NCBI RefSeq assembly: GCF_000317495.1
Contig: NC_019754.1
Location: 1-50,800 of the forward strand
Length of the DNA: 50,800 nucleotides
DNA from: Crinalium epipsammum PCC 9333
GTDB lineage: Bacteria; Cyanobacteriota; Cyanobacteriia; Cyanobacteriales; PCC-9333
Direction: 5' to 3'
The stretch's first letter is position 1. The number at the start of each line of letters is the position of its first letter. The translations under genes and the position numbers were made by a program. This document shows, in pieces, positions 1 through 50,800 of this stretch. The notes beneath the pieces are model-generated. The model did not search any database. It was given only the letters and a program-made list of their open reading frames with translations, and had not been told where the DNA came from.

Positions 1-61
1 ACTACCGAAAGACATAGAATGCAATCGTTGTTAAACCTGTAAAATAAATTCTAATTGTGCG

Positions 62-400
62 ATGGCAACATTGGGCATGGCTAAAGAAGTCCGCAACAAA
101 CGTATCCAAATACGGCTAACCAAGAGTGAAAATGAATTAGCCGAACGGATGGCATTGCGTGAGCGGATCACAGTCAGTGACTTATTTAGAGAACACACAC
201 TCAAAGAAGCGCCATTACTAGACGATGCTACCAAGTTCCAATTTATTGAAAAAACAGCACAAACTTTATCAGAACTAAATAGCTACATAAAAGATAGTTC
301 TCAACCAGAAGCTACCCGCCATCTACTTACGATTGTAAAAGCCGAACTAATCGAAGCGCGTACCTTAATTGCTAATCACTCTATTAGTTCCAGCCTATGA
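62..400 (+). CDS. MobC-like ribbon-helix-helix mobilization accessory protein
   Basis: A 112-residue protein with an N-terminal basic beta strand and two helices (about residues 10-45, containing KRIQIRLTKSENELAERMA and an ITVSDLFREH helix), the layout of ribbon-helix-helix DNA-binding proteins. Its stop codon overlaps the start of the relaxase gene (ATGA at 397-400), so the two are translationally coupled. By analogy with MobC-type relaxosome proteins it would bind the transfer origin and help the relaxase nick. Start is the first ATG; an in-frame ATG at 77 is also possible and neither has a clear ribosome site. Function rests on fold and neighbour rather than a diagnostic motif. Confidence 0.72.
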   Translation: MATLGMAKEVRNKRIQIRLTKSENELAERMALRERITVSDLFREHTLKEAPLLDDATKFQFIEKTAQTLSELNSYIKDSSQPEATRHLLTIVKAELIEARTLIANHSISSSL

Positions 401-2511
401 TTAGCAAGGTTACTAAAGGCAGTAATTTTCATGGCTTGCTCAACTACCTATTTTCTAAGCCTGGTGCTGAGTTGATCGGTGGCAATATAGTCGGAGAAAC
501 AGCTTTGGAATTAGCAAACAAAATGGAAGAAAGTAGCCTCAAGAGTGCTAGAGTCCAAAAGCCTGTTGGTCACTTTTCTTTGAGCGTTCCAGCAAATGAC
601 CAACTTTCCCTTACAGATTGGCTTAAAATTGCAAAAGAATACCTAAAAGAAATGGGCTATGACTGCAATAAATACGCAGTGGTTCACCATACAGATCGAG
701 ATCATGACCACATTCACATTGCAGCCTGTCGAGTAAGAGAAGATACAGGTAAGTGTGTAACCGATAGCTGGGAAAAAGTAAGAAGTGAAGCGGTAGTTAA
801 AAAACTTGAACAAGACTACAACCTAACACCAACACCAAGCAGCTACGACAAGGATAGACGTTCACCCACTACTGGAGAACGTAGATTACTTGCTCGAACA
901 GGTGAAGATAGCGTGCGCGTCAAGCTACAAGACACTATTGACGAATTATGCAGTCAACAACCAACGATGCCAGAACTGATCGACCTCCTCAAAGATCAAG
1001 GTATTAATATACAAGTTAAGGAAACTGTTAGTGGCTCAATGGGTATTTCTTACGAGCTTGACGAGATTGCTTTTAGTGGCACTCACTTGGGTAGGGCATA
1101 CACTTTCAATGGATTACAGAAGCATCGAGGCGTAGAGTATGACCCAGAACGAGACAGTAATGCAATTACCACAGCTTCCAGTCGTCCACCAGCTTTAACC
1201 AGTCAGAACTTGACCACAACTGATAACGAGACTATTGGAGCGATCGCTCCACCCCACACTAATAAATTAGACTTACCAGGGCAACTGCCATTACTACCAG
1301 AATTAGAACTAGAGCTTGAACTAGAAAGTGATGAAGCTGCAACAGCTAGTAGTGATGAAACTGCTAATGATGATGAGAAATTAAATTACGCTGATCTTTT
1401 TGCTGTTCCAGATGATTTTGATAAAGAGTTCCTTGAAAATCGCGCACGTGAAATACGAGAACAAGTAAGAGAAAAACAAGCAGCAGAACAAGCACGTCGT
1501 ACAGCCGAAGTAATAGAGTATAGACGTGCAGAAGAACAACGGATCAATAATATTTACAAAGAAAATATCAATAATCCCATCTTCAATGAGTTGATATCAG
1601 ATGAAGCGAGAGCTTTGTTTGAGGAAAGTATTGCACAGGAAAACACTGGTGCTATCGCACCCAATCAGTTGCAATCAAATGATGCTATCGCACCCTCAGA
1701 TGCCTCAAATCTTAACTATCAAACGGATCAAACTGACTCAACTGCTCCAACTAATCAAACTGTTCAACATGACCCAACTATTCCAACTAATCAAACTGTT
1801 CTAAGTGATCCAACTGTTCCAACTGAGCCTTACCAGGATGATGATAATAATGAATCAGTAGATGTTGATCCAGTTGAGGAAAATTGGCAGCCGTTGCGAT
1901 CGCACTTAATTGAGGAATACTGTTTGCCTGCTGAAATACTCGATCTGCTGCACGAAGCAGAATGGGTTTACGCCAATGATGATGGCATGGCTGTATTCAG
2001 TTTGCGTACAGGAGAAAATGTTGAAACAGGCGTTTGGGTACTTGACCCTGAAACCAAAGATAATGAATGGCTCAATTTGGCACTAGAACCAGATGTCGAG
2101 CAAGAAGTAAATGGAGAACCTGCAACATTCTGGATAAGTTCAATAAGTGACGCACCTATTAATAAAGTCATTATCACTCAAGACCCAATCGAAGCAATTT
2201 CTTATGTAGCATTAGATCCTAGTTTTGGTCAAAACCAAACTATGTACATCAGTGCTGAGAACGCTGACTTACTCCCAATAGAATCTCTACAAAAGCTTGG
2301 GAAAGATGTTGTAGTAAGTTTTAAGGGTGATGAGGAAGGTATTGAACTAGAAGAGGAAGTAATGAGCGTTTTACCCAACAGTCAGAAGGTAGAACTGGAT
2401 GAGGCTGGCTGGAACGGAATTTTACAACAGCAAGAACAAGATCGTCAGGCAGAGCAAATGCAATTAATAGCTCAATACCAGTCACCACAAGAATCACAGA
2501 TGGAATTGTAG
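397..2511 (+). CDS. Plasmid relaxase (VirD2/MobA-like) with C-terminal toprim-like region
   Basis: A 704-residue relaxase. The N-terminus has GLLNYL (candidate catalytic Tyr17) and the metal-binding motif HTDRDHDHIHI at residues 98-108 (His98, His103, His105, His107), as in MobA/VirD2-type nucleases. It would nick one strand at oriT and pilot it to a recipient. The middle (about 290-490) is acidic and low complexity, including a stretch of glutamate/leucine and repeats of a TNQTV.DPT unit. The last 200 residues alternate hydrophobic strands with acidic residues (VIITQDPIEAISY, DVVVSFKGDEEG), resembling a toprim-like fold often fused to plasmid relaxases. Follows the MobC-like gene with a 4-base overlap. 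Confidence 0.85.
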   Translation: MISKVTKGSNFHGLLNYLFSKPGAELIGGNIVGETALELANKMEESSLKSARVQKPVGHFSLSVPANDQLSLTDWLKIAKEYLKEMGYDCNKYAVVHHTDRDHDHIHIAACRVREDTGKCVTDSWEKVRSEAVVKKLEQDYNLTPTPSSYDKDRRSPTTGERRLLARTGEDSVRVKLQDTIDELCSQQPTMPELIDLLKDQGINIQVKETVSGSMGISYELDEIAFSGTHLGRAYTFNGLQKHRGVEYDPERDSNAITTASSRPPALTSQNLTTTDNETIGAIAPPHTNKLDLPGQLPLLPELELELELESDEAATASSDETANDDEKLNYADLFAVPDDFDKEFLENRAREIREQVREKQAAEQARRTAEVIEYRRAEEQRINNIYKENINNPIFNELISDEARALFEESIAQENTGAIAPNQLQSNDAIAPSDASNLNYQTDQTDSTAPTNQTVQHDPTIPTNQTVLSDPTVPTEPYQDDDNNESVDVDPVEENWQPLRSHLIEEYCLPAEILDLLHEAEWVYANDDGMAVFSLRTGENVETGVWVLDPETKDNEWLNLALEPDVEQEVNGEPATFWISSISDAPINKVIITQDPIEAISYVALDPSFGQNQTMYISAENADLLPIESLQKLGKDVVVSFKGDEEGIELEEEVMSVLPNSQKVELDEAGWNGILQQQEQDRQAEQMQLIAQYQSPQESQMEL

Positions 2512-2548
2512 CCAAACTCCATGACGCGGTACTTCCAACCTGTAGAAA

Positions 2549-2592
2549 TTTCCAAGGAATTAAATCAAGACCAAATTTTAATTCCTTGGAAA
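2549..2592. terminator. Long perfect hairpin after the relaxase gene
   Basis: A 16-bp perfect stem (TTTCCAAGGAATTAAA and its reverse complement) with a 12-base loop begins 38 bases after the relaxase stop. There is no strong T run, so it may be a terminator for the mobilization operon or a stem with another role such as RNA processing. Confidence 0.6.
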
Positions 2593-3280
2593 AATCTGGG
2601 GTAGTTATCAAAGCTATTTACCTTGTTGTACTATTACCTACACAACTGTTTAATGTTTCAAGTGGAAAAAGACTTTTTCGTTTGCTCTGCGATAGCAGTT
2701 TTCTGGATGTAGGTTTTAATTCGGTTTCATAGAAGCCGTTAGGCTTCCTTAAACAGCTAAATAACTTATTATCAAGGTTTAACCTTGTATCTAATAGTTA
2801 ATAGTGCGATTGCACTGCACTTTGTAACTGCACGCACTCACTTGGTAAAAAATGAATTACTGTTAAAAGTGAGTTTAAGTATTAGAAGTAAACTTGCTGT
2901 TAAAACAGTAAAAACAGTAAAAAATGGAAAGTGATAAATTTACAGACTTATTTGAACTGCGATAGCAGGTTTTAATTTGTTTGGAGGTATTTAACAGTCT
3001 GTAACAAAGAGCCGATAGGCTACCCTTAACTTTATAGTGTGCATAGTGCGATCGCACATTTAATATCTTGTATTAGCTCCCCTATCGGGGTGCTTACTCA
3101 AAAAGTACCGTGCTTGTTGAAATTGTTTTTCTCTTGTTTCACTTTTCAATGTTTTGCATCTTGTTTCACTTTTCAACAGTTCTACTGCACCTTGTTTCAC
3201 TTTATACCGCACCTTGTTGGGAATTTGATCCTGTTGGTAATAAACTGTTACTTAAGTTATGAACTGAAATTTCAGTCTCG
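2593..3280. other. Repeat-rich noncoding region
   Basis: No convincing gene. Two related blocks occur in the same orientation: TGCGATAGCAG, GGTTTTAATT, a GCC-RTA-GGC mini hairpin, CCTTAA, then a GTGCGAT-GCAC palindrome, at about 2688-2816 and 2954-3058. They are followed by copy A of a dispersed hairpin repeat and three CTTGTTTCACTTT units. The neighbouring genes converge on this stretch, so promoters are not expected; a replication or recombination role is possible. Confidence 0.5.
3076..3207 (+). repeat. Dispersed hairpin repeat, copy A, with three 17-base units
   Basis: Contains CCCCTATCGGGG (hairpin), then GCTTACTCAAAAAGTA, TTGTTGAAA and a T run, followed by CTTGTTTCACTTTTCAA at 3133-3149, again at 3160-3176 and a variant at 3191-3207. 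The same order of elements recurs at about 4950, 9336 and 50659. Confidence 0.6.
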
Positions 3281-4783
3281 TTACTTAGACAATGATTGAC
3301 TACTCAAACGATCGCAAACAATGCACAGTTCCTCAAAGGCAAAAACCCATCCACAATGTTCGGTGAGCAATTGAAAACTTTCCCAGGTTTTACGGGGGTA
3401 AGTGCAACCTAACTCATTGATGAAAAAATCAAACCAATAGCCATGTTTATATAGCAATACTTCAGTCCGAATACAACTAACTAATTTTATTGATGCGAAG
3501 CTGTCCATTTGACGGACTATCTCGCTCCAAAGTTGGCTCCAAATGCGCTCTTCTAAATCACTCCCAAGACTTGCTCTAACCATTTCTTCTAAATCTAAAT
3601 TGCACACAAATTTTTGTTGTAATTTTTCTAGTAAGTGGTAAGTAACATCTTTAGGTTGATACTCTTCTAACTCCCATTTTAAGCGTGGTTTTTGCTCAAG
3701 AAGTTTCTTTTTTAAACGACCAAGCAAACGTTGTTCGATTTTTGTCGATAAGTCCTTACCAAAAGGTGTTAAAATCAATTTTTTCAAATGGTAGTTAAGG
3801 CATCCAGCTATTAATTGCTCTACCAGATCTGCTACAGCTACACGAAGTTCCTCACTATTTAGTTGATTTATTAATTGAGGTCTTAGTTGTTTGAGCAGTA
3901 TTAACTCCCACTCTTCTAAAGACTCACTAGAAAAGGTAACTTGCTCAATGGCTCTTTTGTAATCTGCTAGCAAGTAATCAAAAGCAGCAGCAGGAGTATT
4001 TACAAATACTATTTTAGGTGGACTGAGTTCGAGAACTTCATACATAGTTCTAATTGCTTCAGTCGCTTTTGTAATATCTCTCGTTTTTGTGATAAAAGCT
4101 TGCTCGTACTGCTGATAAAGCAAGGTTAAAATATAGTCGTCATCACCTTTAAATAAATAAATTTGCTTCCAATTATCAGCATTTTTGATATTTTGTGGAG
4201 CAATTGACTTTAAATATAAATATTTTCGCTCTTCCAGAAAGTTAATTCGTAAGTCAGAATCTAAACTACACTGTTTATTTTGTGCCTTCTCTAATTTAGG
4301 TTTGTTGCTATTATCAGTATTGTCATCATTATTAGTAAAATCCTTAACCCCAGAATTTGATTTTTTAAAATATGTGGAAATAATAGCTTGACTCATTTTT
4401 GAAATTTCTATTTCAAATAGTTCTGATTCGAGTTTTGCTTGAAAAGATGGATGCTCTAATAAATCTTCTTTAGGTGGAATTAAAAGTTCATTAACTTCAC
4501 TTAAAACTTCGGAAAGAAGATCTTTTTGTTCAGTATTCCAACCCATTTCTAAAACTTGGTAGATAGCAGAATTAGGGGAAAAAAGTTCTTGTAACTGAAG
4601 TGCGATCGCTTTTCCTGATTCAGCAGACCAACCCTTGTTCTCAGGCTGTTTGAGTGCTAGTTGGATATTATTGATGATGGCAAGTGCTGTTAGCTTATCA
4701 ATATATAAAGGAACTGGAGGGGCATCTTTAAGAGCTTCCAGTTCTTGGGTATAAAGTTCCTGTAATGGTGTAGGATTGTTCAT
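3281..4783 (-). CDS. Unknown helical protein, 500 residues
   Basis: Not recognised. The product is mostly alpha-helical by composition (rich in Leu, Glu, Lys, Gln), with a low-complexity Asp/Asn/Ser/Lys stretch at about residues 143-168 that probably links two domains. No transmembrane segment, nuclease motif or nucleotide-binding loop is visible. It is monocistronic, with about 1.3 kb of gene-free DNA upstream and a repeat-rich convergent region downstream. Start is ATG at 4783; TATA-rich DNA lies just upstream (about 4810-4830). Composition matches the surrounding plasmid. Confidence 0.75.
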   Translation of the reverse strand: MNNPTPLQELYTQELEALKDAPPVPLYIDKLTALAIINNIQLALKQPENKGWSAESGKAIALQLQELFSPNSAIYQVLEMGWNTEQKDLLSEVLSEVNELLIPPKEDLLEHPSFQAKLESELFEIEISKMSQAIISTYFKKSNSGVKDFTNNDDNTDNSNKPKLEKAQNKQCSLDSDLRINFLEERKYLYLKSIAPQNIKNADNWKQIYLFKGDDDYILTLLYQQYEQAFITKTRDITKATEAIRTMYEVLELSPPKIVFVNTPAAAFDYLLADYKRAIEQVTFSSESLEEWELILLKQLRPQLINQLNSEELRVAVADLVEQLIAGCLNYHLKKLILTPFGKDLSTKIEQRLLGRLKKKLLEQKPRLKWELEEYQPKDVTYHLLEKLQQKFVCNLDLEEMVRASLGSDLEERIWSQLWSEIVRQMDSFASIKLVSCIRTEVLLYKHGYWFDFFINELGCTYPRKTWESFQLLTEHCGWVFAFEELCIVCDRLSSQSLSK

Positions 4784-4948
4784 TTTGGCGCTTTTGTTAT
4801 GTAAAACTATGACGGTTTACTATATATAACTTTCAGTATTACCTTAACTTGATTCACTTTTACACTACTCGACAAGGGACTACACTTTCTAACTCAGATT
4901 ACAGTGTTGTTAGCGATCGCACTTAGTTTGAATCAAAGTTTTACACCA

Positions 4949-5020
4949 AAGCACCACTATTATGGTGCTTATTTAAAAAGTATCATGATTGTTGAAATGA
5001 TTAATTTCCTCCTGCACTTA
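4949..5020 (+). repeat. Dispersed hairpin repeat, copy B
   Basis: AAAGCACCACTATTATGGTG (hairpin arms CACCA/TGGTG), then CTTATTTAAAAAGTATCATG and ATTGTTGAAA, the same order as copies A, C and D. The distal CTTGTTNCAC units are degenerate here (CCTCCTGCACTT). Confidence 0.6.
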
Positions 5021-5075
5021 ATTACTACCGTGTTATCTTGCAACTATTGTTATTATTACTCAAATCCTGTTTGGA

Positions 5076-5291
5076 TTGTTTCAAGCTTTTTGCTTATCTA
5101 AACTATTAAAACTCTTAAATCAGCCGAGAGTTTTCTTATTAGCCTTTATCATATTAAGCTTTATGCCTAAACTTCCTGTGTTAGCGTTTTTAATATTATT
5201 GTCAAGAATTACAAAAGCCAGAGACCTACTTAGAGAAAATGGTATAGAAATAGGATTTATGGGAACCAACCCTAATTCTATTAGAGACTAG
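5076..5291 (+). CDS. Possible small membrane protein
   Basis: A 71-codon ORF whose first 42 residues are hydrophobic (FLLAFIILSFM, LPVLAFLILL) followed by a polar tail ending GTNPNSIRD. An internal ATG at 5160 would give 42 residues. No clear ribosome site, and it sits in otherwise noncoding DNA, so it may be spurious. Confidence 0.25.
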   Translation: MFQAFCLSKLLKLLNQPRVFLLAFIILSFMPKLPVLAFLILLSRITKARDLLRENGIEIGFMGTNPNSIRD

Positions 5292-5435
5292 ATAGTTGGT
5301 GAATATTGATTTACAGTTTAATGGATGTTATTTACAGTTAAAACAGTTTGTAACAAGTAAAAATACTCAAAACTGTTGTCACAGTAATTAATCGGGTAAA
5401 TTTTGACCCCTTTTCCCCCTTCTCCCTTACAACAC

Positions 5436-5477
5436 AATGGGCGAAGCTCTGCGAGCGCGCTGGCGCTATCGCCCATT
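5436..5477. repeat. Inverted repeat AATGGGCGA...TCGCCCATT
   Basis: Nine-base perfect arms around a GC-rich core containing GCGAGCGCGCTGGCGC. The core is much richer in GC than its surroundings, as in cyanobacterial extragenic palindromic repeats. Confidence 0.5.
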
Positions 5478-5613
5478 TTATAAGAGTCTTTAGCCAACAG
5501 TATTAATACTTTTCTACTACATATTGATAGCACTTTGCACTGTTTTACTGCACACACTCAACTGTACCTTGTACCGAAATTAATAACTGTTTTAACTGCA
5601 CTGCTACACCTTT

Positions 5614-5648
5614 TACTGCACCTTGTACTGCACCTTGTACTGCACTTG
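5614..5648 (+). repeat. Tandem TACTGCACCTTG repeats
   Basis: Two exact 12-base copies at 5614-5625 and 5626-5637, plus a shortened third (TACTGCACTTG) to 5648. Related partial units lie just upstream, giving an iteron-like appearance. Confidence 0.55.
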
Positions 5649-6082
5649 TCCCATGATCAATCACTGGTAAAAGCTTGATAAACCGTTAAGACTATTTGTA
5701 TTCCCGTGCATTCTTTTCGGCAAAGTTTTACAGGAATATCTTACTATTGGCGAGGCGCAAAGCCTGTCAACAAGGACTATTCAGGCAGTTTGATAGGCTC
5801 ATAAACATTGTTGTGAGGGTTGACTCAGAACACTTTGCACCATAAATGCGTTATAAGCACGCGCACTCTATCACAGCTAAACGGCGTAAATAGAAGGTTC
5901 GTGTCACCAAGTGCAGCCTTATAAAGTTTTGTAAAAATGACCCGTTTTTAGGCTTAATTGATAAAAAATACAAATGACAACTTTGTCTCGTTTGAAGTTA
6001 AACCAGCATAAAGAGCATTTTAATAAAGTAATATTATATTGAGATAATATTTTATTGCTAGTTTTTTATAGGTAAAAAAGAT

Positions 6083-7389
6083 ATGAGATGGAAACCGGAA
6101 CCTAAAACCATACTTCAAAAATTTCCTAATCAGCATATTATGCTTTATCAAGGATTTACTGAAATCCTTGATAAGGATAATACTATTGAAGGAAAAGGAT
6201 TTGTCAAATTAAGTTGGTATCCATCTCCAAGAATAACTTTTAAATTTGTTTATTATGGAGAAGATAGATTAAATTCAGAAACAGAAAACTATGATTTAAA
6301 ATTAACCGAACTATCATCACAGTCACGATTAAAAATTGAAGTTGCTCGTACAACACATTGGGGCAATAAAAAAATGAATTATCAGGATATGTAGTAGAGC
6401 CTTTTATCAAAGGAAATAGTGATAACCTATCCTCGGTTGTTTTTAATATTCCTAACTTTTGGTGGTTTGATTGTTCTAATTATGATTACGAAGAAGATGA
6501 GCAAAGTAACACTCTAGAAGCAAAACGAGAACCTTGGCTAATGTTTAATGGTCAATTCATATTTGACTATGATAACTGGCATATTGTTATAGGAACTTTA
6601 GATAATTGCCATGAGCTTGAAGAAAAATTAGACGATGAAGGTGGTTATGGAATTACTCATCTTTGCAAGGTTGAAAAACTAGATGGTGCTTTATTTAGTC
6701 TTGATGAAAGTTATAAAATTATTAAAGCTTTTTGTTATTATTTGTCTTTTGCTAGAGGCTTTTGGATAGCTCCTATTTTATTATCAGGGTTTGATTCTGA
6801 AGGAAATGAGCTTTTTGAAGAATGGCGTACTCCAATTCTTCCATGCGATTCATATCGACCAAGCCATTCTTGGATGCCTTATAGTGATTCACTAGATATC
6901 GTTGATATTTACCCTGGATTTGTAGATAAATGGAAAGACGAAGTTTGGCATATAACTATAAAAAATACAATTGAATGGTATATCGAAAGCCTTAATACCA
7001 ATCTAAATACTGGTATTATATTAGTACAAGCCTCGTTAGAAAAAATAGCCTGGACATATCTTAAAAGTAATGAGTGTCTTAACAGCGATGGCTTTCAAGG
7101 AATTAGGGCTAGCAATCAAATTAGGCTACTGCTCAAATTTCTAAATATTAATATAGAACCATTAGATAACTATGTAGAAGTTAAGAAAAAAGCAAAAGAG
7201 TTAAACTGGGATGATACTATAGTTGCAGTTATTGAGGTGAGAAACGCAATTGTTCATCCGAGAGTTAAAAAATCAAAAAATTCAGAATTTTTATCTGATG
7301 AACTTTTAAGAGAAACATTTTGGATTGGTCATAATTATTTAGAACAATGTTTACTAAAGCTATTTTGTTCTAATTATCCATTTGATTAA
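6083..7389 (+). pseudogene. Frameshifted HEPN-domain protein
   Basis: Two ORFs (6083-6394 and the reading frame entered from about 6365 to 7389) are one gene split at an A7 run (AATAAAAAAATG, about 6365-6376). Shifting by one base there continues in frame through GYVVEPFIKG into the 282-residue second ORF without a stop, giving one protein of about 435 residues. The C-terminal domain carries RNAIVH, the R-N-x3-H signature of HEPN ribonuclease-like domains found in many anti-phage and abortive-infection proteins; overall layout recalls ApeA-like proteins. Very low GC compared with its neighbours. Either a real mutation, a homopolymer sequencing error, or slippage on the A run. Confidence 0.7.
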
Positions 7390-7481
7390 ATAAAAAATTT
7401 AGGGATTTATTAATGAGGTTTTCTATTTTCGGTTAACCCGAAGATTAATTATCGTTAAGGTGTTTTCAAATGTAGTGTAGT

Positions 7482-8447
7482 TTAAACTAAATCTGCGAGT
7501 ATATCTGTAATTTCTCCTTGATGACTCAATCTGTTATCGTCATAAATCATCAAAGTATTAAGGTTAGAATGTCTCGACAACTTCTGCACCCGTCGCACAT
7601 CGCCGCCAGTCGCCTCAAGTGCAGCAGTAACAGAACTATGGCGTATTCTGTGAGGACTAAGTTTTTTAGTAATACCAGCATCAAGAGCGATCGCATTGAC
7701 AATCTTATAAATAGAAGTAGTGCTGAGACGATGCCCTGGTGATGCTTTGTCAAGGCTAATAAACAGAGGTTGATTAATGTCAGTTTCCCGTCGTGCCTGT
7801 AACCATTCCTGCAAAGCATTAACAGTTGGAATTGATAAAGCTATCGCTTCCTTCTGACTCCCCCGACCCTTACCCAAAATCCACAGGCGACGGGCATCTA
7901 AATCTAGATCGCCAATGTTTAGCGATGATACTTCCCCGCGTCTAAGTGCGTTATCCCACAACAATCGCAGGATGGCATAATCACGCCTACCCCGATTAGT
8001 GTCGAGATCGGGTAAGGAGAGCATTTTCTTAAACTCCGATGGTTTAATACCAGTAGTATCGCGATATGCTTTAATGCGTTCTGATTTAAGATCAGCAAGA
8101 GTCCAACTGCACTTACCAACCTTAAAAGCATAATTCACCAAACTCCTCAGAGCAGCCAAGCGCCTGTTCACCGTCGCCTCTTTGAGTCCACGTTCAATTA
8201 AATTTTGTTTATAACTCAGTACAATAGCCATAGCCCGAAACCTGTCTAACTCTAGAAACTCAACCACTTGTTGAGGTCTAGGGTTGTTACCAGTAACAAA
8301 CTGGAAAAAATCTTTAATATCCTTAGCATATTCCGACTTAGTTTTAGGGCTGCGCTTATCAGCTACAAAGTCACGTAAAACATCTGGAGTCTGATTCGCC
8401 AGCATCAGTAAATCCGGTAATTGGGGGACAAGCTTACTATCATCCAT
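7482..8447 (-). CDS. Tyrosine recombinase (XerC/D-like integrase)
   Basis: Carries the full catalytic set, numbered in the longest reading frame (start 8573): Arg211 in ALRRGE, Lys235 in GKGRGS, His308 and Arg311 in SPHRIRHS, His335 in LSRHSN and Tyr344 in LMIYDD, preceded by a SAM-like core-binding domain. I prefer the start at 8447 (MDDSKLVPQ): the 42 codons upstream are unlike recombinase N-termini and cover the palindrome AACCATGA-TTATT-TCATGGTT (8472-8492), which could be an operator or binding site. Such enzymes resolve plasmid multimers or move integrative elements. It converges on the HEPN pseudogene; nothing identifies an attachment site. Confidence 0.88.
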   Translation of the reverse strand: MDDSKLVPQLPDLLMLANQTPDVLRDFVADKRSPKTKSEYAKDIKDFFQFVTGNNPRPQQVVEFLELDRFRAMAIVLSYKQNLIERGLKEATVNRRLAALRSLVNYAFKVGKCSWTLADLKSERIKAYRDTTGIKPSEFKKMLSLPDLDTNRGRRDYAILRLLWDNALRRGEVSSLNIGDLDLDARRLWILGKGRGSQKEAIALSIPTVNALQEWLQARRETDINQPLFISLDKASPGHRLSTTSIYKIVNAIALDAGITKKLSPHRIRHSSVTAALEATGGDVRRVQKLSRHSNLNTLMIYDDNRLSHQGEITDILADLV

Positions 8448-8573
8448 GATTACGAAAACCGCGATTAGCGTAACCATGATTATTTCATGGTTTTTTAACA
8501 AAGAAGCAACCATGCAATAATTTGTTAGATGACTGCTAATTTCACGCCGCCAAGAGTCGGAATTGAGCCGCAT

Positions 8574-8937
8574 TCCTTATAGCCTTTTATTGATACAAGG
8601 CATTTACATCTGTTTTTCTCTTCTAGAGGTACAACCGTTTATATTTGGCTGTGTTAAAAAAAGGATATTTGGACATATTGCATTCATCCCTTCTTAGTCA
8701 ATAGCAAGTAGCTACTGGGTTAATCCCCCGCGTCCTGCACTCAGTTCGCTCGCTGCTAGAGGGAGTATTCCGAGTAATTGGGCTTTAAAGGCTGTTTAGT
8801 TGCCTTTAGGTGTAGATTGGTCATCAATTTGATTTTGTGGCGCTTGTGGCTCAAGCTCAAGGCAGTTTTCCTCTTAGGGTAGGCGAAATTTAGACGTGCG
8901 GGTGTGGGGTGCGATCGCGTTGGTCAAAAAGCAAGTA
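8574..8937. other. Intergenic, nothing definite
   Basis: Moderate-GC spacer upstream of the recombinase. One GCGATCGC octamer (8911-8918). No gene or strong repeat seen. Confidence 0.4.
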
Positions 8938-9168
8938 CTAATATCTGCGGTTGTTTTGCGGGGCAAACAATCGTAACCAAAGTGCTAATGCTCCAAGATT
9001 GCCCACTACTTCAAGCAGTACCAAGAAACCAATTTCAAGAGACCCCATTGAGGCAATATACGCCAAAAGAAAGATCAAAGGTAGTACTACCCAAAGGAAA
9101 AATATTAACAAAATAAAACTACAACTTGTTAAACAACTTAAGGCATCTGACTTACTGTTTTGCCGCAT
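8938..9168 (-). CDS. Possible two-helix membrane protein
   Basis: A 76-residue ORF with two hydrophobic stretches (SFILLIFFLWVVLPLIFLLA and IGFLVLLEVVGNLGALALWL) separated by a short polar turn, and a basic tail. The pattern is more protein-like than the overlapping plus-strand ORFs at 8904 and 8951. No clear ribosome site, and it stands alone between repeats, so it is tentative. Confidence 0.38.
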   Translation of the reverse strand: MRQNSKSDALSCLTSCSFILLIFFLWVVLPLIFLLAYIASMGSLEIGFLVLLEVVGNLGALALWLRLFAPQNNRRY

Positions 9169-9335
9169 ATAAGATAAAATTCATACTGAGTAATTCACGG
9201 TTTTATATCAGTCTGTTACCAGTGTCATACCTTGTTAACAGGTCTGTTTTTGCCGATAAATTAGTGTTGTAGCAGTCTGTTAAAAGTGTTATACCGTTGA
9301 AACTAGATACAATACGCGCGTATTCCAGGTAATAA

Positions 9336-9458
9336 CGCACTACTATCGTAGTGCCTAATAAAAAGCTGCTAGACTATTGAAATTCTTTTTCCCTTGTTGC
9401 ACTGCTATCTTTGACTGCCTTGTTGCATTGCAACTTATGACTGTCCTGTTACACTTGG
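9336..9458 (+). repeat. Dispersed hairpin repeat, copy C, with three distal units
   Basis: GCACTACTATCGTAGTGC hairpin (arms GCACTAC/GTAGTGC), then CTAATAAAAAGCTGCTAGAC, TATTGAAA, a T run and three units related to CCTTGTTGCACT (9392, 9418 and 9443). Same architecture as copy A. Confidence 0.6.
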
Positions 9459-9510
9459 CACGGTTAGCAAGGAATTGAAGAGAATTGCTGATCCCAATCG
9501 CTCACCAAAA

Positions 9511-9873
9511 TTAAGCAAATCCCTTCGAGCTATTAGGCGGAAACGTCCCCGACTTGGCGCTATATCTGTTTAAAATTCGCTGCAACCGAGCTTCTGAATA
9601 ACAAGGCAGCGAGACTGTGTACCAGTCAATTAGATTTTTAGAACCTTTGCTACTGTTGCATTTTGCACAGGCTGGTACTAGGTTGAGCCATGAATTGATA
9701 CCGCCTTGTGAAGAAGCTACTACATGGTCTAGGGTTAAGCGTTTAGACTTGGAACCACAGTAGGCACAGCAATGATTAAACTCTGATTTAATCGCTTCTT
9801 TTACTTTAGCTTTGACGTTCTTGTGCCTAACAGGGTCGAAAATTTGCTGCATTCGGCAATCCGGTTTAGTCAA
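9511..9873 (-). CDS. HNH endonuclease family protein
   Basis: A 120-residue protein with the HNH core: CAYCGS zinc knuckle, TLDHVVASSQGG (catalytic-type Asp-His), NLVPACAKCNSSKG (Asn, second zinc knuckle). It matches small cyanobacterial HNH proteins found singly near mobile elements. Stands alone on the minus strand with a divergent AT-rich gap to the next gene; could be a mobile endonuclease or a host nicking nuclease. Start is the ATG at 9873; a second Met at residue 8 is possible. Confidence 0.85.
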   Translation of the reverse strand: MTKPDCRMQQIFDPVRHKNVKAKVKEAIKSEFNHCCAYCGSKSKRLTLDHVVASSQGGINSWLNLVPACAKCNSSKGSKNLIDWYTVSLPCYSEARLQRILNRYSAKSGTFPPNSSKGFA

Positions 9874-10115
9874 GAAAAAAACTTGATATTTCTACAAGTA
9901 TGCGTGAAAAGTTTAAGCATAGCGCAGGCACAAATCATGTTCTTCCTCCTCAACCAAGTCTGCAAAGTAAATATGTAATTGCCTATAAGGAGCTAAATAC
10001 TACTCATGCTGTAATTTCATACTATCCTTTAATTGATACACTCAAAAATATCCTCAATTACACACTCCACTCAAAAACCTCGACCAACACCTGTATTAAT
10101 TAAAGGGTGGCTCAA

Positions 10116-11312
10116 ATGTGGCTCAGGTATGGCATTGCCCAAGATAATAGTCTAGTACCAGTTGAAAATGTCAAGAGCGGGAAGACTAGCTTAAGATGCC
10201 CTTATTGCGACGGTGGGTTAACTGCTAAGAAAGGGCGCAGAAAAGAACATCACTTCGCCCACACTGGAGAGACTTGCCAAGAAGTAAATCGTAGCGCCCA
10301 GCCTCCCAATCTGCCTTTGTATGATAATTTCAATATTTACCTGACAGGTAAAGAGCTTGAACAGCTTAAATTACTCTGGGATAAACATGGAGCGGGTGGA
10401 GGGATTTACAAGGAAAAAGTTTTAAAACCTTTCATCGATCAGAAATTGCTGGAATATAATCCATACACCAAAAAATATTACTTTACAAAACTCGGAAAAA
10501 TACCTGTACGTGCATTGTCATTAATGCTGTTTAATGAAGTCCACGAAGTAATGTTGTTGAAAAAATTACAAGACCTTGAAGGTGATCTGCGAATTGCTTA
10601 TTTAAAAAACCTGCCAATTTTCAATCAATGCTTACGAGACTTGCAAATTTATCAAGCAGAATTTCGTAAAATTTTATCTACTACCCTTTACTATATCAAA
10701 ATTGATATTGGTGAGCAAACACTATACAAAATTGGCGTAACTCATCGGGAAGTTGAAACCAGAATAGCTGAAATAAACAATGATTTAGCTAAACATTTTC
10801 AAGATTTTTCAATTAAAGTGTTGGGAACATGGGCGCACAGGGGGAACGTCGAAAAATATTTTAAATATAAATATTCTTTTTTCAATATTCCTATTGGCAA
10901 TCTCACTGAATATTATAATTTCTTTACCCCTGAACAAGCTAAGGCTGTATTAAGTGATTTACGTCGGATGCGTAGAAAGGGATTATCAGCGACTGAAGTA
11001 AATATTTTAGAGGGTATCAAGAGCGAAATTGAACAATTAATTGAAAAAGAAACAAAAGCCTTGAAGCGTTCGCAGGCAATTAAAACAGGGATGGAACGAG
11101 CTAAAAAGTGGGGTCAGCACATTGGACGCCCCCCAGAGCGTGAGTCACCAGAGGAGTTTCTAGCAAAGCCATCGTCGCAGCGAGTAATTGCAGCACTTAA
11201 CGAGGGCTTATCATTACGATCTTCGGCTAAAAAAGCAGGGGTTGCGGTTAACACGGTACGCAAAGTTCAGCAACTTCAAGCTCAACATACAGTGGTAAGT
11301 AGATTACTGTGA
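10116..11312 (+). CDS. CoiA-like zinc domain fused to T5orf172/GIY-YIG-like nuclease domain and resolvase-type HTH
   Basis: Three recognisable parts. Residues about 25-55 hold LRCPYCDGGL...RRKEHHFAHTGETC, the zinc-knuckle plus HHFAH pattern at the N-terminus of competence protein CoiA-type nucleases. The centre (about 190-270) has YYIKIDI...LYKIGVT and TRIAEIN, resembling the T5orf172/MUG113 branch of GIY-YIG nucleases. The C-terminus (HIGRPPE...LSLRSSAKKAGVAVNTVRKV) is a resolvase/Hin-type helix-turn-helix. I start at ATG 10116, 9 bases after AAAGGG; a GTG at 10107 overlaps that site. Likely a DNA-binding nuclease of a mobile element; substrate unknown. Confidence 0.68.
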   Translation: MWLRYGIAQDNSLVPVENVKSGKTSLRCPYCDGGLTAKKGRRKEHHFAHTGETCQEVNRSAQPPNLPLYDNFNIYLTGKELEQLKLLWDKHGAGGGIYKEKVLKPFIDQKLLEYNPYTKKYYFTKLGKIPVRALSLMLFNEVHEVMLLKKLQDLEGDLRIAYLKNLPIFNQCLRDLQIYQAEFRKILSTTLYYIKIDIGEQTLYKIGVTHREVETRIAEINNDLAKHFQDFSIKVLGTWAHRGNVEKYFKYKYSFFNIPIGNLTEYYNFFTPEQAKAVLSDLRRMRRKGLSATEVNILEGIKSEIEQLIEKETKALKRSQAIKTGMERAKKWGQHIGRPPERESPEEFLAKPSSQRVIAALNEGLSLRSSAKKAGVAVNTVRKVQQLQAQHTVVSRLL

Positions 11313-11373
11313 AGCCAGTTGCAACGAAGTATACTGAAGTTTAGATAGGCGATCGCACGCTCTACCTAAACAT

Positions 11374-11577
11374 TCATAAAGGAAAATCAACTTCTATAGT
11401 AGATTCGGGATAAAGGCGATCGCCCATACCATTGAGTTGATACCACCAGCCACCGTCGCCATCATCAAAATCAAACCAGCGCCGAACAACTTTCGTTTTA
11501 TGTTGTTGGTCATCCCAAGAAAGAATGACGAATTCATACAGTTCAAACTTAGGTGAATTGATTTCTGTTCTGTCCAT
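11374..11577 (-). CDS. Small acidic protein of unknown function
   Basis: A 67-residue acidic protein with many aromatic residues (WFDFDDGDGGWWYQLNGMG), suggesting a small beta barrel. It lies 34 bases downstream of the RHH partition gene on the same strand and may be the last gene of that operon. Not recognised beyond that. Confidence 0.6.
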   Translation of the reverse strand: MDRTEINSPKFELYEFVILSWDDQQHKTKVVRRWFDFDDGDGGWWYQLNGMGDRLYPESTIEVDFPL

Positions 11578-11611
11578 TGTTAATTACTAACAGTTGATTG
11601 GGCTAGGGTTT

Positions 11612-11959
11612 TCAATTGGGCGAACCGAAACGCTCTTTAAGAGCTTGAATTATTACTTCTGTCATTGTTATTCCGTGCCGCTTAGATTCTGCTGCCCAAT
11701 GTCGTCTGAGTGATTCAGGCACTTTTACGCAGAGGTTGACTTCTCTTTCTCGCTCAGTCTGGTTATCTGGTTCTACTGCTGGCTGATTCTCTTGTTTGAT
11801 GGTTTTCTGGTTTTCTCTTTCACCCTCTGTCTGCTTTACAGGCTGGCTACTAATCTGGTTATCTGGTTTTACTGCTGGCTGGTTTTCTGGCTCAGTAACT
11901 TCTTGGCTATCTGTTTCTCTCGCTTTGCGAATCAAATCCCCATATTTAGAATTAGTCAT
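11612..11959 (-). CDS. ParG-like ribbon-helix-helix partition partner
   Basis: 115 residues: a flexible polar N-terminus with two near copies of ENQPAVxPDNQ (about 25-35 and 57-68), then a C-terminal ribbon-helix-helix (VNLCVKVPESLRRHWAAES, GITMTEVIIQALKERF). Overlaps the end of parA by 8 bases. ParG/Omega-type proteins bind repeated operator sites and stimulate their ParA with a mobile N-terminus, which fits here. The DNA encoding the repeated peptide contains CTGGTT/ATCTGGTT runs that match the repeats upstream of parA, so part of this coding sequence may itself be a binding region. Confidence 0.75.
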   Translation of the reverse strand: MTNSKYGDLIRKARETDSQEVTEPENQPAVKPDNQISSQPVKQTEGERENQKTIKQENQPAVEPDNQTEREREVNLCVKVPESLRRHWAAESKRHGITMTEVIIQALKERFGSPN

Positions 11960-12554
11960 TTCCTAAAACCTCCATAATTTCCTTGCCTAGTGCCTGATAA
12001 TCTAACCATGCAACCCTTGCCTTTGAGGAAGAAACGTTTCTAACAGGGACACCTTCAAAAGCAGCTTTTTGAAATCCAGCAGCGCGGCGAATCATAGTCT
12101 TGAAGACAGGAATACCGTTATCTATAAGTGAGTGCCGTATTGCCGCTCCTTCTTTACTAGGTGATGGAGGAACTATTACCAGTAAAGCTCTGTAGTTTGC
12201 TGCACCTAAATCGCTTGCCGTCTTTAACATTGGTTCCAAGCTCACGACATCTGGAATCGTTGGCAAGATGAGTAAGTCACAGCCTTTTGCCAATTCTTTT
12301 AAGTCGTTTGAGTCCGGTCGGGCTGGAGTGTCAATTACTACAAAATCATTACCCGAAATCAACTTCATTGCTTGTCGTTCATCAGCCACAGTAAAAGGAA
12401 GGCTCCCCCGACTCGACCATGCTAGGGCAGTGCGATTTGGGTCAGAGTCTACCAGAATGGTTTTCCCAATGTCGCTAAAGAATGTCGCAATGTGTATGGC
12501 AGTTGTCGATTTCGATATACCGCCTTTGTATCCAGTGACAGTTAAAATCTTCAT
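11952..12554 (-). CDS. parA: ParA-family partition ATPase
   Basis: A 200-residue ParA/MinD-like ATPase of the short class without an N-terminal HTH. It shows the deviant Walker A KGGISKST (residues 10-17), ILVDSDPNRTALAW (switch I region) and a Walker B-like FVVIDTPARPDS. It would pattern on the nucleoid and separate plasmid copies together with the RHH protein encoded immediately downstream (8-base overlap). The short length plus RHH partner is the type Ib layout (ParF/ParG-like). Repeats of CTGGTT lie directly before its start. Confidence 0.92.
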   Translation of the reverse strand: MKILTVTGYKGGISKSTTAIHIATFFSDIGKTILVDSDPNRTALAWSSRGSLPFTVADERQAMKLISGNDFVVIDTPARPDSNDLKELAKGCDLLILPTIPDVVSLEPMLKTASDLGAANYRALLVIVPPSPSKEGAAIRHSLIDNGIPVFKTMIRRAAGFQKAAFEGVPVRNVSSSKARVAWLDYQALGKEIMEVLGND

Positions 12555-12620
12555 CTGGTAATCTGGTTTGCTTGTTGTCTGGTTAACAAGGTTTATGGTT
12601 ATCTGGTTTTACAGATAACA
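12551..12620. promoter_or_regulatory. Candidate partition operator/centromere of CTGGTT repeats
   Basis: Directly upstream of parA are CTGGTAATCTGGTT, TGTCTGGTT, ATGGTTATCTGGTTTTAC and a reversed AGATAAC. A 16-base stretch (GGTTATCTGGTTTTAC, 12597-12612) is repeated exactly inside the RHH gene (11857-11872). Repeats at this place are the usual autoregulatory and centromere site of ParA/ParG-type systems. Confidence 0.6.
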
Positions 12621-12687
12621 CTTATTCTTTGTTTTTGCAAGAAAGTAGGAAAGTCTTAGTCTGACAAGCGTACTGAAAGGTTATGCA

Positions 12688-12736
12688 GCAACACCAATCC
12701 TGGTGGGGTCTACTTAAAAAGGGAGCGATCGCTCCC
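12688..12736. repeat. Hairpin with TACTTAAAAAGGG and a perfect 16-base palindrome
   Basis: ACACCAATCCTGGTG hairpin followed by GGGTCTACTTAAAAAG resembles the first half of the dispersed repeats at 3076, 4949, 9336 and 50659; it runs into GGGAGCGATCGCTCCC (12721-12736), a perfect palindrome centred on a GCGATCGC octamer. Confidence 0.5.
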
Positions 12737-12870
12737 TACGCAGAAAAATACTGATTTGAGCAAATCAGTACCATTAAATCACTACACTTATCCAACCTTG
12801 TAATAAAAATTAAGAATAGTGTTTGTTAAACTGAGCATAGCTTTTTTAATGAGTTGCTTGTAAAAACTCC

Positions 12871-12914
12871 CTTCAGATTGACCGATAACCTGCACAAAAT
12901 TAAATTTACAACTA
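12871..12914 (+). repeat. 44-base block shared with the parB-fragment upstream region
   Basis: AGATTGACC-AACC-CACAAAAT-AAATT-ACAAC pattern about 190 bases before the 13107 gene; a copy about 80% identical lies at 23662-23705, about 185 bases before the ParB fragment. Similar spacing suggests a shared promoter or partition element. The rest of 12562-13106 is AT-rich spacer, ending in TATAGGTTT (about 13034) and its inverted copy AAACCTATA (about 13089) just before the next gene. Confidence 0.4.
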
Positions 12915-13106
12915 ATCACACCAACAGTACTACAAACAGCCCTTCAAGCTAAATTATGCAAATTTTTCAAAGAACAAGCTGATCTTAGAGGATTAATTTT
13001 GACTCCTCTTAAATTGTCGCCAGCAATTAAAATATAGGTTTGTATATATAACATATATAGTAAAATCAAAACAATTACCACCTATATAAACCTATATCAC
13101 TTATAT

Positions 13107-13688
13107 ATGACTAATACAGGGCAGAATAAAAAACTGGCTACCTTCAACTGTGACTCTGAGTTATGGGGTAAATTTCTCCACCGATGTCAGGAACAAGGTA
13201 CAACAGCAACAGCCACACTCACGCAATGTATCTCCTTGTACCTTGAAGGTAAGCTAGATAATTTTGATGGCATTCTAGGTAAACCTAATATAAGTGAACA
13301 AGTACAAAGTTGCGTTGCATTGTACCTAGAACAACATTTACCTGAATATATAGATAACTATCTAACTAATGTTCAAAGTTTTGATTTAACCACAACTAAA
13401 ACTAAAGGAACTCCTAACAGTCAGAAAACTAAGTTACCCCAAGAACCATTATTTTGGACAATCAAAGCAAGGGCTAAACATTTAGGCTTAACTGTCAATG
13501 CTGATCAAATTTTGCACGTTGAAATGTATGTCAAGGATGATTATAAGGAACGGCATGGAAAGCTGCTTAAACGAGAACTGGTTAAGAACACTCAAACGTT
13601 TGTTTGCCCTGATGCTGATGTTGATATTTTAGATAAAGCCATTAATAAAGTATTATTTCCCACAGCAACCAAAACTAATAAACCGTAA
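13107..13688 (+). CDS. Putative DNA-binding protein with RHH-like N-terminus
   Basis: 193 residues. The first 45 (LATFNCDSELWGKFLHRCQ, TATATLTQCISLYLEGKLD) fit a ribbon-helix-helix, followed by a helical stretch, a Ser/Thr/Lys linker (about 95-112) and a C-terminal domain with charged helices. Inverted TATAGGTTT/AAACCTATA copies in its promoter would suit autoregulation. No family assigned; a plasmid copy-control or partition role is possible but unproven. Ends 57 bases before an HNH gene on the same strand. Confidence 0.65.
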   Translation: MTNTGQNKKLATFNCDSELWGKFLHRCQEQGTTATATLTQCISLYLEGKLDNFDGILGKPNISEQVQSCVALYLEQHLPEYIDNYLTNVQSFDLTTTKTKGTPNSQKTKLPQEPLFWTIKARAKHLGLTVNADQILHVEMYVKDDYKERHGKLLKRELVKNTQTFVCPDADVDILDKAINKVLFPTATKTNKP

Positions 13689-13744
13689 TGGTAGATTAGC
13701 TTTTAATCCCTGCATAATATTGGCACTCTTTTCTAACTAACTCG

Positions 13745-14077
13745 ATGCCTTCTAACCATCAACGTTACCCTGAAAACTGGAATGAAATAGCTTTATCTAT
13801 AAAAAAACAAGCCCAGTGGCGTTGCCGTAAGTGCAATATGCAATGTATTCGTCCTGGTGAAGACACTTCTGGTTTAACCAAATCAGAACGCATGGCAAAA
13901 ACTCTGGTAGTCCATCATGCTAATTACACCCCAGAAGATAACCGTGCGGAAAACCTGGTTCCCCTATGTAGTGGTTGTCATCTGAGTTATCACACGCGAA
14001 AAAAGTCTAATATTACTCCTGGTCAACTATCGTTGTTTGAATACTCAGGAACCATGACCTCCAACCTACTTAATTAG
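13745..14077 (+). CDS. HNH endonuclease family protein
   Basis: 110 residues with CRKCNMQC (zinc knuckle), LVVHHANYTPEDNR (HH motif), and AENLVPLCSGCHLSYH (Asn and second Cys pair). This is the small HNH family common in cyanobacterial genomes and plasmids. Start ATG 13745, just after the 13107 gene, so possibly cotranscribed. Cellular role unknown. Confidence 0.82.
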   Translation: MPSNHQRYPENWNEIALSIKKQAQWRCRKCNMQCIRPGEDTSGLTKSERMAKTLVVHHANYTPEDNRAENLVPLCSGCHLSYHTRKKSNITPGQLSLFEYSGTMTSNLLN

Positions 14078-14167
14078 AGTAGCTGTTATTCTCATCCTCG
14101 ATTAAGGTTTGGAGAATAGTTTGCAGCTTGTGGCGGGAGTTGTCAATGTAGTCGGGGGATGGCATCT

Positions 14168-15415
14168 TTAGTTTTGATTCTTATCCGTTTGAATTGCTGA
14201 AGGCATTTCTGTTACTAATTCAAAAGATTCCTGAAAAATTTCCTGATATACTTTCAAAAACTGTTCTGTTTTTCGGAATTCTTTAAATATTGGCCATTCT
14301 CGATACTGAATAATTGAAAGTTTTTCGGAATTACTGCCAATATTTTTCATAATTTTACACGCTTCTTCAAATTTATTTAATAAAACAGCTTTACCTAATT
14401 GAAATTCATCAGAGCAAGCACTCCAATCCTGCTCCATTAAAAGTTTAGAACATTGCTTTTCATCTCCAATCCATTTTAGTATTTGGGCTTTATTTAGGAT
14501 AAATGACAACTTTATTTGTTGTGATGATTGCTTAAAAATAGGTTCGCTCATAGCAAAATCTAAGAGCATATTTGCTAATTTATATTCTTCCTCACTAATA
14601 AGCTTAAGGCATAAATTGTTAAGCGTTATGTCGGCAATTTCTCTTGATTGAGGGTGAATTTTTCTCCAGACAGTATGAGCTAATTTAACTCCTACTTCAA
14701 ATATGCAATCATAAGCGTTATTAAAATATTTTTCAGTAACCTCTAATTTCTTCCCAATTTGACAATTTAATAAATCAACTTTGTTATCTTTGCATACATT
14801 TATATATTGACTGGAGACAATTCCATCACAATGTACAAATAAATTTCTTCTTTCAGTGATTTCTATAAAAGTTGACCAGGCAGGAAAATCTCTAAGAGTT
14901 TTCAGATTAGTTTTATGTTCTAGCCATTTAAAATGCTCAGTATGACTTTCTCTCAAAACTGACTCAATCTCTTTTTCAATTATATATTCTTTAGCAGCAT
15001 CAATACTTTCAAACTCTAATAATTGTTTAAAACTAATTTGTTTATCTAAAGCATTTAAAATTTCTGGTTTTATATAAAAGATTGTGCGGATAAGTGAACT
15101 TAAATGAATATCAAATTCACTGATTAAGGAGATAATAAAATTACCTTTAATAACTTGAGGAAATATACTATATATTGCAGCTTTCTTACGAATCTTATGA
15201 AAAGGTGTGAGTTGATCAATAGGTAATTGTAAAGTCAGTTCAAGCTGATTTTCACTTCTTTCTTTAGTTAAAAATGGTGCTGTAAAATTAGTAAACTCTT
15301 TTTCTGCATTTTGCTGGTTAAAGTTAATAGTATTTATTATTAGCGGAAAACTGAATTTTAAACTTTCTATTCGAGCAATGAATCTATTTATTACTTCTTG
15401 AAAATTAGGGTTCAT
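14168..15415 (-). CDS. HEPN-like protein, unknown function
   Basis: 415 residues. TERRNLFVHCDG at about residues 197-208 contains R-N-x3-H, the HEPN active-site pattern (candidate metal-independent RNase or nucleotidyl-binding fold), embedded in helices (WSTFIEITERRN). The C-terminal 150 residues are repeated amphipathic helices resembling TPR/SEL1-type repeats (LANMLLDFAM, LSFILNKAQILKWIGDEKQ). Low GC and its place next to a type I restriction operon suggest a defence gene; that is inference. No membrane segment. Confidence 0.68.
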   Translation of the reverse strand: MNPNFQEVINRFIARIESLKFSFPLIINTINFNQQNAEKEFTNFTAPFLTKERSENQLELTLQLPIDQLTPFHKIRKKAAIYSIFPQVIKGNFIISLISEFDIHLSSLIRTIFYIKPEILNALDKQISFKQLLEFESIDAAKEYIIEKEIESVLRESHTEHFKWLEHKTNLKTLRDFPAWSTFIEITERRNLFVHCDGIVSSQYINVCKDNKVDLLNCQIGKKLEVTEKYFNNAYDCIFEVGVKLAHTVWRKIHPQSREIADITLNNLCLKLISEEEYKLANMLLDFAMSEPIFKQSSQQIKLSFILNKAQILKWIGDEKQCSKLLMEQDWSACSDEFQLGKAVLLNKFEEACKIMKNIGSNSEKLSIIQYREWPIFKEFRKTEQFLKVYQEIFQESFELVTEMPSAIQTDKNQN

Positions 15416-16181
15416 AATTATTTTCCTCTAATAATTTTCATTGATTCCATATCAGGAAAGGGTTTCCCTGATTAGGCTTGCTATCTCTATCTGTTCCGTC
15501 ACTATCCTTGGCAAAGTCTAGATTTGTGAATTCAGTCCAAGCTAATCCCTGTAATGCTACAGATGATGTATCTTAACTGAAAAGGGATACGGATGTTACG
15601 TTATCGCTATCGCTCCACAGTTCTAGAGGATTAAAAGAATGTTTTTTCCCGATAATTGCGATCGCACATCTAAAACTGCTGAAGTCTGTTACTAGGTAGC
15701 AGACTTCAGAAAGAATCCGAAGCTGTAGCAGTTCTCAAGGTAGCAGACGCTACCGCGCCTTCATTTGAACATAGAAGCAGTTGCAGTAGAGAAAGACGCT
15801 AACGCGCCCTCTTCAGACCCAAAATTAAATTCCCTAGAACTAGAAGTAGAAGCTGCACCAGTGAGTGCGCCAACACAAAACACTGAAACTGAATTGCTTT
15901 CTGGGGTTCAAGAAAAGGCATTTAATTATTTAAATTTTGCTGGTAAATGATTAAGGAATCTCAAGCCCCAAGCTCTTTATTTACAATACTTTTAGTTGAC
16001 TACAATGCTTGACACTAATTCTTTAAAAATGACAAATAACTCTTTAATGGACATCGGCACTACTAACAGTAGTTAAAGCTGAAATATAGACAGTGACAAG
16101 GTTCCACAATTTATATTGCACTTTTTTACATGAATCTCGGCTCAACGCCTACTTGGTTGCACGAACCCTATATTTGGGCCA
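15416..16181. other. Intergenic region with one strong hairpin
   Basis: About 770 bases between the HEPN gene and the end of hsdR. A 61-codon ORF at 15765-15950 uses a non-ATG start, has no ribosome site and a low-complexity product; I do not call it. The strong hairpin at 15679-15709 is listed separately. Confidence 0.4.
15679..15709. terminator. Hairpin with 14-bp stem and 3-base loop
   Basis: CTGAAGTCTGTTAC-TAG-GTAGCAGACTTCAG pairs fully with one G-U-type wobble. There is no adjacent T tract, so it may be an RNA stem or extragenic palindrome rather than a factor-independent terminator. Confidence 0.45.
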
Positions 16182-19100
16182 TTAGGCAGCATCAGAGTAG
16201 GGATTCTGGTCGGCACTGGGATACTGCTGGTAGATGTGTAGGAACACAGCATTAGCCAGGGGTGCGACTTCGCTTTCATCGTACTCCTCAAGAGGTAGCC
16301 CGGTTTTATCGCTGTATAAATAGTTGTAGATAAGGGTTTGAATTTTGGCTTTAGTCTTTTCTTTACCGCGCCAATTATCCAGCTTCCGAAGTTTGGCTTT
16401 AATTGCCTCAATCAGGTTGTAGGCAATTTCTTTGACTTGGTTCCGTGCTCTTGCACTAAGATTGTTCTTCTGGCGACAGAGCAAATCGAATACTGCCAGG
16501 TTCTCTTCATTCAACCCTTCGCGGTCAGCACGGCTATCTTCCTCAGATATGGCAGAGATGAGTTGTAACAATTGTTCAAAGGTTTGCTCAATAGTAGCGC
16601 GTTCGGTTTCTCGGTTGTAATCTTCAATAATCTGCTGATAGTGGGTATAAAGATCGATCCGACAAGGGTTCCGGCGCAACATTCGTTCAAGCTGCTGTTC
16701 TACAGCCTTCTTCAGCGTTTGCACTTGGATGTTTTTGGTTTTAGACCCTGCAAATTCTTCTTCCAGTCGCTCAAAGTTAATTTCGCTGATGTTGTATAGT
16801 TTGCCGGAATCAGCACCCGGTAAGCGGTCAGAGGTTTCGACGGTAACGATTTTGCTGATCACACCATGTAGTGCTCGCAACACAGCATTCAAATCCATCG
16901 CCAGTTCTTGCTGTTTGTTCAGTTGGTTGTAGACGGCTTCAATCGCGTTATGTTGTGGCTGAAACGGTTCGGTGAGGCGGGGTTCCGTAATCAGAGCTTG
17001 TTTTTTATTAAACACATCCTGTGACATCACCTCAAAGCGGGCGCGGGATTCGTCATTGGTGCAAACGGCATTGACAGCCGAGTTCTGGTTCTCTTTATCT
17101 AAGAGGGCGAGTTTATCAAACCCTTCAGCTTGGATTAATTCCTCAAGGTCAAACCCCAAACTGGCAAGATGATTACTACAGGTTTGAATTGCCTCGGCGT
17201 AATTATCGCGAAGTTGCTCTAGGTCTTTGTAGGGAACGATACCTGCCTGATCATCGCTATCATCTCCAATGACAACATTGAGTTTGGCGTATTTGGCAAG
17301 AGCAGTTCTGAGGGATTTGAGGATGCCGTTGTAGTCGATCAGCAAGCCATTATTTTTACCTTCGGCAACTCGGTTAGCACGGGCGATAGCCTGCATGAGG
17401 CTGTGTCCCTGCATGGGCTTATCCATGTACAGGGTGGCGAGGCTAGGCACATCAAAGCCTGTTAGCCACATGGCACAGACGATCGCTAACCGGAAGGGGT
17501 GGTTTTCGTTTTTGAAGTCTTCCTCTAGGTGGCGGCTTTGCATCTTGGAGCGATGGGGACGAATATCTAAGCCCCAATCGTCAAAGGTTTTGTTTTCGTT
17601 GGCAGCTTCACTTACTACCACGGCATATTCTGTTGCTTGGAGCCAAGCTAAATACTGCTGTTGCCCGATCAAATCCTGGTCATTAGTTGCTCGTATAACT
17701 TGTGTTGTCTGGTTAGCGATCGCCTGCTGCCAATAGTGGTGAATTAGGTTATACATCCGCACAGCTGTAAGCTTGTCGAGGCAAACTAGCATGGCTTTGC
17801 CAGTCTGCCAGCGGGTGGTGTAGTGAGCCACTAAATCTTCAGCAATGCGATCAAGGCGGGAGTCAGCGGTAAGAATCAAATAGTCATTGCCAATGCGCCG
17901 GAGAACCCGCTCTTCGGCTTCCTCGTCTAAGTCAAGTTTCGCCAGTTCGTCTGCAATGCGTTGGTTTAGTTCATCCGGTCGCGCCACCACCTGTTGATTA
18001 CCAGATTGATCCACAAAGCGCAGCTTCTCGCCCCGGTTGTCGTAGTAAAGAGGAACGGTTGAGCCATCTTCCACTGCTCGTTGAAAGTCATAGGTGGAGA
18101 TATAGTCACCGAAGAACTCGCGGGTTTTTTGATCTTCTTCCGACTGCATCAACGGAGTACCCGTGAAGGCAATAAAGGAGGCTTTCTCTAAGCCATTCCG
18201 CATATTTCCTGCTAGTGTGCCGTACTGGGTACGGTGAGCTTCATCACATAAAACAATGATGTTGGGGCGATCGCTGTATGTATGATTGGGCTTGTTGAAC
18301 TTGTGAATCAGTGTGCAGGCGTAGCGGTTGTTTTGCTTCAGTAGTGTATCTAAATGATCGCCATTGTTAGCCTGGGTGCTGTCGTTGGGGATGGCTCCGA
18401 CTCCTGCGAAGGTCTGAACAATTTGTTTATCAAGCTCTTGGCGATCTGTGACTAGCAGAAAGGTAAAACTACCGGAGAGTAGCCGATGCACCTTTTCCGT
18501 GAGAAATGCCATTGAGTAGGATTTCCCGCTACCTTGAGTGTGCCAGAACACCCCTAGTTTGCCGGATCTAATTTCCCGATCTTTCACGGCTTGAAACGCA
18601 CGATTTACCCCCAGGAATTGATGGTTTCGTGCCAGAATTTTGTAGGTGGTGCCGCTGCTGTTATCAAACAGGATGAAGTTTTGCACCAAATCCAAGAAGT
18701 TTTGTTTGCTGCACATACCCCGCAGCATGGTTTCAAAATGCACCCTGCCTTTCTCATTTTCGGTTAACCGTCGCCACTCGTGGAAGAACTTATAGGGGCT
18801 AGTGATGGTGCCAACTTTGGCATCAATGCCGTTACTCAGCATCACTATTGCATTGTGGTAGAAGAGATGAGGGATTTCGGTTTTGTAGCGGGTAAAGTTG
18901 TCATCGTAAGCAACCCGCACATCCCGGCAGGATTTTTTCAGTTCAATAAACAGTAGTGGAATACCATTGACAAAACCGATGATGTCCGGTCGTTTTGGTG
19001 GATATAGCGTTCCTTTAATCCATAGTTCTCGTACTATCAAGAAGTGATTATTATCGGGGTTGTCGAAGTCGATGACGCGCAGCAAGGGTTCTCTGAGTTC

Positions 19101-19436
19101 GCCTGTAGCTGTGCGGTAGCTGACACGGATACCATCGCGGAGCAGTTTGTATTTTTCCTGGTTAATTTGCAGTAAAGATTGGGAAAGATTGAAGTATAGG
19201 AACTTTTCAATTGCGTCATCATAAGCCGTGCTGGAGTGTCCAGGGTTAAACTGTTCTATGGCTTGCCGCAGATAGCGAGTGAGAATGACTTCGGTTTGAG
19301 AGGTGCGTCCCAGTGTGCCTCTAGCTCCATATTTCTCGCTGTCGAAGGCATAGACAGACTGCCAGCCCAATGTCTGCTCAAAGAAGTTGGCAGTGGTCTG
19401 TTGCACTAAGCGGTCTTCGGAGTATTCGGCACTCAT
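16182..19436 (-). CDS. hsdR: Type I restriction enzyme, R subunit (HsdR)
   Basis: 1084 residues, full length. The N-terminal nuclease has RPDIIGF (Asp151) and LLFIELKK (Glu165, Lys167), the PD-(D/E)XK core. The SF2 translocase follows: Walker A TQGSGKS at about 300-306 and DEAH at 398-401. The C-terminus is helical and binds the methylase core. It would cut DNA distant from unmethylated sites after ATP-driven translocation. It is last in the hsdM-hsdS-hsdR operon, separated from hsdS by a dead antitoxin/toxin pair. Start ATG 19436 precedes conserved N-terminal sequence (SAEYSEDRLVQQ). Confidence 0.96.
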   Translation of the reverse strand: MSAEYSEDRLVQQTTANFFEQTLGWQSVYAFDSEKYGARGTLGRTSQTEVILTRYLRQAIEQFNPGHSSTAYDDAIEKFLYFNLSQSLLQINQEKYKLLRDGIRVSYRTATGELREPLLRVIDFDNPDNNHFLIVRELWIKGTLYPPKRPDIIGFVNGIPLLFIELKKSCRDVRVAYDDNFTRYKTEIPHLFYHNAIVMLSNGIDAKVGTITSPYKFFHEWRRLTENEKGRVHFETMLRGMCSKQNFLDLVQNFILFDNSSGTTYKILARNHQFLGVNRAFQAVKDREIRSGKLGVFWHTQGSGKSYSMAFLTEKVHRLLSGSFTFLLVTDRQELDKQIVQTFAGVGAIPNDSTQANNGDHLDTLLKQNNRYACTLIHKFNKPNHTYSDRPNIIVLCDEAHRTQYGTLAGNMRNGLEKASFIAFTGTPLMQSEEDQKTREFFGDYISTYDFQRAVEDGSTVPLYYDNRGEKLRFVDQSGNQQVVARPDELNQRIADELAKLDLDEEAEERVLRRIGNDYLILTADSRLDRIAEDLVAHYTTRWQTGKAMLVCLDKLTAVRMYNLIHHYWQQAIANQTTQVIRATNDQDLIGQQQYLAWLQATEYAVVVSEAANENKTFDDWGLDIRPHRSKMQSRHLEEDFKNENHPFRLAIVCAMWLTGFDVPSLATLYMDKPMQGHSLMQAIARANRVAEGKNNGLLIDYNGILKSLRTALAKYAKLNVVIGDDSDDQAGIVPYKDLEQLRDNYAEAIQTCSNHLASLGFDLEELIQAEGFDKLALLDKENQNSAVNAVCTNDESRARFEVMSQDVFNKKQALITEPRLTEPFQPQHNAIEAVYNQLNKQQELAMDLNAVLRALHGVISKIVTVETSDRLPGADSGKLYNISEINFERLEEEFAGSKTKNIQVQTLKKAVEQQLERMLRRNPCRIDLYTHYQQIIEDYNRETERATIEQTFEQLLQLISAISEEDSRADREGLNEENLAVFDLLCRQKNNLSARARNQVKEIAYNLIEAIKAKLRKLDNWRGKEKTKAKIQTLIYNYLYSDKTGLPLEEYDESEVAPLANAVFLHIYQQYPSADQNPYSDAA

Positions 19437-19447
19437 GAAATTAGGGG

Positions 19448-19853
19448 TTAGGGGGTGAGCAGATGAACTGTGGGAAAGTAGGCACGGTAACGATTGACAT
19501 CTCTGGTAAGTAGAGGCATTTCTGCGATCACAGCATGGGCACCAAGGTAGAAGTCAGACAAGGGCGAAAGACTCACTCCCGCACGACGGCGGTATTGAAG
19601 AAAACGTTGCCCAGCAAGAAAGGCAGTTTCGTAGGGCAATAGGCCACAACGAAAGAAGTCCGCTGGTAAAGCGGCTTCTAGTTCTTCTACTTGATGAAAC
19701 CCAATGGAGATTTCCACGTAGATGAGGAGGTTAATCACAAGAGTTACCCGCTCTGCATAGTCAGTGAGCATTTGCGCTAACCCTTCAAACCCACTGAGGA
19801 TTTTCAGTAAGGACATCGAGAATAACGTTGCTATCGACTAATACATGGGTCAT
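19448..19853 (-). pseudogene. PIN-domain toxin (VapC-like), frameshifted
   Basis: The true start MTHVLVDSNVILDVL (ATG at 19853) carries the PIN catalytic Asp, but the frame breaks near CAGTGGGTTTGAAGGG (about 19800-19815). The rest continues one frame over as the 19448-19816 ORF, ending SDFYLGAHAVIAEMPLLTRDV, the second and third acidic motifs of PIN RNases. One extra G in the GGG run explains the break. It is 8 bases downstream of an antitoxin relic, so this was a toxin-antitoxin pair that has lost function. Confidence 0.75.
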
Positions 19854-19861
19854 TTGTCTTT

Positions 19862-20080
19862 TCAAGTTAACTGCATAATATCATCGGTATGAGCATGATT
19901 AGTGGATTTGCCTTGCATCGTCTGGACGAGTCTAGCGTCTCGACTGGGAGCAAGTTTTTTACAAAGCTGAAGGGCTTCTCCAACAACTTCGATCTGGACT
20001 TTTGTACCAGGAAGCAATCTAAGCTGTTGCTAGATTTCTTCCAGAATGGTGATTTTTCCTTGGGAGTTAATTTGAGTCAT
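19862..20080 (-). pseudogene. AbrB/MazE-type antitoxin relic with internal stop
   Basis: Reading from the ATG at 20080 gives MTQINSQGKITILEEI, then TAG at 20032-20030, then QQLRLLPGTKVQIEVVGEAL and a C-terminal tail to a TGA at 19862. This is a swapped-hairpin (SpoVT/AbrB) antitoxin; the expected sequence at the stop is an Arg codon, so one or two substitutions killed it. Its start overlaps the hsdS stop by four bases (ATGA), so it is embedded in the restriction operon. Confidence 0.72.
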
Positions 20081-21270
20081 ACAACAATGCTCCCATTCAT
20101 TAGTCGGGGAAGAAGGAGATCACGGGCTTGACGAAGTTTTTTATTTTGAAAATAAAGATTAATAAGCTGTTGATCTACTGGTTTTGAGATATTTTCAAAT
20201 GCCTGCAAAACTTCTTGTGAGGGAACAAGCATCATTTGCTCAGAAAGCTGCTTTTTAGTGACAGAGGCAAAGATGGCTCCACCACCGATTAGGTCTTCTT
20301 GGAAGAAGTATGCTTTCAATTGATAAAATTGAAAGGATTGATAACCTTGCCTATTCCGTATGGCTGCCAAACCTCGCCCAATAATGATCCGGTCGAGGGT
20401 AATGTTTAACCGACCGACAGGCGCACGTACACTACAAAGAATATCTCCTGTCTCTGCAAGCCGATTTGGTTGTGTGCAGTAGGTTTCGTGGCTAATAAAA
20501 CGATTGCCAAACTTTGTAACTCCCTGATGAAAAGGTAGCCCTTGACCAGTAGTGTTGTAAGTAGTAGATCGTGGACTTTGCCCCATAATGAGTTCACAAA
20601 CTTCCTCAAGAGGCTTACAAGTCCACCCCTCCGGCATACCATCAACTACCTTTACCTGATCACACCCTGGAAACCGCAACCGCACAAACCATTCTTTGTA
20701 GAGCCGATGGATGGATTCTTCCAGCAGAGCAATTCGGCGGGTGTTGTTGTCGATGAGGCGATCGTAGTTAAAGAGGATGTCAGCAATGCGCTGTTGAGTT
20801 GGTATAGGTGGATTATGAACTGCGATAGTTGCAAGCTCTGATCCACGAATTCCTTTCTGAGCAACACCAGTTACGATTGCTGTGATCGTGGAACGACCAA
20901 TAGGGGACTTGAAATAGTAGTAGTAAAATTGCGGATCGCAGCATTCTTTACGGAGGCGAACTCGAATCATCGAGGATTCAAATACCATTGGCTCATCATG
21001 ATCAACAATGAGGCTACATTTTCCTGCACCTTCTTCGACTAGAGATCTTCGAGCAAAGAGTAAATCTCCGGCTTGAAGACCGAACCTACCAAGTTCTTCA
21101 TCAGTAACGCTTAAAAGCTTCATTTCTTGGTTGCCAATAAAGGGAAATGCAAACATTTCACCCATGTTGACGATACGAATTCCAGAACCATGAAACTCTT
21201 TAGCCTTATAAAGTCCATTTCGTGACGGAGCCGCATAAAGACTTTCAAACTTAGTGGTTGACCATTTCAT
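20077..21270 (-). CDS. hsdS: Type I restriction enzyme, specificity subunit (HsdS)
   Basis: 397 residues with two target-recognition halves: N-terminal TRD ending in the conserved helix PPIPTQQRIADILFNYDRLI (about 153-172) and second TRD starting PEGWTCKPLEEVCELIMGQS, ending in QARDLLLPRLMNG. This is the usual two-TRD layout defining a bipartite recognition site. Overlaps hsdM by four bases upstream. Its stop overlaps the antitoxin-relic start. Actual DNA target cannot be read from sequence. Confidence 0.94.
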   Translation of the reverse strand: MKWSTTKFESLYAAPSRNGLYKAKEFHGSGIRIVNMGEMFAFPFIGNQEMKLLSVTDEELGRFGLQAGDLLFARRSLVEEGAGKCSLIVDHDEPMVFESSMIRVRLRKECCDPQFYYYYFKSPIGRSTITAIVTGVAQKGIRGSELATIAVHNPPIPTQQRIADILFNYDRLIDNNTRRIALLEESIHRLYKEWFVRLRFPGCDQVKVVDGMPEGWTCKPLEEVCELIMGQSPRSTTYNTTGQGLPFHQGVTKFGNRFISHETYCTQPNRLAETGDILCSVRAPVGRLNITLDRIIIGRGLAAIRNRQGYQSFQFYQLKAYFFQEDLIGGGAIFASVTKKQLSEQMMLVPSQEVLQAFENISKPVDQQLINLYFQNKKLRQARDLLLPRLMNGSIVV

Positions 21271-23381
21271 AGCATCAACTCCTCAAGATTGGTCTGAATC
21301 ATCGTTGCTAACTCCACCGCCGCCTGATTGAGTTCAGATAACTCTAAATGAATTTCCTTCAGCCGTTCCTCAAATCCCTCCTCATCCTCCTGATCTGCCG
21401 CTCCTACGCCCACATAGCGTCCCGGTGTGAGGCTGCTATCACTCTTAGCAATCTCATCACGAGTAACTACCTTACACAATCCCGGCACATCCACCAGTGC
21501 CGCCTCTGGGAACCGAGTTTGCAGCCAGTGTATCTGCTGGTTGATGTACAGCGTCGTCTTAATCGCCTGTACAACCCCGTCATGGGCAGCATTCAATCCA
21601 TCTCGATATTGGCGGATCGACTTACTATTCAACTCCTCTGTTTTACGAGCCTCTAGCTTTTTCTCTGCGAGTTCCAATGCTCTTATAGTCAGCTTGTGGC
21701 TCTCATTCACTTGTTTTTGGAGCGTTTTGAGTCGAGGAACAAAAGGCACGAAATTCTCAGCGCAGGCTTTTTGTTCCTCGTTGGTAGATAAGGCATTACC
21801 ATCCATCTCCTCCATATAGTCCGTTAAATCCGTCTTCAGCGTTCCCCACTCTTCCGCCAGCAGTTTCATCGCTTCATCCTGCTCTGCTAGGACAGCTTGG
21901 AACGCTGCAATATCCTCTGCTGAAATGTCCTCAGTCGGTTTTAACCCCTGCTTAAATGTTGTTAGCACCTTAGTCAGAGACGTGATCGCTGGATTCAATG
22001 CCGCAATGGAGGGCGCGATCGCGCTTGCCTCCTGGTGAGTTTGCATTAAATACTCTCGCACCAACCCCAGGTAACGGGATTGTTCACCGCGATAAAGCCA
22101 TGCTATCGCAGTAATGTTTTTAAGTTGCTCTTCACTAAAATCTCGAATCTTGCGACTAATGACCCGATGTAGGCTACGGGCATCAATCATCAGCACCTTA
22201 TCTTTGTGTTCGGCTGGCTTACCTCGGTCAAAAAACCAGAGTGTGCATGGGAGAGATCGGGTGTAGAAAAAGTTGGTTCCAATAGAGATGATCGCATCCA
22301 CATCTCCTGTAGCGATTATCTGCTCCCTGATTTCTTTCTCTCCATGTCCCGCATCCGAAGCAGAACTAGCCATCACAAAGCCTGCCCGTCCCTTAGAGTT
22401 CAAGTAGCTGTAATAATACTGAATCCACAGATAGTTAGCATTGCTCACCGCTCCAGTTTTGGCACTAATGCCAGGGAGCTTTTTATCAGTGAACAGCCGC
22501 GGGTCTGTCTTCACCTTCTCTGGACTAACGCTATCCACGTTAAAAGGTGGATTCGACATCACAAAATCGCACGCCCCGATCAAGTCGTCACACTTGTCAT
22601 AAAACGTGTTGCCCTGGCGAATATTACCTTCTAGGCCATGCACTGCAAGGTTCATCTTTGCCAGCCGAATGTTATTATCTGACTTCTCCTGACCACAAAA
22701 CGTAATCCGCTCTGATGGGTTAGTACCCTGATTTTCCAGAAAGTGCCCTGTCTGCACAAACATACCTGCACTACCACACGCTGGGTCAAACACTACCCCA
22801 CGGGTCGGCTCAATCACATTTACAATTGTCCGTACTAGGGACGGCGGTGTAAAGAACTCGCCCCCCTCCTGGGCACCTGTCATCGCAAACTTGTTCAGGA
22901 AATACTCATAAATACGTCCAAATACATCCCCTGTCGCCTGCTTCAGTTCATCCCGTGCGAAAATTCGCACCAACTCACCCAACAGACCCGGATCGAAGCT
23001 AGTATACTCCTTGGGTAACACACCCTGGAGCATCTCCGTCTGAGCCTCAATCAACTCCATCGCTTCTTTAATTGCTGTACCGTGATCGCAACCCCCCGGC
23101 AACGTGAGGATGTAGTCGTAATGGGCTTTTTCTGGTAAAAAGATTGCCGCTTTCCCTGTAAAGTCTCCTGAAGTCAAAGGTCTTTTCTTTCCCCCACGCG
23201 ATGGCAATGTCGGTTCAATCTCAGCCTTCACCGCCTCAAATCTATTGGTTGCATGGCGTAGAAATATTAGCCCTAGCACGGGCATACTGTATTCGTTCGC
23301 GTTGAGATTGGAATTAGCACGCAGATTGTCAGCCGCCTCCCATAAGGAGCTTTCCAGAACACTAATATTAAGCATTGACAT
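21267..23381 (-). CDS. hsdM: Type I restriction enzyme, methylase subunit (HsdM)
   Basis: 704 residues. SAM-binding motif VFDPACGSAGMF (Asp199 onward) and catalytic NPPF (277-280) mark an N6-adenine methyltransferase; the N-terminal helical domain (about 1-150) contacts HsdS. The tail beyond about residue 480 is a long charged coiled-coil-like extension (EEWGTLKTDLTDYMEEMDG, LELAEKKLEARKTEELNSK), making it longer than the roughly 500-residue classic enzymes. First gene of the operon. ATG 23381 is followed by another Met at residue 3. Confidence 0.95.
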   Translation of the reverse strand: MSMLNISVLESSLWEAADNLRANSNLNANEYSMPVLGLIFLRHATNRFEAVKAEIEPTLPSRGGKKRPLTSGDFTGKAAIFLPEKAHYDYILTLPGGCDHGTAIKEAMELIEAQTEMLQGVLPKEYTSFDPGLLGELVRIFARDELKQATGDVFGRIYEYFLNKFAMTGAQEGGEFFTPPSLVRTIVNVIEPTRGVVFDPACGSAGMFVQTGHFLENQGTNPSERITFCGQEKSDNNIRLAKMNLAVHGLEGNIRQGNTFYDKCDDLIGACDFVMSNPPFNVDSVSPEKVKTDPRLFTDKKLPGISAKTGAVSNANYLWIQYYYSYLNSKGRAGFVMASSASDAGHGEKEIREQIIATGDVDAIISIGTNFFYTRSLPCTLWFFDRGKPAEHKDKVLMIDARSLHRVISRKIRDFSEEQLKNITAIAWLYRGEQSRYLGLVREYLMQTHQEASAIAPSIAALNPAITSLTKVLTTFKQGLKPTEDISAEDIAAFQAVLAEQDEAMKLLAEEWGTLKTDLTDYMEEMDGNALSTNEEQKACAENFVPFVPRLKTLQKQVNESHKLTIRALELAEKKLEARKTEELNSKSIRQYRDGLNAAHDGVVQAIKTTLYINQQIHWLQTRFPEAALVDVPGLCKVVTRDEIAKSDSSLTPGRYVGVGAADQEDEEGFEERLKEIHLELSELNQAAVELATMIQTNLEELML

Positions 23382-23888
23382 AGTTCAGTTTTGTCTAAAA
23401 ATCTCTTCAATATGGGACTACTATGCCATCAGGGTTCTGTACGAGCAGAAATTTTGAAGTGTCTGGAACGACGATGTTTTGTTCCAATCCAATCAAAATT
23501 AACAGCATAACGTTAGTTAATGAGATAACTATAGGAGAGGAAACACTTACTGAAAAGCTTAACATATCTGCGTTTCAGCCAGTTTTTCAGAAATACTGGC
23601 TTCGATAAGCTAAATTCGCATAGCACTTTTTCAGTAGACACTACCCCCAATGGGGTTACTGCCTTGAGATTGACCTACAACCGCCACAAAATCAAATTAA
23701 CAACATATTCTTACACACTGAATCCGACGTTTTAACAACAGTAACTCAGGGGTTTTCGCTACTCTGCATTACAAAACTTTACAGCGCGTCCCATTTGGCA
23801 CGTATCTCAGCGTTCAAAAATGTACGAACCTAAACATCCAGCTATCAAAATATTGGACAAACTAGCACAGCAAAGGGAGCAACTATAA
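23382..23888. other. Divergent spacer between hsdM and the parB relic
   Basis: Should contain the hsd promoter. A GCCAGT...ACTGGC inverted repeat lies near 23578-23600, and the 44-base block shared with 12871-12914 sits at 23662-23705. No gene. Confidence 0.4.
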
Positions 23889-24357
23889 ATGCCTAGACCC
23901 CGCAAAACCGAACAACCTTACAAAGCCAAAGCCAATATCGACTTCTTAATGGGAGAGGAACAGCCAAGCATAACCCCATTATCAATACCAATTGACTCAA
24001 TTTCCCTACCTGAAACTAAACCTCGGCGCTACTTCGATCCCGCCAAGATGGAGCAACTCATTCAATCCGTGAAAACTCACGGAATTCTCGAAAACTTGCT
24101 CATCCGTCCCCTCCCTGGTCAGGAATCAAAATATGAATTAGTAGCTGGAGAACGACGCTATCCAACCAGCCACTGAAGTAGAATCTCCCAAAGCTAATAT
24201 TCAAGCACTTACCCGTCGCTTAACCCAGTCAAAAATTTGGGAAGACAAGAAAAAGTGGAGGCAAGCGCAGACACTATTAAAAAAGCTAGAAGCTTTAATT
24301 GCAAAAGAACCAGCTACTAGCGAAGATAATGCAGATGAGGCTTCTATTGAAGATTAG
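23889..24357 (+). pseudogene. parB: ParB relic with internal deletion
   Basis: The first 91 codons encode a normal ParB N-terminus: PRPRKTEQPYKAKANIDFLM, SIPIDSISLPETKPRRYFD, LIQSVKTHGILENLLIRPL and the GERRY motif of the ParB/Srx domain. Immediately after GERRY the frame changes and a C-terminal tail follows (AIQPATEVESPK, RRLTQSKIWEDKKKW, ending ASIED at 24357). The HTH centre is missing, so an internal deletion joined the ends out of frame. No parA is adjacent; the intact ParA at 11952-12554 has its own RHH partner. Confidence 0.75.
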
Positions 24358-24918
24358 CGGGTATCCAATATTAGGAAGCAATACTTTCAGTTACTTTACC
24401 TTTGGTAATTTGTAAAAAAGGGTTGGTTGGAACGAATAACCACTGGTAATTATCGCCGTCTCTCAACTAACTTACCAACTCCACCGTCAATAAGCTAATT
24501 CAGATTTAATTTTCCAACTATGTGTATGCGGCGCAAGGGCTTCAGCTTACAGATTGTGCAATTTAAATGTGGAACAGCTTATTAACTTCCGGCTTTGCAG
24601 ATCGCCCCACGCAGCTACCTTTCTCACTCAATTAGGAAGTTCTACGAGTATGCCTAAATCCTTTTAGATCTACCTGTACTTCCGCAAACTTCAAGCGCCT
24701 AAAAAAGTGTAGATTAGTTTTTTTCGGATCAAGTCTTTCAAATATAAGACTTTAGTAGCACAATTTAATATTAGGGCAATCTCTAGCCATATTCTCTATG
24801 CGGTCGCTTTATAGAGTTAAGTTGATTAGTCATAAATAAGACTTATGTACTGGGCTGTAAGTGATTCCGAACTGGTAGAATTGAAGCCTCAGAATTAATG
24901 TTTGCTGAAGGATAAACC
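24358..24918. other. Intergenic, nothing definite
   Basis: About 560 bases of spacer with no gene and no strong repeat; scattered short GC-rich patches (GGCTTTGCAGATCGCCCCACG) suggest remnants of older insertions. Confidence 0.35.
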
Positions 24919-25332
24919 ATGATTTCAAATGTAATCTTGATAAACAGCGATCAAGAAGACGGAATCCCGTTATACTCGCCTTTTACTGGCATTTTATCTT
25001 GTTCTGAAGATGATTCCGATTTTGATTCAGATGGAAAACACAAAGATCATTCCCTTGTATTCACATACTTTGGAGGGATAGGAGAGTTCTTTTTCCTCAG
25101 ACCTGATGCCTCAGAAATCGTTAGTGCAGGATTTGACGAGGAGCGTGATAGAAATGAGGATATGGTTAAACAGGTTATTAGAATTGCAGAAAAAATTTCC
25201 ACCCGACTTAAGACCGAAAAAAATTTGAATACTCTGATGTTCGTCCAAACAGGTGGTGAGAACGGAATGGTTGTTAGTTGCTTTGAACAGGGCTATCTCG
25301 ATGATGGGCAATGGTACCCGCTCCGCTGCTAA
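24919..25332 (+). CDS. Unknown acidic protein, 137 residues
   Basis: Good ribosome site (GAAGGA, 8 bases before ATG 24919). The product is acidic with a low-complexity SEDDSDFDSDGKHKDHS segment and then an alpha/beta-looking half (FTYFGGIGEFFFLRPDASE, EERDRNEDMVKQVIRIAEK, LMFVQTGGENGMVVS). No family recognised. Isolated between the parB relic and an integrase fragment. Confidence 0.65.
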   Translation: MISNVILINSDQEDGIPLYSPFTGILSCSEDDSDFDSDGKHKDHSLVFTYFGGIGEFFFLRPDASEIVSAGFDEERDRNEDMVKQVIRIAEKISTRLKTEKNLNTLMFVQTGGENGMVVSCFEQGYLDDGQWYPLRC

Positions 25333-25350
25333 CAACATTAACAAAAAAAT

Positions 25351-25521
25351 TCAGAACCCAATTACCAACATAGCCTTCTTTCTCTGTTCGGGGGACACTT
25401 CCAAATATCGTTGTAAAGTCCCCAAGTCTTTGTGAACCGATATTTCCTGAATGTGCCTCAGAGGAATACCAGCATTGTGCATCTGCGTTAGTGCTGTCCA
25501 TCTAAACGAGGTTCTACTGGT
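25351..25521 (-). pseudogene. C-terminal fragment of a tyrosine recombinase
   Basis: Reading minus gives FRWTALTQMHNAGIPLRHIQ, then EISVHKDLGTLQRYLEVSPE, QRKKAMLVIGF and stop: the last helix region of phage-integrase-family recombinases including the catalytic-type His and Tyr (GTLQRYLEV). The first ~200 residues are absent, and the fragment abuts the stop of the 24919 gene, so this marks an old element boundary. Confidence 0.65.
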
Positions 25522-25647
25522 ACACTTCAATAGTCGAGAATCATTAAGAAAAGTTAAGCTATAAAATACTTACACCGAGAGAGTTTTAGGCCCTCTCTGC
25601 ACTTTCTGCACACTTGCTACTCAAACGCCGCTATAAGCAATATTTAA

Positions 25648-25667
25648 AACAAAGTTTCAACTTTGTT
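25648..25667 (-). terminator. Hairpin downstream of the TIGR04255 operon
   Basis: AACAAAGTT-TC-AACTTTGTT, a 9-bp perfect stem, with AGCAA/TTGCT as outer arms. It lies 57 bases beyond the last stop of the operon, a fitting terminator position. Confidence 0.5.
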
Positions 25668-25723
25668 TGTGGCTTGCTATCAAAATATTTATAGCTAGAA
25701 AAATCTTCTTTCTATTAGTTTAA

Positions 25724-26242
25724 TCATTTAAGCAATTTCAAAGCTTTTTCTTTATATTCATCGCTCACGTCATTAAGATATTTTTTCAATATCTCTCCCA
25801 TATTTAAAACATTATTTTTAGTTTTATTCTTATGAAATTCTTTACATTCGCCTTTGCAACTTAAAAATGTTTCTGCTATAGGAAGTATTACAGTTTCATT
25901 AGCTGGATTTAATTCATAATGTAATTTTCTTACGCTAATTATAGGGAATGAAGGATCTTCCTTGTTACTTAATTTACCTTGATTACCTGAAAAACACTCT
26001 TCTCCAAAACTGATTATTCTAATACTGTCAATTTGATTTATATTCATCATTAATAACATCCCCAAAACAATTTTTTCTAATTCTTCTTCATTAGTCGCTC
26101 GCCAAAATGATGGTTTTCCTTTTCCTTTATTAATATCAAGAGCATATCTCATGGCATGTAGGGGAGATAAAATTTGTTTAGCATCTTTCCCCTCCTGCCA
26201 CATAGCTAAACTTTGAATTTTCCTAATAAAACAATTCATCAA
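25724..26242 (-). CDS. Unknown protein, third gene of a TIGR04255-type operon
   Basis: 172 residues, mixed alpha/beta, no recognised family. WRATNEEELEKIVLGMLLMM and IRIISFGEECF look like a folded core. It has four Cys in SCKGECKEFH and upstream FIRKIQ... but no full zinc pattern. Follows the 26248 gene by 5 bases, so clearly one transcript. Confidence 0.62.
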   Translation of the reverse strand: MMNCFIRKIQSLAMWQEGKDAKQILSPLHAMRYALDINKGKGKPSFWRATNEEELEKIVLGMLLMMNINQIDSIRIISFGEECFSGNQGKLSNKEDPSFPIISVRKLHYELNPANETVILPIAETFLSCKGECKEFHKNKTKNNVLNMGEILKKYLNDVSDEYKEKALKLLK

Positions 26243-26247
26243 ATACT

Positions 26248-26796
26248 TTATTCCTGCAATTCTTTCAAATATTTAACAATGTACTCTTTTTGTTCGTGTT
26301 TTAAAATTTTTGTTGCCTCCGTAAGTAAATTTTCGGCTACTGGAGATAACCCTATGGCAAAGCTGATTGCTTCCAAAGCAGCATATCTTATGGACGGCCT
26401 AGAATCTTCTAACAGATGTTTGATTATATTAGAACTATCATGTGAGTAATATTGATTAACAAGCATTGGGCCAAGAAGCCTAATCATAATTAATGCTTCT
26501 AATAAATCCATTTGTCTATTTACCTGGGATAGCACAAACATATCTATCCTATTCAATACAGGTATACCCTCTAATAGCTGTTGATATATCGATTCCACCT
26601 TATCCTCAAAGCTATTAATATCTTGACTGCATAGTAAGTAGAGTAAAATGCTACTTCCTACAGATGGGATGCTTTGAATATCTTCTTGAATTTTTGAAGC
26701 TTTTTGGTTAATTATTTCGTACTCATTACTTTTGCCAATATCAGTATAGCTTCTGTAATTACCTTGCCTTATGTCCTTGCTTATTGTTGTAGTCAT
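26248..26796 (-). CDS. Helical HEAT-like protein, second gene of the operon
   Basis: 182 residues, almost all helix. The middle (HDSSNIIKHLLEDSRPSIRYAALEAIS) looks like a HEAT repeat pair, a protein-protein interaction fold. Start overlaps the stop of the TIGR04255 gene by four bases. Function unknown; probably a partner of one of its neighbours. Confidence 0.65.
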   Translation of the reverse strand: MTTTISKDIRQGNYRSYTDIGKSNEYEIINQKASKIQEDIQSIPSVGSSILLYLLCSQDINSFEDKVESIYQQLLEGIPVLNRIDMFVLSQVNRQMDLLEALIMIRLLGPMLVNQYYSHDSSNIIKHLLEDSRPSIRYAALEAISFAIGLSPVAENLLTEATKILKHEQKEYIVKYLKELQE

Positions 26797-27554
26797 TGAA
26801 AAAGAGCCTCCGTTTTTTTTGTAATTGCTTTAAAAAATATTTCGTTTCTAAACGAACGTAAGTTGTTTTCAAAAATATTTTTTATTTTGCCTTCATCTTC
26901 CTCGGGTGAAAAAATTACGTCCTGGTAAATATCTATATCAAATATTAAAGGTAAAGTATTATTCTCCGTTAATTCTCCAATAGTTTGGTTAACGATTGCA
27001 ATTGAAGGTAAATATTTCGGATTAGTTACAACCAATCTCATAAAATAATCCATCAGTGTTACTTTTATATCTGCACTAATTTCAGGAAATATTTTTACAT
27101 AATCCTCAATTTTAAATGGCTCTTTAAATGGAATTTCCATTTTATTTATATACCTTAGTGCTACTCTGGAAACTGCATCTGGTCTGGCAACCTGTACATA
27201 CATTTTCCAGAGATTGCAGGCTTGATTATAGAAATTATCCCAGCTATCATAAGGTTGAAGCTGGCTGAAAGTAAAACCATCTAATCTTACTTGTATAATT
27301 TTTTTATTATCTAATGAACTAAAAACAAATCCTTCTTTGCTAGTAGATAAGGGTATATTGCTAGGAATATTATTTAATTGAAAAGAAAAATCTGCTTTGA
27401 GAGATGCTTTAATATTTTTTACAGGAAATTCGTCTTTTATACTTTCTTCAAACAGAGATATATCCTCAAAGTTTAGGTTGGTTGGAAGCGTAGCTCTTAT
27501 ATCAAAAATTGCCTCAACAATGGGTGAATTTTTAAAGTTTGGGTAATCATTCAT
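26793..27554 (-). CDS. TIGR04255-family protein
   Basis: 253 residues with the family hallmarks: NSPIVEAIFDIR at the N-terminus, VSRVALRYINKMEIP in the middle, and RNEIFFKAITKKTEALF at the end. The family is scattered across bacteria by transfer and has no established reaction; it often sits in small operons near defence genes (established pattern; function here inferred). First gene of a tight three-gene operon (overlaps of 4 and spacing of 5 bases). No catalytic signature visible. Confidence 0.8.
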   Translation of the reverse strand: MNDYPNFKNSPIVEAIFDIRATLPTNLNFEDISLFEESIKDEFPVKNIKASLKADFSFQLNNIPSNIPLSTSKEGFVFSSLDNKKIIQVRLDGFTFSQLQPYDSWDNFYNQACNLWKMYVQVARPDAVSRVALRYINKMEIPFKEPFKIEDYVKIFPEISADIKVTLMDYFMRLVVTNPKYLPSIAIVNQTIGELTENNTLPLIFDIDIYQDVIFSPEEDEGKIKNIFENNLRSFRNEIFFKAITKKTEALFQ

Positions 27555-27949
27555 TGTTTATATTTATTATATATACACACAACTGTCTAGCTATTAAACA
27601 CTTTTCTAGCCCTAGCTTAAATATACTTTATTGATTACCATTTTTGACATCTAATTGGCTAACACTGTAGGAAGGTATACTGAACACCACTCTTATACTG
27701 GTTAGTCCTTAAGTGTATCCTTAATTCAACCAATTTATATGGCAACCCGCGTTCGATATAACGAATAAGCCTCAAAGTATTGTCATTACTTATGAGTTTT
27801 GAGGCATCCAACCCAGCCGAGCACACCAGCATAACAACTAAGCTCACCGAACGACAATCTTGAAGCGTTCTGATGCAGCGACTTGTCATGCCGTGCAATT
27901 GCTGTGACTTCAATTTTCAGGTTTGGGAATTTCATTGTCTTGTAGGCTT
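27555..27949. other. Intergenic, possible gene remnant
   Basis: A minus-strand frame reads RHDKSLHQNASRLSFGEL, CYAGVLGWVGC before stopping, which looks like coding sequence once but is not recognised. The 84-codon ORF at 27659-27913 has an unlikely composition. No firm feature. Confidence 0.35.
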
Positions 27950-29350
27950 CTAAAGCGGATACTCTTGATCATGAACACTGAACATATTTGGATTCTTCAG
28001 AATATCTAGTTTTTCAGAGGCTTCTCTTGCTCTAGCAGCATCTTCTTCACTCAAATCTGTTGCATCAATATACATAGCGTCTTCAGATCTACCTCCATTA
28101 TCAAAACCTGGCTCAGTAGCTATTCCGACTATATGTTGAGCATCGGGAAACTTAAGTTTCACAGTTGAACAGCAAGCCTCTAATAAAGATCTACGTGCTT
28201 CCCGATATTCCTCATAAGTCATCCAATCAAATTGTGGAAGTGTTAGAAAAACGTAGTAGGGTTCTTGAGGCGACGAAGAACACAAATAACGGGTTGCACG
28301 CATATCTCTTGGTGCTGACTTAATTAGTCCACAAAGTCCTGCTGCGAGGTTTCGTCTCCGAAAGCGTGATTCTCGTGCTAAAAACCGAAGAAGTGGTTCT
28401 GTTGCTTTGACACCAGGATGAGTTGTGAAATACTGTGTGTCTTCCACAACATGCTTACTAAAGGTTTCAATCAGCCCATCCCAGGCATAGCTGACTCTAT
28501 CGGCTGAGACTTGAGCTTGCCGTTCAGGGCTTTGACTGAAATCCTCCCAATGACCTTCATCAAAAACAAGATGAGTTATTTGTCCATCAACCTGAGACGG
28601 GATAACAAAATCATGTTCATATTCCTCATTCATATTCTTGAGGTAATAAGCCAGCAAGTCTTCTTCACCTGCGGCAAGAACAACTGTATCAGATCTGATG
28701 AGCTTCTCCTTTTTAGTCAAGTATGAAACAAAATCTGAAATAGTGTCTAATGTACCTAAAACAATGTCCAAAGAGGTGTCGTCCAGTATGTGTACAAATG
28801 TACAACTTGGATCAATATCTCCAACGAAGAATGGGACACCTCCATTTTCACCTACATAATGTGCAGCACCTTTAACAGAAGAATTAATTATGAGACTACC
28901 ACTGCCACCAAGTTCCTGTTGACAACGCCTAGAATTGTCATGTGCAACAACAATCAGGTGAAACCTTGCTGTCGATAAATCAGGTAGATCAATAGGAAAA
29001 GGTGAAGTACATGCACGATCCAAGAAAAGGCGATTTTGATGTTGTTTAATCCATCTTTCAGCCCCCCAAACTTGATCTGCTGATTTTTGTATTGCTCTTT
29101 TAAACCATCTGTTCCAATCAAGCTCAAGTTGATCGCTATTTGGGAATTGGCAATCTTTGTCTGAGAAAATAATGATATGATTCTCGAATACGACTAATAA
29201 ATCACATACTTCTTTCCCCTGAGTTCCTTTCCCTGAAACTTGATCTCTGTATACTCCTGGATAACTCCAAAGTGACAAAAACGTGCGATCACAAAGAAGC
29301 TTTAGGTAGCGTTCAGATTCAGTAACACCATCTGCGCGTTTGATAGACAT
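27950..29350 (-). CDS. PD-(D/E)XK-like defence-type protein
   Basis: 466 residues. The N-terminus has EVCDLLVVFENHIIIFSDKD (about residues 47-66), an Asp followed after a beta strand by S-D-K: the core of a nuclease-related PD-(D/E)XK fold, though the last acidic residue is Asp rather than the usual Glu. The rest is mixed alpha/beta with no recognised family. Stands alone on the minus strand beside the TIGR04255 operon. A restriction- or NERD-like nuclease role is inference. Confidence 0.6.
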   Translation of the reverse strand: MSIKRADGVTESERYLKLLCDRTFLSLWSYPGVYRDQVSGKGTQGKEVCDLLVVFENHIIIFSDKDCQFPNSDQLELDWNRWFKRAIQKSADQVWGAERWIKQHQNRLFLDRACTSPFPIDLPDLSTARFHLIVVAHDNSRRCQQELGGSGSLIINSSVKGAAHYVGENGGVPFFVGDIDPSCTFVHILDDTSLDIVLGTLDTISDFVSYLTKKEKLIRSDTVVLAAGEEDLLAYYLKNMNEEYEHDFVIPSQVDGQITHLVFDEGHWEDFSQSPERQAQVSADRVSYAWDGLIETFSKHVVEDTQYFTTHPGVKATEPLLRFLARESRFRRRNLAAGLCGLIKSAPRDMRATRYLCSSSPQEPYYVFLTLPQFDWMTYEEYREARRSLLEACCSTVKLKFPDAQHIVGIATEPGFDNGGRSEDAMYIDATDLSEEDAARAREASEKLDILKNPNMFSVHDQEYPL

Positions 29351-29730
29351 AGGGAATCTTAGCTATATTAAAACTTAAAAAGGCTACTGTTATTTCTCGA
29401 TTGAAATAGTTATAGCTAAAATGACTACAAAATGATTATGCAGCGCACCTCTTTAATACTTTTTCAAGTTAATTTTGATTAATTAAACGTTACATTGTAT
29501 CAATAATGTTTCGTCTACGTCCCCTCATAAAACTTAGCAGCATTACTATTTATTGTAACGAAATTTTCTGTTTTTTACTATACCAATAATTTTCCCTACT
29601 ACCATACTTTTCAGTATTACAAATAATTTTAGTTATTAAAATAGCTTTTATGATTACAAACAGTTTCAAATAGTACAGCAGTTTTTTATATAAAACGCTA
29701 TCGCGTTTTAAAAGTTAGAAGTTAAAACAA
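29351..29730. other. AT-rich intergenic with a palindrome
   Basis: Very AT-rich. TAAAACGC-TATC-GCGTTTTA (29691-29710) is an 8-bp-arm hairpin with a TATC loop. No gene. Confidence 0.45.
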
Positions 29731-29760
29731 TTAACCCCTTGCCTAGTAGCAGGGGGTTAA
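29731..29760 (-). terminator. Terminator hairpin of the 29.8-32.9 kb operon
   Basis: TTAACCCCTTGC pairs with GCAGGGGGTTAA (12 bp, one wobble, 6-base loop), 8 bases past the stop of the last gene; on the minus strand the stem is followed by TTGTTTTAAC. Confidence 0.65.
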
Positions 29761-29767
29761 TAACTAG

Positions 29768-30082
29768 CTAACGCTGCCAATCAGGGCAAAACAAACTTTT
29801 AAACTTCTCAGGCAATCCTTCAAAGTCTGACAGCATTAAGTCGGCTATAAATAGCTTTAGTTGATGGGGACGTTGCGAGGAAGAGTCGCCAAAGTTTCCG
29901 TTAATCCAATTAGCGACTGTGCTTTCGTTGCAGTGACATAACTCGGCAATAAAGCCGGAAGTGACACCCCATTTACTTACAAATTGTTGAGGTGTCATTC
30001 TGGTTTTTGCGTGAATAAAACTGTAAATTTGTTGCCATTTTTGTTCCGTAATATATGATGGTCTGTGCATATATTTACTCAT
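29768..30082 (-). CDS. Small HTH-like protein
   Basis: 104 residues. TPQQFVSKWGVTSGFIAELC and CNESTVANWINGNFGDSS resemble a helix-turn-helix whose recognition helix is TVANWINGN, as in XRE-type or transposase-like proteins. Last gene of the minus operon. Regulator role inferred. Confidence 0.6.
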   Translation of the reverse strand: MSKYMHRPSYITEQKWQQIYSFIHAKTRMTPQQFVSKWGVTSGFIAELCHCNESTVANWINGNFGDSSSQRPHQLKLFIADLMLSDFEGLPEKFKSLFCPDWQR

Positions 30083-30121
30083 TTTTCTGTATAGCAGTCT
30101 GACTGATAATCAAAAATGCAA

Positions 30122-30778
30122 CTACCAACCTTTAGACTGTCCTAACTGCAACAGTGCCTCTAGCATTGCTTTACCTTTCTGATAATTTGTTCCGCCCTGT
30201 TTCAGCACATCTTTGATAATGTCGCTATCGCTAATTCCTTGCTGTTGCAGTGCCGTTACAGCTAGATAAGTAGGTCTGTAACCTTCCATTCCCTCATCTG
30301 TTGCAGCATCCGTTACAGAGGGTGTTGCAGTCGTTAGAGAATCAGTTACAGCTTCGTTATCCCTTGCTACTGCGTCGTTACGGTCGTTATAACTATTTGA
30401 CTGTTGCAGTGTAACGGGTTGCTGTTGCGAGGGTTGTAACGCTGTAACGGCTTCTGACTGGTAACGCTGTTCTTGTACCCATTGCGAGGTAGCAAGCTGA
30501 CTGATGAAGTCGGCTTTTTCTGCCTGTTCAATTGCTTTTAAAAGTGGTGTGATGCGCTGTAGTTGATGCCCTGTTGCAACGGCTGTTACACCGCAACAGC
30601 TAGTAATAAACAAGGTCATATAACGCAGTGAAACGCTAAACTTATCTTTGGGGTTGGGGAATAGAAAAGGTGATGCGCTCCAAAGTAATAGCCCTATTAC
30701 GGTTGACGATCCGCCAACTAGAGCGAGTAAGTTTCTGTTGCTACGCAGTTGATCTTGTGGCGACGATATTTTAATCAT
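30122..30778 (-). CDS. Two-helix membrane protein with Gln/Thr-rich tail
   Basis: Start at ATG 30778 (MIKISSPQDQL) is set by an ATGA overlap with the HNH gene. Two membrane segments (LLALVGGSSTVIGLLLW and MTLFITSCCGVTAVATG) are followed by a Gln/Thr/Ala-rich tail. The tail's DNA has about a dozen copies of CCGTTACAG/CTGTAACGG and TGTTGCAG in both orientations, more than codon choice needs. No family recognised. Confidence 0.62.
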   Translation of the reverse strand: MIKISSPQDQLRSNRNLLALVGGSSTVIGLLLWSASPFLFPNPKDKFSVSLRYMTLFITSCCGVTAVATGHQLQRITPLLKAIEQAEKADFISQLATSQWVQEQRYQSEAVTALQPSQQQPVTLQQSNSYNDRNDAVARDNEAVTDSLTTATPSVTDAATDEGMEGYRPTYLAVTALQQQGISDSDIIKDVLKQGGTNYQKGKAMLEALLQLGQSKGW

Positions 30779-31299
30779 TGTACGTGGCTCCAAGTTCTAC
30801 CTTCTGCTATTCTTTGAATAGTTCCTTTAGCTACTTTGTACATTTTTCCAATTTCTCCATAGCTAAAACTCTTTTCTCTTAGCAATCTTTTGATTTCTAG
30901 TACCTGAGACTCCGTGAGTTTGGATCTCCCATGTTTACAGCCTAGAGGAGCATTACCCCTCCCCTTTTTCGCCTTGTCTTGGTTGTTATCGAAAATAGTT
31001 CCTACTGATAGGTTATTAGGATTAATGCACTTAGGATTATCGCAATAGTGCATGACAATTAATCCGTTAGGTATCCTACCTTTAAAAAACTCGTAGGATA
31101 CCCGATGAGCTAGATATGTTCTTCCTACTTTTGCTAACTCAAACCTACCATAATTTCCCTTACCAACACATTTTTGTAATTCGTGACAGCCATTCTGTGT
31201 TACTACGAATAAGTTAGGGCTTAAAAGCCTGTTAACTAAGTTCATTCGCTGATCGCTCGGCAGATCATATAAGCTTGGATGCGTAACTTTAACCATCAT
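30775..31299 (-). CDS. HNH homing-type endonuclease with HTH tail
   Basis: About 174 residues. HRVSYEFFKGRIPNGL, VMHYCDNPKCINPNNLSVG and NNQDKAKKGRGN form the HNH_3-type core seen in phage and group I intron endonucleases. The C-terminus (LTESQVLEIKRLLREKSFS, GEIGKMYKVAKGTIQRIAEG) is a DNA-binding HTH. I begin at ATG 31299, 2 bases after the upstream stop and just after AAGG; an upstream Met at 31314 would overlap the previous gene. Inside an operon rather than in an intron, so probably a mobile passenger or a regulator. Confidence 0.78.
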   Translation of the reverse strand: MMVKVTHPSLYDLPSDQRMNLVNRLLSPNLFVVTQNGCHELQKCVGKGNYGRFELAKVGRTYLAHRVSYEFFKGRIPNGLIVMHYCDNPKCINPNNLSVGTIFDNNQDKAKKGRGNAPLGCKHGRSKLTESQVLEIKRLLREKSFSYGEIGKMYKVAKGTIQRIAEGRTWSHVQ

Positions 31300-31301
31300 T
31301 C

Positions 31302-31568
31302 TTACCTTACCCACTGTATGATCGACCCAATTAAAACTATTGCAATCATGGTGATAAGTCCCCCAATATATTGAGTGTAGGTAAGTCCCATTACCTCTGA
31401 TAAATAGTCATCTACTAAACCTCCAACCACAAAGCACAGGCTGATTACAACCACCAGCCAAAACGCATAAGCTTGAAATCTAGGAACCACATAAGCGGTA
31501 TAGGAAAATAGACCGCAACAGCTTACACCAAGTAAGAAATATCCACCTAGTTGAATTGATTTACCCAT
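31302..31568 (-). CDS. Three-helix small membrane protein
   Basis: 88 residues from ATG 31568, which has AGGGG at good spacing (a longer start at 31607 lacks it). Three hydrophobic segments: GGYFLLGVSCCGLFSYTAYV, FWLVVVISLCFVVGGL and YIGGLITMIAIVLIGSIIQW. No family. Its stop overlaps the ribosome site of the HNH gene. Confidence 0.6.
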   Translation of the reverse strand: MGKSIQLGGYFLLGVSCCGLFSYTAYVVPRFQAYAFWLVVVISLCFVVGGLVDDYLSEVMGLTYTQYIGGLITMIAIVLIGSIIQWVR

Positions 31569-31624
31569 ATATCCCCTTAAAAAGGGGAGCAATAAAATAC
31601 TCCCCAAAAGTTGCTAATTAGTCA

Positions 31625-32134
31625 CTAGCAGCCGTAACTGCTTTTTATGGCATTAATCGCATTTGCAGCGTTAGTTTCTGCTGATTTAACTTCACTGTGC
31701 ATTTCTGCATAATGAGGGCGCAAACTATGTAAATCCTTAGCTAGTTGTGCGTTAGCTTGCTGTTTTTCAAGTTCAGTCCGAGCTACTTTTGATTGGTAGC
31801 GACGGTGCGTGGTATGTACGGTAGTATCAGAATCCTCAATATTTTTCAGGGCTTTATAAGCACTAACTGAAGCGTCTGCTTGTACTTTCTTTTGCTTGGC
31901 TAAGATGCGTAATGCGTCAGCTTCAGCTTTATTAAAGTAGCGGGGGGCTTTGACAATTGGCGCAGTTCTCACACTGCTAAAGTCTGCATTATTTGGGGTG
32001 ATAACATCTTTATCAGTTGCAGCCAGAACCTTACTGGTAGCTAAGTTGTGATTAGTTCCATCATTTGCTAGTTGTCCACCTGCCTCAGTTGACGCGTCTA
32101 ATTTTTTACGGGTGATAAATTTCAGTAGTCCCAT
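31625..32134 (-). CDS. Coiled-coil protein of unknown function
   Basis: 169 residues. Unstructured first 60 (Thr/Asn/Asp rich), then one long helix rich in Ala, Lys, Glu, Gln (ADALRILAKQKKVQADASVS, LEKQQANAQLAKDLHSLRPH), probably coiled coil. Between the HTH protein and the small membrane protein of the operon. No family recognised. Confidence 0.58.
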   Translation of the reverse strand: MGLLKFITRKKLDASTEAGGQLANDGTNHNLATSKVLAATDKDVITPNNADFSSVRTAPIVKAPRYFNKAEADALRILAKQKKVQADASVSAYKALKNIEDSDTTVHTTHRRYQSKVARTELEKQQANAQLAKDLHSLRPHYAEMHSEVKSAETNAANAINAIKSSYGC

Positions 32135-32137
32135 GAT

Positions 32138-32650
32138 TTAGTTCTCCTTAGATTCAGTTAGTAAATTTGGATTGTTGCCACTTAGAAGCAGTTCTGGATT
32201 ACAAGGTTTTAAACCCAATTCAGTCAGCAAGGTTACACACTCAGTCGATGTCATTGGTTTTGCGATCGCCGTCTTAACCCGACCCGTAACTGCGTTATCT
32301 ATGCGTTGCAACAGTCCTGGTGTAATGGCATCAGCTACGGCACTTATCAAACTGCTGTAACGCCGTAATGGGTCTACATCCGACTGCTGTAATGGCTGTG
32401 TAACAGTCTCTTGTAATGGCTCTATTACATCGTCTGTAATGTCTGCATTACAGGCTGTTACACCTTTGATTTGCTGTAATACCTCAAGCCCTATTGGTGT
32501 CCAGAAAACCTGATTGTTATCACCAGTTACCCAGTGAGTACCTTCGATTAATTGGTCAGATTTGCGAGACTTCCAAACCCTTAAATTATTGGTAGAAATC
32601 CCTAAAAACTCGGCAGCTTGAGCAGTTGTGTAAACTTCGTTGTTCATCAC
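32138..32650 (-). CDS. Excisionase/MerR-type HTH protein
   Basis: 170 residues. The N-terminus, YTTAQAAEFLGISTNNLRVW, with WTPIGLEVLQQIK after a short wing, is a winged-helix HTH of the excisionase/MerR class. The remainder is Gln/Thr rich and its DNA carries repeated CTGTAATGG and CATTACAG motifs on both strands. Its start overlaps the 32647 gene. Likely a regulator or DNA architectural protein of this module. Confidence 0.68.
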   Translation of the reverse strand: MMNNEVYTTAQAAEFLGISTNNLRVWKSRKSDQLIEGTHWVTGDNNQVFWTPIGLEVLQQIKGVTACNADITDDVIEPLQETVTQPLQQSDVDPLRRYSSLISAVADAITPGLLQRIDNAVTGRVKTAIAKPMTSTECVTLLTELGLKPCNPELLLSGNNPNLLTESKEN

Positions 32651-32910
32651 CGCCTGCCCTCGATAAAGCCTGCAAGCTTACCAGCACAAACATCTTTATC
32701 GGTTTGCAGTTGAGCGATTTTCTGCTGCTGCAAGTTGTCAGCCTGTTGCAATATTGCAAGCTGGTTACTGTTCCAGGCGTGTTGCAGAACGTTTATGCCG
32801 ATGCTGCATAGGAATAGAGGGAATAGCACAGAGGTAGCGTTATCGCTGTTGTTATTGGAGGAATCTTGCATAATTCCCTCCACAGTGCGATCGCTGTGAT
32901 ACTTTTTCAT
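32647..32910 (-). CDS. Small membrane protein with coiled-coil tail
   Basis: 87 residues with a membrane segment (VLFPLFLCSIGINVLQHAW) and a Gln/Leu-rich coiled-coil segment (LAILQQADNLQQQKIAQL). First gene of the minus operon, facing the divergent repressor at 33052. A second Met (MQDSS) at residue 14 is an alternative start. A spanin- or assembly-type role cannot be told from sequence. Confidence 0.55.
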   Translation of the reverse strand: MKKYHSDRTVEGIMQDSSNNNSDNATSVLFPLFLCSIGINVLQHAWNSNQLAILQQADNLQQQKIAQLQTDKDVCAGKLAGFIEGRR

Positions 32911-32943
32911 TCATCATTAGATTTGTCTCCTATACATAGGGGC

Positions 32944-32997
32944 TAGGTGAGTGGAGGTGTCCAGCCAATACACTCACCTAACTTGTAACTGATTACA
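32944..32997. promoter_or_regulatory. Divergent operator region with two dyads
   Basis: TAGGTGAGTG and CACTCACCTA (32944-32953, 32971-32980) form a 10-bp-arm inverted repeat; next to it TGTAACTGATTACA (32984-32997) is a TGTAA/TTACA dyad. TGTAAC/T is the motif repeated inside the operon genes, so the XRE protein or the excisionase-like protein may bind it. Confidence 0.55.
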
Positions 32998-33051
32998 CCC
33001 TCATTATGCCATACTTATAGTGTGGTTTCTAACATTTAGAGAGGGGATTAC

Positions 33052-33309
33052 TTGTCTATAGGTGTAAAACATTTGACTGTCCAATGGAAACTCAGGGAGG
33101 TAATGGCGCGAGAACGCATGACAACCGTGCGATTAGCAAAAATCTTAGGCGTTCATGAGAACACTATTTATAAGTGGAGAATTACTGATGTTCTGCCAGC
33201 TATCGGTGGCGAAACACTGGATCGTATTTGCAATGCCTTAAATTGCAGTCTCTACGAGTTGATTGAGTACACCCCCAGCCAAGAGGATAAAGATAGCCCT
33301 ACTCAGTGA
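33052..33309 (+). CDS. XRE/Cro-type repressor
   Basis: 85 residues with an N-terminal XRE helix-turn-helix (TTVRLAKILGVHENTIYKWR) and the typical LDRICNALNCSLYELIEY end. Start is TTG at 33052, supported by AGAGGGGA 5-6 bases upstream; no better ATG exists before the HTH. Divergent from a seven-gene minus operon and separated by a dyad-rich region, so it probably represses that operon and itself. Confidence 0.82.
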   Translation: MSIGVKHLTVQWKLREVMARERMTTVRLAKILGVHENTIYKWRITDVLPAIGGETLDRICNALNCSLYELIEYTPSQEDKDSPTQ

Positions 33310-33471
33310 ATTCTTTAGTGAGCAGGACATATTTGAATTAGTCAACTAAGGACTCGATCCGTCGAAGTGAAAAATTACTTGTATTCGCTTCGCCCTTAAT
33401 GCACCGCAACAAATATGTAGGCAGCATTATTAACCTCTACCATCAGTGATGAAGTGAGCAAAAATACTAAC

Positions 33472-33588
33472 AGCTAAAGGAACGCGGAATTTGGCAGTCT
33501 CGCTGTCTAGCTAAACAATAAAATAATAGCTAAGTAGTGCATAAACACGCTTGTTAAACGTAGCTAAAAGCAGGACGAATTTGGCAGT
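33472..33588 (+). repeat. Two 27-base direct repeats spaced 90 bases
   Basis: AGCTAAAGG...GAATTTGGCAGT at 33472-33498 and the matching copy at 33562-33588 (12 identical 3' bases, start-to-start exactly 90). They flank AT-rich DNA just before the 33606 gene. The gap 33310-33605 contains no gene. Confidence 0.55.
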
Positions 33589-33605
33589 AATAGGGGAAAT
33601 GGCAA

Positions 33606-34334
33606 ATGCAAGCTACAGAGCAAAACAACATTACATTACCTCTCCACAACTGGGAAGCATTGCAGCAACTAGAGCGGGAAAAGGACTATCTATCTGCTAC
33701 CTATGCTGAATGTAGTGCTGCTGCGATCGCAGCGCTCCCGTTGGTCGGATATCCAGCCTTTATCATGTTCGCATTGGCGTACAAACCTCTAGACCAAATT
33801 CAAAAATTGGCTCGGCTCATCAAAGTAATGCGGCTTCTGTTGGAGGAGTTTGAACACTTGGGAGTACAGATTTTCCCTACTTTAGAAGTGCCAGAACAAA
33901 GAAACCCACTAGATCTGTTTGTAAGATTTCCCAAAAAAGCTCATATCCTTATGTCGATCCGTTCCAAAGGAGAATCACAAATTGTTTATAACGAGGCAAA
34001 AGAAGGGCTGTATGTAAAACGAGATAAGAAAGGTATAAAAGACTGGAAACCTTGCCCTCTTGTGGAATTAGCCGATTACACCAATTGGCTAACCAAAAAT
34101 AGACAAATATTTGGAATGTCCTCAAGAGAAGTTCGCAATGTCCCTCTCACAAAAGTTTTAATTTTGTGGAAGCCGACCTCAATCTACAACCATAGAGATG
34201 AACTTTATACCGCAATAGGATCGTTAAAACTTCTGCTTCTAAAAAGAAAAGGTGCTGCTTTTTTGATTCCTGAAGAGGATATAGTTAAATTTATTAAGGC
34301 TTTCCTAGCTCGTTATGAGGAGAAAGAAGCATAA
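33606..34334 (+). CDS. Unknown protein of the replication region
   Basis: 242 residues; start ATG 33606 has AGGGGA upstream. N-terminal helical stretch with Ala-rich hydrophobic segment (CSAAAIAALPLVGYPAFIMF) then alpha/beta (HILMSIRSKGESQIVYNEAK). Not recognised. Lies on the same strand before the replication gene; the alpha/beta region with KGESQIVYNE and ending VLILWKPTS could be nuclease-like, but I see no secure motif. Confidence 0.6.
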   Translation: MQATEQNNITLPLHNWEALQQLEREKDYLSATYAECSAAAIAALPLVGYPAFIMFALAYKPLDQIQKLARLIKVMRLLLEEFEHLGVQIFPTLEVPEQRNPLDLFVRFPKKAHILMSIRSKGESQIVYNEAKEGLYVKRDKKGIKDWKPCPLVELADYTNWLTKNRQIFGMSSREVRNVPLTKVLILWKPTSIYNHRDELYTAIGSLKLLLLKRKGAAFLIPEEDIVKFIKAFLARYEEKEA

Positions 34335-34454
34335 GAATCGTTGAAAAATGTCCATAGGAGTCGTGCAACGACACAGATGGTTCATTACAAACCAGGAATC
34401 GGACGCTCATAAATTTCAACCCAGAGCCTATTCCGATCTCAATTGTAAACTATC

Positions 34455-34471
34455 GTTGCTCCTGTAGCAAC
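34455..34471 (+). repeat. Short hairpin with flanking TGTAGCAACR repeats
   Basis: GTTGCT-CCTGT-AGCAAC, 6-base perfect arms. TGTAGCAAC recurs at about 34493. Between the 33606 gene and the start of the replication operon; may be a copy-control or origin element. Confidence 0.35.
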
Positions 34472-34584
34472 GCTTGTGAAGCAGCACTCGTGTAGCAACA
34501 CAATCAGCACAAATACTTATTTGTCTGAACACTTGAGATTTGATAGGTAGCGTCCGGCTCCCCTCACCACACAAGGAGCGAGCA

Positions 34585-34794
34585 ATGCAACAGCTACCAA
34601 AGGCGAAAACCCAGCCTACTAAATGGGTTATCCAGGCTTATACGTTAAGAAAGCAGCAGCAAACGGCTGAAACTTGCGCCACACTTAAATTTGAAGCCAA
34701 ACGTCAATTAGGCGATCGCACTCCAGTATCGCTAAAAGATTTTGAAAAATTAAATAATTATACATCCTCTCTGCCAAATGGGGGTGAGGTATGA
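34585..34794 (+). CDS. Small basic protein preceding the replication gene
   Basis: 69 residues from ATG 34585, chosen for its AAGGAG ribosome site 6-7 bases upstream (an earlier in-frame start lacks one). Basic N-terminus (MQQLPKAKTQPTKWVIQAY) and an amphipathic middle (LKFEAKRQLGDRTP). Its stop overlaps the replication gene (ATGA), so the two are coupled. Possible replication accessory or copy-control protein; not recognised. Confidence 0.6.
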   Translation: MQQLPKAKTQPTKWVIQAYTLRKQQQTAETCATLKFEAKRQLGDRTPVSLKDFEKLNNYTSSLPNGGEV

Positions 34795-37700
34795 TATACC
34801 CTCAACACCTAGAGGAATGGCGTAATTCTGCGGTCGCTCAAGACATCATTGAGTTGAATGTGCGCTCGCTCAGTGGCAACGAAGCTTACGAGGCTATCCT
34901 TTATGCCTTGCCTAATACTGAACGACGTAATGACGGCAGATTAAGAGACTATTGGCTGAGGAAATATCATCACTTTGATTATGGTGGCTGGCATTGCACA
35001 GGTGTCGATGTTATTACTCTTAAAGAGAGTCAATGGGGATGTTTTAAACCAAACAAACCAAGAGTTGAGGAGTTTAATGGTTTTGGTGATGTTCCAAAAG
35101 TAAAAACAGTTAAGTACGAGCATCCGGTTAAAACTCCGACAGAGATATTTGCCCTAAAAGTACCGCGTCACATTTGGCAAGCCATAGCAGAGCGTTACGG
35201 ACTAGAAATAGAGGGTGATAACTTCTGGGATTGGGTAATCGCTCACCCTGAGATTCCCATTATCCTTGTCGAGGGAGCCAAGAAAGCAGGAGCCGTTCTG
35301 ACTGCTAATTATATAGCGATCGCACTACCAGGGATCTTTTCTGGCTATCGCCAGCCCAGAGATGAATTTGGCAACAATACTGGACTCAAATACTTAATCC
35401 CCCAACTAGAAGTATTTGCAGTCGAAGGTCGAGAATTTTACTTCTGCTTTGATAACGATCAGAATTCTAAAACAATTCAGAATGTAAGAACTGCAATAAC
35501 TAATACTTCTAAACTCTTAATCAAGAGAAAATGCACCGTTAAACTTATACAATGGAACTTCAAAGAAAAGGGAGTTGATGACCTAATTGCAGCACGAGGT
35601 ACTGAGTGCTTTGATTTGCTATATGAAACTGCTTCAACTTATAAGCAATGGCAGAAGAAGCTCTTATTTGATATCACTCCTTATGTCTCTGAAACTGTTT
35701 GTAAGCAGTACTTAGAAGCTAGTGATATTAATCCCCCTGATGATGCTGTGATCATAGGAATTAAATCCTTTAAAGGCACAAACAAAACTGGTTCACTAGC
35801 TGAATGCGTGAGAGATTTTATTGCCGATGGTAAGCGAGTATTAGGAGTTGTCCATCGTCAACAATTAGCTGCTGTCAATGCCTCCAGATTCGGTGTAGAC
35901 TATCTTAATGATCTGAAGCAATCTTTTACTCAATCATTACAAGGATATTTTCTCTGTCATCACAGTTTACACCCCCACAGTAAAGCTAAATTTGACCCCC
36001 ACTCCTGGGATCAAGGTCTGGCTGTATTTGACGAAATCGAGCAAGTAATCTGGGATTTACTAGACAGCAGTTTGATTAAAGAATTTAGAATCTTAATTAT
36101 CGAAACCCTCGCATCAGTTTTACAGAACATTGTTAGAGGCGGGGGGAAAATTTACATCATGGATGCTGATCTAAGCCCCATCAGTATTCAGTTCCTTTAC
36201 AGTTTGTTAGGTGAGAAAGTTAAAACTTGGGTACTGCACAACACTTATCTTCCCACTGACAGAGAACGACATTTATATGTTTACAACAATCCTAAACAGC
36301 TAGTAAACAAGGCTTTAGATACTGCTAAAAAAGATCAGAAGATTATTGTTCATACCTCTGGACAGAAGCATAAAAGCAAATTTGGCACTCGGAATTTAGA
36401 AGCCCTTTTCAATAAAGAATGCTTCGGAAAAAATATTTTACGGATTGACGGTGAATCAACTCGTGATCCTAATCATCCTGCTTACAGATGTATCGGCTCT
36501 GACTTAAATAAACAACTTATTGATTATGATATCGTCATTACCTCTCCATCTTTAGAGACTGGCGTAAGCATCGACGTTAGAGGTCATTTTAATGCGGTAT
36601 TTGGAATTGCTCAAGGCGTACAAACTGTTAACAGTTTCTGTCAAACTATCGAGAGAATCAGGGAAGATATACCCCGCCATATATTCGTAGCCCCCAGAGG
36701 ATTGCCTAGCTGTTTCGTGGGCAATGGTTCCACTGATATCAAAGGTTTATTAGCTTCAACTCATCAACTAGCTAAAGCTCACATTAGTCTACTCGCACAA
36801 CTCAACAATGATGGAACAGAAACCGAATACTTTGATAGCCCCCTAATTACTTGGGCTAAGTTGGGAGTATTAATTAATCAAGGAATGCTGAACTATCAAG
36901 AGTCAATCCTTGAGAAGTTAGAGGCAGATGGCTATGAGATTTTAGAGCCAGAGCCGGATGAGGAAATAGTAGATTTATCAAAGGAGATTACCGAATCTAG
37001 AGATAAAATTTATCAGGAATATTGCCACGATGTTCCCAATTCATATACCTTGTCACCTGATGAATTTAACCAACTACAAAATCAACAATCTCGTACTGAA
37101 GATGAATTACTCTCAGAGAAAAAATTCCTGCTCAATAGAAACTACCAAATAGAGGTTACGCCAGAATTAGTAGAGGCAGACGATGATGGCTTAAGCCCAA
37201 AACTCAAACTGCTCTACTACTCAACTATTGGTCGAGAATATTTACCAGAGCGTGATAAAAAAGCTTTAGCTAGTTTAACAGAGTATAGCGATAAGAAAGT
37301 TTGGAAGCCTGACTTAAATAAGCGACTACTAGGAATTAAGGTGAAATTGGTCGAGTTGTTCTTATCTCGGTTTTTAGAAGGCGATAGCACATTTACTCCC
37401 TCAGATCTACAGGCGTGGCACTTACAGCTTTACGTCTCAAGGCACGATATTAAGACAGCAATCGGCGTAACCATCAAAGAGGATTCGTCACCGATTAGAA
37501 CTGCCAATGCACTGTTGGCGTTGGTAGGAGCCAAGCTTGCCCCTACAGGGGAGAAGCGGGGAGTTAGAGGTGAGCAGGAGAAGGTATATAAGTGTGTTTC
37601 CCTTGTCCAGCACTGGGCAGATCAGATATTCCCAGCGTGGCTTGAGCGTGACAAATCTCAAAATGTATCAAGTTCTGATACCGTAGTACAAAATCCGTAT

Positions 37701-37997
37701 ATTAATAGATCAAATCAAGTTTGTACTACCGATCTTGTTTGTACTACCAGTCAAATTGAAAGCCAGCAATTAGATCTAATCAATCCAGTAGCCAAACAGA
37801 AACCAGAACTTAATCCCCCGCACAGTGAACAATCGGCTAGTTTGGTCGGTCGGAGGGCTAGAGCCTTTGCTACCAGATACAACCCTGCTGGGGAGGGTGT
37901 GATAGTGGTTGATCGTGGCTATTCAAAATCAGTTGAGATCCAACTAGACAGTGGGCGCGTAGTTTTCTGTAGCGTTGATCAGTACGAGGTGGTGTAG
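34791..37997 (+). CDS. Plasmid replication protein, DUF3854/toprim-like plus helicase (CyRepA-like)
   Basis: 1068 residues. The N-terminal third has IPIILVEGAKKAGAVLT, FYFCFDNDQNSKTI and WNFKEKGVDDLIAARG, a toprim-like/DUF3854 pattern. A helicase-type region follows with GIKSFKGTNKTGSL (motif I-like, with a nonstandard loop), VFDEIEQV (acidic Walker B-like), VITSPSLETGVSIDV and IERIREDIPRHI. This is the layout of the cyanobacterial CyRepA replication proteins of large plasmids (my recognition, not a search result). The last 200 residues are a less conserved helical tail. The main evidence that this window is replicon DNA. Confidence 0.8.
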   Translation: MIYPQHLEEWRNSAVAQDIIELNVRSLSGNEAYEAILYALPNTERRNDGRLRDYWLRKYHHFDYGGWHCTGVDVITLKESQWGCFKPNKPRVEEFNGFGDVPKVKTVKYEHPVKTPTEIFALKVPRHIWQAIAERYGLEIEGDNFWDWVIAHPEIPIILVEGAKKAGAVLTANYIAIALPGIFSGYRQPRDEFGNNTGLKYLIPQLEVFAVEGREFYFCFDNDQNSKTIQNVRTAITNTSKLLIKRKCTVKLIQWNFKEKGVDDLIAARGTECFDLLYETASTYKQWQKKLLFDITPYVSETVCKQYLEASDINPPDDAVIIGIKSFKGTNKTGSLAECVRDFIADGKRVLGVVHRQQLAAVNASRFGVDYLNDLKQSFTQSLQGYFLCHHSLHPHSKAKFDPHSWDQGLAVFDEIEQVIWDLLDSSLIKEFRILIIETLASVLQNIVRGGGKIYIMDADLSPISIQFLYSLLGEKVKTWVLHNTYLPTDRERHLYVYNNPKQLVNKALDTAKKDQKIIVHTSGQKHKSKFGTRNLEALFNKECFGKNILRIDGESTRDPNHPAYRCIGSDLNKQLIDYDIVITSPSLETGVSIDVRGHFNAVFGIAQGVQTVNSFCQTIERIREDIPRHIFVAPRGLPSCFVGNGSTDIKGLLASTHQLAKAHISLLAQLNNDGTETEYFDSPLITWAKLGVLINQGMLNYQESILEKLEADGYEILEPEPDEEIVDLSKEITESRDKIYQEYCHDVPNSYTLSPDEFNQLQNQQSRTEDELLSEKKFLLNRNYQIEVTPELVEADDDGLSPKLKLLYYSTIGREYLPERDKKALASLTEYSDKKVWKPDLNKRLLGIKVKLVELFLSRFLEGDSTFTPSDLQAWHLQLYVSRHDIKTAIGVTIKEDSSPIRTANALLALVGAKLAPTGEKRGVRGEQEKVYKCVSLVQHWADQIFPAWLERDKSQNVSSSDTVVQNPYINRSNQVCTTDLVCTTSQIESQQLDLINPVAKQKPELNPPHSEQSASLVGRRARAFATRYNPAGEGVIVVDRGYSKSVEIQLDSGRVVFCSVDQYEVV

Positions 37998-38104
37998 CTT
38001 CAAACCAAGTTTCCAACTGGAGGAGACTAAAAATATGAGCGGAGAAACGTTTCTCCTAAACCCCTCAGTTTCAAACCAAGTCTGATTATGGAGGAGACAA
38101 TAAC
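37997..38104 (+). repeat. Two direct repeats around a perfect palindrome after the replication gene
   Basis: GTTTCAAACCAAGT...GGAGGAGACAATAA (38068-38104) repeats GCTTCAAACCAAGT...GGAGGAGACTAAAA (37997-38034). Between them is GGAGAAACGTTTCTCC (38041-38056), an exact 16-base palindrome. This could be a terminator, an operator or an origin-linked site. Confidence 0.55.
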
Positions 38105-38138
38105 GGGAATTCTTGTGTCTGAACATTCATACCAGTAG

Positions 38139-38258
38139 ATTTTGACCACAGTTCTGTGGGGCTACCGCCCCAAACATTTTAAAAAGACCCAAATAGATTG
38201 ACGCGCCTAATTTTTATCTTGCTCAACTAAACTATCAGCACAGTTACACTATCACTAG
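38139..38258 (+). repeat. Left 120-bp direct repeat bracketing the ubiquitin-like operon
   Basis: 120 bases, matching 46054-46173 without gaps (13 differences counted, about 89%). Contains GGGGCTACCGCCCC (hairpin), CAAACATTTT, GACGCGCCTAATTTTTATCT and ACTATCAGCACAGTTACAC. The hairpin with following A/T could also be a terminator for the replication gene. Confidence 0.8.
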
Positions 38259-38563
38259 CCTTGGTCAAAACTGGAAATTACTCTTTTTGTAATGCCAGTA
38301 GTTCTTACTTGGGTTGTTTCACTGGCTGGTTTGACTAGATTGTTTGAAGCTGCGCGTTCAACTTTACGCTGAGACTGTCCCACTCCCTGTTTTAACAACT
38401 CGGAAGAGAGATTGTCCCTAACTGTATTGCTGATGCTATCTGATTGGGTTGAACGAAACTCATCTCTAAAGTGCCGCATTCTGGCACACCAGGAATTGTA
38501 ATCTTCTTTCTGACTCCAACCCAAATATCCCTCAGTTTCTTCTAGGTAATCAGAAAAATTCAT
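38255..38563 (-). CDS. Unknown small protein
   Basis: 102 residues, start ATG 38563. Ser/Gln/Arg rich (RHFRDEFRSTQSDSISNTVR, LLKQGVGQSQRKVERAASN), possibly helical; no motif. Its last codons overlap the left direct repeat. It is the only gene inside the bracket on the minus strand, so it may or may not be part of the cassette. Confidence 0.5.
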   Translation of the reverse strand: MNFSDYLEETEGYLGWSQKEDYNSWCARMRHFRDEFRSTQSDSISNTVRDNLSSELLKQGVGQSQRKVERAASNNLVKPASETTQVRTTGITKRVISSFDQG

Positions 38564-38818
38564 TTACTGCCGACCCTGAAGTGAAATTACTTTTATGAGG
38601 ATAACGAAAATGGCACACATCAACCAGTAGATGATGTGTGAAATGAAGAACAGTAGGAAACATCAACTCCACTCAAAAATTCTGTAAAACATCAAGATAC
38701 AGGTGTATTCAGAGAAACTATTTGTTCAAAGGAGCGCATCAATTTTTTGGCTTAAATCTCAAGTGAGTCTTTAAACATTTATATTAAATACAATGTGATG
38801 CAATACTAGATCTACAAA

Positions 38819-39994
38819 ATGTTGATGCCTGATGATAAATATGATCGCTTAAAAAGGATTCCCAACTGGAGCCAAGAAAAATTGGTCAATGCGAAAGTGG
38901 CGGTATTTGGCTGCGGCGCATTGGGTAATGAAGTGCTGAAAAACTTGGCTTTACTGGGAATTGGTCATATTTGGGTCGTGGACTACGACACCATCGAAAT
39001 CCATAATTTGACGCGCTCAGTTTTGTTTAGAGAGTCGGACATAGGTAGGCATAAAGCTGAGGTTGCGGCCGAGCGAGTTAAAATTTTGAACCCAGATACC
39101 CAAGTTTATCCCATTATCGGTAAGCTGGAATTTGCCTTTGGGTGCGGCTTGCTGCGGGAAATGGATGTGGCGTTTGGCTGCTTGGATAGCGTTAGTGCCA
39201 GACGAGAAATTAATAAAAAGTGCTACTTTGCTGGGGTGCCTTGGATTGACGGCGGAATTAACCACCAACTGGGAAATGTTGCTCTTTTCAATCCCAGGGT
39301 TCCAGACACTGCCTGCTATCGCTGCCAAATGGATAGGTCAGCTTGGGCAAGGCTCAACGAAAGGTATTCATGTGGATTTCTAAATGACAGCTATCAGGAA
39401 CCAAAGTTAGCAACAACCATTATGACTTCATCGGTTATTGCCGCTTACCAAGTCGAAGTGGCTGTGCAATTGTTGTTATTTGGTGAAAGTAACTTAAAAC
39501 CAGGCACTAAGCTGTTTTTACCTGTTACTATGCCAGTAGGTTTTACAACACTTGAATTTAATCTTGATCAGGAATGTCCAGATCATGCCTCAATTCCGCA
39601 AAATAGCAGCACATCACCATTGCCAGTCAAATTTGAGAGTACACCTAAACAAGTTGCCCAAGAATTAGATTTAGGGCCGGATTGGAAGTTAGAGTTGCCT
39701 TTTGATTTTGTCTCTAAGTTTACTTGCGAAAATTGTGGATACATAGATCTAGTTAGAAAACCTCTCAAAGAAATCAAACAAGGTGAAACAAAATGTCCGC
39801 AGTGTAACAATTTAAACAGAGAAGCTGTCAAGTATTTTCAGCTTTATGCTGAGTCTGAAGATGCAGATTTGACTTTTAAGGATTTTTGGTTAGCTGAACG
39901 GGAGTTGCTTAACTATAGTGGTCAAAAATTTCAGTGGGACGTAAACATAGAGTTATTTTCTGAATCCAAAAAAACACATCAGGATGATAATTAA
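38819..39994 (+). CDS. E1-like (ThiF/MoeB-family) ubiquitin-activating enzyme
   Basis: 391 residues. VAVFGCGALGNEV (28-40, nucleotide-binding Rossmann loop) and VVDYDTIEIHNLTRS (ends at Arg66) are E1 adenylation-domain signatures; Cys185 in RYSCGFLND is at the position of the catalytic Cys of ThiF/MoeB. Zinc-type cysteines are present as C166-Y-R-C169 and C253-P-D-H256; a C-terminal zinc ribbon (C303-x2-C306, C326-x2-C329) is additional. It would adenylate the C-terminal carboxylate of the ubiquitin-like protein. First gene of the operon; 3-base gap to the next. Weak ribosome site; ATG at 38825 is an alternative. Confidence 0.88.
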   Translation: MLMPDDKYDRLKRIPNWSQEKLVNAKVAVFGCGALGNEVLKNLALLGIGHIWVVDYDTIEIHNLTRSVLFRESDIGRHKAEVAAERVKILNPDTQVYPIIGKLEFAFGCGLLREMDVAFGCLDSVSARREINKKCYFAGVPWIDGGINHQLGNVALFNPRVPDTACYRCQMDRSAWARLNERYSCGFLNDSYQEPKLATTIMTSSVIAAYQVEVAVQLLLFGESNLKPGTKLFLPVTMPVGFTTLEFNLDQECPDHASIPQNSSTSPLPVKFESTPKQVAQELDLGPDWKLELPFDFVSKFTCENCGYIDLVRKPLKEIKQGETKCPQCNNLNREAVKYFQLYAESEDADLTFKDFWLAERELLNYSGQKFQWDVNIELFSESKKTHQDDN

Positions 39995-39997
39995 ATC

Positions 39998-40246
39998 ATG
40001 GAAACAATTAAGGTCATTGTTAAGACTTTCGATGGAAATTTCAAAAAAACAACTGATGTTCCTGGGGATATGCTTATAGAAGACTTTCAATGGGAAGCTC
40101 AGGAAGTGGCTAACTTATCATCGGTTCCTTACTACTTGATTTTAGATAAAACAAACAAAATCCTACGAGGTAATGATACTTTTCAAGGTGCGGGCATTCA
40201 ATCGGGATCTTTATTAATACTCGTACCTTATGTAGAAGTTAGCTAA
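39998..40246 (+). CDS. Ubiquitin-like protein, copy 1 (no C-terminal Gly-Gly)
   Basis: 82 residues, beta-grasp fold: ETIKVIVKTFDGNFKKTTDV, PGDMLIEDF, ILRGNDTFQGAGIQSGSLLI. It ends LVPYVEVS, with no diglycine. Nearly identical to the next gene over most of its length, including its upstream ribosome region (CATCAGGAnGATAATTAA), so it arose by tandem duplication with a 320-base period. Either inactive for conjugation, a non-covalent regulator, or recently decayed at the tail. Confidence 0.82.
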   Translation: METIKVIVKTFDGNFKKTTDVPGDMLIEDFQWEAQEVANLSSVPYYLILDKTNKILRGNDTFQGAGIQSGSLLILVPYVEVS

Positions 40247-40317
40247 ATTCATTTGATGTCAAACCATCTTATAATCACTTTCATAACTACAGAAATCATC
40301 AGGAGGATAATTAACTC

Positions 40318-40575
40318 ATGGAAACAATTAAGGTCACTGTTAGGACTGTCGATGGAAATTTCAAAAAAACAACTGATGTTCCTGGGGATATGCTTATAGA
40401 AGACTTTCAGGAGCAAGCTCAGGAATTGGCTAACTTATCATCGGTTCCTTGCCACTTGCTCTTGAGTTTAGATAAAACAACCAAAATCCTACAAGGTAAT
40501 GATACTTTTCAAGGTGCGGGCATTCAACCGGGATCTTTATTAACACTCACACCTAATGCAGAAGGAGGTTATTAA
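40318..40575 (+). CDS. Ubiquitin-like protein, copy 2 (C-terminal Gly-Gly-Tyr)
   Basis: 85 residues, same beta-grasp pattern, ending LTPNAEGGY. Gly83-Gly84 followed by one residue is the precursor form of ubiquitin-like modifiers; the JAMM enzyme encoded downstream could remove Tyr85. AGGAGG in the leader (40299-40310) gives a strong ribosome site. The codons for Gly-Gly (GGAGGT) double as the ribosome site of the E2 gene, which begins 2 bases after this stop. Confidence 0.87.
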   Translation: METIKVTVRTVDGNFKKTTDVPGDMLIEDFQEQAQELANLSSVPCHLLLSLDKTTKILQGNDTFQGAGIQPGSLLTLTPNAEGGY

Positions 40576-40577
40576 AA

Positions 40578-41090
40578 ATGGCTATTCGTGACCAGCGGCT
40601 TGCTAATGACTATAGAGGTTTACAAAAGCTGTGTGCTTTTAACGAGCCAGTCAAAGTTAAGATACTGGAACAAAGAGGTACACCACCCGAATACTACCGA
40701 ATCCAACTATCTAACTGCAAGGGGATAGAGTCAGTTGCAGGTGAAACACCAAAGTATCGAACTGAACACATAATTATCATCAGTAATTTTCCAGCAAACT
40801 ATCCCGATCCGGGTCAATTGCCTGATGTTAAGGTAGAAACTCCACTGTATCATCCCAATGTTTTTTCACATGGAGGATTTTGCTTCAAAGGTAGTGAACT
40901 GACAACTATCAGTCAGCCTCTAGATGTTTTGGTAAAAAGAGTTATTAGTATGATCCAGTATGAAAATCTTAGGTTTGGAGCACCTGCTAATGGAAATGCA
41001 AGAGATTGGGCTAATAGAAATAACCACTTATTTCCATTAAGTACAGGTTCAGATTTTGGTCAAACTAAGCCCAAGTTGAATTGGAGATAA
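40578..41090 (+). CDS. E2-like ubiquitin-conjugating enzyme
   Basis: 170 residues with the UBC fold. FPANYPDPGQLPDVKVETPL is the YPxxxP strand region; HPN at 92-94 and Cys102 in GGFCFKG are the E2 signature (His-Pro-Asn and the thioester Cys eight residues later). It would take the modifier from the E1 and pass it to a target. The C-terminus (residues 165-170) is KLNWR, a copy of the L-x-W-R motif found through this operon. Ribosome site is GGAGG, inside the preceding gene. Confidence 0.88.
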   Translation: MAIRDQRLANDYRGLQKLCAFNEPVKVKILEQRGTPPEYYRIQLSNCKGIESVAGETPKYRTEHIIIISNFPANYPDPGQLPDVKVETPLYHPNVFSHGGFCFKGSELTTISQPLDVLVKRVISMIQYENLRFGAPANGNARDWANRNNHLFPLSTGSDFGQTKPKLNWR

Positions 41091-41182
41091 AGTAAAAATT
41101 TTTAGCTTTTATTTAATATAAAGATGATTGGGATAGAGGAATTTCATGTAACCCTTTGGCAAAAAATAGGCTAAAAAATATC

Positions 41183-41277
41183 TATAGCGTTTCCTATGTA
41201 ACTGAGGTACAAGAATATTTTGTATATCAAGCCTTGAAGTTCTGAGGCTGTACCTCACCAGATCGAGAAACGCTATA
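41183..41277. mobile_element. MITE-like element between the E2 and JAMM genes
   Basis: Terminal inverted repeats TATAGCGTTTC (41183-41193) and GAAACGCTATA (41267-41277) with a nested pair GAGGTACA/TGTACCTC (41204-41211, 41249-41256) and TA ends: a 95-bp foldback without coding capacity. It lies in the only large gap of the operon (41091-41318), so it is probably an insertion; its stem might terminate or process the message. Confidence 0.72.
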
Positions 41278-41318
41278 TTTTCCTTATTAAGACCTTTAAT
41301 TTAGTGGGATTAAAGATT

Positions 41319-42302
41319 ATGCCCAAACTCCAGTGGCGTGATTCTGAGGATGTTTATAAACCGATAAGCCGTTCTCTTAAAGAATTTTTGCAAGAGAACC
41401 ATAATCGCATACGTCATCAAAATCATAGAGGTATTGAAGCACTATACAAGCAACTAAGTAATAACAGAATGAGTGTTTTTGTAGAGCGTGAAGCTGAGGA
41501 TAGACTTATAGAGCATCTCAGAATCGATCCTAATAATGAGACAGGAGGCGTATTAGTTGGACAAGCTTACTTATGTCCAGATACAAAGAATCATTACACG
41601 GAAATTGTTGGGTCAATAGCTGCTCCTTATACAGTTGGTAATCGAGTTCATTTTCACTTTACTCCTGAATGTTGGCAGGCGATTCTAAGCGATCAAAAAG
41701 AATACTTCCCCAGAACTACAGTTGTTGGCTGGTATCATTCCCATCCTGGTCATGGAATTTTTTTATCAGGGACTGACTTAAATACCCAACGGTTATGCTT
41801 TAAGCAAATTTGGCAAATAGCAGTAGTTTACGATCCCTTACGTCAGGAAATAGGCTATTTTTATGATGCAGATGGGAGAAGGGTTGAGGCTATATATCTT
41901 CAAGAAATGTCGGAAGCTGCTCAATCACAACCCGAACAGCAACAACTGAACTGGCGACAGCCAGAACTACAATTGTCAACAGTACCTACTCCTTCTTCAT
42001 TAGCGTTACACAATACTCCTGAAGAAGGCGAAGAACCGTTGCAAGACATACCTCAACAAATAGCTAGACAGACAAAAACAAGGGGTCAAAATCCTAAGTT
42101 TATTCTCGTTTTGCCAATTATTGTAGTTTTATTTTTATTAGTTTTATTTATTAATAGTAACCTATCTCAGCCTGGCTTTAAACTACGACCTTCACAGTCG
42201 CAACCTACAAAGCCACAATCTGTAGACATACAACCAGCCGAACCACGACCCACAGAGCCACATTCAGCAGAGTCGAAACGCCCAAAGTTAGAACGACCAT
42301 AG
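41319..42302 (+). CDS. JAMM/MPN metallopeptidase with C-terminal membrane anchor
   Basis: 327 residues from ATG 41319 (MPKLQWRDSED); a GTG at 41304 would add five residues. JAMM motif complete: Glu74 (NETGGVLVG), His140, His142, Ser150 and Asp153 in GWYHSHPGHGIFLSGTD. It is a candidate deubiquitinase or precursor-trimming enzyme. The N-terminus is LQWRD; a second copy, LNWRQ, is at residues 210-214. A membrane helix (about 261-279, FILVLPIIVVLFLLVLFIN) precedes a Pro/Gln-rich tail, so the enzyme faces the cytosol if the anchor is a single pass. Confidence 0.88.
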   Translation: MPKLQWRDSEDVYKPISRSLKEFLQENHNRIRHQNHRGIEALYKQLSNNRMSVFVEREAEDRLIEHLRIDPNNETGGVLVGQAYLCPDTKNHYTEIVGSIAAPYTVGNRVHFHFTPECWQAILSDQKEYFPRTTVVGWYHSHPGHGIFLSGTDLNTQRLCFKQIWQIAVVYDPLRQEIGYFYDADGRRVEAIYLQEMSEAAQSQPEQQQLNWRQPELQLSTVPTPSSLALHNTPEEGEEPLQDIPQQIARQTKTRGQNPKFILVLPIIVVLFLLVLFINSNLSQPGFKLRPSQSQPTKPQSVDIQPAEPRPTEPHSAESKRPKLERP

Positions 42303-42312
42303 CCTTAATAGT

Positions 42313-44043
42313 ATGACTTGGCAAGATTTATTTGAAAACCAAACCTGGTGGTTAAGAAACCTGTTCGGCGGTAGGGAAACTATCATTGGCCCCAATGAAC
42401 CTTTACCCCCTACAGATATTCATCTTAGAGATTTAAGGGATTACTCAGGAACAGCCATACTCAACGAGCTTTGTGATACTTTCAAGAGTCCAGGCTCTCA
42501 GTTTCATAATTACAAAATTATTAAACATCCAGATAGATCTGCTTCTCAGCCAGTTGTCAATCTCGGTAAGTTTCTAAAAATTGCTGGCGGAAAATTCAAG
42601 CCAACTCAAGATATTTGGCTGCAAGAAAAATCTATTTACAGAAATATGGCTATTATCGGGCCACCTGAGTCTGGCAAGACGAAAGGGTTAATTATTCCAG
42701 GGATAAAGGCTGCGATCAATGCTGGTTTATCTAATATTGTAATTGATGTCAAAGGTGGTTCTCTAATAGACGAACTAGGACATTATGCAGAGCAAAGGGG
42801 AGTGAGGGTGATTTATTGGAGTACGCTTCCTCAAGAAGTTGCCCGCAGTCACAGTATTAATTTACTAGATAATATCAACTCTGTACAAGATGCTCAAATC
42901 TTAGCTAAATGTTTGTATGGTGATACTGAAAATTTAGGGGAAAATCAGCAAATTGCCTTGAGAGATATCGCTTGGATGGCTCAGTGGATAATGCTGATTA
43001 AACATATTTTTGGCAATGCTGGCAACCTCAAGCATATTTATCAAATTGCTCAAAACCCTGTTGAAACCCTAACCCCACTTTTACGAGTATGTCAGGATAG
43101 TAGATTACAAGCAGCTATTGAGTCCCAATTAAGATTAATTCAAGAAAGCGAAAATGGGGCAAATGCTTTTACTTGGGCAATTCAAAATGCGATTGGTTTT
43201 TTTGGTTGGCCTAATTTTGAGCAAGTTACAGGACACAGCGACATTTTACTGCGAGATATTCAGCGTCACCCTACTTTATTAGTAATTGGAGCCGAGTTAG
43301 CAGGACGTGATGTTTCTAAAAAGATATCATCAGCACTAATTGATATTCTAATGACTATTTTTTATGAACGATGGACTCAAAATGAGGGTGAGCAAGGAAT
43401 TGTATTTTGGATTGATGAGTTTCCTAGAATTCAAAAACAGATAGATATTAGTGAGTTTAGTAGCGTGGCACGTTCAGCCAGAGGAAGCATTGTAATTGCT
43501 GCTCAAAGCTTAGAGCAAATTACACCCGAATATCGAGAACAAGTGCTGGAAAATTTTGATACGGTTGTTCTCTGTCGTGGTGTAAGTAATGGTGCAGCTG
43601 AGTGGCTGAGTAACCGTTTAGGAACTCGCAGCCAAAATTTGACAAGACGGAGATACCACGATCCCAATCCACAAGACGAGTATCCTTGGTTAAGGACTCG
43701 TTCAGAGCGAGAAGGTTATGAAAATTGGCGCGAATCTGCACCTGTACTGAGTAGTAGAGAGATTCAGTATCCTGTAGGCAATCACTATGTAGCAGTAGTT
43801 CATTCTAGAACAGCTTGTCGCAAACCTTTTTTAGTCGATTATAAGAGGGCTTTACAGCCAAGTGCTGAATGGCGACCAGCACCAAGAGTTCAATTAAACT
43901 GGCAAGAACCTACATCAGAACAAAGAAGAATTGCCGGGTCAAATACTCGGCAATTAAACTGGCGTGATAGTCAAGAACAGGAAGCTACAAACCAACAGCA
44001 GGAAAACAGACCCCCCTTAAACTGGCGAGATGTTGAAGAGTAA
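42313..44043 (+). CDS. VirD4/TraG-family ATPase with LNWRD tail
   Basis: 576 residues. Walker A GPPESGKT (116-123), Walker B IVFWIDEFPRI (363-373), AAQSLEQI (396-403): the type IV coupling-protein/TraG ATPase. It lacks the N-terminal membrane helices usual for VirD4, so it would be soluble or tethered by partners. The last 60 residues hold three motif copies: LNWQE (528-532), LNWRD (548-552), LNWRD (569-573), in a Gln/Glu-rich linker. Hexameric pumping of DNA or protein is known for the family; what it moves here is unknown. 10-base gap after the JAMM gene. Confidence 0.85.
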   Translation: MTWQDLFENQTWWLRNLFGGRETIIGPNEPLPPTDIHLRDLRDYSGTAILNELCDTFKSPGSQFHNYKIIKHPDRSASQPVVNLGKFLKIAGGKFKPTQDIWLQEKSIYRNMAIIGPPESGKTKGLIIPGIKAAINAGLSNIVIDVKGGSLIDELGHYAEQRGVRVIYWSTLPQEVARSHSINLLDNINSVQDAQILAKCLYGDTENLGENQQIALRDIAWMAQWIMLIKHIFGNAGNLKHIYQIAQNPVETLTPLLRVCQDSRLQAAIESQLRLIQESENGANAFTWAIQNAIGFFGWPNFEQVTGHSDILLRDIQRHPTLLVIGAELAGRDVSKKISSALIDILMTIFYERWTQNEGEQGIVFWIDEFPRIQKQIDISEFSSVARSARGSIVIAAQSLEQITPEYREQVLENFDTVVLCRGVSNGAAEWLSNRLGTRSQNLTRRRYHDPNPQDEYPWLRTRSEREGYENWRESAPVLSSREIQYPVGNHYVAVVHSRTACRKPFLVDYKRALQPSAEWRPAPRVQLNWQEPTSEQRRIAGSNTRQLNWRDSQEQEATNQQQENRPPLNWRDVEE

Positions 44044-44065
44044 AGAAAGAGAAGGAGGTAGTTTG

Positions 44066-44710
44066 ATGTCACAATGGAGCCAAGCAACACAAATGGATAA
44101 TTTTAGTGGTCTTTGGTATAAGTTCAAACAAGATAGTAATGGTAATTGGCATATTTTGTGTTCGAGCGATAAAAATAGCTTGGAAAGCCAAAATATTATT
44201 TATCATGACCATTATTGGCAAAGTAATGGTCGGTGGTATTGTCAAGGTAGACAAGGTAACAAGCATACGATGAATGGAGATTCTTTTATTGAAGGAATCG
44301 AAAGGCAAAATCAAATAGCTTCTTTGGATCTAACAGATGCTGAAAAGCAAGAACTCAATTTAACATCTGGAGCTTTAAATCGCTTAACACCTCAACAAGT
44401 GAAAAAATTAGCAGACTATAGAGCGTGTCAAGCATATGGTAATGCTGGGTATGGAGGAACCGATCGTGGTGTAGAAGTTAGCCTTTATGAAGCAGATATT
44501 TTTGAGCGTTTAGTAAAACAACATCAATCTAGCACTAGCACCCTAACTTGGCGAGACGCAGAAGAAAACAGGCTTTCTGTAACTGAGTCAGCCAAACAAA
44601 CATTGAACTGGCGAGATGCAACACCCGATATAAACTCACGCCAACCCACACAAGCTCGACATCAGTGTTCTCATCAAATTAGAAAATCAACTCGAAAAAT
44701 GACAAGATAA
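44066..44710 (+). CDS. Unknown protein with two L-x-W-R-D motifs
   Basis: 214 residues from ATG 44066, after GAAGGAGG; the upstream in-frame TTG-like extension to 44030 would overlap the previous gene. The N-terminal 60 residues are rich in Trp, Tyr, His (WYKFKQDSNGNWHILCS, YHDHYWQSNGRWYCQGR). The middle (IASLDLTDAEKQELNLTSGA, LNRLTPQQVKKLADYRACQA) is helical. LTWRD (160-164) and LNWRD (180-184) lie in a polar, disordered tail. No family recognised; probably an adaptor or substrate. Confidence 0.7.
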   Translation: MSQWSQATQMDNFSGLWYKFKQDSNGNWHILCSSDKNSLESQNIIYHDHYWQSNGRWYCQGRQGNKHTMNGDSFIEGIERQNQIASLDLTDAEKQELNLTSGALNRLTPQQVKKLADYRACQAYGNAGYGGTDRGVEVSLYEADIFERLVKQHQSSTSTLTWRDAEENRLSVTESAKQTLNWRDATPDINSRQPTQARHQCSHQIRKSTRKMTR

Positions 44711-44744
44711 TTTGATTTTTTTACTAAATGCTGTTGCAACAGAA

Positions 44745-45110
44745 ATGGAAAATTTCGAGGCAGGTGTAGCGTGTTGTTGGACTGGGCATAAGTTTATGAC
44801 AGGTGAGCGAGGAATGAAGTGTCTTACCTGTGGAAGAGTTATGACAAATGAAGCTTGGGAAGAGAAGGGAAAATGTTTTTTTGGGCATACTAATAGTACT
44901 TTTGCAATAGCTGGAAATATCACGATATTAAGTCCTGTCAGACCTAGAACCCGTCTAGAATGGCGAGATGTTAATCCACCTCCAGTTATGAGTCGATCTA
45001 GAACCCGTCTAAAATGGCGAGATGTTAAAACTAATAAATGGAAAATTATATTCATTTTAGCTATAGGTTTAATTTTGATATTTTGGATTATTTTTATTTT
45101 TAAAAGATAA
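44745..45110 (+). CDS. Membrane protein with degenerate RING-like domain (candidate E3)
   Basis: 121 residues from ATG 44745 (matching the start of its paralog; an upstream TTG at 44712 is less likely). Residues 1-50: H15, C26-x2-C29-G, W38, C44 and H48, i.e. HKF..G..G.KCLTCGRVMT....W.....C, the spacing of prokaryotic RING/treble-clef domains but missing several usual ligands. Two LxWRD motifs follow (LEWRD 71-75, LKWRD 89-93), then a C-terminal membrane helix (about 99-118). The next gene is a paralog. An E3 role is inference. Confidence 0.55.
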   Translation: MENFEAGVACCWTGHKFMTGERGMKCLTCGRVMTNEAWEEKGKCFFGHTNSTFAIAGNITILSPVRPRTRLEWRDVNPPPVMSRSRTRLKWRDVKTNKWKIIFILAIGLILIFWIIFIFKR

Positions 45111-45126
45111 CCTTAATCATATAGAT

Positions 45127-45900
45127 ATGGAAACGTTTGAACCAGGAATTGCATCAGCATACAATACACACAATTTCACCGAAGGTGAGGAGGGAATTAA
45201 ATGTTGCACCTGTCCAAGAGTTATGACAATTTATGAATGGGAAGAAAAAAGGCGATGTTTCTGTCAAGGGACTAATGTTGTTCCCGCCAGAGCTCGCTCT
45301 GCTCCGCCAACACGCTTAGAAAGCAACCGTACCAGAGCATCGTTTTCTCGCTCAAGACAAAACAATATTGTTCCTCCCATAGCTGCCACAAATTCAACAA
45401 TAAATTCGCGTTCTACCACTAACATTAATTCTACTAGAACGCAAAATCATGCTTTTTCAAATAAATTTATGGCAATAGCAGCTTTAATCTTATTTTCCTT
45501 TTGCGTACAACCAGTGTTAAATTTGTTTAATAATTTATCTTTGCAATTATCTCAATCACGCCTTCAGATACCACCTGAACAATTTATGAAAAATTACTAT
45601 TTTAAAATTAATAGTAGTAAATACGAACAAGCTTGGGAAGATTTATCTCCTAAATTCCAAGCAAAATCTGATCTTATGCCTTATGGGAAAACTTCTTATC
45701 TAAATTTTTGGAAAAGTAGAAGAGTAGAAATTGAAAGCATTAATTTAGTAGATCAAAAATCAAATTATGCTGAAGTTAATATTCGGCTGCGATACTTTGC
45801 ACAATCAAGAAACCTTGGGTCTAATTATATAAGCTATACTTTGATTTGGAACTCGTCAAAAAACAACTGGCAAATTGATGACAGTAAACTTTTTAACTGA
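45127..45900 (+). CDS. Membrane protein: degenerate RING-like domain, membrane helix, NTF2-like domain
   Basis: 257 residues. The first 50 align with the preceding protein (MExFExGxA, HxF, KCxTC, RVMT, W38, C44). A Ser/Thr/Arg linker has only a degenerate motif (LESNR). One membrane helix (about 118-136, MAIAALILFSFCVQPVLNL) leads to an NTF2-like fold (PEQFMKNYYFKINSSKYEQA, LIWNSSKNNWQIDDSKLF), a domain also found C-terminal in cyanobacterial kinases. Last gene of the operon; ends 154 bases before the right direct repeat. Confidence 0.6.
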   Translation: METFEPGIASAYNTHNFTEGEEGIKCCTCPRVMTIYEWEEKRRCFCQGTNVVPARARSAPPTRLESNRTRASFSRSRQNNIVPPIAATNSTINSRSTTNINSTRTQNHAFSNKFMAIAALILFSFCVQPVLNLFNNLSLQLSQSRLQIPPEQFMKNYYFKINSSKYEQAWEDLSPKFQAKSDLMPYGKTSYLNFWKSRRVEIESINLVDQKSNYAEVNIRLRYFAQSRNLGSNYISYTLIWNSSKNNWQIDDSKLFN

Positions 45901-46053
45901 TGTGTAAGTAATCATATGTAAAGGTTACTTCTATATAAATTTTATACATAAGTTTTAACAACTTCTAAACATCAAATAAATTTCATATGTAAATACATGA
46001 CACAAGTAAAATATTATTTTTTATCTGGCTGAAAGAACAATTCCTCCCTGTCT
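45901..46053. other. AT-rich spacer at the end of the operon
   Basis: Very AT-rich; no gene. The right direct repeat follows directly. Confidence 0.4.
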
Positions 46054-46173
46054 ATTTTGACTACAGTTCTATAGGGCTATCGCCCCAAACATTTTTAAAA
46101 GACCAAAATAAATTGACGCGCCTAATTTTTATCTTGAGCAACTCAACTATCAGCACAGTTACACCGTCTCTAG
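46054..46173 (+). repeat. Right 120-bp direct repeat bracketing the ubiquitin-like operon
   Basis: Same 120-base sequence as 38139-38258 with 13 differences, same orientation. The left hairpin GGGGCTACCGCCCC is here AGGGCTATCGCCCC (one pair lost). A transposase fragment begins about 120 bases further on, its downstream end near GGACTTGCTGAAAAAG. Confidence 0.8.
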
Positions 46174-46296
46174 TTAGGACTTGCTGAAAAAGTAAGAGGA
46201 AAGGAGCAGAATGATTAACTAGCTAACGGAGTAAGAGTGATAAATAAGTTTTCTTCGAGTTAATGAATTAACAAATAAACTGTGATAATCAATTAC

Positions 46297-47082
46297 TCAA
46301 AAAAAGTAATTGAATCCAAAAAATGACCAAAAAATCTGTCGGAGAATGACAGAGAGATTCATGACTAAAAAGGTAATAGCAATAGCAGTTTCGGAAGTAT
46401 GAGCCAGTTTAGCCATGATGCGATTCAAACTAAATCTTCGTTTTCCTTGACCAAATTTCCCCTCAATATAATTACGAATTTTTTCATCTTCTAAGGCTTG
46501 TTTCTTAGTTCCCTTACTAATATTTAATGGTGGTCTACCTAATGGAGGGCCACTAATTCTAATTCCTCTTTCTTTACACCAAGCTCGGTTATCTCTATTC
46601 CGGTAGATTTTATCTACATGAACTGATTCTGGATAATATCCTGTGTATTCTTTAAAAGCCTCTATTTGTGTTTTTAAATCGCCTGATTCGTTAAAATTAT
46701 CCCAACTAATCCGGTCAAGAAATACATATTCATCCACACAACTAGCGGACAATTTTGCGCCAAATTCTACTGGCATTCCGGCTTTTCCTCTGACTATCGG
46801 ACGAATATGCGGTTGACTCAAACTTACAATTCTGTCAGATATACTTTGTTTGTTATTATCATACATCCATTGCTGTTGACGATAGACTTCTGCTACTATT
46901 AATAAACTCTTGAATTGCTTGTTATTCAAGCAATTCAGCGCCGCTCCATCTGCGATTAGTTGGTCTATATGCCCTAAGTTTCGTTTAATATATTGTAGTT
47001 GTTTTTTAATCGCGTTTCCTCTGACTTGGAGAGAACTTATCCTAGGAGTGCTGATCCTAAAGAGACTAAAGGCTAATGTTTG
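46297..47082 (-). pseudogene. IS5-type transposase, 5'-truncated
   Basis: The frame continues upstream of the 46929 ATG without a stop to about 47082 (TLAFSLFRI, RGNAIKKQLQYIKRNL, HIDQLIADGAALNCL), so the annotated 210-codon ORF is only part. It includes RPIVRGKAGMPVEFGAKLS, DRISWDNFNESGDLK, GYYPESVHVDKIYR, GPPLGRPP and GKFGQGKRRFSLNRIM, the C-terminal half of an IS5-family DDE transposase. The first acidic residue region and the left inverted repeat are missing. GGACTTGCTGAAAAAG at about 46177 could be the surviving end. Confidence 0.75.
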
Positions 47083-47313
47083 TTACCAACTAAAATTTTA
47101 GCTTAAACGCCTTAGCAAGGATAGCAGCTAAGGCTGTCGCAATGATCTTATTAGCATTAGTGAAGAATGTTACTTTTCATCTACCCAGACACCGCGATCG
47201 CAGTGTGTAGGAAACACTAAAAATACGGTAGTAGAAGATTTGATGTCATAGTAGTTTCCACAAGCAAAGCTACCAGTACAACCAGTACAATCAAGCTGAT
47301 ATATATTCTTCAA

Positions 47314-48075
47314 TCATGGCAGCAAGTTTAATTTATCAAGACCTGCGTAAGTAGCATTTAAGAAATTCTTAATCCGCTGCTTGCTCAATATACCAAAACC
47401 TGAACCCTCAGCCAAAGCTTTAGAAAACGTTAATTGACCAGCATCAACTCTATTTCTTTCCTCAAAACTAAACTGAGGGAAATCCATCTGAAAAACATTT
47501 TCACGAGCCAGTATTTCAGCCAGATCTTTATCTTTCTCTATGATTGTCCAATCGTCAAAAATTACTTGATTACGAACAAAAATGTGCGTGATGTCTTTAA
47601 TTTTCTCATCATTAACAGATTCTTTGAACTTCTCAATGCTGGAATTACCACCATTACAGACAAACCATTTACAAATTTGAACATTCTTCTCTTTGGCTAA
47701 AGTGAGTATCTTGTTACGATCAAACCAAGCTGTAACTGAAGAATATATATTAGAAGGCAGATTGACAATTACGCTTTTTTTAGCAGCTAACTCAAAAACA
47801 ATGTCAGCACTAGAACGCTTCTTATCTTCATTGGTAAACTCAGCTTCAATATAATGTTTTACTCCTTCTTCATCAGTAAAATAGATTTTGCCAACATCAG
47901 GATTAGATAAATCAGATTCTACAAATTCAATGCAATCGCTTAACCCTTTAGTAATGCAATATTCAAGCAGCACTCGGCAAAATAAACTTTTACCAACACC
48001 ACCTTTTTCACCATCTACCAAATGAATGCTGTTAGTTGCTTGAACATAGGAGTCTGTCTGCTGTTGTTGAGTCAT
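47314..48075 (-). CDS. MinD/ParA-like P-loop ATPase of the actin-type partition operon
   Basis: About 253 residues from ATG 48075 (MTQQQQTD; GGAAG 8-9 bases upstream; a longer start at 48102 is possible). Walker A GEKGGVGKS, then ESDLSNPDVG; the switch II region reads VIVNLPSNI instead of DTP/DxxG. No HTH. Third gene after the ParM-like and small adaptor genes. Such ParA-type ATPases accompany StbA/StbC-like loci on some conjugative plasmids (VirC1/StbB class), where they place plasmids for transfer or segregation. Confidence 0.7.
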   Translation of the reverse strand: MTQQQQTDSYVQATNSIHLVDGEKGGVGKSLFCRVLLEYCITKGLSDCIEFVESDLSNPDVGKIYFTDEEGVKHYIEAEFTNEDKKRSSADIVFELAAKKSVIVNLPSNIYSSVTAWFDRNKILTLAKEKNVQICKWFVCNGGNSSIEKFKESVNDEKIKDITHIFVRNQVIFDDWTIIEKDKDLAEILARENVFQMDFPQFSFEERNRVDAGQLTFSKALAEGSGFGILSKQRIKNFLNATYAGLDKLNLLP

Positions 48076-48145
48076 TAGAACGTCTTCCATTACTATGTAC
48101 AAAAAAACTTCTACCTAACGTAAGAACATCGCACCTTGACAAAAG

Positions 48146-48607
48146 TTACATATCCTCATCCTCCCCAAAGACAGCCTCAATATCTTTAACCTTAACCGCA
48201 CCTCCTCCTAGTTGTAATCCCTTATGTGGAGATTGCGATTGTTCAGGTTGTGATTGTTGTGGCGTTGGTAATGGTTGTGCTTGTGCATAGTTTTGACCAT
48301 TTATTATCGGCTGAATCGGTCTTTCCAAAAAGAATACCTGACGAATATAACTAGCGTAGTTCTCTAAAGCATTGCAAGCTTCTAAAGCCATTACCCTTAA
48401 TTTTTCATCAGATAAATTACCTTTTTCTTTATAAGCCAACGGTAAAACATACATTCGTAAAAATTGCCAAATCAAATCTTTAGACTCACGCGCTCCTTTA
48501 TCGTTCAGATACGATAACACTACACCTTCTGGTGTATCTTCTAAGGATTGAAACCTCAATTTAAAATCAATAGATTTCTTACGAGGAAGCTTATCGTTAT
48601 CATTCAT
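48146..48607 (-). CDS. Small adaptor protein of the actin-type partition operon
   Basis: 153 residues. The N-terminal 90 are helical (DLIWQFLRMYVLPLAYKEK, KLRVMALEACNALENYASYI), followed by a Pro/Gln-rich linker and an acidic tail (FGEDEDM). Its start overlaps the ParM-like stop at 48607. In ParM loci the second gene is the DNA-binding adaptor (ParR); this protein lacks an obvious RHH but fills that position. DNA-binding role inferred. Confidence 0.6.
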   Translation of the reverse strand: MNDNDKLPRKKSIDFKLRFQSLEDTPEGVVLSYLNDKGARESKDLIWQFLRMYVLPLAYKEKGNLSDEKLRVMALEACNALENYASYIRQVFFLERPIQPIINGQNYAQAQPLPTPQQSQPEQSQSPHKGLQLGGGAVKVKDIEAVFGEDEDM

Positions 48608-49827
48608 TACACTGCTGCCTTGGCTTTAAAGTAAGTAAACAAACCAAAAATATCAATTAACCGGAACGCTAACGCTTCTTTTTGATGACGCTCAGTTTTT
48701 AACTTGTCAAAAGCTTTCTCAACTTCAGAAGTCATATCAGCCCCCCAACAAATAGGAACTACTTGTCTATCTCCAGGCTGCGGCAGTTTTGGCAATGCCG
48801 ATTTTTCACGCACACCAAAATACTTATTTAACTCCGGCTTTAAATAAACTCCTGCACCACCACAGATAATTACTTCGTCTAACTCACTTGGTAAACACCT
48901 ATCCAACCATTGCTCTAACTCTTTCCAATATTCTGCACGGGCAGAAGTAATCGCTTCAGTAATCTTTTTAATTTCTGATAAACGAAACTCAGGATCTCTA
49001 CTTCTAGCTAAACCTTGAATTGCAGCAGTGTTTTCCAACTTGATTGAGGAAAAATTATCAGGGCGACTCATAATAAAATGATTAGCTTGAAAGATGGCTT
49101 TAGACAACTCTAATGGTTGTTGACCACTGGTGCGTTCTAATACCTTATTCTCCAACTTCATAAAACCCATTTCTGGACTTTCACCCTTGACCATTCGACC
49201 ACCACTAAACTGTAAAGCTGTGACATTCCTATGCCCAAACATCAAAACAGCTAATGTGCGATCGCGAAACCAATCTAATCCTTTCTGACTAATTCTTATC
49301 ATTGCCAAACCACTTCCTTCAGGTCGGCATAAAAAACTGCTTAATTTCACTTTTAATGGCTGACCTCGGAAACTAAAGTCAGCTAGTACAGAAGTTAACC
49401 GTTCTTCAAACTTTTTCCGATCTTCGTACTCATTCCAAGGCAATAAGACCGTCAGTTCCAACGTTATATTATTAAGATTTCGCTTAGTAGAACTGGAATT
49501 GGCTTTATCTATAATCACACCTAATGCTGCGGAGGTCTTATAAATTGCTCTTTCATACTTCAATTCTGACATTCCAGCATCACCAGAAAACTCACGAGCG
49601 AAAGAACCTACTAAATAAATATGACCATCCCACTCAACCCATGCTTCATCCTCTGGTCTTGCGCTACCTAATTGTCCTTTACCTGATCTATAGTTTTCTA
49701 AAGTTTCTCTTGACACTGACGCAATCTCTGGTAGCATTGTTACTAAATAAGTCTCTTTTATCCCTTCAACCTCTGCTATAACTTTCGTAAGTGATGCGCC
49801 TGGATCAATTCCAACTGTTATTTTCAC
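48607..49827 (-). CDS. parM: ParM/StbA-like actin-type partition ATPase
   Basis: 406 residues. MKITVGIDPGASLTKVI is the phosphate-1 loop of the actin/Hsp70 fold, with LAVLMFGHRNVTALQF as phosphate-2-like strand and EVIICGGAGVYLKPELNK as the adenosine motif. It forms filaments that push plasmid copies apart in the ParM class. First gene of a three-gene operon (1-base overlap with the next). Its upstream region holds two clusters of 10-11-bp phased repeats, the expected place for the parC site. Confidence 0.85.
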   Translation of the reverse strand: MKITVGIDPGASLTKVIAEVEGIKETYLVTMLPEIASVSRETLENYRSGKGQLGSARPEDEAWVEWDGHIYLVGSFAREFSGDAGMSELKYERAIYKTSAALGVIIDKANSSSTKRNLNNITLELTVLLPWNEYEDRKKFEERLTSVLADFSFRGQPLKVKLSSFLCRPEGSGLAMIRISQKGLDWFRDRTLAVLMFGHRNVTALQFSGGRMVKGESPEMGFMKLENKVLERTSGQQPLELSKAIFQANHFIMSRPDNFSSIKLENTAAIQGLARSRDPEFRLSEIKKITEAITSARAEYWKELEQWLDRCLPSELDEVIICGGAGVYLKPELNKYFGVREKSALPKLPQPGDRQVVPICWGADMTSEVEKAFDKLKTERHQKEALAFRLIDIFGLFTYFKAKAAV

Positions 49828-49936
49828 CTAATACTTTCCTCACCCTTCCCCAGTTTTACTAATTTTCGCTCCCTACGTTTAAACCGCAATCTTCCCAAAG
49901 TGATGCTTATTACCCAGTAAAATCTGTAAAAAAGAG

Positions 49937-50111
49937 CAGGAAAATTCAGGAATACATCAGGACAAACTAGGAATTACCAGGAATAAATCAGGAAATATCA
50001 GGACAACCTTAACTTTGCCAGCCCTTTATACTACAAAAAATGGCGTTCATCTCTAAAATACTTGCCTGAAATTGTCTGATAAATGCCTAAAATTGCCTGA
50101 TAAATTCCTGA
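49937..50111. promoter_or_regulatory. Candidate parC centromere of phased CAGGA repeats
   Basis: CAGG occurs at 49937, 49947, 49958, (TAGG) 49968, 49978, 49989 and 49999: seven units at 10 or 11 base steps. After about 62 bases the reverse-complement CCTGA/CCTAA occurs at 50065, 50075 (TCTGA), 50086, 50096 and 50107, again at 10-11. A two-cluster, helically phased site just upstream of parM resembles the R1 plasmid parC, here with the second cluster inverted. Confidence 0.7.
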
Positions 50112-50800
50112 TCTGCCACACCCAACCCAAGCCGCCCAAAATACGACTCCGATCTTACAAAATTGAAATCTTTGAGCAAGGAGTGGGCTTTTGCTGACAT
50201 TTTTCAATCAGAGAATATTACCCGATTTTACCTCTTTGAGTACGATTTTGACCGCCTCTCCAACTCGCACACTACATTTGTATTATATTTTTGACGAGTT
50301 CTAGTCACTGCTTCCTGTACTCCAAAACATATTACAGGCAAGCTACACAGGAAGCGATCGCACTCTAAATTAAGGGTAAGTTTTTAGTAGAAATTCTACG
50401 AATGGGTTATGAACTATTTCAAGGTGCTGTACAAATCAGTCTATAGCTAAAGATAAGCTAGTAATAAGGTAGCAGTAACATTATTGAGTATAAAATTGTT
50501 ATAGCTAAGTAAAAAATGAACGGTAAATGTAGCCCTAAAACTAAGCGAACTGACAAGTCAGCGCAAGCTATCGCACACTGCACAGTAACATCAGTTAGGT
50601 CACTAATAAAATTTTAAAGCTTTAGATAGGCAATTAACAGTGTTAGTAACTGCAATACAAGCACCACTAGCGCGGCGCTTATCTAAAAAGTACTATGATT
50701 GTTGAAAGTCTTTTTCCTTGTTACAACAATTCTTGAGCGCCTGGAAGTGAAAAATGCGACCAAATTGCACTTCGATCAATGCTCTCGCACAATGCTAGAA
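50112..50800. other. Intergenic end of window with repeat copy D
   Basis: No gene. Contains a GCGATCGC octamer (about 50355) and the dispersed hairpin repeat copy D at 50659-50725; the rest is AT-rich with scattered short GC patches. The true next gene lies beyond the window. Confidence 0.4.
50659..50725 (+). repeat. Dispersed hairpin repeat, copy D
   Basis: AAGCACCACTAGCGCGGCGC hairpin, CTTATCTAAAAAGTACTATG, ATTGTTGAAAG, T run, CCTTGTTACAAC: the same order as copies A, B and C. Confidence 0.6.

Follow-up and report, generated by a model that had tools for sequence, protein, structure and literature searches.

Bacterial ubiquitin-like protein (Ubl) conjugation systems harbouring E1, E2, JAB and prokaryotic RING proteins, with a YukD-like Ubl, were reportedly described by Burroughs, Iyer and Aravind in 2011. 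A variant in which an adaptor domain (EAD1) connects the Ubl and the effector is outlined in a further article (PMC7159879). The operon types 6a-6e of Iyer 2006, which are mobile and patchily distributed, combine E1 and JAB with Ubl and E2-fold proteins, 6e having a zinc-finger protein too (PMC1779556), and in the Bil system (BilABCD) Ubl, E1, E2 and JAMM are encoded by separate genes of one operon (PMC11354881). Further, Bub operons are presented as bacterial ubiquitination-like and as putative immune pathways, phage protection not having been demonstrated (PMC13373217); the locus described here shares with them its nature as a bacterial ubiquitination-like operon.

This locus lies in the window, i.e. 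the whole stretch of 50,800 nucleotides analysed from Crinalium epipsammum PCC 9333 (NC_019754.1, positions 1 to 50,800), and it looks like an outwardly complete ubiquitin-like protein-tagging machine carried on a cyanobacterial plasmid. As claimed in the original prediction, nine open reading frames with short gaps occupy 38819-45900, all on the + strand. Intergenic gaps range from 1 to 71 nt, with the exception of 213 or 228 nt upstream of the JAMM gene (depending on the start codon), while the frame termed the slot protein overlaps the ATPase end or begins 25 nt past it, again depending on the start codon. The components, their conserved catalytic residues, their operon linkage and a short shared motif with its covariation are all observed, and we assign a probability of roughly 0.62 to the reading that they constitute a membrane-anchored Ubl conjugation/deconjugation system gathered by the motif and acting through an exchangeable effector. 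Profile searches confirmed the predicted E1, Ubl, E2, JAMM and VirD4/TraG-family ATPase, the RING-like proteins scoring more weakly; Pfam profiles and conserved catalytic residues uphold a self-contained E1-E2-JAMM-Ubl operon. The E1-Ubl-E2-JAMM core is of an already known kind, whereas the ATPase module and the motif code appear new. A PLSDB search for related plasmids with the E2 returned no match at E 1e-5, and one with the ATPase matched 21 records (best ~25% identity).

The E1-like adenylating enzyme (38819..39994; 391 aa) has a single ThiF domain (PF00899, 3.5e-48) spanning residues 11-239, and its predicted catalytic Cys185 is present in 38/38 aligned rows, window included. The zinc-ribbon-like cysteines of its C-terminus (C303/C306/C326/C329) are kept in 37/37 or 37/38 rows. 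Its best matches in the PDB are Uba1 chains (7.7e-31), and its best NCBIfam match, a ThiF model, reaches 138.9 of the 275 bits cut-off (half). Two Ubl genes follow: copy 1 (39998..40246; 82 aa), 78% identical to copy 2, and copy 2 (40318..40575; 85 aa), which ends in AEGG-Y. The YVEVS end of copy 1 had been overlooked by the earlier reader. By an eye count, a glycine stands at the end or within three residues of it in 36/38 Ubls listed, the exceptions being copy 1 and that of L024; copy 1 is probably not conjugated because it has no C-terminal glycine, and copy 2 may become conjugable once its Tyr is removed. Single Ubls match Pfam weakly (YukD at 0.19 and 0.06, the latter being copy 2), though a profile of 26 Ubls (alignment A7) aligns with individual ubiquitin chains over their full length at ~1e-5 and ends at ubiquitin Gly76. 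Among these 26, YukD was matched by 17 (best 1.4e-5), Rad60-SLD (SUMO-type) by 13 and ubiquitin by 9. The E2 (40578..41090; 170 aa) carries HPN92-94 and Cys102, both found in 40/40 aligned rows as anticipated; alone it matches UQ_con at 1.5e-5 (25.1 bits, just below the Pfam cut-off of 27), while its profile (A1) retrieves RAD6-type E2s from the PDB (best UBE2B, 1.8e-11).

On these comparisons the Ubl resembles ubiquitin and the E2 resembles RAD6-type E2s, unlike sulfur-carrier systems. A sulfur-carrier (ThiS/MoaD) assignment, named beforehand as an outcome that would undo the prediction, was rejected, ThiS being matched by 1/26 Ubls at E 0.08, with E2 and JAMM present and the profiles favouring ubiquitin-, SUMO- and YukD-type models, although the best NCBIfam model for the E1 is the ThiF one given above. 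As in Bil, separate genes in one operon encode Ubl, E1, E2 and JAMM; nevertheless, relative to Bil (PMC11354881), the present operon has extra ATPase and membrane genes, and membership was rejected on three counts. The Ubls lack two tandem beta-grasp domains, each being one ubiquitin long; the E2 is of the HPN type with Cys102 in place of the BilB-type CEHH, and no PADLOC model matches it; and the E1 has a single ThiF stretch instead of the inactive plus active adenylation domains of BilD, which was only the 25th of 33 PADLOC matches of the E1 (4.8e-7).

The JAMM/MPN+ isopeptidase (41319..42302; Prok-JAB 4e-9; ATG at 41319, with an upstream GTG at 41304) bears a C-terminal transmembrane (TM) helix. 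The predicted E74 and HxHx7Sx2D are exact when numbered from ATG 41319, and E, H, H and D of the active site are retained in 38/38 rows, S in 37/38. Judged from sequence, the operon combines the E1 Cys, the E2 HPN/Cys, an intact JAMM metal site and a Gly-ended Ubl (copy 2 only), as expected of bacterial E1-E2-JAB Ubl conjugation. At the other end of the operon, RING-like zinc-domain protein 1 (44712..45110) and protein 2 (45127..45900, with a C-terminal domain of unsure kind) have one TM segment each, so that the predicted membrane linkage, through JAMM and both of these proteins, stands on hydropathy. Their RING identity is less secure: protein 1 matches Prok-RING_1 at 0.036 (below cut-off), and protein 2 alone has no RING match in Pfam (NTF2_YvbJ at 0.79 only), aligning with the family in A8, where protein 1 lacks the last Cys of the pattern and protein 2 the first. 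Prok-RING_1 is matched by 10/31 members of the wider RING-like domain set (best 2.1e-4), and the domain profile retrieves only generic zinc fingers from the PDB (best 4.2e-5). A divergent treble-clef-type zinc domain is suggested, the RING assignment being held with moderate confidence and an E3 role being putative.

The locus shares with the prokaryotic RING-containing Ubl systems (one variant in PMC7159879) separate E1, JAB and RING-like genes and the presence of an E2; the YukD-like Ubl is likewise represented. It differs in that the E2 is separate from the Ubl, a TraG-type ATPase and the slot protein are added, and a short tandem peptide motif is common to several parts instead of an adaptor domain; unlike in those systems, no vWA, MoxR or FtsH was found among the window proteins scanned against Pfam. 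With types 6a-6e (PMC1779556) it has in common a mobile, patchy character, the protein classes (E1, JAB, Ubl, E2-fold) and, for 6e, a zinc-finger protein, whereas here E1 and JAB are separate genes and the E2 is of a stand-alone, apparently active type. Membership of type 6e was rejected, since its polyUbl and E1-JAB fusion are replaced by single-domain Ubls and separate genes; neither polyUbl nor inactive E2 was seen in clade A, the group of operons to which that of the window belongs.

The VirD4/TraG-family ATPase (42313..44043; PF02534, T4SS-DNA_transf, 4.5e-17) has Walker A GPPESGKT and Walker B WIDE, shares 65-78% identity with five other operon ATPases and, as predicted, is soluble, having no TM segment by hydropathy. 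It has the ATPase domain and Walker motifs of VirD4/TraG coupling proteins of the CD1115 type (NCBIfam), from which it departs by the missing TM anchor, a motif-bearing tail and the lack of an obligate relaxase. Its family, together with a MobA/VirD2-type relaxase at 397-2511 on the same contig, could make it the coupling protein of a mobilisable plasmid, with the Ubl machinery regulating DNA transfer, and service to conjugation had indeed been proposed. This is unlikely: a coupling protein works with a relaxase, and conjugation is disfavoured because in two of the six operon genomes searched (G019, 100% complete, and G390, completeness not stated) the operon ATPase is the only PF02534 match and a MobA/VirD2-type (PF03432) relaxase is absent. 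The missing TM segment also argues against it, and so does a phmmer search (E 1e-3) of the stretches analysed from clades B, C and P, in which no relative of the ATPase turned up. With the ATPase profile as sole query, 3/386 genomes were found (the window's own, G019 and the new G514), each ATPase lying inside the operon. The FtsK/HerA superfamily of the ATPase, the YukD model being the commonest among the Ubls and the membrane proteins of the operon could also be taken as a distant echo of type VII secretion, a module exporting or inserting tagged proteins; this is improbable to a similar degree, as the E2 and JAMM favour conjugation of the Ubl and no WXG100 protein was found with Pfam among 30 window proteins.

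Related operons fall into four E1 clades (A, B, C and P; supports 100/100 or 100/99) with the common order E1-Ubl-E2-JAMM, each clade having its own set of accessory genes. The E1 tree leaves out L008, L024, L025 and L044, and L006 and L033 were removed as duplicates of L019 and L007. Clade A comprises seven operons (L008, with its E1 truncated at a contig end, being assigned by gene content), and ATPase, slot and RING-like genes are present in 7/7. The slot protein of the window (44069..44710, start possibly 44030; alignments A2/A6) has a head without recognised fold, followed by a tail that carries LxWRD twice and ends in basic residues. Modelled by AF2 from five sequences, the head has a mean pLDDT of 66.6; Foldseek matched nothing at E 0.001 or better, and the highest VIA-align Z, 7.3, was for a coiled-coil myosin construct. 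In L011 and L061 the head is replaced by a domain that contains an ExK sequence, weakly resembles DUF234 (best E 0.014) and gave no match in a PDB profile search, while the tail keeps its two Trp motifs and basic end. Such head exchange, along with a PIN-like protein and the L020 kinase of clade B, both with double-motif tails, makes it conceivable that slot proteins and the tail-tagged proteins of clade B are abortive-infection effectors, which Ubl conjugation either keeps inactive or turns on, and that the ATPase senses foreign DNA. We regard this as a substantial possibility, though short of even: each of the two nuclease-like assignments either falls below threshold or comes from a single member (PIN_4 at 9.1e-5 in 1/10 members of the PIN-like family, with nothing convincing in a PDB profile search), the PIN acidic residues are, by eye, seemingly incomplete, and the slot head of the window matches no recognised fold.

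The preferred reading of a motif-gathered conjugation system draws on the short motif, which reads L-x-W-R-D in the window and I-x-W-x-[DE] in clade B; proteobacteria have a related form, and clade C has a different one, K-x-F-x-[VI]. The strict pattern [LI]xW[RQ][DEQ] occurs at nine sites in four proteins of the window operon, in agreement with the shared motif first predicted: two in JAMM (N-terminal LQWRD at 41328..41342), three in the ATPase tail (LNWQE, LNWRD, LNWRD; 43894..44031), two in the slot tail (LTWRD, LNWRD; 44543..44617) and two in the linker of RING-like protein 1 (LEWRD, LKWRD; 44955..45023); the E2 adds a shortened C-terminal LNWR (41076..41087). Across the relatives, enrichment is ~5-10x the shuffled expectation (200 shuffles; Walker-B letters masked, and L024, a broken operon, and L044, an E2 fragment only, also left out): 40 motifs in clade A vs mean 5.4 and max 13, 67 in clade B vs 6.9 and 15, 17 in clade P vs 3.5 and 12, and 18 of K.F.[VI] in clade C vs 2.6 and 7, this control pattern being somewhat elevated in clade A too (8 vs mean 2.4, max 6). 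The motif is not found throughout: with the same masking, h.W.[DE] is carried by 21/35 clade A and 17/47 clade P proteins, and a survey counted unmasked, taking in Walker-B and E1 core matches, has it in 0/9 P-type RING-like proteins.

The motif sites lie in tails that are exposed or disordered. In the AF2 model of JAMM the core is mostly above pLDDT 90 and both motif sites fall below 50 (residues 1-7 for the N-terminal one); cis docking on JAMM was rejected since these sites are predicted disordered. Such placement would also suit a degron or a docking site for a host factor, instead of a glue between operon proteins. This seems unlikely, as 12 matches to the motif DNA pattern occur across the genome (reversed pattern 5), four of them in the operon, and the other eight yield no host client with the motif (five in frames of <50 residues, three single/internal or not LxWRD); further, the motif is clade-specific and, within L061, L010 and L011, is altered in two or more of the operon proteins. 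For these latter reasons the sequences point to a motif receptor that is itself an operon component. In L061 the charge is reversed at most sites together: of the eight Trp sites scored, six have net positive residues after them and not one has negative residues there, while the non-motif ATPase tail is neutral, as in the window ATPase. Two observations count on the other side. The L061 slot tail is also basic beyond its motif residues (12.1 per 100 residues vs 4.5-9.1 in others), and L011 has mixed motif charges, acidic in JAMM and basic in ATPase and slot.

In SUMO/SIM and ATG8/LIR recognition, alternating hydrophobic or aromatic motifs with a charged flank are bound; the likeness here lies in the motif type and in possible binding at the Ubl beta-2 strand. 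It is a tentative and, on balance, unlikely proposal that the Ubl recognises the tandem motif through strand addition on this strand, as a counterpart of SUMO-SIM, and so recruits motif-bearing parts and any tail-tagged effectors to Ubl or Ubl-marked sites by a code that is clade-specific and charge-reversed in L061. In L061 the KK of Ubl beta-2 is replaced by EE. When 1397 overlapping sequence windows of five proteins are compared between L061 and five LxWRD operons, this shift is not unique, because an E2 window (residue 130) has the most negative shift and, among the negative shifts listed with overlaps merged, a JAMM window is next, level with Ubl beta-2. Over 36 operons (Walker-B letters masked), a basic Ubl triple at 16-18 against presence of h.W.[DE] gives 18/11/0/7 with a two-sided Fisher value of 0.0076, the best of 31 triples and uncorrected for kinship or the 31 tests. 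Clade P (Ubl triple KAE, net 0, in 11/12) and L029 (acidic motif absent, Lys kept) are misfits to the rule, and the motif-Ubl charge complement is a lead only.

From these features we infer every reaction step, the E3 role, the reading of the motif, the role of the ATPase and a function in defence. JAMM would cut Ubl copy 2 back to Gly-Gly, E1 would adenylate it and load it via Cys185, and the Ubl would then move onto E2 Cys102 and a target lysine, aided by the membrane RING-like proteins; JAMM may also take the Ubl off targets. The LxWRD in the tails of E2, JAMM, ATPase, slot and one RING-like protein would gather the parts, the reader being a motif-free component, E1 or, as a guess, the Ubl. 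The action arm, switched or recruited by Ubl attachment, would consist of the VirD4-like ATPase together with the exchangeable slot protein. The most likely purpose of the operon would be to counter phages or other mobile elements: the E1 matches CBASS-type E1-E2 models (1e-19) and the ATPase mad8 (2.8e-8) in PADLOC, weak hints of defence kinship, these being single-domain resemblances, and no known defence system was matched as a whole in PADLOC or NCBIfam. If the preferred reading is true, several parts and exchangeable effectors of a bacterial Ubl system would be addressed by one short peptide code, a VirD4-like ATPase would be placed outside conjugation, and the origin of Ubl-interacting motifs would become directly testable in a simple operon, with the motif offering a way to trace effectors in related operons.

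The nine predicted genes were recovered as nine open reading frames running in a single direction from 38819 to 45900, and the ubiquitin-like (Ubl) conjugation core (E1, Ubl, E2 and JAMM) is confirmed as one of a known kind, with conserved catalytic residues in its enzymes. Counting the window, Cys185 of the E1 is kept in 38/38 rows, HPN and Cys102 of the E2 in 40/40, and the Glu, both His and the Asp of the JAMM in 38/38 (Ser in 37/38). The E1 has one ThiF domain; its closest solved structures are those of eukaryotic Uba1 (7.7e-31), and its top NCBIfam match, a ThiF model, scores 138.9 bits and so falls below the cut-off of 275. RAD6-type E2s are matched by the E2 profile (best 1.8e-11), and single ubiquitin chains by a profile of 26 Ubls at about 1e-5, over the full length through Gly76, the far lower values of di- and polyubiquitin arising because repeats are counted. 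In Pfam, these 26 Ubls match YukD (17), Rad60-SLD (SUMO-like; 13), ubiquitin (9) and ThiS (1). The predicted JAMM structure combines a well-predicted core with a TM helix, while the Walker motifs of the ATPase are intact and no TM segment was found in it. Ubl copy 1 (39998-40246) shares 78% identity with copy 2 but has no C-terminal Gly; it could be a decoy, serve as a structural subunit or represent a duplicate in decay. The related locus L008 likewise has two Ubls.

The operon is patchily distributed. A whole-genome search with the E2 was positive in 4 of the 388 genomes of the class, its own included, and contig scans yielded 37 loci from GTDB and one from viral contigs. A separate search with the ATPase profile only (E 1e-80) detected three of the 386 genomes of the phylum, namely its own, G019 and G514, and the G514 locus (L061) is again a complete operon. 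The order E1-Ubl-E2-JAMM is repeated almost throughout; an unrecognised small ORF occupies the Ubl position in L035 and L042, and the operons at L024, L025 and L044 are broken or truncated. The Hormoscilla locus L024 is a degraded operon with a short E1 and a Ubl devoid of the terminal Gly, in which a JAMM was looked for and not found. The tree of 37 E1 sequences resolves four clades, each separated from the rest by a branch whose support is at least 100/99, with a tool warning that some clades join on long branches. In clade A, which is cyanobacterial and includes the window, the core is joined by RING-like membrane proteins, the slot protein and the ATPase. The accessory genes of clade B, found in cyanobacteria, encode TM proteins of RING-like type (the one scanned in L018 contains TPRs) and, in most cases, a PIN-like protein. 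Clade C, drawn from cyanobacterial MAGs, one Thiomargarita MAG and Tychonema, has a zinc-ribbon-like protein, a RING-like protein and a JAMM with an additional N-terminal region. In clade P, mostly proteobacteria, many operons also encode a RING-like protein with a TM segment and a small protein with a DnaJ domain (PF00226 3.6e-8 in L026).

The shared motif of the original prediction was also borne out. L-x-W-R-[DE] or a shortened form recurs in the tails of the E2, JAMM, ATPase, slot protein and one RING-like protein, the recurrent positions being the E2 C-terminus, the JAMM N-terminus and the ends of accessory proteins. Counted as h.W.[DE] in all parts except E1 and Ubl, against 200 shuffles per protein, it was observed 40 times in 35 clade A proteins (shuffle mean 5.4, maximum 13), 67 times in 55 clade B proteins (6.9, 15; present in 47/55) and 17 times in 47 clade P proteins (3.5, 12), as compared to once in 23 clade C proteins (mean 2.5). 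Clade C shows a different form, K.F.[VI], 18 times (mean 2.6, maximum 7); this form occurs 0 times in B and 3 in P (mean 3.1), and is not wholly clade-specific, since clade A has 8 (mean 2.4, maximum 6). Neighbouring genes contain h.W.[DE] 2 times per 7410 aa (A), 13 per 26687 (B) and 14 per 39459 (P). Small proteobacterial DnaJ-domain proteins (L026, 8372-8629, with kin in L027, L043 and L045) start MKWT[DE], the motif being N-terminal in 4/8 such proteins, and a large clade C protein (L037, 12247-14715) has about four KxFx[VI]-type copies at its N-terminus, two of them strict (by eye).

As part of the excess is due to shared descent, covariation within operons is the cleaner evidence. In L061, the E2 ends in VKWHKKQ, the JAMM site reads KVRWHKRS, the slot tail has VKWTKQ and IKWGKQ, and the ATPase has VVWHNRR and IRWRR; the mean charge after the scored aromatic is +1.12, whereas five LxWRD operons range from -0.88 to -1.50. 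Outside the motif, the L061 ATPase tail is neutral like that of the window, and the slot tail is basic there too (12.1 per 100 versus 4.5-9.1 in others). Trp is followed by Lys in both E2 and JAMM of L010, and Phe replaces Trp in both of L011, which is otherwise mixed (ATPase and slot basic, JAMM acidic). The proposed motif code changes by clade, partly in concert. Furthermore, the JAMM motif sites are disordered in the predicted structure, and the motif is therefore probably read in trans.

The head of the slot protein in L011 and L061 is unrelated to that of the window: the two align with it at scores of 35 and 34, where the head of L008 reaches 489. This alternative head carries an ExK sequence and bears a weak, below-cut-off likeness (0.014) to DUF234, a nuclease-like family. 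Both tails retain a pair of Trp motifs and, like the window's slot tail, finish with a [KR]xTxKMTR sequence; their alignment scores are modest (38 and 45, with shuffles of the L061 pair reaching 45), and their kinship rests on motif number and common end rather than on these scores. Clade B PIN-like proteins and the L020 Ser/Thr kinase (13678-14631; PF00069 1.6e-39) end in double motifs. These sequences suggest a picture in which exchangeable effectors would be addressed through their tails. At L012 (12557-13966), a Ser/Thr kinase fused to a PIN-like protein (by eye) ends in two motif copies.

The motif is absent from the Ubls (0/38) and from E1 tails, E1 matches falling inside the folded domain (positions by eye, counts before masking); the Ubl or the E1 is therefore the likely putative reader. 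SUMO reads SIMs via strand beta-2, and by analogy the same strand of the Ubl may be guessed as the candidate site. Ubl residues 16-18 have a net charge of +1 or +2 in LxWRD and clade B operons and 0 in clade C, and are EEE in L061, where the E2 and JAMM surfaces shift in charge as much as Ubl beta-2. Across 36 operons, this charge against h.W.[DE] presence gave 18/11/0/7, uncorrected for kinship, with clade P fitting poorly.

Regarding function, the proposed service to conjugation was not borne out, being disfavoured by counts of TraG-family and PF03432 relaxase matches in six operon-bearing genomes. The own genome (cyanobacterial by its relatives, 5.62 Mb over 9 contigs, the window being its 50.8 kb contig C7) has six PF03432 relaxase matches spread over five contigs. 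C7 is probably a mobilisable plasmid, since it encodes a plasmid-type CyRepA1 replication protein (34791-37997; NCBIfam) and a MobA/VirD2-type relaxase (397-2511); type I restriction-modification genes of the HsdR, specificity and HsdM families (16182-23381; Pfam) lie on the same contig as the operon. STAND-type NTPase-like genes (by eye) stand upstream of the operon on the opposite strand in L011, L022, L023 and L025, the latter three being closely related, so that independent cases are few.

E1-E2-JAB-RING operons with YukD-like Ubls were reportedly described in a 2011 RING paper. In a limited literature collection, no description of the ATPase link or the motif was found in titles and abstract starts among the matches listed, and in our view the new part is the TraG-type ATPase module together with the operon-wide motif code. 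A putative role in defence is plausible, given the mobility and patchy occurrence of the operon, its effector-like partners, the likeness of single domains to defence models, the type I restriction genes that share its contig and the STAND-like genes (named by eye) adjoining a few relatives.
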